Below, one piece after another: positions 1-64,000 of a stretch of 64,000 nucleotides of DNA. The position numbers were made by a program, and so were the translations under genes. The DNA is from Pseudonocardia sp. SCN 73-27. Its GTDB lineage: Bacteria > Actinomycetota > Actinomycetes > Mycobacteriales > Pseudonocardiaceae. The stretch spans positions 57,162 to 121,161 of the forward strand of contig MEGH01000038.1 of the NCBI GenBank assembly GCA_001725415.1. The letters are read 5' to 3'. The number at the start of each line of letters is the position of its first letter. The stretch's first letter is position 1. The notes under the pieces were generated by a model. It saw only the letters and a list, made by a program, of their open reading frames with translations, had not been told where the DNA came from and searched no databases.

Positions 1-2
1 CC

Positions 3-1046
3 CCGCCGGTCGCCGCCCTGGGGGAGGCGGCGACGAGCGAGGCCGGCACGTCACGGCGGGGTCGGCGGGCCGTCGTCGCGGGCGTCGCCGCGGTGGTCGC
101 GGTGCTGTTGGCGTTCGCCGGGGGTGGCGTGGGCGGTGCGCCCGGGCTGATCGCTGCGGCCGCGTCCGGGCTGGCGACGTTCGCCGCGCTGGTCGCGTTG
201 GGCCCTTTGCTGATGAGCGGCCTGGCGGCGACGGCCGGGCGGGTCGTCGCGACCGTCGGGCGGGCGCCGGGGCGGATGGCCGTCGCCAACGCGGGTCAGG
301 TGCCGCGCCGCACCGCCGCCACGGTCACGGTGCTGACCCTGGGGGTGGGACTGACGTCGGCGCTGCTGGTGGGGGTGTCGAGCGTCGACGCATCGGCCCA
401 GCAGTCGATCTCCGAGCGGCTGCCCAGCGCGGTGCAGGTGAGCGCGGCCGATCCGCCGGCGACGCTCGCGCAGCTGGCCGCCGACCCGGCGCTGCGTGTG
501 CAGGAGAAGGGGGAGCAGGTGCTCGTCGACCCCGCCCCGGGTGTCGACGACAACGCCCTGCGCGCCGCCGTCGACCGGGCGCTGGGTCCGGACCCGACCG
601 CGGTCGTCGTCTACACCGCGGACGTGCGCGCCGACCTGGCCGGGGAGCTCGACGTCCTGCGCGGGGTCGGGCTGGGTCTGGTCGGGATGACGGTGCTGGT
701 GGCGATCGTGGGCGTGGGGGTGACGCTGACGTTGTCGGTCACCGAGAGGACCCGGGAGACGGGCCTGCTGCGCGCGGTCGGGCTGACCCGTGGGGGTGTG
801 CGCGCGATGGTGGCGTGGGAGGCGGTGTGCAGTGCGCTGGCCGCCGCGGTGCTGGGCGTGGGCTTCGGCTCGCTGTACGGGTTCCTCGCGCTGAGGTCCC
901 TGGGGCTCGACGCGGGCACCGGGTCGCTGCCGGGCCTGGAGCTGGCGGTGCTGGGGGTGGGCATCGTGCTCGTCGCGGTGCTGGCCGCGCTCGCACCGGC
1001 GATCCGCGCGGGCCGGGTCCCGCCGATCCGCGCGCTGACCGGCTGA
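3..1046 (+). CDS. FtsX-like ABC transporter permease, C-terminal part (cut by window start)
   Basis: The reading frame is open from the first bases, so the true start lies upstream and only about 347 C-terminal residues are visible. It contains hydrophobic segments near the beginning, a periplasmic-type soluble stretch (VSAADPPATLAQLAADPALRV and following), then three C-terminal membrane segments separated by the SVTERTRETGLLRAVGLTRG loop. That cytosolic loop and the final APAIRAGRVPPIRALTG are characteristic of the FtsX/MacB permease domain, where the loop contacts the ATPase. Proteins of this type move lipids, lipoproteins or peptides across the cell envelope; the substrate cannot be told from this piece. 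Its ATPase partner would be upstream, outside the window. The stop is followed 10 bases later by a 40-bp palindrome. Confidence 0.85.
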   Translation, partial: PPVAALGEAATSEAGTSRRGRRAVVAGVAAVVAVLLAFAGGGVGGAPGLIAAAASGLATFAALVALGPLLMSGLAATAGRVVATVGRAPGRMAVANAGQVPRRTAATVTVLTLGVGLTSALLVGVSSVDASAQQSISERLPSAVQVSAADPPATLAQLAADPALRVQEKGEQVLVDPAPGVDDNALRAAVDRALGPDPTAVVVYTADVRADLAGELDVLRGVGLGLVGMTVLVAIVGVGVTLTLSVTERTRETGLLRAVGLTRGGVRAMVAWEAVCSALAAAVLGVGFGSLYGFLALRSLGLDAGTGSLPGLELAVLGVGIVLVAVLAALAPAIRAGRVPPIRALTG

Positions 1047-1056
1047 CACGAGGGTC

Positions 1057-1096
1057 GTGAGTGGCAATCATCGCTCCAGCGATGATTGCCACTCAC
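1057..1096. repeat. 40-bp palindromic intergenic element, copy 1
   Basis: Perfect 19-bp arms (GTGAGTGGCAATCATCGCT and its complement) surround a 2-base centre. It sits between the convergent 3' ends of the permease and the deazaflavin oxidoreductase genes. It is one of ten related copies in the window; no T-run follows it on either strand. Confidence 0.9.
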
Positions 1097-1101
1097 AGGC
1101 T

Positions 1102-1536
1102 TTACGCCGGGTCCAGGACGAAGACGGGGATCCGGCGGTCGGTCTTGGTCTGGTAGTCGGCGTAGTTCGGGAAGGCCGCGACGGAGCGTTTCCACCACTC
1201 CTCCCGCTCGGGGCCGTCGACCTCGCGCACCGAGTACTCGCCCGCCTCGGTGCCGTCCTGCAGCGTGACGGTCGGGTTGGCGCGCAGGTTGTGGTACCAG
1301 ACGGGGTGCTCGGGGGCCCCGCCCTTGGAGGCGACGAGGGCGTAGTGCCCGTCGTGCTCGACCCGCATCAGCGGCACGTAGCGCAGCTTGCCGGACTTGG
1401 CGCCCTTCATCGTCACCAGCACGACGGGCAGACCCTGGATGTCGACGCTGTCGGTCGTCCCGGTCTCGAGGATCTTCTCGGTCTGGCCACGCACCCAACC
1501 CTCGGGGCTGAGCTCGACCTCGTTGTTCGCTGCCAT
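1102..1536 (-). CDS. Deazaflavin (F420)-dependent nitroreductase family protein
   Basis: This 144-residue protein has the typical length and pattern of the DDN/FDOR family: a split beta-barrel with GLPVVLVTMKGAKSGKLRYVP, MRVEHDGHYALVASKGG and HPVWYHNLRANPTVTLQDG. Family members bind coenzyme F420 or related flavins and reduce quinones, nitro compounds or other small molecules. The ATG at 1536 is the only good start, giving MAANNEVELSPEGWVRG. The gene stands alone, convergent with the permease and divergent from thiC, with the TPP riboswitch on the other strand upstream of it. The physiological substrate is not predictable; the family call is secure. Confidence 0.88.
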   Translation of the reverse strand: MAANNEVELSPEGWVRGQTEKILETGTTDSVDIQGLPVVLVTMKGAKSGKLRYVPLMRVEHDGHYALVASKGGAPEHPVWYHNLRANPTVTLQDGTEAGEYSVREVDGPEREEWWKRSVAAFPNYADYQTKTDRRIPVFVLDPA

Positions 1537-1673
1537 GTCGGAAGCAACTTCCCGACGGGTCCGGATCTATTCCCGCCCGGGCGGGTGACGTGGGCGGCCG
1601 GTCGCGCCCGGTCCGTGGGACGGGTCTGGTGCGCCGCGGACACGGCGGGCTACGGTCGAAACACATCTGAAGA

Positions 1674-4268
<2,595 letters not shown>

Positions 4269-5990
4269 CCCGGCGGGCCCGCGAGGTGGGCGCGGGCGTG
4301 GGCGATCGCCGACACGCTGTCGGGGAAGACCCGGCCCTCGGCGCGCAGCTGGGCGGACACGCCCAGCGCGTCGAGAGCCCGGTCGTGACCCGGGCGCAGG
4401 CCCGAGAGCAGCACGAGGCAGCCGCGGCGTTCCAGGCGGCGGATGGCGTCGTCGAGGACCTGGGCGCCGGTGGCGTCGATGGCCGACACGCGTGACATCC
4501 GCAGGATCATGACGCGGACGTCGGAGATGGCGGAGGTCTCCAGCAGCAGCCGGTGCGCGGTGGCGAAGAACAACGGGCCGTCGAACCGGTAGGCGACGAT
4601 GTGCTGGGCGAGCAGGGCGCGTTCCTCGGCGGTGTGCTCACCGGGATCGTGCGCGACCGTCACGTGCTCGCCGCCGGCGTTGAGCGCGACGCGGTGCAAT
4701 GCGAGCACGACCGCGACCGCCAGCCCGGCCACGACGGCCGTGACCAGGTCGACGACGACGGTCACGACGAAGGTCACGACCAGCGCGGCGGCGTCGCGCC
4801 GGGTGGCGCGCAGCAGCGCGAGCAGGGAGCCGGCCTCGACCATGCGGATCGTGGTCGCCAGCAGTACCCCGGCGAGGGCCGCGAGCGGGATGTGCCCGAC
4901 CGGCCCGGCGAGTGCGTAGACGATCGCGGTGAGCGCGGCCGCGTGGGTGAGCGCGGCCAGCCGCGAGCGGGCCCCGGTGCGGGCGTTGACGGCGGTGCGC
5001 GCAATGGCGCCGGTGGCGGGGACGCCGCCGAACATCGGCGCCGCCAGGTTCGCGATGCCCTGGCCGAACAGCTCGCGGTCGGGGTCGTGGCGTTGATCGA
5101 CGGTCATCCCGTCGGCGACGGTCGCCGACAGCAGGCTCTCCAGAGCGGCCAGTGCCGCCACCGCGACGGCGGAGGGGAGCAGCGCGGGAATCGTGGCGAG
5201 GTCGAGGAAGCCCAGCGAGGGGGCGGGCAGCCCGGCGGGCAGCGCGCCGATGCGGGCGACGTCGAGGTGGAGCAGCCCGGCGACGGCGGTCGCGGCGACC
5301 ACGGCGACCAGGGAGAACGGGACCGAGGGAAGCAGACGCCCGCCGACGAGCATGACGGCGGCGACCCCCAGGGCCAGCGCGATCGCGGGCCAGTTCGGGG
5401 TGTCGGCGAACGCGGTGACCGCCGCCGCGGCGGTCGCCCACACCTTCTCGTGCTCGCCCCCGGACACCCCGAGGGCGGCGGGGAACTGCTGGAGCGCGAT
5501 GACGACGGCGATCCCGGCGGTGAAACCCTCGATCACCGGGCTGGGCAGCAGCCGGACGAGCCGCCCGACGCGGGCCACCGCCAGCACCACGAGGATCAGC
5601 CCGGCCAGTAGCCCGGCGGTGAGCACTCCATCGGGCCCGTACTGGTGGAACAGCGGGATGAGCACAACCGTCATCGCGCCCGTCGGGCCGGTGACCTGCA
5701 GGTTGCTGCCGCCGAAGACCGCGGCGAGCGCACCGGCGACGACGGCGGTGACCAGGCCGGCTCCGGCGCCGAGGCCGGACCCGACGCCGAAGGCGAGCGC
5801 CAGCGGCAGTGCGACGACGGCGACCGTCACGCCCGAGAGCAGGTCGCGCCGTGGGGCGCGGCGGACCGCGGTCCAGTCGGGGGCACCGGGGAGGAGGCCG
5901 CGCAGGCCGGCCGTCACGGATCGCTCTGCCACGGTCGGGCTCCCTGTGCTCTCGGGCACCGGTGTCGCGGCGCCTCCGCACGGACCGTAG

Positions 5991-6021
5991 TTGCGAGAAT
6001 ATGCAATTATGAAACTCTGCA
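5991..6021. promoter_or_regulatory. Candidate promoter/operator between sulP and arsR genes
   Basis: This AT-rich island in a GC-rich region contains TTGCGAGAATATGCAA (TTGC/GCAA ends) followed by the overlapping TGCAATTATGAAACTCTGCA. ArsR-family repressors bind AT-rich inverted repeats in their own promoters. The position between two divergent genes fits an autoregulatory operator. This is inferred from position and composition only. Confidence 0.45.
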
Positions 6022-6090
6022 ATGAACAACACAGGGCTACGCGTCGCACATCCCGGGCCACGCGGGCGGGGAATCGGCGAGGATGGGGCC

Positions 6091-6429
6091 GTGCCGACGC
6101 CGCTGTACCAACTCAAGGCGGAGTTCTTCAAGAGCCTCGGGCATCCCGTGCGCGTGCGGGTGCTGGAGCTGCTCAGCGTGCGTGAGCACGCCGTCGGCGA
6201 AATGCTCACCCAGGTCGGGGTCGAACCGGCGAACCTCTCCCAGCAGCTCGCGGTCCTGCGCCGCGCAGGCCTGGTCTCCTCACGCCGCGACGGTGCCGTC
6301 GTCCACTACCGGCTCACCAGCGAGCAGGTGGCCGAGCTGCTCGCCGTCGCCCGGAACATCCTCACCACCGTGCTCGCGGGCAACGTCGAACTGCTGGAGG
6401 ACCTGCGAGCCGACGACCCCGGAACCTGA
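6091..6429 (+). CDS. ArsR-type winged-helix transcriptional regulator
   Basis: The 112-residue protein has the ArsR fold: LKAEFFKSLGHPVRVRVLELL (helix 1-2), VREHAVGEMLTQVGVEPANLSQQLAVLRRAGLV (helix-turn-helix) and RRDGAVVHYRLTS (wing). No CxC metal-binding motif is seen near the recognition helix, so if it senses a metal or anion it does so elsewhere. The GTG at 6091 is preceded by GGCGAGGATGGGG and starts at the usual place for the family; an earlier ATG at 6022 would add an unlikely basic extension. It is divergent from the SulP transporter and probably represses it and itself. Confidence 0.88.
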   Translation: MPTPLYQLKAEFFKSLGHPVRVRVLELLSVREHAVGEMLTQVGVEPANLSQQLAVLRRAGLVSSRRDGAVVHYRLTSEQVAELLAVARNILTTVLAGNVELLEDLRADDPGT

Positions 6430-6735
6430 CCGGCAGGCATGGTCCCGGCGTGGGGCGGATCGTGCCCAGGGTCGGCTCGGACCGTGCTGCACAGGCAGGT
6501 CACCGTGTCGGGCCGGTCGGCCGTGGCTCCCCTGCGGCGTTCCGGGCCGCACACGGACCGGCCGACGAGTGAGTCGGGCCACCTTCCCCGGGACGAAGTT
6601 CCGCGACTGCGTCTGTCCCGGGGGGTACGTGTCCGCCGATGCGGAATCCGCTCGGCGCATGGCAACCCTCGCCTCACCAGTCCCATGGGTCGGCTGACCG
6701 TCGCCGGACCCACCGCGGGGCTAGGCTCGAAATCG
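6430..6735. other. 306-bp intergenic stretch upstream of molybdenum hydroxylase cluster 1
   Basis: No convincing coding sequence is seen. It holds a 9-bp-armed inverted repeat (CCCCGGGAC at 6586-6594, GTCCCGGGG at 6615-6623) with a 20-base loop. This could end the arsR transcript or serve as an operator. The promoter of the L-S-M operon should lie here, but no clear -10/-35 pair stands out. Confidence 0.5.
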
Positions 6736-9002
<2,267 letters not shown>

Positions 9003-9006
<4 letters not shown>

Positions 9007-9557
9007 CGGGCGTGAAGGTCGAGATCACCGTCAACGGCCGCACCACCACCGACGAGGTCGAGCCGCGGCTGCTGCTCGCGCACTACCTGCGCGAGAACCT
9101 CGGGCTCAAGGCCACCAACATCGGCTGCGACACCACGTCCTGCGGGGCGTGCACCGTGCTGCTCGACGGCGAGTCCGTCAAGTCCTGCACCGTGCTCGCC
9201 GTGCAGGCCGACCAGCTCGCGGTCACGACGATGGAGGGTCTCGCCGGCGAGAGCGGCGACTCCCTCGACCACCCGGTCACCGCGGCGTTCCGTGCCGAGC
9301 ACGGCCTGCAGTGCGGCTTCTGCACCCCGGGCATGGTCATGGCCGTCACCGGCCTCATCGCCGAGAACCCGGACCTCGACGAGCGCGCGGTCCGCGAGGG
9401 GCTCGAGGGCAACCTCTGCCGCTGCACCGGCTACCACAACATCGTGCGTGCCGCGCTCGTCGCCGCAGGCAAGGACCCCGACGCCGAGCAGGAGATCGAG
9501 GCGCTGAGCGACGACGCGCGCACCGCGCCGGGCTTCTCGGTGGGGAGCGGCGCGTGA
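9003..9557 (+). CDS. Molybdenum hydroxylase [2Fe-2S] small subunit, cluster 1
   Basis: The 184-residue iron-sulfur subunit passes electrons from the molybdenum site to FAD. The N-terminal ferredoxin-like domain has [22 protein letters not shown], and the C-terminal helical domain has [14 protein letters not shown] and [13 protein letters not shown], together the eight Cys ligands for two [2Fe-2S] clusters. A C-terminal tail of about 25 residues ([19 protein letters not shown]) extends beyond the usual end. The start ATG overlaps the large-subunit stop (ATGA) and its stop overlaps the GTG of the medium subunit, so the three subunits are translated in step. Confidence 0.95.
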
Positions 9558-10369
9558 TCCCCGTCGGTTTCGAGTACGCACGCCCCGACTCGGTCGACGG
9601 CGCGCTCGCGCTGCTCGCCGAGCACGGTGACGAGGCCACGATCATGGCGGGCGGGCACTCGCTGCTGCCGGTCATGAAGCTGCGCCTCGCCGCGCCGGAG
9701 CTGATCGTCGACATCGGACGGCTCCGCGAGCTGAACTACATCCGGGTCGACGGCGACGAGGTCGCCATCGGTGCCGCGACGCGCCACCACGACGTCGAGG
9801 TCTCCGACGTGCTGGCGACCGAGGTGCCGCTGCTCCCGGCCGTGGCTCGCACGGTCGGCGACCCGCAGGTCCGCCACCGCGGCACCATCGGTGGCTCGCT
9901 CGCCCACGGTGACCCGGCCTCCGACCTGCCCGCCGCGGTCCTCGCGCTCGACGCGACGATCGTCCTGCGCTCGCCGCGCGGGGAGCGGAAGGTGCCCGCC
10001 ACCGAGTTCTGGACCGCCGTGTTCACCACGGCCAAGGAGCCCGACGAGCTGATCGTCGAGATCCGGGTGCCGCGCACCGGGAACGCGGGCTGGGCCTACG
10101 AGAAGTTCACCCGCCGCGCCAACGACTGGGCCATCGTCGCGGTCGCCGTCGTCGACGGGCGGGTCGGGCTGGTCAACATGGGTTCGACCCCGTTGCGCGC
10201 CAGTGCGACCGAGGCCGCGCTGGCCGAGGGGAGATCGATCGCCGACGCCGCCGCGCTCGCCGCCGAGGGCACCGAGCCCCCGACCGACACCGCCGGCACC
10301 CCGGACTACCGCCGCAACCTCGCGCGGGTTCTCACCCGCCGCGCGCTGGAGACCGCCGCCGGGCGGTGA
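9554..10369 (+). CDS. Molybdenum hydroxylase FAD-binding medium subunit, cluster 1
   Basis: The 271-residue FAD subunit completes the L-S-M enzyme. It shows the CoxM-type FAD motifs [20 protein letters not shown] and [20 protein letters not shown], and the C-terminal CO-dehydrogenase flavoprotein domain ([34 protein letters not shown]). The GTG at 9554 overlaps the small-subunit stop (GTGA) and begins [13 protein letters not shown], the normal family start. It is the last gene of the operon, followed within 12 bases by a strong terminator hairpin. Confidence 0.95.
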
Positions 10370-10380
10370 TCGTGCACGTC

Positions 10381-10414
10381 GACGGCCCCCTGCCGGGTTC
10401 GGCAGGGGGCCGTC
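10381..10414 (+). terminator. Intrinsic-type terminator hairpin after cluster 1
   Basis: A perfect 14-bp stem (GACGGCCCCCTGCC and GGCAGGGGGCCGTC) surrounds a 6-base loop, starting 12 bases after the medium-subunit stop. No long T-run follows, which is usual for high-GC actinobacteria. Confidence 0.8.
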
Positions 10415-10551
10415 GTGCGTCCGGCCCGCGCGTGGTGCCATGCGCCGACACACCCGCGCGCAAGTCGTCCATGCTCGACCAGGCCTTGGGCTCGGCTGCG
10501 CGTCTTCTCGGTCAGATCCTGGGCCTGTGCCCCCTGCTGGCCGTGACCACC

Positions 10552-10682
10552 TGTCCGTCGATCGGGGGACATGGGCGTCGTCCTGCGTGCCCGTCGGTCG
10601 GTCGACGGTGCTCCTGGCCTGCGGGGACGAACCTTGAGGCATCGGGGGAACACCCCCGGAACACCTCGAAGGAGCACCGGCC
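10552..10682 (+). promoter_or_regulatory. Shared upstream control module, copy A
   Basis: An inverted repeat (TGTCC, 10-base spacer GTCGATCGGG, GGACA) at 10552-10571 is followed by GGGCGTCGTCCTGCG, GTCGGTCGGTCGACGGTGCTC, and the leader CCTTGAGGCATCGGGGG with its hairpin partner CACCCCC, then CCTCGAAGGAG just before the ATG at 10683. The same sequence order recurs upstream of 15045 and, more diverged, of 17683. CCTTGAGG can pair with CCTC(G)AAGG, which contains the ribosome site. Confidence 0.7.
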
Positions 10683-11207
10683 ATGAACACCACGACCACC
10701 ACCCAGGACACCACCTCGACCGTCCGCATCCCGGCCCCCGGTGCCCGCCACGTCGCCTCCACCTCCGCGCCGCGACGCTCGAAGGGCCTCGTGATCGGCG
10801 CGTTCGCCGCGGTCGGCGTCGTCGCGGCCGGTGTCGTCACCACCCTGGTGATGACGTTCAGCGGTTCGGGTGCGCAGCCCGCCCCGGCCCCCGCCCCGGC
10901 GGCGTCGCACATCGTCGTCCCCGCCGGCCACGCGGTGAAGCCCCTCGCGCCGGTCACCCCGGCCAAGCCCGTCACCCCGGTCACGCCGGTCGCGCCGTCG
11001 GCGGCGGTCGAGACGCTGCAGAAGGAGCTGGGTCAGCTGAACTACTACGAGGGCCCGGTCACCGGTGTGATGAACGCGCAGACCACGCAGGCCATCACCT
11101 ACCTGCAGCGTGACGCGCACCTGCCGCAGACGGGCACGATGAACGCCGCGACCCAGGCCGCGCTGGCCAACTTCCTGGCCAACGGCAACAACCAGATGGC
11201 CGGCTGA
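10683..11207 (+). CDS. Membrane-anchored peptidoglycan-binding protein, paralogue A
   Basis: This 174-residue protein has a Thr-rich N-terminus, one membrane segment (residues about 36-58, GLVIGAFAAVGVVAAGVVTT), a Pro/Ala linker (PAPAPAPAA, KPVTPVTPVAPS) and a C-terminal peptidoglycan-binding type 1 domain (VETLQKELGQLNYYEGPVTG, TTQAITYLQRDAHLPQTG). Such domains bind cell-wall stem peptides or glycan, so the protein probably anchors to the wall from the membrane. The final 72 residues differ from those of the protein at 15045 at only two positions, whereas the N-terminal halves are diverged. It has its own leader and is followed by a terminator. No catalytic domain is visible. Confidence 0.85.
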   Translation: MNTTTTTQDTTSTVRIPAPGARHVASTSAPRRSKGLVIGAFAAVGVVAAGVVTTLVMTFSGSGAQPAPAPAPAASHIVVPAGHAVKPLAPVTPAKPVTPVTPVAPSAAVETLQKELGQLNYYEGPVTGVMNAQTTQAITYLQRDAHLPQTGTMNAATQAALANFLANGNNQMAG

Positions 11208-11233
11208 CGCCCACCGACCCGCACGCCCGGACC

Positions 11234-11259
11234 GCCCGCACCCCCTCGGGGGCGCGGGC
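11234..11259 (+). terminator. Terminator hairpin between paralogue A and the response regulator gene
   Basis: GCCCGC and GCGGGC arms enclose a CCCC/GGGG inner stem. It lies between two convergent genes and can serve both strands. Confidence 0.6.
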
Positions 11260-11268
11260 TCCGTGCGT

Positions 11269-11907
11269 TCACGGGACCAGGCCGGCGTCCTGCGCCGCCA
11301 GTGCGGCCTGGGTCCGCGAGCGCAGGCCCAGCTTCGCGAGGACCCGGGACACGTGGGTCTTCGCCGTCGCCTCGGTGATCACCAGGTCGTCGGCGATCGC
11401 GGCGTTGGACAGTCCCCGGCCCAGGCAGCCCAGGACGTCGCGTTCGCGGGCGGTGAGGTCGTCGAGCCCCGGGACCGCGGAACGGGAGGGACGGGCCGAC
11501 AGCCGCGCGATCACGCGACGGGTCACCTCCGGCGCGAGCACCCCGTCGCCCCGGGCGACCGACCGGACGGCGTCGACGAGCGCGGGGGCGTCGACGGTCT
11601 TGAGCAGGAACCCGGCCGCCCCGGCGGCGAGCGCGCCGTCGACGAGGTCGTCGAGGTCGAACGTGGTGAGCACCAGCACCTCGGCGACGGCGGCGGCGGT
11701 GAGCTCGCGGGCCGCGGTGATGCCGTCGACGCCGGGCATCCGGATGTCCATGAGGACGACGTCGGGGCGCAGCGACATGGCCATCCGGACGGCCTGGGCG
11801 CCGTCGGAGGCCTCGCCGACGACCTCCACGTCGGGTGCGGCGTCGAGGATCATGACGAGCCCGGCGCGGACGGCGGCCTGGTCGTCGGCGACCACGACGC
11901 GGATCAC
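11269..11907 (-). CDS. NarL/LuxR-type response regulator (system 1)
   Basis: This 212-residue regulator has an N-terminal receiver (VIRVVVADDQAAVRAGLVMI, phospho-acceptor Asp54 in VVLMDIRMPGVDG, Lys in FLLKTVDAPALV) and a C-terminal LuxR helix-turn-helix (LTARERDVLGCLGRGLSNAAIADDLVITEATAKTHVSRVLAKL). Its GTG start at 11907 overlaps the stop of the histidine kinase gene (GTGA), so kinase and regulator are made together. It lies between paralogue A and the kinase. The shared upstream modules around it are natural candidates for its binding sites, though this is not shown. Confidence 0.93.
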   Translation of the reverse strand: MIRVVVADDQAAVRAGLVMILDAAPDVEVVGEASDGAQAVRMAMSLRPDVVLMDIRMPGVDGITAARELTAAAVAEVLVLTTFDLDDLVDGALAAGAAGFLLKTVDAPALVDAVRSVARGDGVLAPEVTRRVIARLSARPSRSAVPGLDDLTARERDVLGCLGRGLSNAAIADDLVITEATAKTHVSRVLAKLGLRSRTQAALAAQDAGLVP

Positions 11908-13067
11908 GACGGTTCCTCCGGTGGCAGTTCGGCGCGGACGAGCCAGCCGTCGCCGGCCGGCCCGGCGTGCAGCGTCCCGCCGACCGCGGTCGCGCGTTCC
12001 CGCAGCCCGGCGAGGCCGGTCCCGGCGCCACCCACCCCTGCCGATGGCCGGGTGCCCGCGGTGTTCGCGACCTCGACGACCAGCGCGGAGTCGTTGTCCG
12101 ACAGCGCGACCCGGACGGTCGACCCCGGCGCGTGCTTGGCCGCGTTGGTGAGCGACTCCGCGACGATCCGGTGCGCCGCCAACTCGACGGCCGCGCGGGC
12201 CGGTGCGCGGCGACGGGCGTCGTCGAGGGTCACGTCGAGGCCGGTGGCGCGGGCGGAGCCGAGCAGGGGCGCGAGGTCGTCGAGCCGCGCGGGCGCGGCG
12301 GGCGGGTCCGCGTCGTCGCCCTCGCGCAGCAACGTGATCATCGCGCGCATCTCGCCGAGCGAGGCGACCGACTGCTCCCGCACCGAGCCGAGGACGCGGC
12401 GCAGGGCGGGCGCGTCGGCGTCGGGGAGGTTGAGTGCCGCGGTGGACTGCAGCGCGATCGCCGCCAGCTGCCCGGCGACGACGTCGTGCAGATCGCGGGC
12501 CATCCGGGTGCGTTCGGCGGCGACGGCGGCCTCCCGGTCGAGCGCCCCCATCCGTTCGGCCTGCTCGGCACGGACGCGCTCGGCGTCGGCAAGTGTGCGG
12601 TGCCTGCGCACCTCCGACGCCCACATGACCGGGATGGCGAGCAGCAGGGCGGCGTTGAGCAGGCCGTAGAGGGCGGCGCGGCCGTCACCGGAGACGAGGC
12701 TCAGCACGACGACCGCGACGATCGCCACACCCGCGGCCCCCGACACGGCGCGGCTCGCCCGCCGCGAGGTGAAGAGGACCGCGCAGTAGAGCAGGTCGGT
12801 GAAGATCAGCAGGACGCCGAGGTCGGTGGCGCCGAGGACGATCCCGGCGGCGAACGTCGCGACCGAGATCCCCAGCCCGACCAGCGGTGCGGCGCGGCGC
12901 AGGACGAGCGCGCCGCAGGCGACCACCAGCACCACGACCGCGGCTGCGCCCGGCGGTGGCGGGGCCGCCTCCCACGAGATGCGGACGTCGGGCACGAACA
13001 GCATGAGCGCGAGCCCGACGACGAGGTAGCCCGTGGCGGCGGCGGCGTCGCGCGCGAACGGGGTCAC
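11904..13067 (-). CDS. Sensor histidine kinase, NarL-system type (system 1)
   Basis: The 387-residue kinase has about five or six membrane segments in its first 150 residues, a short coiled linker (HRTLADAERVRAEQAERMGAL), and a HisKA_3 dimerisation helix with the phospho-accepting His near residue 194 (ERTRMARDLHDVVAGQLAAI). The HATPase domain follows, with N-box ESLTNAAKHAPG and GTGLAGLRERATAVGG. I use the GTG at 13067 because it immediately precedes the first membrane segment; a longer in-frame extension is basic and looks non-coding. The sensing part is membrane-embedded with no large extracellular domain. It is the first gene of a two-gene operon with the response regulator. Confidence 0.9.
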   Translation of the reverse strand: MTPFARDAAAATGYLVVGLALMLFVPDVRISWEAAPPPPGAAAVVVLVVACGALVLRRAAPLVGLGISVATFAAGIVLGATDLGVLLIFTDLLYCAVLFTSRRASRAVSGAAGVAIVAVVVLSLVSGDGRAALYGLLNAALLLAIPVMWASEVRRHRTLADAERVRAEQAERMGALDREAAVAAERTRMARDLHDVVAGQLAAIALQSTAALNLPDADAPALRRVLGSVREQSVASLGEMRAMITLLREGDDADPPAAPARLDDLAPLLGSARATGLDVTLDDARRRAPARAAVELAAHRIVAESLTNAAKHAPGSTVRVALSDNDSALVVEVANTAGTRPSAGVGGAGTGLAGLRERATAVGGTLHAGPAGDGWLVRAELPPEEPS

Positions 13068-13187
13068 GTCGACATCAGAGCACGCCCGCCCGGCGCCCGC
13101 GTCCCTCGAAGGATGTACGCCGCCGCGGGCGATGATCCGTCCGACGACGGACGACGGCACCCCGTGGTCGGGCACAGGCTCGATGTC

Positions 13188-13781
13188 ATGGGGGACTTCG
13201 TGAGCGAGAACCCGCTCGTCGTGCTGATCGCGGCGTGCGAGATCGGCTTCTGGGCGCTGCTGGGGGCGGGCCTGACGGCCCGGTACGTACTGCGGCTGCG
13301 GAGGACGAGCGCCGTGGTCCTGCTGCTTGTCCCGGTGCTGGACCTGGTGCTGGTCACGGCGTCGACCGTCGACGTCGCGGGCGGCACCCGGCCGGGCCTC
13401 ACCCACGGCCTCGCGGCGGTGTACCTGGGCGTGACCGTCGCGTTCGGACACTCCATGATCCGCTGGGCCGACGTCCGGATGGCGCACCGCTTCGCGGACG
13501 GCCCGGCCCCGGTCAAGCCGCCGAGGCACGGCGCGGCGAAGGTCGCGCACGAGTGGCGTGAGTGGCGCAAGATGCTGGTCGCGGCCGTGATCGCGCTCGT
13601 CGTGATGGCGGTGATCGCGCTCGTCGCCGGCATCGGGGTGCCCGCTCCGGCGGCGTGGCTGTCCGACCCGTTCTGGACGTGGGGCGCCCGCGTCGCCCTC
13701 GCCACGGTGATCTGGTTCGCCGTCGGTCCCCTGTGGACGACGATCGCGCCGCCGCGGGACCGGGAGCCCAGCCGTGGCTGA
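13188..13781 (+). CDS. Conserved-looking integral membrane protein, unknown function
   Basis: I do not recognise a family. The 197-residue product has about five membrane segments: near residues 8-28, 42-60 and 70-88, and two after the HEWREWRKMLVAAVIALV stretch. A basic loop (MAHRFADGPAPVKPPRHG) lies between the halves. The start ATG at 13188 is the first in the frame after the divergent kinase gene. The stop lies inside the start region of the next gene (8-base overlap), so the two membrane proteins are probably cotranscribed. Confidence 0.65.
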   Translation: MGDFVSENPLVVLIAACEIGFWALLGAGLTARYVLRLRRTSAVVLLLVPVLDLVLVTASTVDVAGGTRPGLTHGLAAVYLGVTVAFGHSMIRWADVRMAHRFADGPAPVKPPRHGAAKVAHEWREWRKMLVAAVIALVVMAVIALVAGIGVPAPAAWLSDPFWTWGARVALATVIWFAVGPLWTTIAPPRDREPSRG

Positions 13782-14907
13782 CACCCGGCGCATCCCGGTC
13801 CTGGACCTGTTACGGGGCATCGCAATCGTCGGGACGTTCGCCTCGAACGCGTGGCTGTTCGCCCACCCCTGCGGCCCGGCGGCGTGGCTCGTCGACAGCC
13901 TCGACGGGACCGCGGCGTCGCCCGTCGAGACGTTCCTGCGGTTCCTGGCCAACGGCAAGTTCCTGGCCCTGCTGACGTTGCTGTTCGGCGTCGGGATGGA
14001 GCTGCAGTTCCGCTCGGCGGCCCGGCGCGGGGTGCGATGGCCGGGCCGCTACCTCGTCCGCGCCGCGGTCCTGTTCGTCGAGGGGCTGCTGCACTACGTG
14101 TTCGTCTTCGAGTTCGACGTGCTCATTGCCTACGCGGTCACGTCGGTGATCGTGGCGTTCCTGATCGGGCGCTCGGACCGGGTCGCGACGGCCTGGATCG
14201 CCGGCGTCGGCGCCCTGCACGTACTGGTGGTCGGCGCGCTCACGGTGGCGCTCGCCGGCGCGCCTGCCGAGCCGGGTGGTCCGCAGCCCGGCAGCTACCT
14301 CGGTCAGGTGGGGGTGCGGCTCGACCAGTTCGGGCTCTACCGCGCCGAGCTCGTGCTGATCGTGCCGTCGGGGATCGCGATGTTCCTGCTCGGGGCGCGG
14401 TTGCTGCGGGCGCGCGCCGTCGCGGCGTCGGAGGCCGGGGCCCGGATCCGGCGGCGGCTGATGGCGATCGGTGCGGTCGCGCTGCCCGTCAACCTGGCGA
14501 CGTCGTTCGCCGGCCCCGACTGGTTCCTCCTCGACCGCTACGTCGTCGCCCCGCTCGTCGCCCTGGGCCTGTTCGGCCTGGTCACGACGCTCGTCCTGCG
14601 CGCACGCCGCGAACCGGGGCCGGTGCAGCGCGGCATGACGGCGGTCGGGCGCACCGCGCTGTCGTGCTACGTCCTGCAGAACCTCGTCGCCGCCGTGCTC
14701 TGCGCGTCCTGGGGGTTCGGGCTCGCCGGCACCCTCGCCGACGCGCGGCCGTGGTGGGTCGTCGGCCTCTGGGCCGGGGTGTGCGGGCTGTTCACCCTGC
14801 TCGCGACGCTGTGGCTGCGCCGCTTCGAGCGTGGCCCGCTGGAGATCGTCCTGCACCGGCTGTACCGGCCCGCGCCTGCCGCCACTCCCGTCGCCGGGCC
14901 GGGATGA
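13774..14907 (+). CDS. DUF418/YeiB-like membrane protein
   Basis: The 377-residue membrane protein matches the YeiB/DUF418 pattern: RIPVLDLLRGIAIVGTFASN at the N-terminus, FLANGKFLALLTLLFGVGMELQ, and the C-terminal DUF418 core (MTAVGRTALSCYVLQNLVA, WLRRFERGPLEIVLHRLY). The N-terminal LDLLRGIAI motif is shared with acyltransferase-3-like proteins, and YeiB-type proteins are thought to act on envelope components; the actual reaction is unknown. It overlaps the preceding membrane-protein gene by 8 bases. Its stop codon abuts the inverted repeat of control module copy B. Confidence 0.85.
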   Translation: MADTRRIPVLDLLRGIAIVGTFASNAWLFAHPCGPAAWLVDSLDGTAASPVETFLRFLANGKFLALLTLLFGVGMELQFRSAARRGVRWPGRYLVRAAVLFVEGLLHYVFVFEFDVLIAYAVTSVIVAFLIGRSDRVATAWIAGVGALHVLVVGALTVALAGAPAEPGGPQPGSYLGQVGVRLDQFGLYRAELVLIVPSGIAMFLLGARLLRARAVAASEAGARIRRRLMAIGAVALPVNLATSFAGPDWFLLDRYVVAPLVALGLFGLVTTLVLRARREPGPVQRGMTAVGRTALSCYVLQNLVAAVLCASWGFGLAGTLADARPWWVVGLWAGVCGLFTLLATLWLRRFERGPLEIVLHRLYRPAPAATPVAGPG

Positions 14908-15044
14908 CGCCCGTGTCCGTCGATCGGAGGACACGGGCGTCGTCCTGCGCGCCGGTCGGTCGGTCGACGGTGCTCCCGGCCTGCGGGGACGAACCTTGAG
15001 GCATCGGGGAAACACCCCCGGAACACCTCGAAGGAGCACCGGCC
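14907..15044 (+). promoter_or_regulatory. Shared upstream control module, copy B
   Basis: The inverted repeat is strongest here: ACGCCCGTGTCC and GGACACGGGCGT (12-bp perfect arms, 10-base centre) at 14907-14940. The same GTCGTCCTGCG, GGTCGGTCGACGGTGCTC and CCTTGAGGCATCGGGG/CACCCCC/CCTCGAAGGAG leader as copy A follows, running into the ATG at 15045. Because the repeat begins at the stop codon of the DUF418 gene it could also end that transcript. Confidence 0.7.
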
Positions 15045-15494
15045 ATGAGCACGACGACCACCCCCGCCAGCACCTCCACCACCGGCACCACCCGGACCCG
15101 CAAGATCGTCGCCTTCTCCGCCGCAGGTGTGGCCGTCGCCGGAATCGTCACCGGCCTGGTGATCGGCTTCAGCAGCGGCTCGACGACCCCCACCACGCCG
15201 CAGCTCGCGCCGATCTCGCACTCGACGGGCTACGTCCCCTCCCACTCCGTCACCCCGGCGAAGCCCGTCACCCCGGTCGCGCCGTCGGCGGCGGTCGAGA
15301 CGCTGCAGAAGGAGCTGGGTCAGCTCAATTACTACGAGGGCCCGGTCACCGGGGTGGTGAACGCGCAGACCACGCAGGCGATCACCTACCTGCAGCGTGA
15401 CGCGCACCTTCCCCAGACCGGGACGATGAACGCCGCCACGCAGGCCGCGCTGGCCAACTTCCTGGCCAACGGCAACAACCAGATGGGCGGCTGA
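15045..15494 (+). CDS. Membrane-anchored peptidoglycan-binding protein, paralogue B
   Basis: This 149-residue paralogue of the protein at 10683 has a Thr-rich N-terminus, one membrane segment (about residues 20-42, IVAFSAAGVAVAGIVTGLVI), a shorter linker and the same C-terminal peptidoglycan-binding domain (VETLQKELGQLNYYEGPVTG). The last 72 residues differ from paralogue A at two positions only (Val for Met in PVTGV, and Gly for Ala at the end), while the first 70 share little beyond composition. It is preceded by control module B and followed by a terminator. A recent duplication or gene conversion of the wall-binding half is the simplest reading. Confidence 0.85.
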   Translation: MSTTTTPASTSTTGTTRTRKIVAFSAAGVAVAGIVTGLVIGFSSGSTTPTTPQLAPISHSTGYVPSHSVTPAKPVTPVAPSAAVETLQKELGQLNYYEGPVTGVVNAQTTQAITYLQRDAHLPQTGTMNAATQAALANFLANGNNQMGG

Positions 15495-15517
15495 GCGAGC
15501 GACCCGCACACCCGGAC

Positions 15518-15544
15518 AGCCCGCGCCCGCACCGGGCGCGGGCT
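15518..15544 (+). terminator. Terminator hairpin after paralogue B
   Basis: A perfect 12-bp stem (AGCCCGCGCCCG and CGGGCGCGGGCT) with a 3-base loop lies between two convergent genes. Confidence 0.75.
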
Positions 15545-15562
15545 CCGTGCTGTCCGGCCCGG

Positions 15563-16210
15563 CTACTCGACCAGGCCGCGCCGCATCCCCTCGGCGACAG
15601 CGGCCGCCCGGTCGGAGACGCCGAGCTTCTCGTAGAGCCGCTGCACGTGCGTCTTCACCGTGCTCACGCCGATGAACAGCTCGCCCGCCACCTGCGGCAC
15701 CGAGAGCCCACGCGCGAAGGCCTGCAGCACCTCGCGCTCGCGTTCCGACAGCGCCGGGCCCGTGGACTGCGCGCGCATCCGGATCTCGCCCGCGAGGCCG
15801 GCCGCCAGCTCCGGCGGCACCACCGTCTTGCCCTTGGCGACGTCGAGCACCGCCTCGACGATCTCGGCCCGCTTCGAGTCCTTGGCCAGGTAGCCGGCCG
15901 CGCCCTCCTGCAACGCCTGGAACACGACGGCGCTCTCGGTGTGCGCCGACAGGATCAGCACCCGCGTCGGCAGCCCGTCGCGCACGGCCGCCCTGACGAT
16001 GCCGAGGCCGTCGATGTCGGGCATCTCGTAGTCGACGAGCGCGACGTCGGGGGAGTGCTCGCGGATCGCGGCGAGGGCCTCGCGGCCGTCGTCGGCCTCG
16101 GCCACGACCTCCACGCGCCCGCTGGTGGTGAGACCACGGGCGACGCCGTCACGGAAGAAGGGATGGTCGTCGGCGACGACCACGCGCACCCGGGCGTCCG
16201 ACGACTCCAT
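15563..16210 (-). CDS. NarL/LuxR-type response regulator (system 2)
   Basis: The 215-residue regulator has a receiver (VRVVVADDHPFFRDGVARGL, Asp60 in VALVDYEMPDIDG, Lys in YLAKDSKRAEIV) and a LuxR-type DNA-binding domain (LSEREREVLQAFARGLSVPQVAGELFIGVSTVKTHVQRLYEKLGV). It is divergent from its presumed partner kinase at 16279 with only 68 bases between them, so both probably share a promoter region. It ends convergent with paralogue B. Confidence 0.93.
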   Translation of the reverse strand: MESSDARVRVVVADDHPFFRDGVARGLTTSGRVEVVAEADDGREALAAIREHSPDVALVDYEMPDIDGLGIVRAAVRDGLPTRVLILSAHTESAVVFQALQEGAAGYLAKDSKRAEIVEAVLDVAKGKTVVPPELAAGLAGEIRMRAQSTGPALSEREREVLQAFARGLSVPQVAGELFIGVSTVKTHVQRLYEKLGVSDRAAAVAEGMRRGLVE

Positions 16211-16278
16211 CGGGCCAGCATAGGGATCTCGGCGTCCGCGGTGGACACTTCGCGGGCAGATCCCGACAGGGAGGTTCC

Positions 16279-17502
16279 ATGCCCGACGCCCCCGAACAGA
16301 CCGCGATCGGCCCCGACGTCCTGCGTGTCGCTATGGACCACGCCCGTCGCGGGGTGAACCTGCAGGTCGCGCTGCGGGGCGTGCTGGTCGCGTTCGTCGC
16401 GTTGACCGTGGTGTTCGTGCCACCGGCGCGCGACGTGTTCGCGTGCGTGCTCGTCGCCGCCGGGTACGCGCTGTGGGCGCTCGCGGTGTTCCTGTGGACG
16501 CGCGGCGGCAGCGACACCCCGGTCCGGCTGGCCTGGGTCGCGTTGCTGATGGACCTGCTGGTCATCGGCTCGCTGACGATGCTCACCGGGCTCTCCACGC
16601 CGCAGAGCTGGACGTCGGACGTGTTCGCCGCGGGGTTCCTGCTCATCCCGGTGCTCGCGGCGACGCAGTTGCGCGCCACCGTCTGCGCGGCCGTCGCGGG
16701 GGCGACTCTGGCCGTGTTCCTGGTCGCGGCGATCGTGACGCAGGAGGCCAACGCCGAGCCGTGGGGCTCACTGCTGCTGCGGACGATGATCGTCGCCGGG
16801 GTGGGGCTCGGCTGTGTGGGGCTGTCCCGGATCCAGCGCTCCCGCGTCGAGACGATCGGCTCGCTCGTCAACGACCGCACCGACCTGCTCGACCAGCTCA
16901 CCGGCATCGAGGAGCACGAGCGCCGGGCGCTGTCGGAGGCGCTGCACGACGGTGCGCTGCAGTACGTCCTGGCCGCCCGCCAGGACCTGGAGGACGCCCG
17001 CGACACCGGCGACGCGGCGTCGTTCGACCGGATCGAGGAGGCGCTGCTGGAGTCGTCGCGGCTGCTGCGGACCACCGTCTCCGAGCTGCACCCGGCCGTC
17101 CTCGACCGGGCGGGGCTGACGGCGGCACTCGGCGATCTCGTCCGCACCGCGGCGGGCCGCGCCGGGTTCGTCGGGGAGGTGTCGACGGACGGCTGGCCCG
17201 ACGAGCGCACCCCGCTGGACGGGATTCTCTACCGAACAGCGCGTGAGCTCGTCGGCAACGCGGCGAAGCACGCGTCGGCGTCCACGCTGCGGCTGTCGCT
17301 CACCGGGTCCGACGGGTGTGCACGGCTGGTCGTCGCCGACGACGGCGTCGGCCTGCCCGCCGACGCGATGACCACCAGCCTGCGCCGTGGCCACATCGGA
17401 CTGGCCTCGCACCGGGTGCGCATCGAGGCCGCAGGCGGCACGTTCACGGCCGCCCCCGCGGCGGAGGGGGGCACCGTGGTGGCGGTCCAGCTACCCCTGT
17501 GA
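16279..17502 (+). CDS. Sensor histidine kinase, NarL-system type (system 2)
   Basis: The 407-residue kinase has six hydrophobic segments in residues 30-185, a dimerisation helix with the phospho-accepting His near residue 223 (EEHERRALSEALHDGALQYV) and an HATPase domain (TARELVGNAAKHASASTLRL, VADDGVGLPADA, HIGLASHRVRIEAAGG). The ALHDGALQ motif places it with the DesK/NreB-like HisKA_3 group. It is divergent from response regulator 2. The TGA stop lies within the first four bases of a 40-bp palindrome, so the repeat itself supplies the end of the gene. Confidence 0.92.
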   Translation: MPDAPEQTAIGPDVLRVAMDHARRGVNLQVALRGVLVAFVALTVVFVPPARDVFACVLVAAGYALWALAVFLWTRGGSDTPVRLAWVALLMDLLVIGSLTMLTGLSTPQSWTSDVFAAGFLLIPVLAATQLRATVCAAVAGATLAVFLVAAIVTQEANAEPWGSLLLRTMIVAGVGLGCVGLSRIQRSRVETIGSLVNDRTDLLDQLTGIEEHERRALSEALHDGALQYVLAARQDLEDARDTGDAASFDRIEEALLESSRLLRTTVSELHPAVLDRAGLTAALGDLVRTAAGRAGFVGEVSTDGWPDERTPLDGILYRTARELVGNAAKHASASTLRLSLTGSDGCARLVVADDGVGLPADAMTTSLRRGHIGLASHRVRIEAAGGTFTAAPAAEGGTVVAVQLPL

Positions 17503-17538
17503 GCGGTGATGGTCGCCATGGCGATCATCACCACTCAC
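17499..17538. repeat. 40-bp palindromic element, copy 2
   Basis: Arms GTGAGCGGTGATGGTCGCCA and TGGCGATCATCACCACTCAC have two mismatches, both transitions that keep G-U pairing on one strand. Its second to fourth bases are the TGA stop of the system 2 kinase. Confidence 0.88.
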
Positions 17539-17550
17539 GACCGCCGCGAT

Positions 17551-17682
17551 CCGTGTCCGCCGATCGGTGGACACGGGCGTCGTCCTCGTCATCGTGCGGT
17601 CGGTCGACGGTGCGGATCCGTTGCGCGCGAGAGCCTTGAGGCATCGGGGAGGAAGCCCCGCAGACCGAATGAGGCGAGTGCG
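17551..17682 (+). promoter_or_regulatory. Shared upstream control module, copy C
   Basis: CCGTGTCC, 10-base centre GCCGATCGGT and GGACACGG form the inverted repeat (17551-17576), followed by GCGTCGTCCTCG, GGTCGGTCGACGGTGCGG and CCTTGAGGCATCGGGG with partner CCCCG. It matches copies A and B up to the leader hairpin, but the ribosome-site end (GAATGAGGCGAGTGCG) is different. It precedes the membrane-protein gene at 17683. Confidence 0.65.
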
Positions 17683-18351
17683 ATGACCACGACGATGGAG
17701 AACCGCTACTGGGACGGCGACACCGAGCGTATGGCGCCGGTCGGGCAGCAGGTCCGCACCGCCGTCCCGCCGCGGGCGGCCGCTCCGGAGCAGGGCTACG
17801 ACCGGCAGCGCGGCTACGAGGCGCAGCACGGGTTCTCCGGCGAGCGTCGCTACGGCTACGACGGAGCCTCGGCCGCCGTCCCGCCGGCCGCCCCGATCAA
17901 CGTCGAGCCGGTCGAGCACCGCCCTGTCGTCGACGCCACGCGCCTCTGGGCCGGCGGCCTCGCCACCGCTGTCGTGGCAGCGTTGATCGGGCTGGTCGGA
18001 GTCCTCGTCGTCCGGGTGGCCTTCCACGTCGCGCTCTACGCACCGGCCGGTTCGGCGGCGCTGGGGTCGTCGGCCTCGGTGACAACTCTCTGCCTGGTCG
18101 CCGCCGGCGCCGCGCTCGCCGCGACGGGCCTCGCCCACCTGCTCCTGCTGTCGACGCCGCGCCCGCTGGCCTACCTCGGCTGGATCGTCGGCCTCACGAC
18201 CGCCGTCGCCGTGGTGATCCCCTTCCTCGGCGCGACGGCGCTGGCCGTCACCGGTGCCGCCGCGGTGATCCACCTGATCATCGGCCTGGCGATCGGGACG
18301 CTCGTCGCCGGCTCGGCCGCCGCCGCGACCCGCAGCGGCCGGCTCCACTGA
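17683..18351 (+). CDS. Four-helix membrane protein with Tyr/Arg-rich N-terminus (DUF6069-like)
   Basis: The 222-residue protein has a hydrophilic N-terminal region (about 80 residues, with QGYDRQRGYEAQHG and RRYGYDG) followed by four membrane segments (LWAGGLATAVVAALIGLVGV, SSASVTTLCLVAAGAALAAT, LAYLGWIVGLTTAVAVVIPF, AVIHLIIGLAIGTLVAG). The membrane part resembles the DUF6069 family from memory of the pattern; no function is known for that family. It has the third copy of the shared upstream module, tying its regulation to the two peptidoglycan-binding paralogues. A terminator hairpin follows. Confidence 0.7.
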   Translation: MTTTMENRYWDGDTERMAPVGQQVRTAVPPRAAAPEQGYDRQRGYEAQHGFSGERRYGYDGASAAVPPAAPINVEPVEHRPVVDATRLWAGGLATAVVAALIGLVGVLVVRVAFHVALYAPAGSAALGSSASVTTLCLVAAGAALAATGLAHLLLLSTPRPLAYLGWIVGLTTAVAVVIPFLGATALAVTGAAAVIHLIIGLAIGTLVAGSAAAATRSGRLH

Positions 18352-18401
18352 TCGGGCACATCGAGACCTGATCGCGACTCCGACCCGGCAGTCTCGACCT
18401 C

Positions 18402-18441
18402 GCGCCCTCGCACCGGACCCACCAGCCCGGTGCGGGGGCGC
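18402..18441 (+). terminator. Terminator hairpin after 17683 gene
   Basis: GCGCCCTCGCACCGG and CCGGTGCGGGGGCGC form a 15-bp stem with one wobble around a 10-base loop. Confidence 0.7.
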
Positions 18442-18512
18442 CTTCCTGTGCGCGGAACCGAGTCGTCGTTAGAACCTTGACTACGCTCCCCGTCGGGGGC
18501 AGTGTCCCCGGT

Positions 18513-20462
18513 GTGGCCTCACCGTTGACGCGCCTGTTCGAGCCCGTGCAGATGGGGAACGTGCGGCTGCGCAACCGCATCGTCATGGCCGGTCACGGCA
18601 GCCGGTTCGTCGACCCGCACGAGCACGCGCTGGCCGAACGGCAGGCCCACTACCTGGCCGAACGAGCCCGCGGCGGCGTCGGGCTGATCATCCAGGGCTC
18701 CGGCATCGTGCACCCGACCGGCCTGACCTTCGGCGGCATCAACCAGGTCTGGGACGACGCCGGCATCGCCCCCTACGCCCGCGTCGTCGACGCCGTCCAC
18801 GCGCACGACGCCGCGATCTTCGCCCAGCTGTCCCACCTCGGACGCCAGGGCAGCGGCTTTCCCAGCCACCGCGAGCTGTGGGCGCCCTCGGCCGTGCCCG
18901 ACCCGTCGAGCCGCGTCGTGCCCCACGCGATGACGCGCGCCGACATCTCCGAGCTCGTCGAGTCCTACCGGTCGGCAGCGCGGCGCTTCCTCGCCGCGGG
19001 GTTCGACGGCCTCGAGGTCTACATGGCCCACGGCTACCTGTTGTGCTCCTTCCTCTCCCGCTTCAGCAACACCCGCACCGACGAGTACGGCGGCTCGCTG
19101 GAGAACCGGATGCGGCTGCCGCTGCGGGTGCTCGCCGAGGTTCGCGAGGTCGCCGGGCCGGACGTGCCCGTCGGCATCCGGGTGTCCGGCGACGAGTTCG
19201 TCCCCGGCGGCCTGGAGATCGACGAGAGCCGCGAGATCGTCGCCCGGCTCCTCGACGCCGTGCCGACCCACTACGTGAGCGTCAGCCAGTCCAACTACGC
19301 CTCGATCGACCGTCAGATCCCCGACATGAGCTACCGGCAGGCGCCGTTCGTGCACCTCGCCGGCTCGATCCGCGAGGTCACGGGCGGGGTGCCGGTGTTC
19401 GCGGTCGCCCGCGTCGTCTCCGCGGAGAAGGCCGAGGAGCTGATCGTCGACGGCACCGCCGACCTGGTGTGCCTGGTCCGCCCCCTGATCGCCGACCCCG
19501 AGCTGCCGAACAAGGCCCGAGACGGCCGCCTCGACGAGATCCGGCCCTGCATCTCGTGCAACGTCGGCTGCCGCGGCGGGCCCCATCGCGGCGTCCCGGT
19601 CGCGTGCCTGGTCAACCCCGTCGTCGGCTTCGAGAAGCAGTGGGGCGGCGAACTGCCTGTCGTCGACGAACCGCGCCACGTGGTCGTCGTCGGCGGCGGG
19701 CCGGGCGGGCTGAAGACGGCCGAGACCGCGGCCCTGCGCGGGCACCGCGTCACGCTGCTGGAGGCCTCCGACCGGCTGGGTGGACAGGTGCTCGTCGCCG
19801 CCGCCGCGATGCCCTACCGCGACGAGTTCGCGGGGGCGACGAGGTTCCTCGAACACCAGCTCGCCCGCCTCGACGTGGACGTGCGGGTGGGCGTGCGCGC
19901 CGGGGTGCCGGAGATCCTCGCGCTGGACCCGGACCTCGTCGTCGTCGCCACGGGCTCGACGCCCGGCACGCCCCCGGTCCCCGGCGGTGCCGGTGCGGTC
20001 AGCGCCCACGACGCCATCACCCACGGGGTGCACGGCGAGCGGGTCGTCGTCCTCGACTCCGGCGAGGCCGACTGGAAGGTCCTCACCACCTGCGAGCGCC
20101 TCGCCGCGGACGGACACGTCGTCACCCTCATCACGCCGGTCCCCGCCGGGGCCGAGCTCGACGCGTTCTCCCGGCCGCCGATGATGCGCCGCCTCGGCGC
20201 GGCGAAGGTCCGGATCCGGGAGAGCCACACCGTGCTGTCCATCGAGGACGGACAGGTGCGCTCGCGCGACAACTGGACCGGCGAGCAGGTAGTAGACGAC
20301 GCCGACGCGGTCGTTGCCGCGTGGTACGGCGTGGCCTCCGACGCGCTGGTCGGAGAGCTTGCGGCGCAGGGGATTCAGGTCCGGGCCGTGGGCGACGCGC
20401 TCGCCCCGCGCCGGGCCATCGACGCGATCTGGGACGGGTTCCGAGTGGGGGTGGAAGCATGA
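18513..20462 (+). CDS. Old yellow enzyme/2,4-dienoyl-CoA reductase family flavoprotein
   Basis: This FadH-type multidomain enzyme has an N-terminal FMN TIM barrel (LTRLFEPVQMGNVRLRNRIVMAGH, SRFSNTRTDEYGGSLENRMR), a [4Fe-4S] motif (CISCNVGCRGG and later Cys) and C-terminal FAD/NAD(P)-binding domains (VVVVGGGPGGLKTAETAALRG). Members reduce enals, dienoyl-CoAs or demethylate N-methyl compounds; the substrate here is unknown. I take GTG 18513 (VASPLTRLFEP) as start because homologues begin near there; TTG 18477 would add 12 residues. The stop overlaps the SDR start (ATGA), so a flavin reductase and a short-chain dehydrogenase are made together. Confidence 0.9.
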   Translation: MASPLTRLFEPVQMGNVRLRNRIVMAGHGSRFVDPHEHALAERQAHYLAERARGGVGLIIQGSGIVHPTGLTFGGINQVWDDAGIAPYARVVDAVHAHDAAIFAQLSHLGRQGSGFPSHRELWAPSAVPDPSSRVVPHAMTRADISELVESYRSAARRFLAAGFDGLEVYMAHGYLLCSFLSRFSNTRTDEYGGSLENRMRLPLRVLAEVREVAGPDVPVGIRVSGDEFVPGGLEIDESREIVARLLDAVPTHYVSVSQSNYASIDRQIPDMSYRQAPFVHLAGSIREVTGGVPVFAVARVVSAEKAEELIVDGTADLVCLVRPLIADPELPNKARDGRLDEIRPCISCNVGCRGGPHRGVPVACLVNPVVGFEKQWGGELPVVDEPRHVVVVGGGPGGLKTAETAALRGHRVTLLEASDRLGGQVLVAAAAMPYRDEFAGATRFLEHQLARLDVDVRVGVRAGVPEILALDPDLVVVATGSTPGTPPVPGGAGAVSAHDAITHGVHGERVVVLDSGEADWKVLTTCERLAADGHVVTLITPVPAGAELDAFSRPPMMRRLGAAKVRIRESHTVLSIEDGQVRSRDNWTGEQVVDDADAVVAAWYGVASDALVGELAAQGIQVRAVGDALAPRRAIDAIWDGFRVGVEA

Positions 20463-21208
20463 AGACGGTGCTCGTGACGGGTGCGGGCGGCGGGATCGGC
20501 GCGGGGATCGCCCGGGTCCTGGCGTCGCGGGACTGGCACGTGGTGGTGAACGACGTGTCCGTGGACGGGGCGGAGAAGGTCGCGGCCGACATCGGTGGGA
20601 CGGCGCTGCCCGGTGACGTGACCACCGACCCGGCGGCGCTGGTCGAGGCGGCGGTGGCCGTCAACGGCGGGCTCGACGGGCTGGTCAACAACGCCGGGAT
20701 CATCCGCCGCGGCCCGCTGTCCTCGCTGGATGCGGCGGACGTCGACGCGGTGCTGGGGGTCAACCTGCGCGCGGTCGTCGCGCTCTCGGCCGCCGCGCTG
20801 CCGCACCTGTCCGCGACGGGCGGGTCGATCGTCAACATCGCGTCGATGGCGGCGGAGGTGCCGCAGCTGGGCGGGGGTATGTACGCGGCGTCGAAGGCCG
20901 GGGTGGCGTCGTTCACCCGGCAGGCGGCCGTCGAGTGGGGTGCGCAGGGCGTGCGGGTCAACGCCATCGGCCCCGGCATGATCCGCACCGAGATGGCCGA
21001 GGCCGTCTACGCCGACCCGGTCATGTACGAGCGCCGCCGCGCGCTCATCCCTGTCGGGCGGATCGGGGCGCCGGAGGACATCGGCCGCGTCGTCGCCTTC
21101 CTGCTCTCCGACGACGCCGGCTACGTCAGCGGCCAGCACATCCTCGTCGACGGCGCCCTCACTCAGACCTTGATGGCCCACTTCCCGCAGCCGGGCGACA
21201 CCGCGTAA
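20459..21208 (+). CDS. Short-chain dehydrogenase/reductase
   Basis: The 249-residue classical SDR has the TGAGGGIG cofactor motif at the N-terminus, NNAG (LVNNAGIIRRG), the catalytic Ser (IVNIASMAAEV) and YAASK with Tyr and Lys, and the C-terminal GYVSGQHILVDGA. It would interconvert an alcohol and a ketone with NAD(P). It lacks the insertion typical of mycofactocin-coupled SDRs. It is coupled to the flavin oxidoreductase by an ATGA overlap. A small hairpin (CGAAAC/GTTTCG at 21212-21232) follows the stop. Confidence 0.93.
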   Translation: MKTVLVTGAGGGIGAGIARVLASRDWHVVVNDVSVDGAEKVAADIGGTALPGDVTTDPAALVEAAVAVNGGLDGLVNNAGIIRRGPLSSLDAADVDAVLGVNLRAVVALSAAALPHLSATGGSIVNIASMAAEVPQLGGGMYAASKAGVASFTRQAAVEWGAQGVRVNAIGPGMIRTEMAEAVYADPVMYERRRALIPVGRIGAPEDIGRVVAFLLSDDAGYVSGQHILVDGALTQTLMAHFPQPGDTA

Positions 21209-21267
21209 CCGCCGAAACGTGAGTGCTGTTTCGCGGGCCGCGGACAGCTCTCCTGTTGGTCTCGGCG

Positions 21268-21966
21268 TCAGAGGTCGACGACGAGCCAGCCGCCGTGGTG
21301 CTCCGCCACGGTGAAGGGGCGGCCTGTCGTGTGGCCCAGGGTGTGGAGGTCGGCCAGGTCGAAGCGGCGGACGTGGCCCCAGGTGCGGTCGGGCTCGTCC
21401 TCGAACGGCACCGCCACGACGACGCGCTGCCGCGCGACCCGCAGCATCTCCGCCAGCACCTGCTGTCCCGCACGTGGGGGCAGGTGTTCGAGCAGGTGGA
21501 CGGCGAACAGCGTGTCGGCCGACCTGGAGGCGAGCGGGACGGCGGTGGCGTCGGCGGCCATCGCGTGCACGGGACGGCCGAGGCGCCGTGACATCCGGGC
21601 GAGCAGCGCGGCCGTGCCCGGCACCAGGTCGAGCGCCGTGACCCGGTGGCCCGCGGCGGCCAGTCGCAGCGACAGGAACCCGAAGCAGCACCCGAGCTCG
21701 ACGACGTCCCCGATCGCGAGCCCTGCTGCCCGCTCGTGCACCGGCGCGATCTCGGCGCACGTGCCGGAGACCCGTGCGCGGGTCTCCAGCGCGCCGAGGG
21801 TGTTGCGGTAGAAGGCGAGCCAGGCCTCGTCGGGATCGTCGGCAGCCGCGGTGACGACGGCGACGAACGCCGCCTCGAACGCCTCCGGCGACAGGACGCC
21901 CGGCGCCACGAGGGTGCGCGCGAGCCAGCCGGCGAGGTCGTTGTCGAGCCGGTCGAGAGTGATCAT
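21268..21966 (-). CDS. SAM-dependent methyltransferase, possible mycofactocin methyltransferase MftM
   Basis: The 232-residue class I methyltransferase has the SAM motif VVELGCCFGFLSLRLAAAGH, an acidic second strand (VTALDLVPGTAALLA) and FAVHLLEHLPPRAGQQVLAEML. The N-terminal part (EAWLAFYRNTLGALETRARV) and the ELGCCFGFL form resemble, as I recall it, MftM, which methylates the glucan chain of mycofactocin and is often encoded away from the core cluster. With mftA-C, E and F in this window, that role is plausible but unproven. The gene stands alone. Methyltransferase: sure. MftM: tentative. Confidence 0.8.
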   Translation of the reverse strand: MITLDRLDNDLAGWLARTLVAPGVLSPEAFEAAFVAVVTAAADDPDEAWLAFYRNTLGALETRARVSGTCAEIAPVHERAAGLAIGDVVELGCCFGFLSLRLAAAGHRVTALDLVPGTAALLARMSRRLGRPVHAMAADATAVPLASRSADTLFAVHLLEHLPPRAGQQVLAEMLRVARQRVVVAVPFEDEPDRTWGHVRRFDLADLHTLGHTTGRPFTVAEHHGGWLVVDL

Positions 21967-22192
21967 GTGCTGCTCCCGGGGTCGCGGCAGCCCTGTGCCG
22001 CAGCACGTCCGACGCTAGGTCGGTGCGTGGCGCAGCGGTGCGGAAACCGTCCGCGCGGGGGCGCGCGACTGTCCGACCGGACGGGCCCCGGTCCGCGCCT
22101 CCGGGTGAGGCTCGTCGCTGTAATCGATATTGACTGTCGTTTTCATCAGCACGTAGCGTCGTCGTCGCAGGAGTCGAGGATGCGAGGGCACG
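21967..22192 (+). promoter_or_regulatory. Divergent intergenic region with AT-rich candidate operator
   Basis: Most is GC-rich, but 22121-22147 (TAATCGATATTGACTGTCGTTTTCATCA region) is conspicuously AT-rich and lies about 50 bases before the transporter start. It is a likely promoter and could hold a site for a metal-responsive repressor of the Fur type. No riboswitch is recognisable. Confidence 0.4.
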
Positions 22193-23254
22193 GTGACGTC
22201 AGCAACGACCGCTCTGGTCGGTCCGCGGTTCGCCGCGCCGGGCCGATTCGCGCTGCTCTGCGGCGGGTTGGCCGTCGCGACGGTCGTCGTAGTGGTGCTC
22301 GGCGTCGTGATCGGCGCGGTGCCGGTGCCGCCGGGGACTGTGGTCGGCGTCGTCGCGCACCGGCTCGGGCTGCCCGTCGCCGCGCCCGACCCGGTGGCCG
22401 ACCAGATCGTCTGGGCCTCCCGGCTCCCGCGCGTGCTGTTGGCGGTGCTGGTCGGCGCGGGGCTGGCGGTCGCGGGGGCGGTCATCCAGTCGGTCGTGCG
22501 CAACCCGCTCGGCGACCCCTACCTGATCGGCGTCGTCCCCGGGGCCGGGCTGGGCGCGGTCACGGTCATCGTCGCAGGCGGCGCCGCGGTGGGCGGGCTG
22601 TCGCTGTCGGCGGCGGCGTTCGTCGGGGCGCTGCTGGCGTTCGCGGTGACGTTCCTGCTGGGCCGCAAGGACGGGCACTGGCCGCCGACGCGCCTCGTGC
22701 TCGCCGGCGTCGCTGTCGGCTACCTCGTCTCGGCCGTCACCTACTTCCTGCAGACGATCGCGACGCCGACCCAGGTCACCCGCGTCCTGTTCTGGACGCT
22801 CGGCAGCGTCGCGAGCGCCCGCTGGGCCGATCTCGTGCTGCCGGTGATCGTGGTCGTCGCCGCCACCGGGTGGCTGCTGCTGCAGGGCCGCCGGCTCGAC
22901 GCGCTGGCCAACGGCACCGACGTCGCCTCCTCGCTGGGCCTCGCGGTCGGCCGGTTCCAGCTGCAGTTGATGCTCGTCGTGGCGTTGCTGACGGGCACGC
23001 TCGTCGCAGTCTCGGGCGGGATCCTGTTCGTGGGGCTGGTGATCCCGCACGTCGCGCGGCTGCTCGTCGGGGCGGGCAACCGGCGAGTGCTGGTCGGGGC
23101 GGTGCTGCTGGGGGCGGTGTTGCTGCCGCTGGCCGACCTCGCCGCCCGCACCGTCCGCGCCCCCGTCGAGCTGCCGATCGGCATCGTGACCGCCGCCGTC
23201 GGCGCGCCGTTCTTTCTGTGGCTGCTGCGGTCCTCGGGCAAGGGGGCGCGCTGA
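22193..23254 (+). CDS. FecCD/BtuC-type ABC transporter permease
   Basis: The 353-residue permease has about ten membrane segments and the family signatures SRLPRVLLAVLVGAGLAVAG, QSVVRNPLGDPYLIGVVPGAGLGA, and the C-terminal GGILFVGLVIPHVARLLVGA that contacts the ATPase. Such permeases import iron-siderophores, haem or cobalamin as homodimers with one ATPase and one lipoprotein. The start is the GTG at 22193. The stop overlaps the ATPase start (TGATG). The three following genes complete the importer and add an exporter. Confidence 0.95.
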   Translation: MTSATTALVGPRFAAPGRFALLCGGLAVATVVVVVLGVVIGAVPVPPGTVVGVVAHRLGLPVAAPDPVADQIVWASRLPRVLLAVLVGAGLAVAGAVIQSVVRNPLGDPYLIGVVPGAGLGAVTVIVAGGAAVGGLSLSAAAFVGALLAFAVTFLLGRKDGHWPPTRLVLAGVAVGYLVSAVTYFLQTIATPTQVTRVLFWTLGSVASARWADLVLPVIVVVAATGWLLLQGRRLDALANGTDVASSLGLAVGRFQLQLMLVVALLTGTLVAVSGGILFVGLVIPHVARLLVGAGNRRVLVGAVLLGAVLLPLADLAARTVRAPVELPIGIVTAAVGAPFFLWLLRSSGKGAR

Positions 23255-24081
23255 TGCGGGTCGAGGCCGAGGGCGTCGACGTCGAGATCGCCGGGCGGAC
23301 GATCGTCGCGGGGGCGGTGCTGCGCGCGGAGCCCGGGACCGTCGTGGGGCTGTTGGGGCCCAACGGGTCCGGCAAGACGACGCTGCTGCGCACCGTCCAC
23401 CGGGCGTTGCGCCCGCACGCCGGGACCGTCCACGTCGGGGGCGACGACGTGTGGCGGCTCGCCCCCAGGACCGCGGCGCGGCGGACCGCCGTCGTCATGC
23501 AGGACGACCCGACCGACTTCGAGTTCACGGTCCGCGAGGTCGTCGAGCTCGGCCGGGTGCCGCACCAGGGCCTGCTCTCGCGCGATCCCGCCGCCGACGC
23601 CGCGATCGTCGCCGACGCCATGCTCACCGCTCGGGTCGACGGCCTGGCCGACCGGCTCGTCAGCACCCTGTCCGGAGGTGAGCGGCAACGGGTGTTCCTC
23701 GCCCGCGCGCTCGCCCAGTCGACGCCCGTCCTCGTCCTCGACGAGCCGACCAACCATCTCGACGTCCGCGCGCAGGTCGAGCTGCTCGAACTGCTGCGCG
23801 GGCTGGGCGTCACCGTCGTCGCCGCGCTGCACGACTTCAACCTCGCAGCCGCCTACTGCGACGACGTCGTCGTCATGCGCGACGGCCGCGTCGTCGCCCA
23901 CGGCCCGATGGCCGACGTCCTCGTCCCCGACCTGGTGTCGCGGGTCTACGGCGTCGCCGTCGCGCGTGGGACCAACCCGCTGACGGGCCGCCCGTCGTTC
24001 ACGTTCGCCCCCCTTCCCCAGCTCGAGGAGAACCCGTGTCCGTCCCCCGCCTCGCCGTTGCAGCCGTCGCCGCTGCCCTGA
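23254..24081 (+). CDS. FecE/BtuD-type ABC transporter ATPase
   Basis: The 275-residue ATPase has Walker A (GLLGPNGSGKTTLLRTVHRA), a Q-loop (VVMQDDPTDFEFTVREVVEL), signature LSGGERQRVFLARALAQ, Walker B (VLVLDEPTNHLDV) and the switch His (VAALHDFNLAA). It energises the FecCD permease. The C-terminal 15 codons overlap the start of the lipoprotein gene by 46 bases in another frame, so its tail (PLPQLEENPCPSPASPLQPS) is probably not functionally constrained. Confidence 0.95.
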   Translation: MRVEAEGVDVEIAGRTIVAGAVLRAEPGTVVGLLGPNGSGKTTLLRTVHRALRPHAGTVHVGGDDVWRLAPRTAARRTAVVMQDDPTDFEFTVREVVELGRVPHQGLLSRDPAADAAIVADAMLTARVDGLADRLVSTLSGGERQRVFLARALAQSTPVLVLDEPTNHLDVRAQVELLELLRGLGVTVVAALHDFNLAAAYCDDVVVMRDGRVVAHGPMADVLVPDLVSRVYGVAVARGTNPLTGRPSFTFAPLPQLEENPCPSPASPLQPSPLP

Positions 24082-24986
24082 CGCTCGCCGCGTGCGGCAG
24101 CGCCCCCGCCGCGGGCCCTGCCGCCGCGACCGGTGAGGGCTTCCCGGTGTCGGTCACCCGCTGTGGCCACGAGCAGACCTTCGTCGCGCCGCCCGAGCGC
24201 GTCGTCCTCGGCTGGCCGACGACCCAGCGCACCCTCGCCGCGCTCGGTGTCGCCGACCGTGTCACCGGATACGTCAGCGGCGCGCTCGCGCCGATGCCCG
24301 CCGGCTCGACCGCGCAGGAGGTGTCGCCCGACTTCAAGCCCGCCAAGGAAGCCGTCCTCGCCGCCCGGCCCGGGCTGTTCCTGGCCAACGACGAGAACCA
24401 GATCTCCGGCGCCGAGGGCACCGCGAGCTGGGCCGACCTCGACGCCGCCGGCGGTCGCGGGTTCGTGCTCGGCGGGTACTGCCTCGACGCGCCCGCCCCC
24501 GACACCCTCGACGCCGTCTACACCGACATCCGCGACCTCGGTTCGATCTTCGGTGTCCGCGACCGGGCCGACCAGGTCGTCACCGACCTGCAGCGCCGGG
24601 TCACCACCGCCGCGGCGAAGGGCGGCGGGGCACGGGTCGCGGTCGTGCAGGTCTACGACGGCAAGGTCTACGCGCTCGCCGGCTCGTACTACAACGCGAT
24701 CGTCGCCGGTGCCGGCATGACCAACGTGTTCGCCGGGCTCGGCCAGAACTTCGCCGAGATCAGCGCCGAGCAGGTCCTCACCTCGACGCCCGACGCGATC
24801 ATCGCCGTCCACGACGACCCCGCCGGTGCCGACGCCGCCGTCGCCGCCGCACGTGAGGCCTTCGCGTCGACCCCGGCTGTGGCCGCGGGGAAGGTGTCGG
24901 CGATGTCGAGCGTCGACATCAGCGGTGGCGGCGTGAACATCGTCGACCTCGTCGAGCAGGCGGCCACCGCGGTCCACGGCCCGTGA
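24036..24986 (+). CDS. FecB-type substrate-binding lipoprotein
   Basis: The 316-residue lipoprotein has a signal peptide ending in the lipobox LTLAAC (Cys20). The periplasmic-binding type III fold follows: RVVLGWPTTQRTLAALGVADRVTGY, then LFLANDENQISG, and the C-terminal lobe (VAVVQVYDGKVYALAGSYYN). It would capture the chelated metal or vitamin outside the membrane for the FecCD system. Start GTG 24036 lies within the ATPase gene. The stop overlaps the exporter start (GTGA). The ligand cannot be assigned. Confidence 0.93.
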   Translation: MSVPRLAVAAVAAALTLAACGSAPAAGPAAATGEGFPVSVTRCGHEQTFVAPPERVVLGWPTTQRTLAALGVADRVTGYVSGALAPMPAGSTAQEVSPDFKPAKEAVLAARPGLFLANDENQISGAEGTASWADLDAAGGRGFVLGGYCLDAPAPDTLDAVYTDIRDLGSIFGVRDRADQVVTDLQRRVTTAAAKGGGARVAVVQVYDGKVYALAGSYYNAIVAGAGMTNVFAGLGQNFAEISAEQVLTSTPDAIIAVHDDPAGADAAVAAAREAFASTPAVAAGKVSAMSSVDISGGGVNIVDLVEQAATAVHGP

Positions 24987-26191
24987 CGGGCACCCGGTCG
25001 CTGCTGGCGGCCAACCCGTCGTTCCGGCTGTGGCTGGCCTCCGACGTCGTGCGGACGCTCGGGTTCGCCGTCAGCACCGTCGTCCTGCCGATCCTGGTCT
25101 ACGAACGCACCGGCTCCCCGGTGCAGACCGGGTTGCTCGCGGCGCTGCGGGTCGTCCCCTATCTCGCGGTCGGGCTCCTGGCCGGGGCGATCGCCGACCG
25201 GGTCGACCGCAAACGCCTCCTGATCGCGACGACGGTCGTCGAAGGCCTGGCAATGGCCACGATCCCGCTGGTCGACGCTGTCACCCCGGTCCCGCTGATC
25301 CAGATCTACCTGGTGACGCTGATCGGGTCGACGGCATTCGTGTTCGCCGACGCCGCCGCCTTCGGCGCGCTCCCGACGATCGTCGGCCCCGACCGGCTCG
25401 CCTCCGCCAACGGGACGCTGCTCGCCGCGGTGTCGGCGGCGATGATCGGCGGACCCGCGATCGGATCGCTGCTGGTCGCGACGATCGGCGCCGCCCCCGC
25501 GATCTGGGTCGACGTCGGCGGGTTCGCCCTCGGCGCACTGCTGCTCATGGGCGTGCGTGGGGAGTTCTGCGAACCCCGCACGTCGACGACGTTGCGCGCC
25601 CACGCCGTCGCCGGCCTGCGGTTCGTGGTGTCGGACCGGACGTTGTGCGTGCTGCTGGTCGCCGGGTTCGCGCAGTCGCTCGCCATCGGCGCAGTCGCCG
25701 GTCAGCTCGTCGTGTTCGCGGTCGAGGGCCTCGACATCCCGGAGATCGACGCCCGCGTCGGCTGGCTGTTCTCCGCCGGATCGGTGGGGACGCTGCTGGC
25801 CGGGGTGGTGTTCGGCCGGCTCTTCGACGTCGGCCGCGTCCGCCTGCTGACGCCCGCCGCGCTCCTCGCCGGGGCCGGGTCGCTGGCGCTGCTCGCCGCC
25901 GCGGGCGGGATTTGGGTCGCCGCCGTTGGTTACCTGCTGTTCGGGCTGGCGACGCAGGTCGCGATCAACACCGGCATCACCTACCGCCAGCTCGTCAGCC
26001 CGCCGGGGCTGCGATCGTCGGTCAACGTGATCGGCCGCATGGTGGCCTGGGGCGGCAACCCCTTCGGCGCCATGGTCGCCGGCTTCGTCGCCGCCGCGGC
26101 CGGGGTGCGCACGGCGTTCTGGGCGGGTGTCGTCGTTCTCGCGGTGACGGCCCTCGTCGCAGCCCTGACGATCCCGCGCAAGCGCCCGTGA
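24983..26191 (+). CDS. Major facilitator superfamily transporter (EntS-like)
   Basis: The 402-residue carrier has 12 predicted membrane segments and the MFS loop motif GAIADRVDRKRLLI between segments 2 and 3. The overall pattern (VLPILVYERTGSPVQTGLLAALRVVPY) resembles enterobactin exporter-like proteins. Coupling by GTGA to an iron/cobalamin-type importer suggests siderophore or metallophore export, but this is context-based. Its TGA stop is supplied by the first bases of a 40-bp palindrome. Confidence 0.88.
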   Translation: MTGTRSLLAANPSFRLWLASDVVRTLGFAVSTVVLPILVYERTGSPVQTGLLAALRVVPYLAVGLLAGAIADRVDRKRLLIATTVVEGLAMATIPLVDAVTPVPLIQIYLVTLIGSTAFVFADAAAFGALPTIVGPDRLASANGTLLAAVSAAMIGGPAIGSLLVATIGAAPAIWVDVGGFALGALLLMGVRGEFCEPRTSTTLRAHAVAGLRFVVSDRTLCVLLVAGFAQSLAIGAVAGQLVVFAVEGLDIPEIDARVGWLFSAGSVGTLLAGVVFGRLFDVGRVRLLTPAALLAGAGSLALLAAAGGIWVAAVGYLLFGLATQVAINTGITYRQLVSPPGLRSSVNVIGRMVAWGGNPFGAMVAGFVAAAAGVRTAFWAGVVVLAVTALVAALTIPRKRP

Positions 26192-26227
26192 GTGGCTGTA
26201 TTGGCCATAGCCAATGCAGCCACTCAC
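26188..26227. repeat. 40-bp palindromic element, copy 3
   Basis: Arms GTGAGTGGCTGTATTGGCCA and TAGCCAATGCAGCCACTCAC have two transition mismatches. Bases 2-4 form the stop codon of the MFS gene. A second copy lies 44 bases further on. Confidence 0.88.
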
Positions 26228-26271
26228 GACCTCGGCAGGCCCTCGCCCCGACCGGCACGCCTCCGGCGCCT

Positions 26272-26311
26272 GTGAGCGGTAATAGTCGCTATAGCGACTA
26301 TTACCGCTCAC
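26272..26311. repeat. 40-bp palindromic element, copy 4
   Basis: Perfect 20-bp arms (GTGAGCGGTAATAGTCGCTA and complement). It lies 5 bases beyond the 3' end of the minus-strand YcaO gene, so each of the two convergent operons has its own copy. Confidence 0.92.
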
Positions 26312-26316
26312 GAGGG

Positions 26317-27630
26317 TCAGTGGGGGAGCGGGGTGCGCGGGACGGGGAACGGGGAGGTGCGGCGGGCCGCGGCGAGGCGGGTCCCGCCCAGGAACGGCAG
26401 TCCCTGCGGGGCGTTCGAGTACAGGCCCGGCACCAGCACCCGGACGACCGTGAAGCCCAGCGGCGCGACGTCGGGGGTCGTCACGTCGACGGCGACGACC
26501 CGGTGCCCGGCCAACGTCAGGACGTCGACGAGGTCCCCGGTGCCGCGGACCGGCGCGGCGAGCGACTCCAGCGCGACTTGGTCCGTCGTCCGCTCCGACA
26601 GCTCGGTCTCGAACTCGGCGCGCACTGCCGGGTCGAGGTGGAGCTGCAGGTGGCAGGCGTAGTCGACGACGTCGGAGCGGTCCGGCAGGTACGCCGAGCC
26701 GTAGGCGCGGTCGGCCCGCCACTGCTTGAGCGGGCTGTGCGGGTGGGCGGCTGCGGCGGCGAAGGCCCCGTGGGGGTCGTCGTAGTCGGCGAGGACGAGC
26801 TGAAGCTGCAGGGCCTCGGCGAACGCCTTCACCGCGGCGGTGACCGGGTCGGGGTCGACGCCGGTGCCGAGGCTGAGCAGGCCGGTCGTGGCGTCGGTGA
26901 CCAGCGCGGCGACGACGGGCAGCCCGAACGGCGAAGTGAGCGCGACGAACCGCGTCGTGAGCAGTCCGTCCGGCCCAGCGGCGAAGGAGACCAGCCATGC
27001 GGGCGGGTCGAGCGCACGGACGCCGAGGCCGCCGTACCAGGACAGAGTCATGGCGTCGCGTTCCACGACCTCGCGCAGCCCGCCCCACACGGCGAAGCCG
27101 CGGTCGGGGCCGGCGGCCAGCCCGGCCTGAATGACGGGGTTGGTCAGCGGACCGCGCTGGGCGCCGACGGGTGAGTGGTACGACGGCCACACCGGACCGG
27201 CGGGGACGAGGACCTCGGAGTCGTCGACGAGATCGCGGCCGACCACCCACTCCATCTCCAGGTCGGTGGTCATCGGGACTGCGGGGAAGCCGGGCGTCGC
27301 GTACTGCGCGTCGGAGAAGAACGCGAAGGTCGTGGGGTCGAGGGCGTTGCCGCCCAATGCTTTGTGGCTCGCCCGGACCAGTCCGGGCGGGACGAGGTTG
27401 CCGCAGTAGCGCTCGACGGCCTCGCCGATCGCCGCGGCCCGTACCGCCGCGGGGTCGGCGAACGCATAGCCGGCCCCGGCCGGGTCGGAGGCCCAGCCGC
27501 CGAAGCGGGAGGTGTCGGCGATGCGGGAGGTCGTGAGCGCGAACGACGTCGGGAAGTGCGCGGGGATGGCGGCGGGGTCGAGGGCGCGGACGATCCCGGT
27601 CCGCGGATCGGCCAGCAAATCGGGGGACAC
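26317..27630 (-). CDS. YcaO-domain RiPP maturase, enzyme 1
   Basis: This 437-residue YcaO protein is the last gene of the RiPP operon. YcaO enzymes phosphorylate peptide backbone amides with ATP to form azolines, thioamides or amidines. It shows the ATP-site motifs AAIGEAVERYCGN (near residue 70) and REVVERDAMTL, then KAFAEALQLQL, and ends in Pro-rich PFPVPRTPLPH, similar to the proline-rich C-termini of azoline-forming YcaOs. GTG start at 27630, preceded by GAGAGG. It lies 10 bases after a second YcaO gene, with which it shares clear similarity (for example GTRL near both C-termini). No flavin dehydrogenase is encoded nearby. Confidence 0.9.
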   Translation of the reverse strand: MSPDLLADPRTGIVRALDPAAIPAHFPTSFALTTSRIADTSRFGGWASDPAGAGYAFADPAAVRAAAIGEAVERYCGNLVPPGLVRASHKALGGNALDPTTFAFFSDAQYATPGFPAVPMTTDLEMEWVVGRDLVDDSEVLVPAGPVWPSYHSPVGAQRGPLTNPVIQAGLAAGPDRGFAVWGGLREVVERDAMTLSWYGGLGVRALDPPAWLVSFAAGPDGLLTTRFVALTSPFGLPVVAALVTDATTGLLSLGTGVDPDPVTAAVKAFAEALQLQLVLADYDDPHGAFAAAAAHPHSPLKQWRADRAYGSAYLPDRSDVVDYACHLQLHLDPAVRAEFETELSERTTDQVALESLAAPVRGTGDLVDVLTLAGHRVVAVDVTTPDVAPLGFTVVRVLVPGLYSNAPQGLPFLGGTRLAAARRTSPFPVPRTPLPH

Positions 27631-27640
27631 GGGTCGCCTC

Positions 27641-28996
27641 TCAGGCCAGGGGCAGGGGATGTGCGACGAGGTCGGCCTCGTCGCGGGGTGGGTCGGGCCA
27701 GCCGAGCCGGGCGGGGACGTCGAACAGCCGGGTGCCGCCGTGCAGCGGGAACGCGGGCGGCCCGTTACCGACGAGCCCGGCCGCCACGACCCGGACGACG
27801 CACCAGCCGGCGGCCGCGACGTCGGGTGTCGTCAGGTCGACCGAGACCGTGCGGATGCCGGCGGTGGCGAGTCGTCGAAGGTAGGTGGCCCGGGGGTCGG
27901 CGACCGCAGCGACATCGGCGAGCTTGTGGGAGGGGACAGGTCGCAGCCGGGACAGTGGCGTCCCCTGCATCCGCGGGTCCAGGTAGAGCTGGGCGACGGC
28001 GGGCAGGTCGGTCAGCGCCCGGAACCCGGGGCCGGCGTCGTCGAGGTACCGGCGGTCCGCGCGGAACGGCAGGTAGGCGTGGGCCTCGATGGTCCCGGAC
28101 GCGACCGCGGCCCACGTGAGGCTGGCGGGATCGGCGAGGTCGCGGGCGTGGCGCAGCAGCCCGAGCGCCTCGACGAGGGCCTTGCCCGCGGCCCGCGCCG
28201 GATCGGCCCGGCACGCGCTGCCGAACCCCACGAACCCGTCCTGCTCCACCAACGCAGCGACCACCGGAACCTCGAACTCCGACGGCACCGCGACGAGATG
28301 CACCTGCAACGGCCGGTCGCCCGCGGGACGGCCGAGGGCCCCGGTGACGCGGCCGTCGTCGTCGAGACCCGTCGCCGGGGCGCCGGAGGCCCACCAGATG
28401 CCGGTGGCGTCGCGTTCGAGCAGCTCCTCGAGGGCGGACCGTTCGGCCGCCGCGCGGTCGGTGCCTGCGGCGATGCCGGAGTACATGAGCGAGTGCGTCG
28501 GCGGCTCGTCGGCGCGGGTGCCGTGGACGTAGTCGAGATGGGCGAGCGACGCGGGCACCCACGTCGCGTCGCCGGTGTGGAGATCGGTGCCGCGCACCCA
28601 CCCGACGCGCAGGTCCCGGGTGAACGGCACGAACGGGAACCCGTGTTGGCTGTACTGCCGCGCCGAGTAGAGCGCGAGTGTCGACGGATCGAGTGCGTCG
28701 TCGCCGGCCTCGATCAGCTCGTCGTACGACGCGCGGCGCAGCACGTCGGGCACGGCGTTGCCGCAGTAGCGCTCGATGGCCTCGCCGATCGCAGCGGCGC
28801 GGGCGGCGTGCTCGTCGCCGAGGCTGGCGCCGAAGCCGGTGGCGTCAGCGCGCCACGTCGTGAAGCGGTCGGTGCGGCCGACGAGCGCGCCGTACGACAC
28901 GAGCCCCGACGGCAGCCCGGACGGCACGGGCAGCCGGTCGACGTCGACGAGCAGCCCGGTGCGGCGGTCGGTGAGGGGGTGGGCGAGGCCGGTCAC
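27641..28996 (-). CDS. YcaO-domain RiPP maturase, enzyme 2
   Basis: This 451-residue second YcaO has AAIGEAIERYCGNAVPD (near residue 80), SALEELLERDATGIWW and a C-terminus ending HPLPLA. Compared with enzyme 1, the KAFAEALQLQ segment reads KALVEALGLLR here, so the Gln is not conserved and ATP handling may differ. Its GTG start at 28996 overlaps the hydrolase stop (GTGA). Two YcaO genes in one operon also occur in bottromycin pathways; here they accompany an E1-like partner, which usually presents the substrate to a YcaO enzyme. Whether both are catalytic is unknown. Confidence 0.9.
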   Translation of the reverse strand: MTGLAHPLTDRRTGLLVDVDRLPVPSGLPSGLVSYGALVGRTDRFTTWRADATGFGASLGDEHAARAAAIGEAIERYCGNAVPDVLRRASYDELIEAGDDALDPSTLALYSARQYSQHGFPFVPFTRDLRVGWVRGTDLHTGDATWVPASLAHLDYVHGTRADEPPTHSLMYSGIAAGTDRAAAERSALEELLERDATGIWWASGAPATGLDDDGRVTGALGRPAGDRPLQVHLVAVPSEFEVPVVAALVEQDGFVGFGSACRADPARAAGKALVEALGLLRHARDLADPASLTWAAVASGTIEAHAYLPFRADRRYLDDAGPGFRALTDLPAVAQLYLDPRMQGTPLSRLRPVPSHKLADVAAVADPRATYLRRLATAGIRTVSVDLTTPDVAAAGWCVVRVVAAGLVGNGPPAFPLHGGTRLFDVPARLGWPDPPRDEADLVAHPLPLA

Positions 28997-30540
28997 CGGA
29001 CCTCCCCGACGGGCAGGGTCAGCGACGACTTTCCGGTGTGGACGGTGTGCGTGCCGGCGCGCAGGTGGACGGCGTAGTGGCGGTCCTCGCCGGTGCCGGG
29101 GTTGCGGGCCAGGAACGGGAAGTCCGATCCCGTGACCTCCAGGACCAGTCGCGACCCGGTGCCGACGACGAGCGCCGCCGCCCCCAGCGGCACCCGGATC
29201 CGGCCGTGGCGTGTGGCGACCGCGGACCCGCGGGTGACCTCCAGCAGCCTGCCGTCGGGCCGGTGCTCCAGCACGCGGACGATCCAGTCGGCGCTGTCGG
29301 TGGTCGTCGACACCGTGAGGTCGACGTGCCCGGCGCCGTCGACGCGCAGCGGTTCGGGCAGCGGGCCGGTGGCGAAGCGGGCGGCGTCGCGGCGGGCGAG
29401 CAGCGGGGCGCGGTCGCCGGCGGGCAGCGTCGAGGGAAAGGGATCGGCGGGGTCGTGGGTGAACATGACGACCCCCGGTTCGGCCTCGCGGTCCAGCCCG
29501 CCGTCGGGCCCGAGGTGCCAGGTCCGTTGCAGCGCAGCGGGTGGCCACGTCGGCGTCGTCTCCCAGCGATCCGCGCCGGGGACGAACACCCGTGCGGCCC
29601 CGGGCGCGGTGGGATCGTCGAGGGCAGCGCGCAGCCAGTCGACGAACAACGACCCGAGCGGCAGTCGCGACGCCGGACCGTGCTCCCGGGCGCCGACCGC
29701 GGTCGAGCCGTCCATCCCGAGGTCGTGCCCCCACGGACCGACGACCAGATCGCGGCGCGGTCGCGGCGACACCGCGGAACCGGTGCGGGAGAACAGGTCC
29801 AGCACCTCGTCGACCAGCAGGTCGTACCAGCCTCCGACGTGCAGCGACGGCGCCGCCAGCCCCCGGACCTCGGCATCCGTGACCGCCTCCGGCGGGGAGT
29901 CCGACGGGTGCAGTACCAGGGTGTCGGCCCAGTGCGGGAGCCTCGCCCCGAGCAGGTCGGCGATCCCGGCGACGGGCAGATGCGCCAGCAGGTCGGGATG
30001 CTCGGCGAACACGATCCGGCGCAGGCCCTCCCGGCTGGTGCGGGAGTCGGCGCGGTCGAGCCACCACCCGGCGTGCTCGGCAAGGCGCAGGATGCCGGAG
30101 GGCTCGAACTTGGTGCGGTGCAGGCCCATCGACGGTCCGAGGCTCAGCACCGCCGACACCGGCCGTTCCACCGCCGCCGCCCACGCCGTGTACCCGGCGT
30201 ACGAGCCGCCCAGGACGGCGATCCGCCCGTCGGACCACGGCTGGTCGCGGACCCAGTCGAGCAGCGCGGCACCGTCGGCACGCTCGTTGCGGTACGGCGT
30301 CCACGTGCCCGCGGAGTCGTAGCGACCGCGGACGTCCTGCACGACGAACCCGAACCCCCGCGAGCGCCACGCCCGGCCCTCGGCCAGGTGCGTGGAACGC
30401 CCGTACGGCGTCCGGGTCACGACGACCGGCACCGGCCACTCCGCCGCCGGCGGGACGTGCGCGTCGAGGACGAGCTCGGCGCCGTCGGGGGCGGCGACGG
30501 GGAGGTTTGCCCAGGTCGTGAGCTCTGCCAGGGTCTTCAC
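28993..30540 (-). CDS. CocE/NonD family (peptidase S15-like) hydrolase in RiPP operon
   Basis: The 515-residue alpha/beta hydrolase of the X-Pro dipeptidyl-peptidase/cocaine-esterase type has VVVTRTPYGRSTHLAEGRAW, the nucleophile elbow AVLGGSYAGYTAWAAA, GGWYDLLVDEVLDLF and the catalytic-His region GPWGHDLGMDG. A C-terminal jelly-roll domain follows (ADWIVRVLEHRPDGRLLEV). I chose GTG 30540 (VKTLAELTTWANL), which overlaps the E1-like stop (GTGA); a longer in-frame extension overlaps that gene and looks non-coding. The family cleaves after X-Pro or hydrolyses esters. In this operon it may trim the precursor, which contains GP and NP sites, but that is inference. Confidence 0.88.
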   Translation of the reverse strand: MKTLAELTTWANLPVAAPDGAELVLDAHVPPAAEWPVPVVVTRTPYGRSTHLAEGRAWRSRGFGFVVQDVRGRYDSAGTWTPYRNERADGAALLDWVRDQPWSDGRIAVLGGSYAGYTAWAAAVERPVSAVLSLGPSMGLHRTKFEPSGILRLAEHAGWWLDRADSRTSREGLRRIVFAEHPDLLAHLPVAGIADLLGARLPHWADTLVLHPSDSPPEAVTDAEVRGLAAPSLHVGGWYDLLVDEVLDLFSRTGSAVSPRPRRDLVVGPWGHDLGMDGSTAVGAREHGPASRLPLGSLFVDWLRAALDDPTAPGAARVFVPGADRWETTPTWPPAALQRTWHLGPDGGLDREAEPGVVMFTHDPADPFPSTLPAGDRAPLLARRDAARFATGPLPEPLRVDGAGHVDLTVSTTTDSADWIVRVLEHRPDGRLLEVTRGSAVATRHGRIRVPLGAAALVVGTGSRLVLEVTGSDFPFLARNPGTGEDRHYAVHLRAGTHTVHTGKSSLTLPVGEVR

Positions 30541-31280
30541 GACGCGAGTGCCGGCAGTGTCAGGACGGGGTGTCGGGTCACGCGCAGCGGGTCCGTCGCG
30601 ACCTCGGTCTGGTACCCGACGGGCCCGGCGACGTCGGTGCGCCACCACGTCGCGATCTCGTCGGCGACAAGTCCGGCGACGACCGCCGCGACCCCGGGAC
30701 CCGGGTCCGGCAACGGCGGCGCAGACGCAGGGTCGTCGAGCCACGCCCAGTGATGGGTCAGCTCGTCGGGGATACCGCTGGCGGCGAGGCGACGGCCCCG
30801 CAGGTCGGTGTAGGAGGGCGACTGTCCCGGCACGGTCAACGGCCCGACCAGCCACGACGACCCCTCCGCGTGGCAGCGGTGCCAGGCGACACTCGCTGCG
30901 GCGCAGGCGTCGTCGAGCGCGCGCCAGCGGGAGTCGGGCAGCCAGCCGGCGCAGTCGACGAGGACGTCGACCTCGTCGAGTTCGCCGTTGCGCCGGGGAG
31001 ACCAGGACGCGAGGACGGCCGCGAGCGCGTCGGCGACAGGCCCGTCGCCATGGAGAAGGACGCGCGGAGGTGTGCGCACGGGCGGCGGGGGCGCCAGCAG
31101 ACCCTGGGCCTCGAACGCCTGGCGCAGTGAGTCGATGTCGGCGTTCCCGGGGGCCGCGCTCTGGAAGGCGCGCAACGCCTCCTCGGGGCCGTTGATGCGC
31201 AGGTACCGGTCGCCGGGCAGCGCGCAGCGCCAGCCGTCGGGCGTCGGATAGAGGTGATGGCCGGGGCGCAGCGTGGTCAC
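30537..31280 (-). CDS. E1-like/Ocin-ThiF-type leader-peptide-binding protein
   Basis: The 247-residue protein matches the short cyclodehydratase partner proteins (TOMM precursor leader-peptide-binding, McbB/Ocin-ThiF-like). Its N-terminal region (LRPGHHLYPTPDGWRCALPG, LRINGPEEALRAFQ) looks like an RRE-type winged helix, and a Rossmann-like part follows (RVLLHGDGPVADALAAVLAS). No ATP-binding or zinc-binding ThiF motif is visible. It would bind the precursor leader and present it to the YcaO enzymes. GTG start at 31280 with GGAGG 8 bases upstream. It follows the precursor gene by 72 bases, which contain a hairpin. Confidence 0.85.
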   Translation of the reverse strand: MTTLRPGHHLYPTPDGWRCALPGDRYLRINGPEEALRAFQSAAPGNADIDSLRQAFEAQGLLAPPPPVRTPPRVLLHGDGPVADALAAVLASWSPRRNGELDEVDVLVDCAGWLPDSRWRALDDACAAASVAWHRCHAEGSSWLVGPLTVPGQSPSYTDLRGRRLAASGIPDELTHHWAWLDDPASAPPLPDPGPGVAAVVAGLVADEIATWWRTDVAGPVGYQTEVATDPLRVTRHPVLTLPALAS

Positions 31281-31301
31281 GGGGTCCTCCGGAAGGCGAG
31301 G

Positions 31302-31333
31302 GCCCTGGCGCCCGCGGGTGCGGACGCCAGGGC
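31302..31333 (-). terminator. Hairpin between precursor and maturase genes (possible attenuator)
   Basis: GCCCTGGCG and CGCCAGGGC arms (9 bp, perfect) flank a 14-base interior containing CCCGCGGG. Partial termination here would give more precursor mRNA than enzyme mRNA, a common arrangement in RiPP operons. No T-run follows. Confidence 0.5.
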
Positions 31334-31352
31334 GGTCACGTTCGGTCGGTGA

Positions 31353-31541
31353 TCAGCCGGAGAACGAGAAGGGGTTGTGCACCAGGGCGTTGGTCGTCGG
31401 ACCCTGCAGCGCCGACAGGGCCGGGAGCTCGGCGACCTCGTCGAACGAGAACGGGTTGTGCACCAGCGCGTTGGTCGTCGGGCCCTGGAGAGCCGACAGC
31501 GCGGGGAGCTCGGCGATCTCGTCGAAGGTGACGTTGTCCAT
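31353..31541 (-). CDS. RiPP precursor peptide with two tandem 27-residue repeats
   Basis: The 62-residue product is MDNVT, then FDEIAELPALSALQGPTTNA with LVHNPFS, then the same unit again with Val for Ile, then FSG. Within each unit an acidic-hydrophobic half (FDE[I/V]AELPALSALQG), suitable as a leader recognised by an RRE domain, precedes PTTNALVHNPFS, which offers Thr, Ser, Asn, His and Pro for modification but no Cys. The two 81-bp units differ at eight positions, seven of them silent. ATG 31541 is preceded by GGAGG at good spacing. It leads the operon ahead of the E1-like protein, S15 hydrolase and two YcaOs. I know no named family with this sequence. Confidence 0.85.
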   Translation of the reverse strand: MDNVTFDEIAELPALSALQGPTTNALVHNPFSFDEVAELPALSALQGPTTNALVHNPFSFSG

Positions 31542-31561
31542 CCGGAACCTCCATCTAGCGA

Positions 31562-31582
31562 ACATGGAAACCGTTTCCATGT
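31562..31582 (-). promoter_or_regulatory. 21-bp palindromic operator upstream of the RiPP operon
   Basis: ACATGGAAAC, a central base, then GTTTCCATGT: perfect 10-bp arms, 20 bases upstream of the precursor ATG. The GGAAACnGTTTCC core resembles LacI/GalR-family operators. No LacI-type gene is in the window, so the regulator would be encoded elsewhere. Confidence 0.6.
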
Positions 31583-31667
31583 AGGCGAGACGGTACGGCC
31601 CGGATCTCCGGTTCGGAAGGGCCTGCGCCGGGGTGTGACCCGGCCCACGAACTGAACACCCCGATAC

Positions 31668-31718
31668 GCAGGAACGGCACTTTCCCGCAACCGGGCTGCG
31701 GGAAAGTGCCGTTCCTGC
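31668..31718. repeat. 51-bp hairpin with 22-bp perfect arms
   Basis: The left arm begins GCAGGAACGGCACTTTCCC and ends GCA; a 7-base loop ACCGGGC precedes the exact complement. It lies in the non-coding stretch 31583-31934 upstream of the RiPP operon and is unlike the 40-bp family. It could be a terminator for a transcript from either side or a relic of a mobile element. Confidence 0.75.
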
Positions 31719-31720
31719 AC

Positions 31721-31800
31721 GTCGGGACGCCGGGACGTCGGGACGCCGGGACGCCGGGACGCCGGGACGCCGGGATGCCGGGACGCCCGGGTCTCTCGGG
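31721..31800. repeat. 8-bp tandem repeat array (GGGACGCC-type)
   Basis: About nine head-to-tail copies of GGGACG(C/T)C with single-base variants, degenerating towards 31800. No coding frame is supported across it. With the hairpin before it and a 40-bp palindrome after it, the 350-bp gap between the RiPP precursor and the VWA gene consists largely of repeats. Confidence 0.75.
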
Positions 31801-31887
31801 ACGCCGGCGCCGGGACGTCAGGACCTCTGGGGCCGAGGCCGGGACCGGTACCGGGACGTCAGGTCTCGGGGTGCCCGGCCGGACCTC

Positions 31888-31927
31888 GTGAGTGGCAATA
31901 GTCGCTATAGCGACTATTGCCACTCAC
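31888..31927. repeat. 40-bp palindromic element, copy 5
   Basis: Perfect 20-bp arms (GTGAGTGGCAATAGTCGCTA and complement), 7 bases beyond the stop of the minus-strand VWA gene. Confidence 0.92.
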
Positions 31928-31934
31928 AGGGGAG

Positions 31935-33479
31935 TCAGCGGCCGATCAGTTCGCCCGCCATCTCGTGGGCGGTGGTCTCCAGGCCGGTGAGGTCGCGGAC
32001 CACGCGGACGCGGTCGCAGTGCTCGGCGTAGGCAGGCAGGTCGCAGCGGCCCAGGCCCCAGGAGTAGCGGGGCTCCGGGGTCAGCCAGATGGTCTCCCGC
32101 GCCCGCCGCGTGATCTCGACGAACGCCTCCATGTTGGGGTCGTTCCCGTTGCCGCGGCCGTCGCCCAGGATCAGCACGGTCGAGCGCCGGTTGACCGCCG
32201 ACGAGTGCTCCTCCAGGAACTGCCCGAACGCGAGCCCGTAGTGGGAGTTGGCGTCGACGTCGAGGACGTCCCCGCCGAAGACGAGCCCGAGGGCCTGCTC
32301 GACGGGGTGGTCGGCGAACAGGTCGGTGATCTCGACGAGGTCGGACACGAACGCGAACGACCGGACCTGCCCGAACAGGTCCTGCAGCCCGTGCACGAGG
32401 TGCAGCGTGAACCGGGCGGTGGCGCGCACCGACAGCGAGACGTCGGCCAGTACGACGAGCCGCGGCTTGTCCTCGGCGCGTTTGACGGTCACCGGGTTGA
32501 AGGGGATGCCGTCGAAGCGCATGTTGCGACGCATGGTCCGGCCCGAGTCGACCCGGCCCTGCGCGGCGACGCGGCGGCGGTGCGTCAGCGCCCCGTGCAG
32601 CGTCTTGGCCAGGCGGCGCAACGAGTCCTCGAGCTGCATGCGCTCGGTCTCGGTGGCGCGGTCGACCTCGGCGGCGCGGACGGCGTCCTCGTGCCCGGCG
32701 TCGACGATCCGCTGTTCCAGCTCCAGCAGCTGCTCGAGGTGTTTCTTGATGGCCTCGGGCAGGTTGGCCAGCACCCCGGCGAGCCTGCGCCGCAACGCCG
32801 CCGCGTCGTCCTCGGTGCCCGTGGTCGCGTCGAGCTCGTCCTCGGTGGCGGTGAGCCAACCGAGCAGCGCCTCCTGCTGGGCGACGGAGAGGTCGGCGTC
32901 GACCTTGGTGCCGGTGGCCTGCGAGATGTCGCCGGGCAGGCCGGCGCCCGACAGCCGGTCCGTCTCGATCTGGACGCGGTTGCCCTCGGTGAGTTGCGAC
33001 GCCTGGTCGTCCTTCGAGAAGACGATCTCGTCGGTCATCGCGGCGAGGTCGATCTTGTTGGCCTCCTGGTGCAGGTTGTACTGCTGCGCAAGGTCTTCCG
33101 GGTCGAAGTAGTCACGGATGTCGACGGGTTTGCCGTGGCTGTGGCCCTGCTGCGGGGTCTGGCCGGGGTCCTCGGAGAGCGTGAAGTCGTCGAGGGTCCC
33201 GTCGTCGGAGAGATCGCCGTGGCCGTGCCCGTGACCGTGGCCGTGCTCCTCCTCGCCCACCTTGACCAGCGCGAAGTAGGCGGAGAACACCTCGTCGAAC
33301 ACCTCGTCGTCGCGGCGGTCCTTCACCAGCGCGACCCGCAGCGCCTCCCGCAGCAGCCCGCGGTCGGCGAGGATGCCGGGCTGGGCGGCGCAGCGCATCG
33401 CGTCGAGGGCTTCGGACACCGAGATCCGCACGCTCCGCAGCCGCAGCAGCCGGACGAACCGGTGGATCGCGGCCTCCAT
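31935..33479 (-). CDS. VWA-domain (CoxE-like) protein with His-rich tract
   Basis: The 514-residue protein has a von Willebrand factor A domain in its C-terminal third, with the MIDAS metal site DVSLS (LVVLADVSLSVRATARF), and an N-terminal helical part. It matches the CoxE-like VWA partners of MoxR ATPases. A conspicuous HGHGHGHGHGD run near residue 79 and another HSHG could bind Ni, Zn or Cu. It is coupled to the MoxR gene (TGATG overlap). MoxR-VWA pairs act as chaperones that mature or insert metal cofactors. The nearest client candidates are the methanol dehydrogenase next door and the two molybdenum hydroxylases. Confidence 0.88.
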   Translation of the reverse strand: MEAAIHRFVRLLRLRSVRISVSEALDAMRCAAQPGILADRGLLREALRVALVKDRRDDEVFDEVFSAYFALVKVGEEEHGHGHGHGHGDLSDDGTLDDFTLSEDPGQTPQQGHSHGKPVDIRDYFDPEDLAQQYNLHQEANKIDLAAMTDEIVFSKDDQASQLTEGNRVQIETDRLSGAGLPGDISQATGTKVDADLSVAQQEALLGWLTATEDELDATTGTEDDAAALRRRLAGVLANLPEAIKKHLEQLLELEQRIVDAGHEDAVRAAEVDRATETERMQLEDSLRRLAKTLHGALTHRRRVAAQGRVDSGRTMRRNMRFDGIPFNPVTVKRAEDKPRLVVLADVSLSVRATARFTLHLVHGLQDLFGQVRSFAFVSDLVEITDLFADHPVEQALGLVFGGDVLDVDANSHYGLAFGQFLEEHSSAVNRRSTVLILGDGRGNGNDPNMEAFVEITRRARETIWLTPEPRYSWGLGRCDLPAYAEHCDRVRVVRDLTGLETTAHEMAGELIGR

Positions 33480-34681
33480 CAGAACGGCCGCTTGCGACGC
33501 CCGCCCGACCCGAACGACCGCGAGCCCTGGCCCGGTGTCACGGTGCGGACCGGAGTGGGCGTCTGCTGCGTGGCCCCGTGGGTGCCTCCGTACACGCTGC
33601 CGTGGCGGCCCGCGGTGTCCTTGGCGGCGCGCTTGGCCTTCCCGTCGACGTCACCGTCGTCGTGGTCGTGCTCGCCGCCGTGCCCGTGGTCGTGACCATG
33701 TCCGTGTCCGTGGCCGTGGGCCGGCTCCTCCACCGAGGCGTTCGGGTCGACCAGCCGCGGCAGCGCACCCAGTGCCTTGGTGACGTCCTTGTCGTACTTG
33801 ACGACGACCGACACGGTGTCGGACAGGACCTGCGCGTTGAGCTCGTCGACGCCCAGGACGGCCAGGGTCCGGACCCAGTCGATGGTCTCGGAGATGCTGG
33901 GCGCCTTGCGCAGTTCGAGCTCCCGCAGCCCGCGGACGACGCCGACGAGCTCCTCGGCCAGCGCGTCGGAGAGCCCCGTCTTCTTGCTCTTGACGATCTC
34001 CAGCTCGCGCTCGGCGGCCGGGTAGTCGAGGAACATGTGCAGGCAGCGACGCTTGAGCGCGGCGGCCAGGTCGCGGGTGTTGTTCGAGGTCAGCAGCACG
34101 TAGGGCCGGTTCTCGGCGACGAACGTCCCGACCTCGGGGACGGAGATCTGGAACTCGCCGAGGGTCTCCAGCAGCACGGCCTCCAGGGCCTCGTCGGCGC
34201 GGTCGACCTCGTCGATCAGCAGGACGACGGGCTGCTCGGAGCGGATGGCCTCCAGCAGCGGGCGCGGGGCGAGGAACCGTTCGGAGAAGAACACGCTCTC
34301 CTGGGCGCCGATGCGGTCGACGGCGGCGTGCAGGTCGGGGGCGTCGGCGACGACCTGGCCGATCTTCTCCCGCAGGATCTGGGTGTACAGCAGTTGCTTG
34401 CCGTAGTCCCACTCGTAGAGCGCCTTGGTCTCGTCCTGGCCCTCGTAGCACTGCAACCGCAGCAGCCGCCGGCCCGTCGCGAGCGCGAGGACCTTGGCCA
34501 GCTCGGTCTTTCCGACGCCCGCAGGGCCTTCGAGCAGCAGCGGCTTGTCGAGCCGCGTCAGCAGGAAGACGGTGGTGGCGAGCCGGGTGTCGGCGATGTA
34601 GCCCTGGTCGCGCAGGGCGGCGATGACGTCGTCGACGGAGTCGAACGTGGGGGCCGGGTCGAGGTCGGACTCAGTGCTCAC
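33479..34681 (-). CDS. MoxR family AAA+ ATPase with His-rich C-terminal tail
   Basis: The 400-residue MoxR ATPase has Walker A (LLLEGPAGVGKTELAKVLA), Walker B (PVVLLIDEVDRADEALEAVL), sensor 1 (YVLLTSNNTRDLAAALKRR) and an arginine finger region. After residue 320 a tail of about 80 residues contains an alternating His/Gly/Asp stretch and ends in basic GGRRKRPF. The GTG at 34681 is preceded by AAGGAG and gives VSTESDLDPAP. It is coupled to the downstream VWA gene. The metal-binding tails on both partners are unusual and suggest metal delivery. The gene is 3' of methanol dehydrogenase, separated from it by a 40-bp palindrome. Confidence 0.92.
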   Translation of the reverse strand: MSTESDLDPAPTFDSVDDVIAALRDQGYIADTRLATTVFLLTRLDKPLLLEGPAGVGKTELAKVLALATGRRLLRLQCYEGQDETKALYEWDYGKQLLYTQILREKIGQVVADAPDLHAAVDRIGAQESVFFSERFLAPRPLLEAIRSEQPVVLLIDEVDRADEALEAVLLETLGEFQISVPEVGTFVAENRPYVLLTSNNTRDLAAALKRRCLHMFLDYPAAERELEIVKSKKTGLSDALAEELVGVVRGLRELELRKAPSISETIDWVRTLAVLGVDELNAQVLSDTVSVVVKYDKDVTKALGALPRLVDPNASVEEPAHGHGHGHGHDHGHGGEHDHDDGDVDGKAKRAAKDTAGRHGSVYGGTHGATQQTPTPVRTVTPGQGSRSFGSGGRRKRPF

Positions 34682-34796
34682 GGCCGGGTACTCCTTCCGC
34701 GCGGCTCTCCGGCGAGCCGCGGCAGGTAGCGCGGGCGAGCCCGCCACGCCCCCGGCATGCGCCGGAGTCGCGTGGCGGGCCCGTCGGGAAGAGGTA

Positions 34797-34836
34797 GTGA
34801 GCGGCAATGATCGCTACAGCGACCATTGCCGCTCAC
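34797..34836. repeat. 40-bp palindromic element, copy 6
   Basis: Arms GTGAGCGGCAATGATCGCTA and CAGCGACCATTGCCGCTCAC have two transition mismatches. It lies 4 bases beyond the methanol dehydrogenase stop. Confidence 0.88.
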
Positions 34837-34840
34837 AGGG

Positions 34841-36133
34841 TCAGCTCAGCAGGTCGTCCAGGTCGCCGTTGATGCAGTGGTCGACGACCGGCCGGACCGT
34901 CTCGAAGGTGCACTCCTTGGGGTTTCCCGGGGTGCAGGCGTCACCGAGGACGTGGTTGGTGATCCGGTCGACGTCGGCGGCGTCGCCCTTGATCTCCTTG
35001 GCGTTCTCGTAGTACTGCGTCGGGCCCGTGCCCAGCCGGTTCTTCGAGTAGCTGTCCTTGGTGACGTCGACGAACCGCTCCGGGATACCCACGTCGCGCA
35101 GCAGCCGGATCGACGCGGCGAGCGCGGCGTCGGCGGCCTGCGGCTTCGTCATCCCCGCGGTGTCGATGCCCATGGCCTCGGCGATGTCGGCGAACCGCTC
35201 GTAGCAGACCGGCATGTTGAACGCCCACACCCGCGGCAGCGCGATGGCGTTGTTGAGGCCGTGGTGGGTGTCGTAGAACGCCGACACCGCGTGGCTGATC
35301 GAGTGGATGATCCCCAGACCACCGGAGTTGAACGCCTGGGCGGCGATGTACTGCGCGTACATCATGCCCTCGCGGCCGGCCAGGTCCTGCCCGTTCCACA
35401 CGGCCTGACGCAGACTCTGCGCGGTGAGCTTGATGGCGTGCAACGCGTTGCCCAGCGACGGCTGGAAGTTCAGCCGCGACACGTACGGCTCGGAGGCGTG
35501 GGCGAGCACGTCGAAACCACACTGCGCGGTGTAGTCGATCGGGCAGTCGTAGTAGAGCACCGGGTCGTCGATCGCCAGCGTCGTGACCGAGGCGTCGTCG
35601 AACGCGACGTACTTGTGGGGGTTGTCGGGGTCCGTCGTCGTGTCGGTGATGACGTAGGCCCAGGAGGTCTCCGACCCGGTACCGGCCGTGGTCGAGACCG
35701 CGATGTGCGGCGGGTTCTGTGGGTTCTCCGACTTGTTGAAGCCCTCGAACTCGTTGACGTTGCGACCGTCGTGCGCGACCGAGATGCGCGCGCCCTTGCA
35801 GGCGTCGTGCGACGAGCCGCCGCCGATGGAGACGAACGAGTCACAGTTGTTCTGCTGGTACAGGCCCACAGCGTCCATGACGTTGTAGTCCTTGGGGTTC
35901 GACTCGACCTGGTCGTAGAGGACGACCTCGAGACCGTGGTACTTCATCGACTCGACGATCTTGTGGACGATGTCGGTGCCGCGCAGGCCCGAGGTCATCA
36001 CGAGCGTCTTCTTGAAGCCCAGCTTCAGGGCCTCCGGCCCGATCATCTCGTGCGCGCCCGGCCCGAGCAGAGCCTTCGGGAACGGGTGGAACTCCTTGAT
36101 GGGGAACGGCTTCAACAGCTCGTCGACCTGCAT
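34841..36133 (-). CDS. mno: NDMA-dependent methanol dehydrogenase (iron-type alcohol dehydrogenase)
   Basis: The 430-residue group III alcohol dehydrogenase closely matches the Amycolatopsis/Mycobacterium Mno/Mdo type: MQVDELLKPFPIKEFHPFPK start, cofactor motif SIGGGSSHDACKGA, TTAGTGSETSWAYVI, and the metal-site region HSISHAVSAFYDTHHGLNNA. These enzymes oxidise methanol and other short alcohols with tightly bound NAD(P) and pass electrons to a carrier; mycofactocin is the accepted physiological acceptor. That fits the mft genes 1.4 kb away. ATG at 36133 with GAAAGGG upstream. Its 162-bp upstream gap to the next gene should hold the promoter. Confidence 0.95.
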   Translation of the reverse strand: MQVDELLKPFPIKEFHPFPKALLGPGAHEMIGPEALKLGFKKTLVMTSGLRGTDIVHKIVESMKYHGLEVVLYDQVESNPKDYNVMDAVGLYQQNNCDSFVSIGGGSSHDACKGARISVAHDGRNVNEFEGFNKSENPQNPPHIAVSTTAGTGSETSWAYVITDTTTDPDNPHKYVAFDDASVTTLAIDDPVLYYDCPIDYTAQCGFDVLAHASEPYVSRLNFQPSLGNALHAIKLTAQSLRQAVWNGQDLAGREGMMYAQYIAAQAFNSGGLGIIHSISHAVSAFYDTHHGLNNAIALPRVWAFNMPVCYERFADIAEAMGIDTAGMTKPQAADAALAASIRLLRDVGIPERFVDVTKDSYSKNRLGTGPTQYYENAKEIKGDAADVDRITNHVLGDACTPGNPKECTFETVRPVVDHCINGDLDDLLS

Positions 36134-36295
36134 GGCAGCCCTTTCTGGTGCAGGTGGGTGGTCGCCGCCGACGCTAGGACCGGATGTGGCGTGGGTCCCA
36201 GCGAAACCGTTCGGCCCACCCGGCCAGGACTGCCCGGTCGTACAGGTACCGGTCAGCTCACCCGCAGGGCTGGCGCAGGGCTCCGACCTGCGGAA

Positions 36296-37429
36296 TCAGG
36301 CGCGACGACGGCAGAACCACGACTCGCCGACCTCGCCGAAACCTCGACGCCGGTACCAGTCGCGCGGCCAGTCGGCGGCGTCGGCGTCGAGCCACACGAG
36401 GTCGCACCCGGCCTGGCGGGCCTGCCGCAGCGCACCCGCGAGCAGCGCGTCGCCCAGCCCCCGGCCGCGGTGGGTCGGGGCGGTCTCGACGGCGTCGAGC
36501 TCCGCCGTCGCCCCGTCGATCTTCAGCAGGCAGCAGGCGACGACGAGCCCGTTCTCACGGATCGCCATGGCGTGCACGTCGACCGTGTCGTCCTCGATCT
36601 CGTGCCGGTCGGACAGCTGGGCCCGCTGCTCCTCGGTCAGCCCCGGCGCCGACCGCAGCCACGAGGCCTCCCAGAACGCGCGCAGCTCCGACGGCAGCGC
36701 CCGCTCTGCGTGCACGTGGTGGCGGGGCGGCTCGGCCGACGGCGTCGTCACCAGGGACACCAGGTGGTCGACCTCCCAGCCGTGGCGGCCCAGCTCGGCG
36801 GCGGTGGCGGCGGCGTCGACCCCGCGCAGCGTCGCCGCCCGGTGGGCCAGGCGCGCTGCGCCCAGGACGTGCTCGGCGTCGGAGATCACCTGCGCCGCAG
36901 CGACCGGCCCGTCGAGCAGCAGCTGGTTGTGCTGGTACGACGCCGACACCGCCTCGGTGACGACGGCGACGCCCGCGGTGACGGGCTGCTCCGACGTCGC
37001 GAGCCGGCGCAGCACCGAGTACGCCATCGCGTCACGACGGGCGACGGCGTCGACCCGGGCGGGCGGACCGCCGGGCGCGTCGAAACCACCGTCGGGGCGC
37101 GGGCGGAACGGCAGCACGGCGACGACCGCACCCGTCGGCACCGGGCCGTAGGCGTGCGGGAAGACCATGTCCGACGGGTCGTCCGGCAGGCCCGGCTCCC
37201 AGCGCAGGTCCGCGATCCGGCCGGCGTCGACGGCCAGCGCCACGATGTCCTCGCGCCCCGCGAACAGCCTGGTGGCGGGCAGCGCGACCTGCTCGGCCGT
37301 CGACAGGTGCACGAACCCGGACTCGGCCATCGACCGGCCCGCCGCCCCCGACAGCCCGAGCGCGCCGTCGGCCAGGGCCGCCCGCCACTCGGCCGGCGTG
37401 CAGAGGTGCAGCAACGTCGGAGCACTCAC
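36296..37429 (-). CDS. DUF952-GNAT fusion protein
   Basis: The 377-residue protein has two parts. Residues 1-110 match DUF952 (LLHLCTPAEWRAALADGALG, SGFVHLSTAEQVALPATRLF), a small domain of unknown catalytic role related to glutathione S-transferase-like or ADP-ribosyl folds. Residues about 130-377 form a GNAT acetyltransferase region (VETAPTHRGRGLGDALLAGALRQA and DWYRRRGFGEVGESWFC, the acetyl-CoA binding strand and helix). GTG 37429 is the start just before DUF952. It is divergent from mftA with 146 bases between. The substrate is unknown. The fusion is visible directly in one continuous frame. Confidence 0.85.
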   Translation of the reverse strand: MSAPTLLHLCTPAEWRAALADGALGLSGAAGRSMAESGFVHLSTAEQVALPATRLFAGREDIVALAVDAGRIADLRWEPGLPDDPSDMVFPHAYGPVPTGAVVAVLPFRPRPDGGFDAPGGPPARVDAVARRDAMAYSVLRRLATSEQPVTAGVAVVTEAVSASYQHNQLLLDGPVAAAQVISDAEHVLGAARLAHRAATLRGVDAAATAAELGRHGWEVDHLVSLVTTPSAEPPRHHVHAERALPSELRAFWEASWLRSAPGLTEEQRAQLSDRHEIEDDTVDVHAMAIRENGLVVACCLLKIDGATAELDAVETAPTHRGRGLGDALLAGALRQARQAGCDLVWLDADAADWPRDWYRRRGFGEVGESWFCRRRA

Positions 37430-37448
37430 GTCGTCAAGTCTGAACGGT

Positions 37449-37486
37449 CCTGTCCGGACCCCTCCGAACGGGTGGGGCCGGACAGG
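37449..37486. terminator. Hairpin in the intergenic region upstream of mftA
   Basis: CCTGTCCGG and CCGGACAGG arms enclose a CCCC/GGGG inner stem with one bulged base. Lying between divergent genes, it is more likely a 5'-leader or operator structure than a terminator. Confidence 0.45.
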
Positions 37487-37506
37487 TCGGCGGTCCAGGT
37501 CACCCT

Positions 37507-37535
37507 TGCATTGGCACCGGGTGCCATTTAGCGTC
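37507..37535 (+). promoter_or_regulatory. Candidate mftA promoter and operator
   Basis: TTGCAT is followed by the inverted repeat TGGCACC-G-GGTGCCA (37512-37526) and TTTAGCG, about 50 bases before mftA. A TetR-type MftR regulates mft clusters in mycobacteria; this palindrome is a plausible site for such a protein, but no mftR is present in the window. Confidence 0.5.
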
Positions 37536-37575
37536 CAGTTCGTCCCACGCACCACCCAACGACGGGAGACAGCCG

Positions 37576-37683
37576 ATGGCGCCGGCCGAGAACACCCAGT
37601 CCACCGCCTCGCAGGAGGAGCCGCTCGTCGAGGAGACCCTCGTCGAAGAGGTCTCGATCGACGGTATGTGCGGTGTCTACTGA
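37576..37683 (+). CDS. mftA: Mycofactocin precursor peptide MftA
   Basis: The 35-residue peptide begins MAPAENTQSTASQEEPLVEE and ends EVSIDGMCGVY. The C-terminal IDGMCGVY is the diagnostic MftA core: its last Val-Tyr pair is decarboxylated and cyclised by MftC and becomes the redox cofactor. The middle acidic segment (EEPLVEETLVEEV) is the leader bound by MftB. It is too short for most gene finders but has an ATG, correct context and an 11-base overlap with mftB. Confidence 0.97.
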   Translation: MAPAENTQSTASQEEPLVEETLVEEVSIDGMCGVY

Positions 37684-37984
37684 CCCGACCGCCGGTGGCG
37701 CGGACCCCGGGTTCGACCCGGGTTCCGCGTACCGCTGCAGCCCGCAGGTCTCCCTGCGGCCCGAGTCCTTCGGGGCACTCGTCTACCACTTCGGGACGCG
37801 CAAGCTCTCCTTCCTGAAGACGCCGCAGCTCGTCGACGTCGTCACCGGGCTGGAGAAGCACTCCGACGTGCACGCCGCGATCGACGCGGCGGGCGTTGCC
37901 GAGACCGAACGCCCCGCGTACCTCACGGCCCTGGCCGGCCTCGCCGCCTCCGGGACCATCGAGGCCCGTCCCACCACCACGTAA
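37673..37984 (+). CDS. mftB: Mycofactocin peptide chaperone MftB
   Basis: The 103-residue PqqD-like RRE protein binds the MftA leader and delivers it to MftC. The winged-helix pattern is RCSPQVSLRPESFGALVYHF, RKLSFLKTPQLVDVV and an acidic C-terminal helix region. GTG 37673 lies inside mftA (11-base overlap), ensuring coupled translation. A 13-base gap separates it from mftC. Confidence 0.95.
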   Translation: MSTDPTAGGADPGFDPGSAYRCSPQVSLRPESFGALVYHFGTRKLSFLKTPQLVDVVTGLEKHSDVHAAIDAAGVAETERPAYLTALAGLAASGTIEARPTTT

Positions 37985-37997
37985 GCAGGGAGCGCAC

Positions 37998-39254
37998 GTG
38001 AAGCTCGTCGACCACTTCCAGTACGGGCTCAGCTCACCCATCTGCCTGACCTGGGAGCTGACCTACGCGTGCAACCTCGCGTGCGTGCACTGCCTGTCGT
38101 CGTCGGGCCGTCGCGATCCGCGTGAGCTCACCACCGCCGAGGCCAAGGCCGTCATCGACGAGCTGCAGCGGATGCAGGTCTTCTACATCAACATCGGCGG
38201 CGGCGAGCCCACGGTGCGCCCCGACTTCTGGGAGCTGCTCGACTACTCGATCTCCCACGACGTCGGCGTCAAGTTCTCCACGAACGGCATCAAGCTCGAC
38301 AAGAAGCGCGCCGCCCAGCTCGCGGCGACCGACTACGTCGACATCCAGATCTCCCTCGACGGCGCGACCGCCGACGTCAACGACCACGTCCGCGGCCCGG
38401 GCTCCTACTCCACCGCGATGCGGGCGCTGGAGAACCTCGCCGAGGCCGGGTTCGCCCAGCCGAAGATCAGCGTCGTCATGACGCGGCAGAACGTCGACCA
38501 GCTCGACGAGTTCAAGGCCATCGCCGACAAGTTCGGCGCCCAGCTGCGCATCACCCGGCTCCGCCCCTCCGGCCGCGGCGCCGACGTGTGGGACGAGCTG
38601 CACCCGCTGCCGTCGCAGCAGCGCCAGATGTACGACTGGCTCGTCGAGCGCGGCGACCAGGTCCTCACCGGCGACTCCTTCTTCCACCTCTCCGCCTACG
38701 GCGAGGCCCTGCCCGGGCTGAACCTGTGCGGCGCGGGTCGCGTCGTCTGCCTGATCGACCCGGTCGGCGACGTCTACGCCTGCCCCTTCGCGATCCACGA
38801 GAACTTCCTCGCGGGCAACGTCCGCTCCGAGGGCGGGTTCCAGAAGGTGTGGCAGGAGTCCGAGCTGTTCACCGAGCTGCGTCAGCCGCAGACCGGCGGC
38901 GCCTGCTCCGGATGCATGCACTACGACTCGTGCCAGGGCGGCTGCATGGCGGCCAAGTTCTTCACCGGCCTGCCCCTCGACGGCCCCGACCCCGAGTGCG
39001 TCCGCGGCTTCGGCGAGCAGGCCCTCGCGGCCCGCGACGGCGAGACGCTGATCCCGAAGTCCGACGTCGACCACAGCCGCTCGGCCCCGCGGAACTCGCG
39101 CACGCCGAAGGCGCCGGTCCCGCTGACGCTGACGACCCGCCCCCCTGTCGTCGACCGCCCGGACCGTGCGTGCGAGACCAGCCCGCTCGCCGGCTTCGGC
39201 GCCTCGGAGTCCGACTCCGGGCTGCGCCGGCCGGTCGGTTTCCAGGGCGCCTGA
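37998..39254 (+). CDS. mftC: Mycofactocin radical SAM maturase MftC
   Basis: MftC oxidatively decarboxylates the C-terminal Tyr of MftA and forms the Val-Tyr ring. The 418-residue protein shows the radical-SAM CX3CX2C motif at Cys25, Cys29 and Cys32 (TYACNLACVHC), GGGEPTVRPDF, and a SPASM domain with auxiliary-cluster Cys (LCGAGRVVC, CSGCMHYDSCQGGCM, PECVRGF). After GETLIPKS it carries a Pro/Arg-rich extension of about 60 residues that is longer than I expect for MftC and looks poorly constrained. GTG 37998 follows AGGGAG. A strong hairpin follows the stop. Confidence 0.95.
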   Translation: MKLVDHFQYGLSSPICLTWELTYACNLACVHCLSSSGRRDPRELTTAEAKAVIDELQRMQVFYINIGGGEPTVRPDFWELLDYSISHDVGVKFSTNGIKLDKKRAAQLAATDYVDIQISLDGATADVNDHVRGPGSYSTAMRALENLAEAGFAQPKISVVMTRQNVDQLDEFKAIADKFGAQLRITRLRPSGRGADVWDELHPLPSQQRQMYDWLVERGDQVLTGDSFFHLSAYGEALPGLNLCGAGRVVCLIDPVGDVYACPFAIHENFLAGNVRSEGGFQKVWQESELFTELRQPQTGGACSGCMHYDSCQGGCMAAKFFTGLPLDGPDPECVRGFGEQALAARDGETLIPKSDVDHSRSAPRNSRTPKAPVPLTLTTRPPVVDRPDRACETSPLAGFGASESDSGLRRPVGFQGA

Positions 39255-39260
39255 GACGGC

Positions 39261-39294
39261 CGGCACCGGACCCGCCCGACCGGGTCCGGTGCCG
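39261..39294 (+). terminator. Terminator hairpin after mftC
   Basis: A perfect 13-bp stem (CGGCACCGGACCC and GGGTCCGGTGCCG) with an 8-base loop separates mftABC from the flavin oxidoreductase genes, which are then read by readthrough or a second promoter. Confidence 0.75.
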
Positions 39295-39307
39295 TGCATC
39301 TCCCTCC

Positions 39308-42300
39308 GTGTCCGCGCTGACGTCCCCCTGGCCGCTGCGGGGTCGCGTCGCGCCCTCGCGGGTGCTGTTCGGGCCGCACGAGACCAGTCTCGGGGACGGC
39401 CGGGCGTTCTCGGCGCGGCACGTCGCCTACTACGCGGCGCGGGCCACGGGTGGGTGCGGCGTCGTCGTCACGGAGACGGCGTCGGTGCATCCGTCGGACC
39501 ATCCGTATGCGCGGGCGCCGCTCTTTTCCGATGCCGTCGACGGGTGGGCCGCTGTCGCCGCCGCCTGCCGTCCGGCGCTGGTGCTGGCGTCGCTCGGGCA
39601 TGCGGGTTCGCAGGGGTCTGTCCTCCACGGGGCGCCGGTCCTGTGGACCTCGGCTTCCTACGACCGGACCGCGCTCGTCGACGGGTTCCGCTCCGCTGCC
39701 CTGCTCGCCGTCTCCTCCGGGCTCGACGGGGTGGAGATCGACGCCGGGCAGTACGCGCTGCTGCGGCAGTGCGTCTCTTGCGGGGACTCCTCGCTGGTCA
39801 TCGAAGTACTCGACGTCGTCCGCAACGCGATCGGCGATGCCGTCCTGGGGCTGCGGCTCTGCTGCGACGAGCTCACCCCTTGGACCGGGATCACGCCGTC
39901 CTCCATCGCGCCGGTGGTCGACGCCGTCGCGGGCGTCGTCGACTATCTCGTGCCGGTGCGCGGGGGCGGCTTCTCCACGGCGGCCACCCGCCCCGACATG
40001 CACACCCCGCCCGGGGTCAACCGGGAGCTGTCCACGACCGTTAAGTCCATTGTGGACACGCGATGCGCGGTGGTGTGGCAGGGCTCGGTCGCCTCCCCGT
40101 CCCTCGCGCAGGAGGGTCTCGACAACGGCGTCGCCGACGCCGTCGAGATGACCCGGGCACAGATCGCCGATCCCGACCTCGTCGCCCTGGTCCGCGCCGG
40201 GACACCGGACCGGGTCCGGCCGCCGACCCTCTCCGGCCGGTGGTGGGCGGGCCGGGACCCGCGCAACGTCGTGGTCTCCGACGACGCGGCGCCTCCTTTC
40301 CCGTCGCCGGTGGCGCAGGGGACCGGGGAGGTCCTCGTCGTCGGGGGAGGGCCGGCCGGGCTCGAGGCGGCGCGGAACTTCGCGCTGGAGGGGCGGTCTG
40401 TGCACCTCGTCGAGCGCGACGACCACCTCGGCGGTGCGCTGCGCCTCGCCGCCGCCCTGCCCGGCCGCGACCGGCTCCGGCTGCTGATCGAGTGGTGGGA
40501 ACGCGAGCTCGCGCACCTCGGCGTCCGGGTGACCACGGGCCGCACAGTGACGCCCGCGGACCTCTCCGATCGGGGTGTCGAGATCGTCCTCGCGACGGGC
40601 TCGCGCCCGCGTCCGCCGTCGTTCCGGGTGGGCTCCGGGGTGGAATGCATCCCCGCTGCAGAGCTTCTCGACTGCACGAACGGCCCCTTCGCCCAGCTCA
40701 GCTGCGGGACGGGGCCGTTGGTGCAGCTGGATGTCGTCGTGTCCGATCCCGTCGGCGACGCCGTCGCGATCGGGGTGGCCGAGCTGCTCGCCGCGGCCGG
40801 GCACCGCTGCACCCTGGTCACGCCCGACCCTGCGGCGGGGATGCGCCTCGGTCCCGGCGCCGACGTTTCAGGAGCCCACGCCCGGCTCCTGCGCGCGGGC
40901 GTCACGATCGCGGCGTTCGCCGAGGTCAGGTCCGTTGCGGACGGAACGGCGGAGCTCGTCGACGTCCACACCGCCGAGGTCCGTCGCGTCCCGTGCACGG
41001 TCGTCGTCGACTGCGTCCAACGCCTCCCCGACGACACCCTCTGGTCCGCGCGCCCCGACCTCCCCCGCGCCGGCGACTGCGTCGCACCCCGCGGCATCCA
41101 GGAGGCGGTCCGCGAGGGAAGAGCCCCTGTGAGTGGCGATATTGGCTATAGCCAATATCGCCACTCACGAGCTCTGACCAGGCGTTCGGTGGGGCGGACT
41201 GCGCTCGGGCCGGACCCGTTGTCCTCGCCCCTGCAGCTCGGGCCGCTGCGGTTGAAGAACCGGGTCGTCTTCGCCGCGCACCTCACCGGCTTCGCCGAGG
41301 ACGGACTGCCGAGCACGCGGCACATCGACCACTACGCGGCGCGGGCGGCCGGCGGGGCCGGGCTCGTCATCACCGAGGAGCACGCGGTGCATCCCGGCGA
41401 CCGCCCCTACGAGCAGATGATCCGCGGCCACGACCCCCGCGTGCTCGACGCGTACCGGCAGCTCACCGAGGCCGTCCACGCACACGGGGTCCCGGTGCTG
41501 GCGCAGCTCAACCACAACGGCCCGCAGTCGTCGGGGCTGTACTCGCAGGCGCCGGTGTGGGGGCCGTCGGCGATGCCGGACCCGATGTTCCGCGAGGTGC
41601 CCGTCGCGATGACGGTCGGACAGATCCACGAGCTGGTCGCGGCCTACGCCGACGTCGCGGCGCGGTGCGTCGAGGGCGGGTTCGACGGCGTCGAGCTCCA
41701 GGCGTCGCAGGCCTCGATCCTGCGGGCGTTCCTGGCGCCGGGCGCGAACCTGCGCACGGACGCGTACGGCATCGCCAGGACGCGCCTGTTGGAAGAGGTC
41801 GTCGACGCCGTGCGTGCGGCCATCGGACCGGACCGGGTGCTCGGGGTGCGGCTCGGTGGCGGCGAGGACGTCCCCGGCGGACTGACGGTCGACGACGCCG
41901 TGGCCGCCGCCCGGCTCGTGGAGCCCGACGTCGACTACCTGAGCACCTCCGTCGGACTGGCGACGCAGACGTTGGAGCTGGTCGAGGCCCCCTCGCCGGT
42001 TCCGGCGGGGTATGCGGCGGCGCTGCCGTCGGCGGTCCGGGCGGCGGTCTCGGTGCCGGTCCTGGGCGCGGGCCGCTACACCCGTCCCGACGACGCCCGC
42101 GCCGCTCTGACGGCTGGGCACTGCGACCTCGTCGGGGTCGTCCGCGGTCAGATCGCCGACCCGCAATGGGCGTCGGGCACCGGGGCGCGGACCTGCATCG
42201 GCTGCAACCAGGAGTGCACGGCGAACGTCGGCATGAACCGGCCGTTGTCGTGCGCGGTCCGCCCGCGCCCCGACGACTCCCGCCGAGTTCGGCACCAGAC

Positions 42301-42517
42301 CGGTTCGATCATGATCGGAACCAGTCTCCTGTCGAACTCGGCGGGTCCTGTGGGGTTGCTGGTCGTCGGGGGTGGGCCGGCCGGGTTGCGGGCGGCGGCG
42401 TCGGCGGCGCAGCGGGGGATGCGGGTGCGGCTCGTCGAACGATCCGACCACCTCGGCGGGACGCTCGCGCTCGCCGCCCGCGCCCCGCCCGCGCCCCGGG
42501 CCGCGGGGAGCTCATGA
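39308..42517 (+). CDS. Fused mycofactocin-system FadH/OYE oxidoreductases 1 and 2 (OYE2 part truncated)
   Basis: One open frame of 1,069 residues holds two FadH/OYE-type enzymes normally encoded separately. The first part (to about residue 607) has the TIM barrel (VLFGPHETSLGDGRAFSARH) and FAD/NAD domain (VLVVGGGPAGLEAARNFALE) of mycofactocin OYE1; it has no CxxC iron-sulfur motif. A 40-bp palindrome is then read through in frame. The second part, from about GTG 41189, is OYE2: LQLGPLRLKNRVVFAAHLTG, the cluster motif CIGCNQEC, then GLLVVGGGPAGLRAAASA. It stops early because of an 11-bp duplication; the remainder of OYE2 continues in another frame at 42514. Probably helper reductases of the mycofactocin system; activity uncertain in this form. 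Confidence 0.8.
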   Translation: MSALTSPWPLRGRVAPSRVLFGPHETSLGDGRAFSARHVAYYAARATGGCGVVVTETASVHPSDHPYARAPLFSDAVDGWAAVAAACRPALVLASLGHAGSQGSVLHGAPVLWTSASYDRTALVDGFRSAALLAVSSGLDGVEIDAGQYALLRQCVSCGDSSLVIEVLDVVRNAIGDAVLGLRLCCDELTPWTGITPSSIAPVVDAVAGVVDYLVPVRGGGFSTAATRPDMHTPPGVNRELSTTVKSIVDTRCAVVWQGSVASPSLAQEGLDNGVADAVEMTRAQIADPDLVALVRAGTPDRVRPPTLSGRWWAGRDPRNVVVSDDAAPPFPSPVAQGTGEVLVVGGGPAGLEAARNFALEGRSVHLVERDDHLGGALRLAAALPGRDRLRLLIEWWERELAHLGVRVTTGRTVTPADLSDRGVEIVLATGSRPRPPSFRVGSGVECIPAAELLDCTNGPFAQLSCGTGPLVQLDVVVSDPVGDAVAIGVAELLAAAGHRCTLVTPDPAAGMRLGPGADVSGAHARLLRAGVTIAAFAEVRSVADGTAELVDVHTAEVRRVPCTVVVDCVQRLPDDTLWSARPDLPRAGDCVAPRGIQEAVREGRAPVSGDIGYSQYRHSRALTRRSVGRTALGPDPLSSPLQLGPLRLKNRVVFAAHLTGFAEDGLPSTRHIDHYAARAAGGAGLVITEEHAVHPGDRPYEQMIRGHDPRVLDAYRQLTEAVHAHGVPVLAQLNHNGPQSSGLYSQAPVWGPSAMPDPMFREVPVAMTVGQIHELVAAYADVAARCVEGGFDGVELQASQASILRAFLAPGANLRTDAYGIARTRLLEEVVDAVRAAIGPDRVLGVRLGGGEDVPGGLTVDDAVAAARLVEPDVDYLSTSVGLATQTLELVEAPSPVPAGYAAALPSAVRAAVSVPVLGAGRYTRPDDARAALTAGHCDLVGVVRGQIADPQWASGTGARTCIGCNQECTANVGMNRPLSCAVRPRPDDSRRVRHQTGSIMIGTSLLSNSAGPVGLLVVGGGPAGLRAAASAAQRGMRVRLVERSDHLGGTLALAARAPPAPRAAGSS
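41129..41168. repeat. 40-bp palindromic element, copy 7, inside an open reading frame
   Basis: Perfect 20-bp arms (GTGAGTGGCGATATTGGCTA and complement). In this frame it reads VSGDIGYSQYRHS and contains no stop, joining OYE1 to OYE2. At three other copies the shifted frame supplies a TGA stop to the upstream gene. Confidence 0.92.
42280..42344. repeat. 65-bp imperfect palindrome within the OYE2 linker
   Basis: The outer arms CCGCCGAGTTCG and CGAACTCGGCGG are perfect, and the interior is mostly self-complementary (CGGTTCGATCA against TGATCGGAACC). It is translated as SRRVRHQTGSIMIGTSLLSN, between the iron-sulfur and NAD-binding parts of OYE2, without breaking the frame. It is unrelated to the 40-bp family. 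Confidence 0.8.
42476..42497 (+). repeat. 11-bp tandem duplication causing a frameshift in OYE2
   Basis: GCCCGCGCCCC occurs twice in a row (42476-42486, 42487-42497). Removing one copy restores a continuous frame reading LAARAPGRGELMTLVDDLVA, as expected for a FadH/OYE NAD-binding domain. With both copies the frame ends at TGA 42517. Confidence 0.9.
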
Positions 42518-43170
42518 CGCTGGTCGACGACCTCGTCGCCGAGTGCCGGGTGGCCGGGGTGGAGCTGTGCACGGGCGTCGAGACGGAACAGGAGAGTGGG
42601 CTCGTCATCCGGGCCACGGGCGGCATCCCCGACCGGCCGACCTGGGCCGTCAGCGGCGTGCACGACGTCGTCGACGTGCTCGACGGATCAGCCGACCCCC
42701 GCGGCGAGGTACTGGTCGTCGACGGGACGGGGTTCCACGAGGCCACGTCGGTCGCGGAACTGCTCGCCGAGCGCGGATGCGCTGTGGAGGTCGTCGCGGC
42801 GGCGATGGTCGTCGGCCAGGACCTCGGCCTCACCCTGCACCGGCCCATGTTCCGGCGGCGCGCGGCCGCGCTCGGGATCCGCTGTACCCCGGACACGGTG
42901 GTCCTCGCCGCGACGCGCACGTCCGCGGGGCGGGTCGCGGTGACGCTGCTGCACCACCCCACGGGACGCGAGCACACGAGGGAGGTCGACGCGGTCGTGG
43001 TCGCCACCCCGCCGCGCCCGCGCGTGGGTCCGAACCGGATCGGCGACGCCCTCGCCCCGCGCCGCGTGGGTGCCGCGATCGCCGACGCGGAGAGGCTCGT
43101 CGCCGAGATCGACACCAGTGCTGTCGGCGCGCCCGGAAACAGCACTCCCGTCGGTCTCGACGGGCGTTAA
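42514..43170 (+). CDS. C-terminal fragment of mycofactocin OYE2, translationally coupled
   Basis: The 218-residue product MTLVDDLVAECRVAGVELCT... is the missing second half of the OYE2 FAD/NAD-binding region (VLVVDGTGFHEATSVAELLA, DAVVVATPPRPRVGPNRIGD). Its ATG overlaps the stop of the upstream frame (ATGA) and has GGGGAG 4 bases upstream, so a separate polypeptide could be made by re-initiation and might reassemble with the N-terminal part. Alternatively the gene is inactive. An inverted repeat AGTGCTGT/ACAGCACT (43117-43146) lies in its last codons. It is followed 9 bases later by mftE. Confidence 0.75.
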   Translation: MTLVDDLVAECRVAGVELCTGVETEQESGLVIRATGGIPDRPTWAVSGVHDVVDVLDGSADPRGEVLVVDGTGFHEATSVAELLAERGCAVEVVAAAMVVGQDLGLTLHRPMFRRRAAALGIRCTPDTVVLAATRTSAGRVAVTLLHHPTGREHTREVDAVVVATPPRPRVGPNRIGDALAPRRVGAAIADAERLVAEIDTSAVGAPGNSTPVGLDGR

Positions 43171-43179
43171 GGTCCGCGC

Positions 43180-43872
43180 GTGCCCCTGTTGCGGGATCTC
43201 ACCTGGCCACAGCTGCGCTCCACGCGCCCGACGCTGCTCGTGCCTGTCGGGTCGGTCGAGCAGCACGGACCGCACCTGCCGCTCGACACCGACGTGCGGA
43301 TCGCCGAGGCCGTCGCCGCCGGAATGCTCGCCGCCGAGCCGTCGCTCGTCGTCGCCCCGGCCGTTGCCTACGGGGCCGCGGGGGAGCACGAGGGCTTCCC
43401 CGGCACCGTGTCGATCGGACACGATGCGCTGCGGCTGCTGCTCGTCGAGTACGGGCGGTCCGCGTGCCGCTGGGCCGGGCGGCTGCTGTTCGTCAACGGC
43501 CACGGCGGCAACCTCGTGACGGTGGTCGAGGCCGTCGAACGGCTGCGCTACGAGGGGCGCGACGCCGCCTGGGTCCCCTGCGGCACACCGGGTGGCGACC
43601 CGCACGCCGGTCGCACCGAGACTTCCCTGATGGCGGCGATCGCCCCCGCCACCGTGCATGCCGACCGCGCCGAGCCCGGCAACACCGCGCCGCTCTCCGA
43701 GCTGCTCCCGCTCCTGCGCGCAGGCGGGACCGCGGCGGCCAGCGCGAACGGCATCCTCGGCGACCCCACCGGCGCGTCGGCCCGCGAGGGTCGTGCCCTG
43801 CTGGCGACGATCGTCGACACCTGTCTTGTGGCGATGCACAAGTGGGAGCCCGGCCCAGGCGGACGTTTGTGA
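43180..43872 (+). CDS. mftE: Mycofactocin peptidase MftE (creatininase family)
   Basis: MftE cleaves the MftC-modified MftA to release the cyclised Val-Tyr-derived intermediate. The 230-residue protein has creatininase-family metal ligands: VGSVEQHGPHLPLDTDV near the N-terminus, YGAAGEHEGFPGTVSIGH, FVNGHGGN and the Glu of AGRTETSLMAA. The GTG at 43180 follows the OYE2 fragment by 9 bases. The usual next gene, mftD, is not found between mftC and mftE or anywhere else in the window. Confidence 0.93.
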   Translation: MPLLRDLTWPQLRSTRPTLLVPVGSVEQHGPHLPLDTDVRIAEAVAAGMLAAEPSLVVAPAVAYGAAGEHEGFPGTVSIGHDALRLLLVEYGRSACRWAGRLLFVNGHGGNLVTVVEAVERLRYEGRDAAWVPCGTPGGDPHAGRTETSLMAAIAPATVHADRAEPGNTAPLSELLPLLRAGGTAAASANGILGDPTGASAREGRALLATIVDTCLVAMHKWEPGPGGRL

Positions 43873-43969
43873 CGATCACCCTGCTTTCTTGTCAAGAGGC
43901 GTGGGTCACATAGCCTCGGGAGGGACGACGGACGCGCCGTCGCACTGCCGCTCGAAGATGAGGACGTTC

Positions 43970-45667
43970 ATGGGCTTCCCCTCCGACCTGACGATCGCAC
44001 GCGGAGCGAATCTCAAGCCCCTCGACGAGGTGGCCGCGGCCATGGACATCCCGCCGCACCTGCTCCAGCCCTACGGCGACGACGTCGCGAAGATCAAGCT
44101 CTCGGCCGTGCAGGAGCTCGCCGACCGGCCGAAGGCCAAGTACGTCGTCGTGTCCGCGGTGACCCCCACGCCGCTGGGCGAGGGCAAGACGACCACCACC
44201 GTCGGGCTCGGGCAGGCGTTCTCCCACATCGGGAAACGGGCGACGATCGCGATCCGCCAGCCCTCGATGGGCCCGACGTTCGGGATCAAGGGCGGTGCCG
44301 CGGGTGGTGGCTACTCGCAGGTCGTGCCCATGGACATCCTCAACATGCACCTGACCGGCGACTTCCACGCCGTCACCGCCGCCCACAACATGCTGTCCGC
44401 GGTGCTCGACAACCACTTGTTCCAGGGCAACGAGCAGGGGATCGACCAGCACGACATCACGTGGCGACGCGTTCTGGACGTCAACGACCGGGCCCTGCGC
44501 AACATCGTCGTCGGCCTCGGCGGGCGCCTCGACGGCGTGCCCCGCCAGACCGGTTTCGACATCACCGCGGCGTCCGAGGTCATGGCCATCCTGGCCCTGT
44601 CGACGTCGATCCCGGAGATGCGGGCCCGGCTCGGCCGCATCGTCGTCGGCTACCGCCGCGACGGGTCCGCCGTCACCGCCGAGGACATCAAGGGTGCAGG
44701 CGCGATGGCCGCGATCATGGTCGACGCGTTGCGCCCCAACCTGATGCAGACGCTCGAGAACACGCCCGTCCTCGTCCACGCCGGACCGTTCGGCAACATC
44801 GCGCACGGCAACTCGTCCGTCGTCGCCGACCTCATCGGCATCCACGCGGGCGACTACCTCGTCACCGAGGCCGGCTTCGGCGCCGACATGGGCGCCGAGC
44901 GGTTCTTCAACATCAAGTGCCGCGCCTCGGGCCTGGTTCCGGACGCCGCTGTCGTGGTGACGACGGTCCGGGCGCTGAAGGCCCACTCCGGCAACCACCG
45001 CATCGTCGCAGGCAAGGCGCTGCCCGAGGCGCTGCTCGCCGAGAACCCCGACGAGGTCCACGAGGGCGGCGCCAACCTGCGCAAGCAGATCGAGAACATC
45101 CGCATCCACGGCGTCACGCCCGTCGTCGCGATCAACGCCTTCCCCGACGACCACCCCAGCGAGCACGCCGCCATCGCCGAGATCGCCGCCTCAGTGGGCG
45201 TCCGCTCCGCGGTGTCGACGCACTTCTCCGACGGCGGCCGCGGCGGCGCCGACCTCGCCCAGGCCGTCGCCGAGGCCGCCGACGAGCCCTCCGACTTCGC
45301 GTTCCTCTACCCCGACGCCGCCTCGCTGCGCGAGAAGATCGAGATCGTCGCGACGAAGGTGTACGGCGCCGACGGCGTCGACGTCGCCCCCGCCGCCTCC
45401 CGGCAGCTGGACAACTACGAGCGCAACGGGTTCGGCGACCTGCCCGTCTGCATCGCGAAGACGCACCTGTCGATCTCGTCCGACCCGTCGCTGAAGGGCG
45501 CTCCGACGGGCTGGCGCCTGCCGGTGCGCGAGGTGCGTGCGTCCGTCGGGGCGGGCTTCGTCTACCCGATCTGCGGCGACATGCGGACCATGCCCGGCCT
45601 GGGCACCCACCCCGCGGCGCACGAGATCGACGTCGACGCCGACGGCAACATCGTCAACCTCTCGTGA
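43970..45667 (+). CDS. fhs: Formate-tetrahydrofolate ligase
   Basis: This enzyme joins formate to tetrahydrofolate with ATP, giving 10-formyl-THF. The 565-residue protein shows the P-loop region TPTPLGEGKTTTTVGLGQAF (residues 66-85), RQPSMGPTFGIKGGAAGGGY, FDITAASEVMAILAL and the C-terminal FVYPICGDMRTMPGLGTHPA. I use ATG 43970 because AAGATGAGGACG precedes it; an ATG 12 bases earlier lacks a ribosome site. It is coupled (GTGA) to a cyclodeaminase-like gene. Next to methanol dehydrogenase and mycofactocin genes, it probably takes formate from methanol oxidation into the folate pool. Confidence 0.97.
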   Translation: MGFPSDLTIARGANLKPLDEVAAAMDIPPHLLQPYGDDVAKIKLSAVQELADRPKAKYVVVSAVTPTPLGEGKTTTTVGLGQAFSHIGKRATIAIRQPSMGPTFGIKGGAAGGGYSQVVPMDILNMHLTGDFHAVTAAHNMLSAVLDNHLFQGNEQGIDQHDITWRRVLDVNDRALRNIVVGLGGRLDGVPRQTGFDITAASEVMAILALSTSIPEMRARLGRIVVGYRRDGSAVTAEDIKGAGAMAAIMVDALRPNLMQTLENTPVLVHAGPFGNIAHGNSSVVADLIGIHAGDYLVTEAGFGADMGAERFFNIKCRASGLVPDAAVVVTTVRALKAHSGNHRIVAGKALPEALLAENPDEVHEGGANLRKQIENIRIHGVTPVVAINAFPDDHPSEHAAIAEIAASVGVRSAVSTHFSDGGRGGADLAQAVAEAADEPSDFAFLYPDAASLREKIEIVATKVYGADGVDVAPAASRQLDNYERNGFGDLPVCIAKTHLSISSDPSLKGAPTGWRLPVREVRASVGAGFVYPICGDMRTMPGLGTHPAAHEIDVDADGNIVNLS

Positions 45668-46215
45668 GCCTGTCCGACCGCACCGTGCGCGACCTGCTCG
45701 ACGACGTCGCCGCCCGCACCCCCGCACCGGCCGGTGGTGCGGTGGCGGCGCTCGTCGCCGCACAGGCGGCCGCGCTGGCGGGGATGGCGTCGCGGTTCGC
45801 CCCGGGCGCGCCCGGCGCCGACCTGGCGGACCGACTGCGCGCCTCGGCCTCCACGCTCGCCGACGACGACATCGCCGCCTACTCGGCGTTCATGGCGGCG
45901 CGGAAGACCGCGGAGGAGGCCGCCGCCCGCTCGCATGCCGCCGACGTCCCGCTCGCTACCGCCGAGGCCGCCGCCGAGGTCGCCGCGCTGGCCGCCCCGC
46001 TCGTGACCGACGGCAACCGCAACCTGCGCGCCGACGCCGCCACGGCGGTGTTCCTCGCTGCCGCCGCTGCTGCGTCGGCGGCGACGATGGTCTCGGAGAA
46101 CCTGGCCTCCACACCCGACGACCCGCGCCTGGCCCGCGCCGCCCGCGCCGCGGCCGCTGCTCGCGGGTGCGCCGACACGGCGTTCAGCGCCTTCCCCGCG
46201 GTGGCGGCCCCGTAG
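45664..46215 (+). CDS. Cyclodeaminase/cyclohydrolase (FchA/FTCD-C) family protein
   Basis: The 183-residue protein matches the formiminotransferase-cyclodeaminase C-terminal fold: [39 protein letters not shown], and RNLRADAATAVFLAAAAAASA. Such proteins interconvert methenyl-THF and 10-formyl-THF (FchA) or deaminate formimino-THF. GTG 45664 overlaps the fhs stop (GTGA). With Fhs it would continue the folate C1 branch; a methylene-THF dehydrogenase is not in the window. The sequence is Ala-rich (roughly one third), which is common for this fold. Confidence 0.88.
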   Translation: MSLSDRTVRDLLDDVAARTPAPAGGAVAALVAAQAAALAGMASRFAPGAPGADLADRLRASASTLADDDIAAYSAFMAARKTAEEAAARSHAADVPLATAEAAAEVAALAAPLVTDGNRNLRADAATAVFLAAAAAASAATMVSENLASTPDDPRLARAARAAAAARGCADTAFSAFPAVAAP

Positions 46216-46236
46216 GCCCTCGGCGCGAGAAGTCGG

Positions 46237-46286
46237 GCGCAACCTCACGGTCGGTTCCGGGCCGCGTGGCGACAGTGAGGTTGCGC
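46237..46286. repeat. Second palindrome family, copy 1
   Basis: GCGCAACCTCAC and GTGAGGTTGCGC (12-bp perfect arms) surround a 26-base centre beginning GGTCG, between convergent genes. The same arm sequence recurs at 58549. Confidence 0.85.
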
Positions 46287-46288
46287 GG

Positions 46289-47434
46289 TCAGCTCTCCGG
46301 GCCTGCGACCAGGAGCGGGACGAGCTGCTCGGCGCTGGTCAGGGAGCCGTGCTGGCCGACCAGCTTCGCGAGCTTGGGTTCGGCCTGGCTGCGCACCAGG
46401 GCGGTGCCGCCGCGCATCGCGGCGACGACGTCGCCGATCCGCCCGGCGACGTGCGGTCCCAGCGGCCCGAACCAGCCGGCGGCGACGGCCTCGTCACGGG
46501 TGACGACCCAGGCGTCGCCGCCCAGCACGTCCTGCCACGTCGCGAGGACGTCGGCCGCGGCGCCGGGCGCCGTGTAGACGTGCCTCGCCCGGGCGTCGCC
46601 ACCCAGCAGCGTGACCCCGGCCTGCAGGGTCTCGTCGGTGTCGAAGTCGGGGGCGCGGTCGACGGTGACCATCCCGTGGTCCCCGGTGACGACGAGGAGG
46701 GCGTCGGGCGGGAGGGCGGCGGCGATCGTCGACACCAGGAGGTCGATCTGGCGCAGCTGCAGCCGCCAGGGGAGCGTGCCGGGGCCGTGGACGTGGCCGA
46801 GGGTGTCGAGGTCGGAGTGGTAGCCGTAGCAGAGGCGCCGCCCGGGGCCGGTGAGGGCGGCGTCGATCTCGGCGGCGAGGTCGCCCAGCGCGAGCACCCC
46901 GCGGAACGTTCCGCCGCGCAGGGCGGCCCGGGTGAGGCCCGACTCCCGTTGGAACGCAGGGGCCACGGCGGTGACGACGACCCCGTCGGCGGCGGCCCGC
47001 TGCAGCGCGGTGTCCGACGGCTGCACGACCTCGGGGACGTGGGCGTCGCGCTGGTCGACGTGCTTGCCGTCGCGGGCGCGGGTCCAGCGCAGGACGTCGA
47101 GGAGGGCCTGGTCGCCGGGGTCGAAGGAGAGGCCGACGAGTCCGTGGCCGCCGGGCGGCAGGCCGGTGCCGAGTGACGCGAGGCTGATCGGGGTCGTCGA
47201 CGGGAACCCGACGGTCAGCGGCCCGGCGTCGGGCATCGCGGAGAGGAAGGGGGCGTCGGCGGCGTGGGTGCGCAGCAGCTCGGTGCCGAGCCCGTCGACG
47301 AGAAGGACGCAGGCGGCGCGGACCGGCGGCATCGGGATCGGCGCAGGGCCGGGAACACCGAGTGCGGCGAGGACCGAGGGGAGGACCTCGGCGAGTGAGG
47401 CGGTGCCGTACCGCGGGAGCAGTGGTGCCGTCAC
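46289..47434 (-). CDS. Alkaline phosphatase superfamily (nucleotide pyrophosphatase/phosphodiesterase-type) enzyme
   Basis: The 381-residue hydrolase has the superfamily metal sites: CVLLVDGLGTELLR at the N-terminus, the nucleophile Thr in FPSTTPISLASLGTG, CYGYHSDLDTLGHVHGP, and VTGDHGMVTVDRAP. It probably cleaves a phosphodiester or phosphonate; the substrate is unknown. No signal peptide is apparent with the GTG at 47434 (VTAPLLPRYGTASLAE); a longer in-frame start upstream would overlap the divergent promoter. It is divergent from the MHS transporter operon. Confidence 0.88.
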   Translation of the reverse strand: MTAPLLPRYGTASLAEVLPSVLAALGVPGPAPIPMPPVRAACVLLVDGLGTELLRTHAADAPFLSAMPDAGPLTVGFPSTTPISLASLGTGLPPGGHGLVGLSFDPGDQALLDVLRWTRARDGKHVDQRDAHVPEVVQPSDTALQRAAADGVVVTAVAPAFQRESGLTRAALRGGTFRGVLALGDLAAEIDAALTGPGRRLCYGYHSDLDTLGHVHGPGTLPWRLQLRQIDLLVSTIAAALPPDALLVVTGDHGMVTVDRAPDFDTDETLQAGVTLLGGDARARHVYTAPGAAADVLATWQDVLGGDAWVVTRDEAVAAGWFGPLGPHVAGRIGDVVAAMRGGTALVRSQAEPKLAKLVGQHGSLTSAEQLVPLLVAGPES

Positions 47435-47467
47435 ACGTGCAGCCTGCCATCCGTGACGGGTGTCGTC

Positions 47468-47535
47468 TTGACACCGCGGTGCAGGCCACTGACACTCGGG
47501 CGACACTGAGTGGAAGTGATTCCCGCTGAGTGGAA
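47468..47535 (+). promoter_or_regulatory. Promoter and direct-repeat operator of the 47.6-50.5 kb operon
   Basis: TTGACA at 47468-47473 is a good -35 box. Two copies of CTGAGTGGAA (47506-47515 and 47526-47535) are spaced exactly 20 bases apart, on one face of the helix. They lie just upstream of the transporter gene and are candidates for the IclR regulator encoded at 50629. Confidence 0.5.
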
Positions 47536-47580
47536 ACTGCCCGGGCGGTCGACGATGTCGGCCCGGACCTCAGGAGCACC

Positions 47581-48945
47581 ATGAGCGACACCGCCGGAAC
47601 ACCCGCGGCGGCCGACGCCGCCGAGACCCGTGTGCGCGGTCCGCTGCGCCGCGTCCTGGTCTCGAGCTTCGTCGGCTCGGCGATCGAGTGGTATGACTTC
47701 ATCCTCTACGGAACCGTTGCGGCGCTTGTGTTCCCGGCGCTGTTCTTCCCGAACTCCAGCGACACCGCGGCCACGCTGCAGTCGCTGTCGACGTTCGCGG
47801 TCGGCTTCATCGCCCGGCCCATCGGCGGCATCGTCGCCGGGTGGATGGGCGACCGGATCGGCCGCAAGAAGGCCCTGGTCATGACGTTGCTGACCGGTGG
47901 CATCGCGACGTTCCTCATCGGTTTCGTCCCCACCTACGAGACGATCGGGGCCGCGGCGCCGCTGCTGCTGGTCGTGCTGCGGCTGCTGCAGGGCTTCGGC
48001 GTCGGCGGCGAGTGGGGCTCGGCCGTCCTGATGGCCACCGAGCACTCGCCGGTCGACCGTCGCGGCCGCTCCGGCGGCTGGGCCCAGCTCGGCGTCCCCG
48101 CGGGCCTCACGCTGTCGACGCTGGTCCTGCTCGTGACCCGGGCGTCGATGTCGGACCAGGCGTTCTCCGACTGGGGCTGGCGCGTCCCGTTCTGGATCTC
48201 GGCGCCGCTGATCGTCGTCGGCCTGTTCATCCGGCTCAAGGTGGGCGAGACGCCCACGTTCACCGAGATGGCCCGCACCGGGCAGCGCGTGCGCAACCCG
48301 CTGTGGCAGGTCATCCGCCGCCAGCCCGGCCCGATCCTGCTGACGACGGGCCTGCGCGTCTCCGACAACATCGGCTTCTTCATCCCCTGCACGTTCGCGA
48401 TCGCGTACGCGAAGAAGCCGCTGGGCTACTCGAACCTGTCGATGGAGATCGCCCTGCTGGTGACGGGCATCGGCGGGCTGATCACGGTGCCGCTGTTCGC
48501 GCGCTGGTCCGACACGGTGGGGCGAAGGTCGCTCTACCTGTACGGGTCGTTGTTCTGCGCGGTGTGGGCATTCCCGTTCTTCTGGCTGCTCGACTCGAAG
48601 GTCCCGGTCCTGGCGATCATCGCGATCTTCGTGTTCTTCAATGTCGGCCACAGCATGCTCTACGGCCCGCAGGCCGCCTGGTTCATGGAGCTGTTCGACC
48701 CCGACGTCCGCGCCAGCGGGGTCAACCTCGGCTCCCAGCTGTCGGGCGTCATCGCCGGCGGCCTCACCCCGCTCATCGCGACGGCACTGGTCGCCGCGTC
48801 CGGCGGCTCGTCGACGCTCGTCGCCGTCTACACCGCCGTCACCTGCCTGATCAGCGTCGCGTGCGCCTACTGGACGCGCGAGACGCTGCCCTCCCGCGCG
48901 GCCGGCACCGTCCGCGCGACCGACCGAGGAGCACGTGTTGTCTAA
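47581..48945 (+). CDS. MFS transporter, metabolite:H+ symporter (MHS) family
   Basis: The 454-residue symporter has 12 membrane segments and MHS-family signatures: SSFVGSAIEWYDFILYGTVA at the first segment, RPIGGIVAGWMGDRIGRKKAL, LRLLQGFGVGGEWGSAVLMA. Relatives import shikimate, ketoglutarate, proline/betaine or citrate-like acids. ATG 47581 is preceded by CAGGAGCACC. It leads an operon with a PEP-mutase/isocitrate-lyase family enzyme (11-base overlap) and an enoyl-CoA hydratase, so it probably imports the organic acid these degrade. Confidence 0.93.
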   Translation: MSDTAGTPAAADAAETRVRGPLRRVLVSSFVGSAIEWYDFILYGTVAALVFPALFFPNSSDTAATLQSLSTFAVGFIARPIGGIVAGWMGDRIGRKKALVMTLLTGGIATFLIGFVPTYETIGAAAPLLLVVLRLLQGFGVGGEWGSAVLMATEHSPVDRRGRSGGWAQLGVPAGLTLSTLVLLVTRASMSDQAFSDWGWRVPFWISAPLIVVGLFIRLKVGETPTFTEMARTGQRVRNPLWQVIRRQPGPILLTTGLRVSDNIGFFIPCTFAIAYAKKPLGYSNLSMEIALLVTGIGGLITVPLFARWSDTVGRRSLYLYGSLFCAVWAFPFFWLLDSKVPVLAIIAIFVFFNVGHSMLYGPQAAWFMELFDPDVRASGVNLGSQLSGVIAGGLTPLIATALVAASGGSSTLVAVYTAVTCLISVACAYWTRETLPSRAAGTVRATDRGARVV

Positions 48946-49783
48946 GTGGTTGTCCGACCGTCTCGCCCGTCCCGAGCTGCTGATCGCACCCGGTGCCTAC
49001 GACGCCTTCACCGCGAAGCTGGTGTCGTGCAGTGGCTCCGAGGTCGTCTACTGCGGCGGCTTCGCGACGACGGCGTCCGGCTACGGGCTGCCCGACGTCG
49101 GGCTTCTCGGCATGGCGGAGACGACGGGGATGTACCGGCGGATCGCCGCGGTCGTCGAGACGCCGCTGATCGTCGACGGGGACACCGGGTACGGCGGACC
49201 GCTCAACGCCGCGCGCACCGTCCAGGAGCTGGGGCGCATCGGCGTCGCCGGCGTGCACATCGAGGACCAGCAGGACCCGAAGCGCTGCGGGCACGTCGAC
49301 GGCAAGCGGGTGCTCTCGCCCGACGACGCCGCCGCCCGGGTGCGTGCCGCCGCTGACGCCTCGGCCGGTGGTGGCCCCGCGATCATCGCCCGCACCGACG
49401 CGCTGGCCCCGGAGGGGATGGCGTCCGTCGTCGACAGGCTGGGCCGCTACGCGGAGGCCGGTGCCGACGCGATCTTCGTCGACGCCGTCCGGAACCTCGA
49501 CGAGTTGCGGGAGGTCCGGGCCGCGACGACGCTGCCGCTCGTGTTCAACGCCGCGCGCACCGGCGTCGGCCCGACCCTGACGGCGGCGGAGCTGTCGGAG
49601 GTCGGCGTCGACATGGTGCTGTACCCGATCGAGCTGATGATGGCCGCGATGGACGCGAGCCGCCGCATGCTCGGCGAGCTGCTCGCCGGCAACGCCCCCG
49701 ACGTCCCGGTGAGCTTCGCCGACCTCAACGACCTGCTCGAGCTGCCCGAGTACGTCGCCCGCGACCGGAAGTACCGCGGATGA
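48935..49783 (+). CDS. Isocitrate lyase/PEP mutase superfamily enzyme
   Basis: The 282-residue TIM-barrel enzyme belongs to the family of methylisocitrate lyases, oxaloacetate decarboxylases and carboxyphosphonoenolpyruvate mutases. Visible are PGAYDAFTAKLV, the Mg-binding DGDTGYGG, and the catalytic loop EDQQDPKRCGHVDGK with the Cys (KRCGH) typical of C-C lyases, then ARTDALA. It likely splits or decarboxylates a 2-hydroxy or 2-oxo acid. GTG 48935 with GAGGAG upstream. Its stop overlaps the next start (ATGA). The exact substrate is not deducible. Confidence 0.9.
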   Translation: MLSKWLSDRLARPELLIAPGAYDAFTAKLVSCSGSEVVYCGGFATTASGYGLPDVGLLGMAETTGMYRRIAAVVETPLIVDGDTGYGGPLNAARTVQELGRIGVAGVHIEDQQDPKRCGHVDGKRVLSPDDAAARVRAAADASAGGGPAIIARTDALAPEGMASVVDRLGRYAEAGADAIFVDAVRNLDELREVRAATTLPLVFNAARTGVGPTLTAAELSEVGVDMVLYPIELMMAAMDASRRMLGELLAGNAPDVPVSFADLNDLLELPEYVARDRKYRG

Positions 49784-50532
49784 CCCCGGTCTCTCTTTCG
49801 GCGACCGGTGGAGTCGCGACGCTGCTCGTCGACCGCAGGCCCTCGGAGACCTGGGACCTGGCGACGATCTCGGCGCTCGCCTCCGGCCTCGGGGACGCGG
49901 AACGGCAGGGCGCGCGCGTCGCCGTCCTCGCCGCGGCCGGCGACGTCTTCTGCGCCGGCGGCGAGATCGGCGGCCCCGCGGCAGGTGTGTCGGTCGCCGA
50001 GCACCGGGCGCGCTACGCCGACGCCTTCGTGGAGCTCGACCGGGCGCTGCGCACGTCGGCGGTGCCGGTCGTCGCGAAGGTGCGAGGACCGGCCAACGCG
50101 GGCGGGTTGGGCGTCGTCGCCATGTGCGACGTCGTCGTGGCCGGGTCCACCGCGAGCTTCGCGACGCCCGAGGTCCGCGGCGGCATGTTCCCGCTGATCG
50201 CGATGGGCATGCTGCACCCGCACCTGAGCCCGCGGCGGGCGTTCTCCCTCTTCTACGGTGGGGAGCCGCTCGGCCCCGCGGAGGCCGTCGCCGCCGGGCT
50301 CGCCACGGAGGCAGTCGACGACGCCGACCTCGACGACGCCGTCGCCCGCTGGTGCGACCGGCTGCTCGCGGCCGACCCGCGGGCCGTCGCGATCGGCCGC
50401 CGCGCCTACTGGGCGATGGCCGACGCCGCGCCCGGCGACCGCGCCGCGATCGGCGGCAAGGCATTGCGCGAGCTGATCTCCACCTCCGACGCGACTCCGG
50501 ACCAGAGCTACATGCAGCGCGCGCTGGAGTGA
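49780..50532 (+). CDS. Enoyl-CoA hydratase/isomerase family protein
   Basis: The 250-residue crotonase-fold protein has oxyanion-hole segments FCAGGEIG and GPANAGGLGVVAMCDVVVAG, followed by FATPEVRGGMFPLIAMGML. In classic hydratases two Glu residues act as acid/base; here Glu is seen in the TPEVRGGMFP segment, but the earlier one is not obvious, so isomerase or lyase activity is also possible. It is coupled to the PEP-mutase family gene and ends the operon. A 40-bp palindrome follows 35 bases after the stop. Confidence 0.9.
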   Translation: MTPVSLSATGGVATLLVDRRPSETWDLATISALASGLGDAERQGARVAVLAAAGDVFCAGGEIGGPAAGVSVAEHRARYADAFVELDRALRTSAVPVVAKVRGPANAGGLGVVAMCDVVVAGSTASFATPEVRGGMFPLIAMGMLHPHLSPRRAFSLFYGGEPLGPAEAVAAGLATEAVDDADLDDAVARWCDRLLAADPRAVAIGRRAYWAMADAAPGDRAAIGGKALRELISTSDATPDQSYMQRALE

Positions 50533-50567
50533 CCCTGTGCGCGGAAGGCGTGCCCATGACCGACCTC

Positions 50568-50607
50568 GTGAGTGGCGTTATCGGCCATAGCCGGTAACGC
50601 CACTCAC
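50568..50607. repeat. 40-bp palindromic element, copy 8
   Basis: Arms GTGAGTGGCGTTATCGGCCA and TAGCCGGTAACGCCACTCAC have two transition mismatches. It lies between tandem operons, 21 bases before the IclR start. Confidence 0.88.
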
Positions 50608-50628
50608 GGGGCGGCAGAATGGCCGGTG

Positions 50629-51426
50629 ATGACCCAGACCTCCCGACCCGGGGCCGCGCGCTCCGGGGAGTCGCTCGGCACCGTCGCCCGGGCGATCGAG
50701 ATCATCCGGACGGTCGCCGACAGCCCGCGCCCGCTCTCCCTCACCGAGCTGTCGACGACGCTCGGCCTGCCCACCAGCACCGTCCACCGGCTGACGCGGC
50801 TGCTCGAACCGCAGGGCATGGTCCGCTACGACGCCGAGACCCGGCTCTACCACCCGGGCGAGGAGCTGCTGCGGCTCGGATTCCTGCTGTCGTCGCGGTG
50901 GAGCGTCGAGGAGCTGGCGCGCCCCACGTTGCAGCGGGTCGTCGCGGCCTGCGACGAGACCTGCCAGCTCTCGCGCTACCTGCCCGAACAGCGCTCGATG
51001 ATGTTCGTCGAGCAGGTGCGGTGCAGTCATCCGCTGGCGTTCACGCTGCCGCTGTTCCAGCCGCAGCCGCTGCTGTGGGGCTCGTCGGGGCGGGTGATCA
51101 TGGCGCACCTGCCGCCGGCCGAGGTGGAGGCGGTGCTCGCGGCGGCGGAGGCGTCGCCGGTGGCGGGGTTCGCGCCGCCGTCGGCGGAGAAGCTGAACGA
51201 GGACCTCGACCGCATCCGTGAGCGCGGCTGGGACCGCACCGACGGGGAGAAGCTCGCGCACGCCGTCGGGTTCGCGGCGCCGGTGTTCGACGCGCACGGC
51301 ATCCACGGGTCGGTGGCGACCCCGGTCCCGACGGCGCGCTACTCGCCGGAGGATCACGACCGGTTCGTCGAGCTGATCGTGACCGCGGGCCAGGAGCTGT
51401 CGCGGCTGCTGGGCCATCAGGGATGA
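50629..51426 (+). CDS. IclR family transcriptional regulator
   Basis: The 265-residue regulator has an N-terminal winged helix (ARAIEIIRTVADSPRPLSLT, TELSTTLGLPTSTVHRLTRLLEPQGM) and a C-terminal IclR effector domain (PLLWGSSGRVIMAHLPPAEV, AVGFAAPVFDAHGIHGSVAT). The ligand is unknown. Start ATG 50629 (MTQTSRPG). Its stop overlaps the mftF start (ATGA), so it is cotranscribed with a mycofactocin glycosyltransferase. It also lies just downstream of the organic-acid operon and may control it through the CTGAGTGGAA repeats. Confidence 0.93.
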   Translation: MTQTSRPGAARSGESLGTVARAIEIIRTVADSPRPLSLTELSTTLGLPTSTVHRLTRLLEPQGMVRYDAETRLYHPGEELLRLGFLLSSRWSVEELARPTLQRVVAACDETCQLSRYLPEQRSMMFVEQVRCSHPLAFTLPLFQPQPLLWGSSGRVIMAHLPPAEVEAVLAAAEASPVAGFAPPSAEKLNEDLDRIRERGWDRTDGEKLAHAVGFAAPVFDAHGIHGSVATPVPTARYSPEDHDRFVELIVTAGQELSRLLGHQG

Positions 51427-52859
51427 CGGGCCCGGCCGACACCCGGCTCCCCGACGGGTTCCGGGTCGTCCTCGACCGGCGGACCCGGATTCTCGACGGC
51501 GGTGCCGCGCTGCTGGGCGGGGCGCCGCCGCGACTGGTGCATCTCACCGCCAAGGCCCGTTCCCTGATGAGGGACAACGGGATCGTCGTTGCCGACCCGG
51601 CCTCGCGCGCGCTCGCGCGGCGGTTGCTCGACGGGGGACTGGCCCAGCCCGCCCCTCCCGCCGCGGCCCTGGAGCGCCCGGCTGCGAAGGACGTCACCGT
51701 CGTCGTCCCGGTGAAGGACCGCACGGCCGGGCTGGTCCGGCTGCTCGCAGCGCTGCCCGCCGACCTGGGCGGGATCGTCGTCGTCGACGACGGATCGGCC
51801 GTCCCGGTCGCCGTCACCCACGACCGCCCGGTCACGGTGCTGCGCCACGAGCGCGCGAAGGGCCCGGCCGCCGCCCGCAACGCCGGGCTCGCCGCCGCCA
51901 CGACCGACCTGGTCGCCTTCCTGGACTCCGACGTCGTCCCGCGTCCCGGCTGGCTCGAGCCGCTGCTCGACCGCTTCGCCGACCCCGCCGTCGGGCTCGC
52001 GGCCCCGCGGATCGTCGCGCTCGAGGCCGGTACGACGTGGGTGAGCCGCTACGAGGCCGTCCGGTCGTCGTTGGACCTCGGGCTCGACGCGGCGCCCGTC
52101 GTCCCGCGCTCGCGGGTCGCCTACGTGCCCAGTGCCGCGCTACTGGTGCGCCGCGACGCCGTCGGCACCGGGTTCGACGAGGCGCTGCACGTCGCCGAGG
52201 ACGTCGACCTCGTGCTGCGGCTGCACGCCCAGGGCTGGCGGCTGCGCTACGAGCCGGCGTCCCACGTCGCGCACGACCATCGCGTCGACGTCCGGCAGTG
52301 GTTGGGCCGCAAGGCCTTCTACGGGACCGGTGCGGCCCCGCTGGCCCTGCGGCACCAGGGTGCGGTGCCGCCGATGGTGCTCTCGCCGTGGTCGGCGGCG
52401 GTGTGCGCGCTGCTGCTGGTGCAGCGCCGCGGCGCGACGGCGCTCGCCGCGGCGGTCACGGTCGGCGGGGCCGAACGCCTGTCGCGCAAGCTCGGGAAGC
52501 TCGACCGGCCCCGGCTCGCCGCTGCCCGGCTGACGGGGGCGGGGCTGCTCGGCGCGGTCGCGCAGACCGGGTCGGCGCTCACCCGGCACTTCTGGCCGCT
52601 CGCCGTGCTCGCGTGCCTCGTCTCGCGGCGGGCCCGTCGTGCGGTCGCGGTTGCCGCGGTGGCCGAGGGCGTCGTCGACTGGTGGACCCACCGCGCCCAC
52701 GACGCAGGCGGCCCCGGACCGCTCTCCCACATCGCGGCGCACCGGCTCGACGACCTCGGCTACGGAGCCGGGCTGTGGTGGGGTGCGTGGCGGCACCGCA
52801 CGACGGCGCCGCTTCGCCCGACCGGGCCGGGTGGGTCGCGGCCACACCGACAGGGCTAG
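51423..52859 (+). CDS. mftF: Mycofactocin glycosyltransferase MftF
   Basis: MftF decorates premycofactocin with a beta-1,4-glucose chain. The 478-residue protein has the family's N-terminal region (LPDGFRVVLDRRTRILDGGA, then LTAKARSLM), a GT2 domain (VTVVVPVKDRTAGLVRLLAA, KGPAAARNAGLAAATTDLVA, DXD-type FLDSDVVPRPGW, EDVDLVLRLHAQGWRLRYEP) and a hydrophobic C-terminal region for membrane attachment. ATG 51423 overlaps the IclR stop. It is 7.5 kb from mftE, on the same strand, rather than directly beside it. Confidence 0.92.
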   Translation: MTGPADTRLPDGFRVVLDRRTRILDGGAALLGGAPPRLVHLTAKARSLMRDNGIVVADPASRALARRLLDGGLAQPAPPAAALERPAAKDVTVVVPVKDRTAGLVRLLAALPADLGGIVVVDDGSAVPVAVTHDRPVTVLRHERAKGPAAARNAGLAAATTDLVAFLDSDVVPRPGWLEPLLDRFADPAVGLAAPRIVALEAGTTWVSRYEAVRSSLDLGLDAAPVVPRSRVAYVPSAALLVRRDAVGTGFDEALHVAEDVDLVLRLHAQGWRLRYEPASHVAHDHRVDVRQWLGRKAFYGTGAAPLALRHQGAVPPMVLSPWSAAVCALLLVQRRGATALAAAVTVGGAERLSRKLGKLDRPRLAAARLTGAGLLGAVAQTGSALTRHFWPLAVLACLVSRRARRAVAVAAVAEGVVDWWTHRAHDAGGPGPLSHIAAHRLDDLGYGAGLWWGAWRHRTTAPLRPTGPGGSRPHRQG

Positions 52860-53140
52860 TCCGAACGGATGAAGCGGCCGGCGAGACTGCACCGCATGTG
52901 CGTTTCAGGGGGGCCAACCGCTCCGCGGTTGCGGGACCGATGACCCGATCGGGCACGCACACGCCCCGTGACCTGCGTCGACGCCCGCCGAGCGTGTTGC
53001 ACGGGTCGATCATCGGGAGTGTGATGTGTCGACCGCCACACGCGTGCGCGGTGCCCCGCGCGGTCCGCCGCGGCGGGGCGACACCACCCCCGGTAGTCCT
53101 CGCGACACGCCACCGACGTCGCGGTTGAGGAGTGAGACTC
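52860..53140. other. 281-bp intergenic region upstream of molybdenum hydroxylase cluster 2
   Basis: No supported gene. The region upstream of the small subunit ends with TTGAGGAGTGAGACTC, a good ribosome site for ATG 53141. The promoter of cluster 2 must lie here, but I cannot assign boxes with confidence. Confidence 0.5.
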
Positions 53141-53656
53141 ATGGCACAGGTCCGGGTCACGGTCGACGGCGTGAACTACGCCGACGACGTCGAGCCCCGA
53201 ATGTTGTTGGTTCAGTACCTGAGGGAGCGTCTGGGCAAGACCGGGACAGTCGTCGGCTGCGACACGAGCAACTGCGGTGCCTGCACCGTCCACCTGAACG
53301 GGCAGAGCGTGAAGTCCTGCTCCGTCCTGGCGGTCCAGGCCGACGGCGCCGAGGTGCTGACCATCGAGGGGCTCGCCCGCGACGGTGAGCTGCACCCCGT
53401 TCAGAAAGCGTTCAACGAGTGCCACGGACTGCAGTGCGGCTACTGCACCCCCGGCATGATCATGGCGGCCGTCGACCTGCTCGGGGACAACCCCGACCCC
53501 GACGAGACCGAGGTGCGTGAAGGCATCGAGGGCAACCTCTGCCGCTGCACCGGCTACCAGAACATCGTCCGCTCGGTGCAGCGCGCCGCGCAGATGATGA
53601 AGCCCGGCGCGTCGGTCCCGACCGAGTCGCCGGCCCCCGTCGCGGGAGGCAACTGA
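53141..53656 (+). CDS. Molybdenum hydroxylase [2Fe-2S] small subunit, cluster 2
   Basis: The 171-residue iron-sulfur subunit has Cys motifs [20 protein letters not shown] and [27 protein letters not shown], binding two [2Fe-2S] clusters. ATG 53141 is favoured over GTG 53132 because GAGGAG lies 8-9 bases upstream. It is the first gene of an S-L-M-G operon, a different order from cluster 1 (L-S-M). It passes electrons from Mo to FAD. Confidence 0.95.
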
Positions 53657-53658
53657 GC

Positions 53659-56136
53659 ATGACCACGACCGCCGAACCCACCACCGAGCTCGGCAAGGCG
53701 CGCACCCGCAAGGAGGACGCGCGCCTCATCACCGGGCGCACCCGCTACACCGACGCGATCACCCCGCACGGCACGCTGCACATGTTCGTCGTGCGGTCCC
53801 CGATCGCCCACGCGACGATCACGAGCGTCGACAAGTCCGCCGCCGAGGCCGCCCCCGGTGTCCTCGGCGTCTTCACGGCCGCCGACCTGGGCGTCGAGGC
53901 CGTCGGCCTGCCCTGTGCCTGGCCGATCACGCCCGACATGAAGTCGCCGCAGCGTCCGTTGCTCGCCACCGGAACCGTGCACTTCGCCGGTGAGGGCGTC
54001 GCCGTGGTCGTCGCCCGCACGCCCGCCGAGGCGCGCGACGCCGCCGACCTCGTCGAGATCGACTACGACCCGCTCGAGCCGGTCCTCGACATGGAGGCCG
54101 CCCTCGCCGACGGCGCCACCCTCGTCCACCCCGACCTGGGCACCAACGAGAACGCCACCTGGGTGTTCGACTCGGGTGCCGCCGGCACCGGCGGCAGCGT
54201 CGACGAGGCGATCGCGGCCGCCGAGGCCGACCCCGACTCGATCGTGCTCAAGCGCCGCTTCCGCCAGCAGCGGCTCATCCCTGCCTTCATGGAGCCGCGG
54301 TCCTGCGTCGTCGACCCGACCGGTGAGCAGATCACCGTCTGGGCCGCCACCCAGGTCCCGCACATCCTGCGCACCATGACGACGGTGACCCTCGGCGTCC
54401 CCGAGGCCAAGCTGCGCGTCATCGCCCCCGACGTGGGCGGCGGCTTCGGCGGCAAGATCGGCGTCCTGCCCGAGGAGATGCTCTGCGTCGCCCTGGCGCA
54501 GCGGCTCAACAAGCCGGTCAAGTGGACCGAGACCCGGTCGGAGTCCCTGCTCGCCGCCCACCACGGCCGCGACCAGATCCAGGACATCACGATCACGGCG
54601 AAGAAGGACGGCACGGTCACCGGCCTCGACGTCCACCTCCTCGCCGACATGGGCGCCTACCTCGGCCTCGTCGGTCCCGGCGTGCCGATCCTGGGCGCGT
54701 TCATGTTCAACGCCATCTACAAGTTCCCGGCGCTGAAGTTCACGTGCACCAACGTCTTCACCACGAAGACGCTGACCGACGCCTACCGCGGCGCCGGCCG
54801 TCCGGAGGCCACGTTCGCGATCGAGCGGATCATGGACGAGCTCGCCGTCGAGCTCGGCCGCGACCCGATGGACCTGCGCAAGCAGAACTGGATCGCCCAC
54901 GAGGAGTTCCCGTTCACCACCGTCGTCGGCCTGACCTACGACACGGGGAACTACGAGCAGGCCACCGAACAGGCCATGGCGACGTTCGACTACGCCGGCC
55001 TGCGCCGCGAGCAGGAGGAGCGCCGCGCCCGCGGTGACAAGGTCCAGCTCGGCATCGGCATCTCGACCTTCACCGAGATGTGCGGTCTCGCCCCGTCCCG
55101 TGTCCTCGGCTCGCTCGCATACGGCGCCGGTGGCTGGGAGGCAGCCAGCATCCGCATGCTCGCCACCGGCAAGGTCGAGGTCGTCACCGGCTCGTCGGCA
55201 CACGGCCAGGGCCACGAGACGGCGTTCAGCCAGATCGTCGCCGACCAGCTCGGTGTGCCGTTCGAGGACGTCGAGATCCTCCACGGCGACACCCAGATCT
55301 CGCCGAAGGGCCTCGACACCTACGGGTCGCGGTCGCTCGCCGTCGGCGGCATCGCGATCGTCAAGGCGGCCGACAAGGTCATCGCCAAGGCGAAGAAGCT
55401 GGCCGCACACCTGCTCGAGGCGTCCGAGGACGACATCGAGTTCAACGCCGGCCAGTTCACCGTCCGCGGCACCGACAAGGGCAAGGCCATCCAGGAGCTG
55501 GCGTTCGCCGCGTTCATGGCGCACGACTACCCCGAGGACATGGAGCCCAGCCTCGACGCCGAGGCCGTGTACGACCCGGAGAACTTCTCCTTCCCGCACG
55601 GCACGCACCTCGCCGCGATGGAGGTCGACACCGAGACCGGCAAGGTCGCGCTGCGCCGTTACGTCTGCGTCGACGACATCGGCAATGTCGTCAACCCGCT
55701 CATCGCCGAGGGCCAGGTCCACGGCGGCCTCGCCCAGGGCATCGCGCAGGCGCTCTTCGAGGAGGCCAACTACGACGACCAGGGCACCCTGGTCAACGGC
55801 ACCTTCGTCGACTACACGCTGCCGTCGGCGGCCGACCTGCCCAGCTTCGAGTCGTCGACGGTCTCCACGCCGTCCACCTCGAACCCGCTGGGCGTCAAGG
55901 GCGTCGGCGAGGCGGGCACCATCGCCTCCACCCCGGCCATCGTCAACGGTGTCATCGACGCACTCCGGCACCTCGGCGTCACCGAGGTCGAGATGCCGAC
56001 GACGTCGCAGCGCGTGTGGCGGGCCATCCAGGAGGCGCAGGGCCGCAGCACGCAGGAGACTCCCGTCGACACCCACTCGCCGGGTGCGGGCCTCGGCTCG
56101 ATCGACCCGAACAACCCCCAGGGAGAGGTCCAGTGA
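53659..56136 (+). CDS. Molybdenum hydroxylase large subunit (CoxL form II-like), cluster 2
   Basis: The 825-residue Mo-binding subunit has RSPIAHATITSVDKSAAEAA, VGGGFGGKIGVLPEEM, the active-site loop TDAYRGAGRPEATFAIE, SSAHGQGHETAFSQIVADQL and VKGVGEAGTIASTPAI with the catalytic Glu. The AYRGAGR loop is form II, so CO is not the expected substrate. The C-terminus has a 40-residue extension (STQETPVDTHSPGAGLGS) beyond the usual end. The gene lies 2 bases after the small subunit and overlaps the medium subunit (GTGA). Confidence 0.94.
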   Translation: MTTTAEPTTELGKARTRKEDARLITGRTRYTDAITPHGTLHMFVVRSPIAHATITSVDKSAAEAAPGVLGVFTAADLGVEAVGLPCAWPITPDMKSPQRPLLATGTVHFAGEGVAVVVARTPAEARDAADLVEIDYDPLEPVLDMEAALADGATLVHPDLGTNENATWVFDSGAAGTGGSVDEAIAAAEADPDSIVLKRRFRQQRLIPAFMEPRSCVVDPTGEQITVWAATQVPHILRTMTTVTLGVPEAKLRVIAPDVGGGFGGKIGVLPEEMLCVALAQRLNKPVKWTETRSESLLAAHHGRDQIQDITITAKKDGTVTGLDVHLLADMGAYLGLVGPGVPILGAFMFNAIYKFPALKFTCTNVFTTKTLTDAYRGAGRPEATFAIERIMDELAVELGRDPMDLRKQNWIAHEEFPFTTVVGLTYDTGNYEQATEQAMATFDYAGLRREQEERRARGDKVQLGIGISTFTEMCGLAPSRVLGSLAYGAGGWEAASIRMLATGKVEVVTGSSAHGQGHETAFSQIVADQLGVPFEDVEILHGDTQISPKGLDTYGSRSLAVGGIAIVKAADKVIAKAKKLAAHLLEASEDDIEFNAGQFTVRGTDKGKAIQELAFAAFMAHDYPEDMEPSLDAEAVYDPENFSFPHGTHLAAMEVDTETGKVALRRYVCVDDIGNVVNPLIAEGQVHGGLAQGIAQALFEEANYDDQGTLVNGTFVDYTLPSAADLPSFESSTVSTPSTSNPLGVKGVGEAGTIASTPAIVNGVIDALRHLGVTEVEMPTTSQRVWRAIQEAQGRSTQETPVDTHSPGAGLGSIDPNNPQGEVQ

Positions 56137-56984
56137 TCCCCGCCAAGTTCGACTACGTACGGCCCTCGTCGGTGGACGAGGCCGTGGCGGCCCTGCGGGA
56201 CGCCGGTGAGGACGCCAAGATTCTCGCCGGCGGGCAGAGTCTGCTGCCGGTGCTGCGGCTGCGGCTCGCCGCACCGTCGGTGATCATCGACCTGGGCGGC
56301 ATCGCCGACCTGCGCCGGATCGCCGAGGACGGCGACCGCATCGCGATCGGCGCCATGGCCCCCCACCACGACGTCATGCGTGACGACCTGGTGAAGCAGC
56401 ACGTCTCGCTGCTCTCGCAGGCCACCGCCACGGTCGCCGACCCGCAGGTCCGTCACCGCGGCACCCTCGGCGGCGCGCTGGCGCACGCCGACCCGGCCGG
56501 CGATCTCGGTGCCGTCGCGCTCGCGCTCGACGCCGAGTTCGTCATCGCGGGCGCCTCCGGCACCCGCACCGTGCCGGCGAGCGAGTTCTTCGTCGACTAC
56601 TTCACGACCGCCATCGGCGAGGGTGAGATCCTCACCCAGGTGCGGTTCCCGAAGTACACCGGCTGGGCCACGCACTACGAGAAGTTCAACCGGACCGCAC
56701 AGGCCTGGTCGATGTGTGCGGTCGCCGTGGCCCTGCGCATCGACGGCGGCTCGATCGCCGAGGCCCGCGTCGGGCTGACCAACATGGGCACCACCCCGAT
56801 CCGCGCGAGCGGTGTCGAGGCGGCCCTCGTCGGACAGCAGGCGAACGAGGACTCGGCACGTGCCGCGGCCGAGCACGCGACGGAGGGCACTGCCGCACCG
56901 AGTGACGCCGACGCCGCATCCGACTACCGTGAGCACCTGGCAAGGGTGCTGACCGGCCGGGCGGTGCTCGCGGCAGCGGGCTGA
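56133..56984 (+). CDS. Molybdenum hydroxylase FAD-binding medium subunit, cluster 2
   Basis: The 283-residue FAD subunit has [40 protein letters not shown] and the C-terminal domain HYEKFNRTAQAWSMCAVAVA. GTG 56133 overlaps the large-subunit stop and starts VIPAKFDYVRPSSVDEA. It completes the S-L-M enzyme. A hairpin separates it from the coxG-like gene. Confidence 0.95.
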   Translation: MIPAKFDYVRPSSVDEAVAALRDAGEDAKILAGGQSLLPVLRLRLAAPSVIIDLGGIADLRRIAEDGDRIAIGAMAPHHDVMRDDLVKQHVSLLSQATATVADPQVRHRGTLGGALAHADPAGDLGAVALALDAEFVIAGASGTRTVPASEFFVDYFTTAIGEGEILTQVRFPKYTGWATHYEKFNRTAQAWSMCAVAVALRIDGGSIAEARVGLTNMGTTPIRASGVEAALVGQQANEDSARAAAEHATEGTAAPSDADAASDYREHLARVLTGRAVLAAAG

Positions 56985-56997
56985 GCAACAGCGTCAT

Positions 56998-57034
56998 CTG
57001 TGGACGCCCGCCCGACCCGGGTGGGCGTCCACAG
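56998..57034 (+). terminator. Hairpin between cluster 2 medium subunit and coxG-like gene
   Basis: CTGTGGACGCCC and GGGCGTCCACAG form a perfect 12-bp stem around a 13-base loop; GGGGGTTTTT follows 10 bases later. It may partly terminate, lowering coxG-like expression relative to the enzyme subunits. Confidence 0.6.
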
Positions 57035-57108
57035 TGTTGTGCGGGGGTTTTTCGGCCCCTCCCGCCCGGTCGGCGGGAGTGTGGCCCCGAAGAGGAGGCA
57101 GTTCACCG

Positions 57109-57837
57109 ATGCAGCTGGAGAACAAGTTCACGATCGCGGCGCCGATCGAAGAGGCCTGGGCGGCCCTGAACAACCCGGAGACGGTCGCGCCGTGTTTCCC
57201 GGGCGCCACCCTGACCGAGTACGAGGACGACTCGTTCACCGGCACCGTCAAGGTCAAGCTCGGCCCGATCTCCCTGACCTACAAGGGCAAGGGCACCTAC
57301 GTCGAGCGTGACGACGCGAACCACAAGGTCGTCATCGACGCCACCGGCCGCGACTCCCGCGGCAACGGCACCGCCGCGGCCAAGGTCACCGGCTCGATGG
57401 TGGCCCAGGGGCCGGACAAGACCGAGGTCACGATGGTCACCGACCTCTCGATCACGGGCCGTCCCGCCCAGTTCGGCCGCGGCGTCATCTCCGACGTCAG
57501 CGAGAAGATCATCGGGCAGTTCGCGTCGTGCCTGACCGACAAGCTGAGCGGCTCCGCCGCCGCCGACGCCGCACACGCGGCGCCGTCGGCCGACGCGCCC
57601 GCCGCGGCCGCGCCGACCAGCGCCCCGACGGCGGCCACCGCCGGAACCGAGGCCCCGAAGCCGGTGACGACGCCGAAGTCGACGCCGACGGGTGGCCCGC
57701 TGCGCAGCGAGGTCGACGCGATCGACCTGCTCGACTCGGCCGGCGCGCCCGTCCTCAAGCGGCTGGCGCCCGTCGTCGGTGTGCTCGGCGTACTGGTGGC
57801 GATCTTCGTCATCGTGCGTCGCCTGCGGTCGAAGTAG
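57109..57837 (+). CDS. CoxG-like SRPBCC protein with C-terminal membrane anchor
   Basis: The 242-residue protein has a CoxG/SRPBCC domain (residues 1-145: FTIAAPIEEAWAALNNPETV, CFPGATLTEYEDDSFTGTVK, VKLGPISLTYKGKGTYVERD), an Ala/Pro/Thr-rich linker (residues 150-205) and a C-terminal membrane segment followed by a basic end (VLGVLVAIFVIVRRLRSK). CoxG is thought to attach CO dehydrogenase to the membrane for electron transfer to quinones, and this layout fits an anchor. ATG 57109 follows GAGGAGG. It is the last gene of cluster 2. Confidence 0.9.
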   Translation: MQLENKFTIAAPIEEAWAALNNPETVAPCFPGATLTEYEDDSFTGTVKVKLGPISLTYKGKGTYVERDDANHKVVIDATGRDSRGNGTAAAKVTGSMVAQGPDKTEVTMVTDLSITGRPAQFGRGVISDVSEKIIGQFASCLTDKLSGSAAADAAHAAPSADAPAAAAPTSAPTAATAGTEAPKPVTTPKSTPTGGPLRSEVDAIDLLDSAGAPVLKRLAPVVGVLGVLVAIFVIVRRLRSK

Positions 57838-57846
57838 CAGCAGCCC

Positions 57847-57886
57847 GTGAGTGGCAATAGTCGCTGGAGCGACTATTGCCACTCAC
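57847..57886. repeat. 40-bp palindromic element, copy 9
   Basis: Perfect 19-bp arms (GTGAGTGGCAATAGTCGCT and complement) with GG centre, between the convergent coxG-like and PepSY genes. Confidence 0.92.
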
Positions 57887-57893
57887 GAGGCCG

Positions 57894-58382
57894 TCAGTCG
57901 TCCCAGCGGTCGTGGTCACCGCCGCGGCCGCGGTCGTCGCCGCCCCGGTGGTCCTCGCCACCGCCGTTCGTGATGTGGCGGCTGTCGTCGTAGCGGTCGT
58001 CATCGTCGTCGAGGCGGTCGCGGGTCACCTGGCCCGTCGCGGTGTCGACGTGCAGCTCCCGCACACCCGACCCCGTCCGGACGTCGACCTCCCACACCTG
58101 GCGGTCGTGTTCGGACTCCCGCTCCACCTTCACGACCTGCCCGCCACCCACGTGCGCCACGGCCGCCTGCTCGGCGGCGGAACGGTCGACGCCTGCCTGC
58201 ACGGCGTCGGTGAGCAACGGGGTGGGCGGCGCGCCTGTCGAGCTCGTGGAGGTCGTCGGCACGGTCGGGGTGCGGGTCGTGCTGTCCTCGCCCCCGGCGC
58301 CGAGTGCCAGCGCGGTGCCCGTCAGGGCGAGCAGGGTGACGCCGGTGGCGGCGGCGAGAACGACGGGGCGGCGGATGTTCAC
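57894..58382 (-). CDS. Secreted PepSY-domain protein with Asp/His-rich tail
   Basis: The 162-residue exported protein has a signal peptide (residues 1-28, RRPVVLAAATGVTLLALTGT). A PepSY domain spans about residues 55-120 (TDAVQAGVDRSAAEQAAVAH, VWEVDVRTGSGVRELHVDTA). The C-terminal 40 residues are very rich in Asp, Gly, Arg and His (RLDDDDDRYDDSR, HRGGDDRGRGGDHDRWDD). PepSY domains bind or inhibit peptidases; the tail could bind cations. It is the gene nearest the OmpR-type two-component system and a possible target or accessory of it. Confidence 0.85.
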   Translation of the reverse strand: MNIRRPVVLAAATGVTLLALTGTALALGAGGEDSTTRTPTVPTTSTSSTGAPPTPLLTDAVQAGVDRSAAEQAAVAHVGGGQVVKVERESEHDRQVWEVDVRTGSGVRELHVDTATGQVTRDRLDDDDDRYDDSRHITNGGGEDHRGGDDRGRGGDHDRWDD

Positions 58383-58548
58383 GGTGTCCTCCGGATCGGT
58401 GTTCGTCGGGTTCGCCCGACCTGCACGACGATGCCGCCGCGCCGCCTAGCACCGCGCTGCCCGATCCCTAACGCCCCGCTAAGTCGTGTGACGGCTGCGA
58501 CTCGGGCCCCCGCGTCCTGCAAGCCGCCACGGCCGGCCTGCCGACTCC

Positions 58549-58602
58549 GCGCGCAACCTCACGGTCGTGAATCAGGCACGGGACGACCGTGAGGTTGCGC
58601 GC
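58549..58602. repeat. Second palindrome family, copy 2
   Basis: Perfect 20-bp arms (GCGCGCAACCTCACGGTCGT and complement) with a 14-base centre. It shares GCGCAACCTCACGGTC with the element at 46237. Confidence 0.9.
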
Positions 58603-58876
58603 CGTGGTTCGGGCGGGCGTCGGAGGGGATCGGGTCGGCCAGGGTGTCGCGGGGCGTAGCTGACAGGGCGATCGGAGAGCCGGACCGCGACGCGGCCATC
58701 GCCTGCGACCGACAGCCCCCGCAGGCCGCGGCGACCTCGCGCACAGGTCGGGGACCGGAGCGCCCGTCGTCGTCGAGGAGACGAGCGTGTCGGTGAGCGT
58801 GCAGGTCGAGTCGCGTCCACGCGACGACGCCGACGACCGCTCCGGCGACGACGAGCAGGGCGACCAGCGCGGCCAC
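58559..58876 (-). CDS. Possible small membrane-anchored protein downstream of the kinase
   Basis: A 105-codon frame begins with a clear hydrophobic helix preceded in frame by basic residues (VAALVALLVVAGAVVGVVAW), then a hydrophilic tail with ACGGC. GTG 58876 lies 31 bases after the kinase stop, so it could be the last gene of that operon. The stop lies within the second-family palindrome and the tail has no recognisable domain. It may be a chance frame; included at low confidence. Confidence 0.35.
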   Translation of the reverse strand: MAALVALLVVAGAVVGVVAWTRLDLHAHRHARLLDDDGRSGPRPVREVAAACGGCRSQAMAASRSGSPIALSATPRDTLADPIPSDARPNHGAQPHGRPVPDSRP

Positions 58877-58907
58877 GAGCCGTCTCCGCCCGTCCTCGAC
58901 CCTACGG

Positions 58908-60179
58908 TCAGGATCGTGGCGGTCCGAGACCGACCACGACCCGCAGCCCCCGCCCCGGCGACTCCAGGCGCAGTCCGCCGCCGGACTGTTCGGCGGAGCG
59001 GCGCGCGATGTCGAGGCCCAGGCCCGTCGACCCGGCGCCGCTCACCCCGCGGCGCAGCGCGGGGGCTCCCGCGGGGATGCCGGGGCCGTCGTCGGCGACG
59101 GTGAGGGTGGCACCGCCGTCGGGTTCCGGTGTGAGCCGCACGGCGAACGACGTCCCGTCGGGGGTGTGAGCGAAGACGTTGCCCAGCAACGTGTCCACGA
59201 CGGCTTCGAGGTCGCCGCGGGGCAGCGCGACGGGCAGCGGGCCGGGGGCGAGGTCGACGGTGACGTCACGTTCGGTGTCCTCGGCGAGCACCGACCAGAA
59301 CGCGACGCGCTCGGCGACGACCGGCACCGCGTCGCAGGCCGCGGGGTCGGGGCCGCGGCGACGGGCCTGCTCGATCGCCCCGGTGACGGCGCGCTGCACG
59401 GCGTCGACACCTTCGCCGATGCGGGCGGCGTCGGAGGGCGACAGCGACTCGGCCTCGAGCCGCAACGAGGTCAGCGGAGTGCGGACGCGATGGGCGAGGT
59501 CGGCGATGGTCTCGCGTTCCTCGCGCAGCAGGTCGGTGATGCGTCCGGCGAGTCCGTTGAGGGCCCCGGCGACGACGCCCAGCTCGGCGGGGGCTCCCGC
59601 GTCGGCGCGGGCGTCGAGGTCGCCGCGGGCGAGGCGGTGGGAGACGGCGGCGAGGTCGGTGGTGGCGTGGACGAGCCTGCGCGCCAACCGGTCGGCGAGC
59701 ACGAGGCCGACGGCGAGCAGCGTGATCCCGAGCCCGGCGAGCAGCAGCCAGGAGCGGCCGACGCCGCGGGTCAGGTCGGCGTCGGGGACGAAGGCGCGTA
59801 CGGCCCCTCCGGCGCCACCGGCGTCACGGACGGCGACCACGATCTCCCGCCCGCCCGATACGTCGGTCGACGCCGAGACACCGCGGGCGCCGAGCTCGAC
59901 GAGCGGCGTGCGGGCGGCAGGGGTGCCGAGGACGGCCCCGTCGGGCAGGAAGAGTGTCACCTCGGCGGGCGTCGTGGCGCCGACCTGGCCGACCGCGAGA
60001 GCCAGGGCGTCGCGGCCGGCGGTGGCGACGAGCGGGCTGAGCGACTGGGCCTGCGCGGTCACCGTGGCGACGGCCCGGTCCTCGGCGACGGTGCGCACGA
60101 GGAGGGCGAGAGGGACGAGGAACGCGACGAGGACGAGGGTTGTCGTCGCAGCGACGAGTACGAGGACGCGGCGGCGCAC
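58908..60179 (-). CDS. Sensor histidine kinase (OmpR/EnvZ type)
   Basis: The 423-residue kinase has membrane helix 1 (residues 5-30), an extracellular sensor of about 110 residues, membrane helix 2 (142-162, WLLLAGLGITLLAVGLVLAD) and HAMP (about 163-215). A HisKA with the phospho-His near residue 230 (TIADLAHRVRTPLTSLRLEA) and HATPase (LGNVFAHTPDGTSFAVRL, VADDGPGIPAG, STGLGLDIARRSAEQSGGGL) follow. GTG 60179 follows the response regulator stop by 3 bases, so the two form an operon with the regulator first. The signal is unknown. Confidence 0.93.
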   Translation of the reverse strand: MRRRVLVLVAATTTLVLVAFLVPLALLVRTVAEDRAVATVTAQAQSLSPLVATAGRDALALAVGQVGATTPAEVTLFLPDGAVLGTPAARTPLVELGARGVSASTDVSGGREIVVAVRDAGGAGGAVRAFVPDADLTRGVGRSWLLLAGLGITLLAVGLVLADRLARRLVHATTDLAAVSHRLARGDLDARADAGAPAELGVVAGALNGLAGRITDLLREERETIADLAHRVRTPLTSLRLEAESLSPSDAARIGEGVDAVQRAVTGAIEQARRRGPDPAACDAVPVVAERVAFWSVLAEDTERDVTVDLAPGPLPVALPRGDLEAVVDTLLGNVFAHTPDGTSFAVRLTPEPDGGATLTVADDGPGIPAGAPALRRGVSGAGSTGLGLDIARRSAEQSGGGLRLESPGRGLRVVVGLGPPRS

Positions 60180-60182
60180 GGA

Positions 60183-60863
60183 TCAGCCCGGGGCGCCCAG
60201 GCGCACCCCGACACCCCGCACCGAGTGCAGGTAGCGCGGGGCCTGCGCGGTCTCGCCGAGCTTGCGGCGCAACCACGACAGGTGCACGTCGACGGTCTTG
60301 TCCGCGCCGCCGTAGGGCAGCCGCCACACCTCGGTGAGCAACTCCCGCTTGGCGACGACCTCGCCCGCCCGCGCCGCCAGGTAGTGCAGCAGGTCGAACT
60401 CGCGCGGGGTCAGCTCCAGGTCACGGTCGTCGAGCCGGGCCGTGCGCCCCCGCGGGTCGACGACGAGCCCGCCCACCGTCACGGTCGGATCGAAGTCCGC
60501 CTCCGCGCCGCGACGCAGCACCGCCCGGATGCGGGCGTCCAGCTGGGCGGACCCGAAGGGCTTCACCAGGTAGTCGTCGGCACCGGCATCGAGCACCGCG
60601 ACGATCTCGGCCTCGTCGTCACGCGCGGTGGCGACGATGACCGGCACCTTGCTCGCGCCGCGCAGCATCCGCAGCATCACGGTGCCGTCGAGATCCGGGA
60701 GGCCGAGGTCGAGGACCACGATGTCGGGCCGGTTGCCGACGGCCTGCTCCAGCCCGGCCATCGCGGTGGGCGCGGAGTCGACGGCGTGGCCGCGTTCGGA
60801 GAGCCCGCGCACGAGCGCACCGCGGATCGCGGCGTCGTCCTCCACGAGCAGTACCTGGGCCAT
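60183..60863 (-). CDS. OmpR/PhoB-type response regulator
   Basis: The 226-residue regulator has a receiver (AQVLLVEDDAAIRGALVRGL, Asp52 in IVVLDLGLPDLDG, Lys in DDYLVKPFGSAQLDARIRAV) and a winged-helix effector domain (LELTPREFDLLHYLAARAGE, KTVDVHLSWLRRKLGE). I use ATG 60863 (MAQVLLVED); an upstream ATG would add six residues. It is divergent from a secreted protein gene and leads the operon with the kinase. Confidence 0.95.
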   Translation of the reverse strand: MAQVLLVEDDAAIRGALVRGLSERGHAVDSAPTAMAGLEQAVGNRPDIVVLDLGLPDLDGTVMLRMLRGASKVPVIVATARDDEAEIVAVLDAGADDYLVKPFGSAQLDARIRAVLRRGAEADFDPTVTVGGLVVDPRGRTARLDDRDLELTPREFDLLHYLAARAGEVVAKRELLTEVWRLPYGGADKTVDVHLSWLRRKLGETAQAPRYLHSVRGVGVRLGAPG

Positions 60864-60966
60864 GTCCGCACCGTATGACACGCGGGGTGTGTGCGAGGTA
60901 CGTCCGGTGCCGACGTTGGCGCAGCCTTAGCGCTGTTTTAACCATCGGGGCGGGCATGCTCGTGAG

Positions 60967-61428
60967 GTGCGCCCCAGCAGAGCCCGATCCGCCGCCGCCG
61001 TCCTGGTGTGGGTGGTGATGGCAGCGGGTGCGCTCGTCGTCGGACTGACCGCGGTCGGCGCGGTCGGGTCCGGCATCACCGGGGAGGGCCTGCGCCCGTT
61101 GACGTCGGAGGAGATCGACACCCGGCTCGCCGCGCTGCCCGCCACCTCCGCGCCCCAGCCGCCCGCCTCGTCCGCGTCGCCGGCCGCGGAGCCGCAGGCC
61201 GTCGTCGTGTCCGGTGCGCCGGGCGGGACGGTCGTCGTCCGCTGCGAGGGGGCGACACCGCGGATCGTCTCGGCCAGCCCCGCGCAGGGCTTCGAGCTCA
61301 AGGAGTCGGGATCCGACGACGGCCGCCCTCGGGTGCGGTTCGAGGGCGGCGACATCGAGGTCGATGTGCGGCTGACCTGTGCCAACGGTGCGCCGGTGGG
61401 CGACGTGCGCGTCGAGCACGACGACTGA
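60967..61428 (+). CDS. Exported or membrane-anchored protein, unknown function
   Basis: I do not recognise a family. The 153-residue protein has an N-terminal membrane helix or uncleaved signal (VLVWVVMAAGALVVGLTAVG), a Pro/Ala/Ser-rich linker and a C-terminal beta-rich domain with two Cys (VVVRCEGATPRIVSASPAQG and VRLTCANGAPVGDVRVEH) that could form one disulfide. GTG 60967 is the only good start. It is divergent from the OmpR-type regulator and is a plausible direct target. Confidence 0.7.
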   Translation: MRPSRARSAAAVLVWVVMAAGALVVGLTAVGAVGSGITGEGLRPLTSEEIDTRLAALPATSAPQPPASSASPAAEPQAVVVSGAPGGTVVVRCEGATPRIVSASPAQGFELKESGSDDGRPRVRFEGGDIEVDVRLTCANGAPVGDVRVEHDD

Positions 61429-61454
61429 CGCCCGCCCCCTGCCAGGATGGCGCC

Positions 61455-62468
61455 ATGACCGGGGCCGGGCGGCACAACGACATCACCGACGTCGCGGGCA
61501 TCCGCGTCGGGCACGCGCAGGTCGAGGGCGAGGGCGCGCTCAGCGGCACGACGGTCGTCCTCGCGCCGCCCGGGGGCGCGGCGGCGGGGGTCGACGTCCG
61601 TGGCGCGGCGCCGGGCACGCGTGAGACCGACCTGCTCGACCCGCGCAACACCGTCGACAGGGTGCACGCGATCGTCCTGGGCGGCGGCAGCGCCTACGGT
61701 CTCGACGCCGCGGCCGGGGTGATGGCTCGGCTGGAGGAGGCCGGCGAGGGGTTCGCGGTGCCCGGCGGGGTGGTGCCGATCGTTCCGGCCGCGGTGCTGT
61801 TCGATCTCGGGCGCGGTGGTCGGTTCGGGGCTCGACCCGGTGCGGCGCAGGGCGTCGCGGCTCACGATGCGGCGTCCGACGGCCCGGTCGCGCAGGGTGT
61901 CGTCGGTGCGGGGACGGGCGCGGTCGCGGGCGGGCTGAAGGGCGGCATCGGTTCGGCCGGCGCGGTCCTCCCGGACGGGACGACCGTCGCCGCGCTGGTG
62001 GCGGTCAACGCGGTCGGCTCACCCGCCGACCTGGCGACGGGTGCGCTGCACGGGGCCCGGCACGGCGTGCCCGGCGAGTTCGACCTGCCCGCGGTCCGTG
62101 ATTCCGGGGGCGTGGGCCGGGCGCTGGCCCGGCACACCGGTGGCGGTGCCGGCACGGCGACGACGATCGGGGTCGTCGCCACCGACGCGACGCTCGACAA
62201 GGCCGGCTGCGCCCGGTTGGCGACGATGGGGCACGACGGCCTGGCCCGTTCGCTCGCGCCCGTGCACACGGTGATGGACGGCGACACGATCTTCGGGATG
62301 GCGACGGGCGCGCGGCCCGCCCCGGACATGCCGGGCCTGTTCGCGCTGCATGCCGCGGCCGCCGACGTCGTCGCGCGGGCGATCGTGCACGCGGTCCTGC
62401 ACGCCTGCAGCGTGTCGACTCCTGCCGGTACCTGGCTCTCGTACCGGGACGCCGTCGCGGGGTCGTGA
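61455..62468 (+). CDS. P1 family (DmpA-like) peptidase
   Basis: The 337-residue Ntn-type hydrolase of peptidase family S58 has HNDITDVAGIRVGHAQVEGE, VHAIVLGGGSAYGLDAAAGV, and the self-cleavage/nucleophile region ATTIGVVATDATLDKAGCAR, then MGHDGLARSLAPVHTVMDGD. Relatives are aminopeptidases, beta-peptidases or nylon oligomer hydrolases activated by self-cleavage before a Ser or Thr. Here the residue before TT is Ala, where I expect Asn in many homologues. ATG 61455. Its stop codon is provided by a 40-bp palindrome. Confidence 0.9.
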   Translation: MTGAGRHNDITDVAGIRVGHAQVEGEGALSGTTVVLAPPGGAAAGVDVRGAAPGTRETDLLDPRNTVDRVHAIVLGGGSAYGLDAAAGVMARLEEAGEGFAVPGGVVPIVPAAVLFDLGRGGRFGARPGAAQGVAAHDAASDGPVAQGVVGAGTGAVAGGLKGGIGSAGAVLPDGTTVAALVAVNAVGSPADLATGALHGARHGVPGEFDLPAVRDSGGVGRALARHTGGGAGTATTIGVVATDATLDKAGCARLATMGHDGLARSLAPVHTVMDGDTIFGMATGARPAPDMPGLFALHAAAADVVARAIVHAVLHACSVSTPAGTWLSYRDAVAGS

Positions 62469-62504
62469 GTGGCAATGGTCGCCATGGTGACCATTGCCAC
62501 TCAC
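62465..62504. repeat. 40-bp palindromic element, copy 10
   Basis: Arms GTGAGTGGCAATGGTCGCCA and TGGTGACCATTGCCACTCAC have one transition mismatch. Bases 2-4 are the stop of the P1 peptidase gene; the element lies 4 bases from the convergent moaD-like stop. Confidence 0.9.
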
Positions 62505-62508
62505 AGGC

Positions 62509-62781
62509 TCAGCCGCCCGCGAACGGTGGCAGCACGTCGAGGACCGCCCCGTCGGGGACGACCACGGACGTGTCGCGGACCGCCACCTCGTCGAGCAGGT
62601 AGCTGCAGCGCAGCAGGACGCGGGTGAACTCGGCGTCGTGGGCGGCGCGGAGGGTGTCGAGCAGGTCCTCCACCGTCGCGCCCTCGGGGAGGTCGACGGT
62701 GGTCGTCTCGGTTCCGGCTGCCGCACGGGCCGCCGCGTAGAAGCGGACCGTCGTCGTGAGCGTCGTCGTTCCGGTCGTCAC
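62509..62781 (-). CDS. moaD: MoaD/ThiS family sulfur carrier protein
   Basis: The 90-residue ubiquitin-like protein ends in PPFAGG; the C-terminal Gly-Gly is the site that carries sulfur as a thiocarboxylate for molybdopterin synthase. The beta-grasp pattern is TVRFYAAARAAAG, VEDLLDTLRAAHD and LDEVAVRDTSVVV. I prefer GTG 62781 because GAGGAGG lies 9 bases upstream; ATG 62790 would sit directly on that ribosome site. It follows moaA by 14 bases, so both act in molybdopterin synthesis. Confidence 0.9.
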   Translation of the reverse strand: MTTGTTTLTTTVRFYAAARAAAGTETTTVDLPEGATVEDLLDTLRAAHDAEFTRVLLRCSYLLDEVAVRDTSVVVPDGAVLDVLPPFAGG

Positions 62782-62795
62782 AGGAGACATCCTCC

Positions 62796-63857
62796 TCAGC
62801 CGCCGATCGCGCTCATCGGGCGGTCGGGCTGCAGGAAGCCCGGGTCGTCGATGCCGTGCCCGGCGAGCTTGCCCCACATGGCGTCGCGCCAGGTGTCGGC
62901 GATCTCGGCGTCGGTGGAGCCGCCGCGCAGCATGGCCCGCAGGTCGGTCTCGGTACGTGCGAACAGGCACGAGCGGATCTGGCCGTCGGAGGTGAGCCGG
63001 GTGCGGTCGCAGGCGCCGCAGAACGGCCGCGTCACCGAGGCGATGATGCCGACCATCGTCGGGCCGCCGTCGACGACCCAGCGCTCGGCCGGGGCGGCAC
63101 CCCGGTGCCCGGGGTCGGGCGTCAGCGTGAAGTGCTCCGAGAGGGCCTGCATGATCTCACCGGCCGTGACCATCTCGGTGCGCTCCCAGCCGTGCTGGGC
63201 GTCGAGCGGCATCTGCTCGATGAAGCGCAGCTCGAAGCCCTCGTCGAGGGCGAAGCGCAGCAGGTCGACGGCCTCGTCGTCGTTCATCCCGCGCAGCAGC
63301 ACCGTGTTGATCTTGACGGGGGACAGGCCCGCGTCGCGGGCGGCGCGCATGCCGGCGAGGACGTCGTCGAAGCGGTCGCGGCGGGTGATCGAGGCGAACC
63401 GGTCGGGACGCAGGGTGTCGAGCGAGACGTTGAGCCGGTTCACCCCGGCCGCAGCGAGCGCCTCGGCGCGGCGGGCGAGGCCGACGCCGTTGGTGGTCAA
63501 CGAGATGTCGGGACGCGGCTTCAGTGCCGCGGACGCGGCCACCAGTCCCTCGAGCCCCTTGCGCAGCAGCGGCTCGCCGCCGGTGAAGCGCAGCTCCTCG
63601 ACGCCGAGGTCGCGGACGGCGATCGCGACCAGCCGCAGCAGCTCGTCGTCGGTGAGCTGCTCCTCGCGCGGCATCCAGTCGAGGCCCTCGGCCGGCATGC
63701 AGTAGTGACACCGCAGGTTGCAGCGGTCGGTCAACGAGATGCGCAGGTCCGTCGCCACCCGGCCGAAGCCGTCGACGAGGCGGGGATCAGCGGGGCGGGC
63801 GGGGTCTCGGGTGGTGGCCGTCCGCAGGGCGGGCAGGCCGAGCTCCGTAGCCGTCAC
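62796..63857 (-). CDS. moaA: GTP 3',8-cyclase MoaA
   Basis: MoaA is a radical-SAM enzyme that rearranges GTP to the first intermediate of molybdopterin. The 353-residue protein has CX3CX2C at Cys46, Cys50 and Cys53 (TDRCNLRCHYCMPAEGL), RFTGGEPLLRKGLEGLV, the second cluster (FCGACDRTRLTSDGQIRSC) and the essential C-terminal Gly-Gly (SAIGG). GTG 63857 is chosen over an upstream start because homologues begin near there. With moaD downstream it supports the two molybdenum hydroxylases of this region. Confidence 0.96.
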   Translation of the reverse strand: MTATELGLPALRTATTRDPARPADPRLVDGFGRVATDLRISLTDRCNLRCHYCMPAEGLDWMPREEQLTDDELLRLVAIAVRDLGVEELRFTGGEPLLRKGLEGLVAASAALKPRPDISLTTNGVGLARRAEALAAAGVNRLNVSLDTLRPDRFASITRRDRFDDVLAGMRAARDAGLSPVKINTVLLRGMNDDEAVDLLRFALDEGFELRFIEQMPLDAQHGWERTEMVTAGEIMQALSEHFTLTPDPGHRGAAPAERWVVDGGPTMVGIIASVTRPFCGACDRTRLTSDGQIRSCLFARTETDLRAMLRGGSTDAEIADTWRDAMWGKLAGHGIDDPGFLQPDRPMSAIGG

Positions 63858-64000
63858 CTCACGAGCGTAACCATCCGCGGGCCCTCCCACGTGTGTGCTG
63901 AGCAGCGGGAATCTGCGTCTCCGCAGGTGCGCCGCCGGGCGACGACATGATCCGCAGAATCGGATGTTCCACGCGCGGTGACGTGTCTCACGTGGGCCGC
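63858..64000. other. Right-end sequence upstream of moaA
   Basis: No gene is supported in these 143 bases. They contain the moaA promoter region; I see no clear molybdenum-cofactor riboswitch in what is visible. Confidence 0.4.

What the first reader, a model, noticed from the sequence alone, without database searches (positions are those of the whole stretch)
26317..31582. Undescribed-looking RiPP operon: repeat precursor, E1-like protein, S15 hydrolase and two YcaO enzymes
Seen: a 62-residue two-repeat peptide gene followed by four tightly coupled genes (GTGA overlaps or a 10-base gap) on one strand. Known: YcaO plus E1-like proteins install azolines or related backbone changes, and two YcaOs occur in bottromycin pathways. 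Inference: this set (Cys-free repeat core, short E1-like partner, two YcaOs, CocE/S15-type hydrolase, no flavin dehydrogenase, no dedicated exporter in the operon) does not match any RiPP class I know. The product may carry oxazoline, amidine or another backbone change.
Basis: partly seen in the sequence, partly recalled or inferred. Interest (0 to 1): 0.88.

Follow-up and report, generated by a model that had tools for sequence, protein, structure and literature searches.

The report
Zinc-controlled streptamidine-type peptide gene cluster
The genes make a small modified peptide of an already known family, streptamidine, whose purpose is unknown; they appear to be switched by the cell's zinc sensor and sit beside metal-carrier importer and exporter genes, which suggests the peptide helps the bacterium gather zinc.

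Summary
In detail: a 62-aa two-repeat precursor, E1-like protein, S15/CocE hydrolase and two YcaO proteins on the minus strand. It is not a new RiPP class. The precursor scores 119.6 bits (cut-off 45) against NCBIfam's "streptamidine-related RiPP repeat protein". Its partners resemble AmiB, AmiC and AmiD. Russell et al. 2021 already described a two-YcaO, motif-B subset.

What looks new is regulation. A Zur (zinc repressor) box lies 13-23 bp before the precursor start in 13 of 13 first-examined motif-B loci. A strict box pattern occurs at four places in this 6.95-Mb genome: this operon, type B ribosomal protein L31, a ZnuA-family gene and a TetR gene. Motif-A streptamidine precursors share it: 19 of 21 have a 10-11/11 box, against 0 of 1,047 control windows. 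The 2021 main text does not mention Zur.

Best reading: a zinc-starvation RiPP system, probably a zincophore. Zinc binding is unproven; streptamidine showed none.

The parts
31353..31541 (-). precursor peptide, 62 aa, two copies of the motif-B unit (ending SALQGPTTNALVHNPF)
   Evidence: NCBIfam NF040715 119.6 bits, cut-off 45; homologues in 12 related loci, L003 not counted; 81-nt repeat
30537..31280 (-). short E1-like partner with an RRE-like N-terminus (by secondary structure), AmiB-like
   Evidence: TIGR03882 weak; tblastn 28-32% to the AmiB regions of five motif-A clusters, weak in L077 (E 0.001); Foldseek MccB/TruD/LynD/McbBCD
28993..30540 (-). S15/CocE-type hydrolase, AmiC-like; candidate for trimming the leader
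   Evidence: PF02129, PF08530; cocaine esterase E 1e-38; 30-38% to AmiC regions
27641..28996 (-). YcaO-1, AmiD-like
   Evidence: PF02624, TIGR03604; 35-39% to AmiD; tree
26317..27630 (-). YcaO-2, second YcaO paralogue
   Evidence: PF02624, TIGR03604; one clade of 11 rows, support 100/100
31565..31579 (.). Zur-type box TGGAAACCGTTTCCA, palindrome 23 bp before the precursor start codon
22193..23254 (+). FecCD-family permease, linked importer
   Evidence: PF01032 E 3.5e-87; conserved linkage
23254..24081 (+). ABC ATPase, FecE-like
   Evidence: PF00005
24036..24986 (+). FecB-type substrate-binding protein
   Evidence: PF01497 E 1.4e-16
24983..26191 (+). EntS-like MFS transporter, candidate exporter
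   Evidence: PF07690; TIGR00900 and EntS-type NCBIfam matches, below cut-off; conserved linkage
22131..22145 (+). half-degenerate Zur-like box TGACTGTCGTTTTCA before the FecCD operon
   Evidence: 8 of 10 positions of the published znuA motif; with 31565 one of only two such sites in the window; a degenerate pattern built on it has no other match in the window

Best explanation
A Zur-controlled zinc-acquisition cassette built on a streptamidine-family RiPP. When zinc is plentiful, Zn-Zur occupies the palindrome at 31565 and the weaker box at 22131 and shuts off the peptide operon and the Fec operon. When zinc is scarce, the two-repeat precursor is made and bound by the RRE/E1-like protein. The two YcaOs then act on the backbone: YcaO-1, like AmiD, most likely builds an N-terminal amidine after the S15 hydrolase frees the N-terminus, while YcaO-2 makes a second, unknown change. 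The product leaves through the EntS-like MFS protein, captures zinc and returns through FecB-FecCD-FecE. Shown here: genes, linkage, family membership and box conservation. Inferred: Zur binding, chemistry, transport direction, zinc as ligand. My step confidences: family membership 0.97, Zur control 0.85, zincophore function about 0.5 to 0.6 given Zur control.
For: Family. Box within 150 bp of the precursor in 13 of 13 motif-B loci at 8/10 or better and 10 of 13 at 9/10 or better, against 32 and 7 of 4,179 overlapping control windows, 13-23 bp from the start codon. Own genome: four sites of the strict pattern, none for the reversed control; two of the other three precede type B L31 and a ZnuA-family gene, which are of the kinds known as Zur targets (znuABC and ribosomal-protein paralogues, passages). 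A Zur-type regulator is present (nearest chains 3mwm, E 4e-59, and M. tuberculosis FurB 2o03). In three relatives the box also precedes ZnuA-type genes, type B L31/L33 and an MRF/ZigA-type GTPase. Streptamidine itself: 19 of 21 amiA upstream regions at 10-11/11 against 0 of 1,047 overlapping control windows; 5 of 5 larger clusters have one before amiA, and 3 have a second box upstream of the fec genes. A third precursor type with a HSSNH or HSNNH core sits in the same two-YcaO cassette; 3 of 5 have a box 49-132 bp before it.
Against: Russell et al. detected no zinc or other metal binding by streptamidine and no phenotype of the amiD mutant under metal starvation. The motif-B region matching the streptamidine core (ALQGPT) has no His or Cys. 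Zur also controls genes that are not zinc carriers, such as L31. The window's box is 8/10, and sites of that score number 1.5 on average per shuffled window (31 of 60 shuffles have two or more), so location and conservation carry the argument, not the count. In the E1-profile survey 5 of 8 new precursor-bearing loci passed 8/10, one of them (L091) about 180 bp upstream; the other three have a same-place palindrome with drifted edges, seen only after the fact. Of the third type, L097 has no box near the precursor and L093's is 363 bp away beside the MFS gene. One of three near-identical amiA copies in one genome has no box (L027). L014 and L018 have no good box before their separate fec operon (my own score). 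Of 89 pattern sites in six relatives I inspected 13; the four in the two Frankia-type genomes and one in Streptomyces did not lie at recognised Zur targets.
Confidence: 0.5

Rival explanations
1. A Zur-regulated streptamidine-family RiPP that is not a zincophore: a signal, regulator or weapon deployed when zinc is scarce, with the Fec transporter importing something else or sensing the product.
For: Zur-type boxes as above. Streptamidine showed no metal binding and no antimicrobial activity, and its authors suggested signalling or development. The motif-B core-equivalent lacks His/Cys.
Against: The recurrent link to a metal-complex-type ABC importer and, in the motif-B and third types, an EntS-like MFS. 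Motif-A cores keep His at both ends in the 19 of 19 correctly oriented precursors; other cores are HPTCNH and VHSSNHAT/VHSNNHST.
Confidence: 0.35
2. An iron- or other-metal carrier RiPP controlled by another Fur-family protein that shares the palindrome.
For: The genome has five FUR-family genes, and the importer is of the FecBCDE family typical of siderophores.
Against: The strict pattern in this genome hits type B L31 and a ZnuA-family gene. The motif-A boxes fit the published Zur consensus at 10-11/11.
Confidence: 0.08
3. A new RiPP class unrelated to known ones.
For: I saw no characterised motif-B product in the library listings. The second YcaO and the lack of a recognisable AmiE leave the chemistry uncertain.
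Against: NF040715 match, AmiB/C/D similarity and shared fec genes, prior description of two-YcaO motif-B clusters.
Confidence: 0.04

Closest known systems
Streptamidine (ami) family, Russell et al. 2021, PMC8442711; NCBIfam NF040714/NF040715
   Same: Precursor in register with AmiA, with the ALV motif; AmiB-, AmiC- and AmiD-like proteins in the same order; Fec-type transporter genes (permease matches in 4 of 5 motif-A stretches); Zur-type box before the precursor
   Different: Motif B instead of A, two repeats, core-equivalent ALQGPT instead of HLSATH, second YcaO, one permease gene instead of two, MFS transporter; no AmiE or specific AmiT match found
Two-YcaO motif-B subset (primarily Frankia, Rhodococcus, Clavibacter) of the same paper
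   Same: Motif-B precursor with two YcaO proteins (text); the Frankia-type relatives found here share the cassette
   Different: Product uncharacterised in that paper; its main text contains neither Pseudonocardia nor Zur
Bottromycin pathway
   Same: Two YcaO proteins; an amidine
   Different: Per PMC8442711 both bottromycin YcaOs work without a partner protein; here an E1-like partner is present
Zur-controlled metallophore clusters: coelibactin, [S,S]-EDDS
   Same: Metallophore-type cluster under Zur (passages)
   Different: Not ribosomal peptides; zinc binding by the present product is untested

Membership tests
Streptamidine-family RiPP | Network-1/AmiA-type precursor with ALV motif | tested here: met
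   NF040715 119.6 bits, cut-off 45; gap-free register with AmiA
Streptamidine-family RiPP | YcaO of the single clade described in the paper | tested here: inconclusive
   YcaO-1 is 35-39% identical to AmiD; the tree has no outgroup beyond this family
Streptamidine-family RiPP | AmiB-like E1 protein and AmiC-like hydrolase | tested here: met
   (the paper says many family clusters lack amiB)
Streptamidine-family RiPP | Linked FecBCDE-type importer | tested here: met
Streptamidine (motif A, canonical) | Dehydrogenase AmiE | tested here: not met
   An AmiE-position protein of L075 (weak SagB-type match, below cut-off) finds nothing in the window or 13 relatives at E 1e-5; a very diverged AmiE could escape. 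The paper says many family clusters lack amiE
Streptamidine (motif A, canonical) | ABC transporters AmiT1/T2 | tested here: not met
   One ABC query from L075 gave no window match and, in the motif-B loci, matches only at the fec ATPase position
Streptamidine (motif A, canonical) | HxSA[ST]H core | tested here: not met
   core-equivalent ALQGPT
Streptamidine-family RiPP | Six-membered amidine in the product | not testable with these tools
   needs mass spectrometry and NMR
Bottromycin | YcaOs acting without an E1-like partner | tested here: not met
   E1-like partner encoded and conserved
Zur regulon | Zur-type box at the promoter, shared with known kinds of Zur target of the same genome | tested here: met
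Zur regulon | Zinc-dependent Zur binding and repression | not testable with these tools
   needs gel shift and transcript assay
Zincophore | Secreted product binds zinc and restores uptake | not testable with these tools
   zinc binding was not detected for streptamidine in PMC8442711

The most novel reading that the evidence does not exclude
The whole streptamidine family, reported from over 230 species with no known function, is a zinc-starvation system, and its members are ribosomally made zincophores: small modified peptides exported under Zur control, loaded with zinc and re-imported by dedicated Fec-type transporters. The window's motif-B cluster is a two-YcaO version that makes its zinc ligands by backbone modification, not by His side chains.
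Probability: 0.4. Interest if true: 0.85.

Novelty: new member of a known kind. Interest (0 to 1): 0.6.

Why it matters
Streptamidine-type clusters were reported from over 230 species, yet the 2021 study could not assign a role and detected neither metal binding nor antimicrobial activity. A zinc-repressor-type box before the precursor in most clusters examined tells experimenters when the genes should be on and which metal to test. If the zincophore step holds, it would be a ribosomal, YcaO-based route to zinc scavenging, which none of the listings of my nine library searches showed (three of these listings were cut at 20 titles). If it fails, the family still gains a regulatory assignment that is easy to test.

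Tried and rejected
Rejected: a new RiPP class (NF040715 and Ami similarity); a bottromycin-like pathway (E1-like partner present); 'no exporter' (linked MFS); significance from the mere number of boxes in the window.

Led nowhere: a sequence search of solved structures with the E1-like protein gave only antibody chains; the promoter scan found no sigma-70-like site; NF040715 in 396 genomes spread over the phylum matched only the own genome, and in the own genus 3 of 62. The ABC query is one of several ORFs cut by length, of which three (o13168, o16607 and 'AmiT_a') look like wrong frames and count for nothing.

The two pieces of the L014 YcaO-2 were left out of the tree. In one search two loci (L024, L051) were read on the wrong strand; one search replaces those counts. 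The first upstream scan scored a motif of my own; one search uses the published one.
Full report
WHAT IS THERE. The five genes lie as described on the minus strand: precursor 31353-31541, E1-like 30537-31280, S15/CocE hydrolase 28993-30540, YcaO-1 27641-28996, YcaO-2 26317-27630. The precursor holds two nearly identical 27-residue units (81-nt repeats 90% identical). Both YcaOs match PF02624 at E 3.2e-50 or better and TIGR03604 above cut-off. Residues invariant in all 30 aligned YcaOs include E73, E76, R77, E195 and E277 (numbered one codon before the GTG start of YcaO-1), so neither looks decayed (that these are ATP-site residues is recalled, not tested). The E1-like protein has only a weak profile match, but its model (pLDDT 73.7, pTM 0.65) matches MccB, TruD, LynD and the McbBCD complex.

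FAMILY. NCBIfam NF040715, 'streptamidine-related RiPP repeat protein', matches the precursor at 119.6 bits against a cut-off of 45. Of Russell et al. 2021 (PMC8442711) I read parts 1-3 of the five parts of its main section and passages, no supplement. [quoted passage not shown] In five motif-A stretches fetched here, the E1-like, S15 and YcaO-1 proteins find similar regions in the same order (28-32%, 30-38% and 35-39% identity; the E1-like match in L077 is only E 0.001). The motif-B unit and AmiA align without a gap, which puts ALQGPT opposite the streptamidine core HLSATH (inference by register).

THE CASSETTE IS LARGER. One pattern scan of the genome collection with YcaO-1 gave 13 loci. Eleven carry a motif-B precursor, E1-like, S15 and both YcaOs (L012's YcaO-2 runs to its contig end). 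Of these 11, nine carry FecCD permease, ATPase, binding protein and MFS (L007, L009 to L011, L013 to L015, L018, L019); L008 has all four with the MFS cut by the contig end; L012 ends before them. The other two loci, L016 and L017, have one YcaO, no S15 match and a different 35-aa precursor, and no box near it. The window's copies of the transporter genes are at 22193-26191. S15 is split by a frame change in L014 and L018 (coordinates). The window's genus is probably Pseudonocardia: a genome of the same genus has a contig of the same length as one of Pseudonocardia sp. N23.

THE ZUR BOX. A 15-bp palindrome, TGGAAACCGTTTCCA, lies 23 bp before the precursor start. The published actinobacterial znuA motif is taaTGaNAANNNTTNtCANta and the S. 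coelicolor consensus tGaNNatSatNNtCa (passages of PMC5472717). On the ten fixed inner positions of the former, all 13 motif-B loci (window plus 12) reach 8 or more within 150 bp and 10 reach 9 or more, while 32 and 7 of 4,179 overlapping control windows from the 12 loci do. Spacing to the start codon is 13-23 bp. The loci are related, so they are not 13 independent tests, but the box sequences differ while the palindrome stays.

OWN GENOME. The pattern TGRNAAYNRTTNYCA occurs at four places in 6.95 Mb and its reversed control at none. One is this operon. One lies 40 bp before type B L31 (NF002462, 124.9 bits, cut-off 86). One lies before a ZnuA-family gene (PF01297, E 3.5e-51), followed by an ABC ATPase named from its sequence. 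The fourth, TGGTAACTGTTACCA, sits before a TetR-family gene. I chose the pattern after seeing the box, so the operon's own hit is expected; the other three are the test. A Zur-type regulator is present (nearest solved chains 3mwm at E 4e-59, recalled as S. coelicolor Zur, and 2o03, M. tuberculosis FurB). In the window only two sites reach 8/10, and they precede the two operons of the cassette, although shuffles give 1.5 such sites on average.

OTHER GENOMES. A looser pattern gave 89 sites in six relatives (16 for the reversed control; the match list was cut). I picked 13 strong-looking sites in 12 stretches. Two in Pseudonocardia sp. N23 precede a ZnuA-type and a type B L31 gene (L063, L064). 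Of those in Acrocarpospora pleiomorpha, one lies between type B L31/L33 and an MRF/ZigA-type GTPase (L067), one before ZnuA (L068), two before transporter-associated surface proteins (L066). In Streptomyces antibioticus one precedes ZnuA (L073) and one a NikA/CntA-like binding protein (L065). The remaining five (L069 to L072, L074) are not explained.

STREPTAMIDINE ITSELF. NF040714 found motif-A precursors in 18 of 150 genomes of one genus and in 2 of 396 across the phylum, one genome shared. Of the 21 amiA copies, 20 have a 9/11 or better and 19 a 10/11 or better box within 150 bp; 2 and 0 of 1,047 overlapping control windows do. The exception below 9 is L027. In the five larger stretches all amiA genes have a box; L076, L078 and L079 have a second one, which in L076 and L078 lies just before a lipoprotein gene that looks like FecB (by eye) and in L079 about 1.2 kb before the first permease match. 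The paper's main text does not contain the word Zur.

A SURVEY WITH THE E1-LIKE PROFILE. 24 of 394 genomes of the class matched: the own genome, three repeats of known loci, eight new loci with a recognised precursor, five of a third type, and seven weak matches without a recognised precursor. Of the eight, five pass 8/10; in L088 to L090 a palindrome with altered edges sits at the same place. The third type (L093 to L097) has a roughly 31-aa precursor with a VHSSNHAT or VHSNNHST core; L094 to L096 have a box of 9-10/10 at 49-132 bp, L093 one at 363 bp beside the MFS gene, L097 none near, though its cluster has one by the MFS match (L112). Three of these clusters read at length carry E1-like, S15, two YcaOs, fec genes and a partial MFS match. 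L098, with HPTCNH, has a 10/10 box and one YcaO.

MECHANISM. Zur control follows from the above at about 0.85. Amidine formation by YcaO-1 with the E1-like partner after leader removal by the hydrolase is inferred from the streptamidine gene deletions and their reading by the authors. The role of YcaO-2 is open. Export by the MFS protein and re-import by FecBCD are inferred from family and linkage. That the ligand is zinc is inferred from regulation. Against it stand the negative metal-binding and starvation results for streptamidine and the lack of His/Cys in the motif-B core-equivalent.

NOVELTY. The operon is a new member of a known family. The Zur link did not appear in the listings of nine searches of the open-access library (some listings cut at 20 titles) nor in the passages I read of PMC5472717, PMC12161575, PMC8000910 and PMC10920908. 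Closed papers were not searched, and genome-mining servers that scan for Zur sites may already flag it (recalled).

Noticed in passing
17499-17538, 26188-26227, 26272-26311, 31888-31927, 34797-34836, 41129-41168, 50568-50607, 57847-57886: Eight copies of a 40-bp perfect or near-perfect palindrome, GTGAGNGG...CCNCTCAC, whose two arms change together; none in 100 shuffles. Several abut gene ends. The inner 20-mer ATAGTCGCTATAGCGACTAT occurs at six places in the genome. Possibly terminators or a small palindromic repeat family.
   Followed up: partly
L093-L097 (L109, L111, L112 for larger stretches): A third precursor type of this family, about 31 aa, ending in AWR/VWR with a VHSSNHAT/VHSNNHST core, in clusters with two YcaOs; L112 shows a weak third YcaO match.
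   Followed up: partly
L016:9142-9249, L017:9144-9251: A 35-aa precursor, MAHPTFEELAES/ETS-type with one Cys, next to an E1-like protein, one YcaO and fec genes, without S15 and without a Zur-type box nearby; its regulation is unknown.
   Followed up: no
L065:1001-1015: In Streptomyces antibioticus a strong Zur-type box precedes a NikA/CntA-like binding protein, perhaps part of another metallophore uptake system.
   Followed up: no
window 31935-34807: Upstream of the precursor lie a VWA protein (CoxE/MadC-like, below the NCBIfam cut-off) and an AAA ATPase that looks MoxR-like by eye; both have HGHGHGHG stretches. The VWA gene is also beside the cluster in Pseudonocardia sp. N23.
   Followed up: no
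L014, L018: The S15 hydrolase match is split across frames in two Frankia-type loci, by mutation or sequencing error.
   Followed up: no
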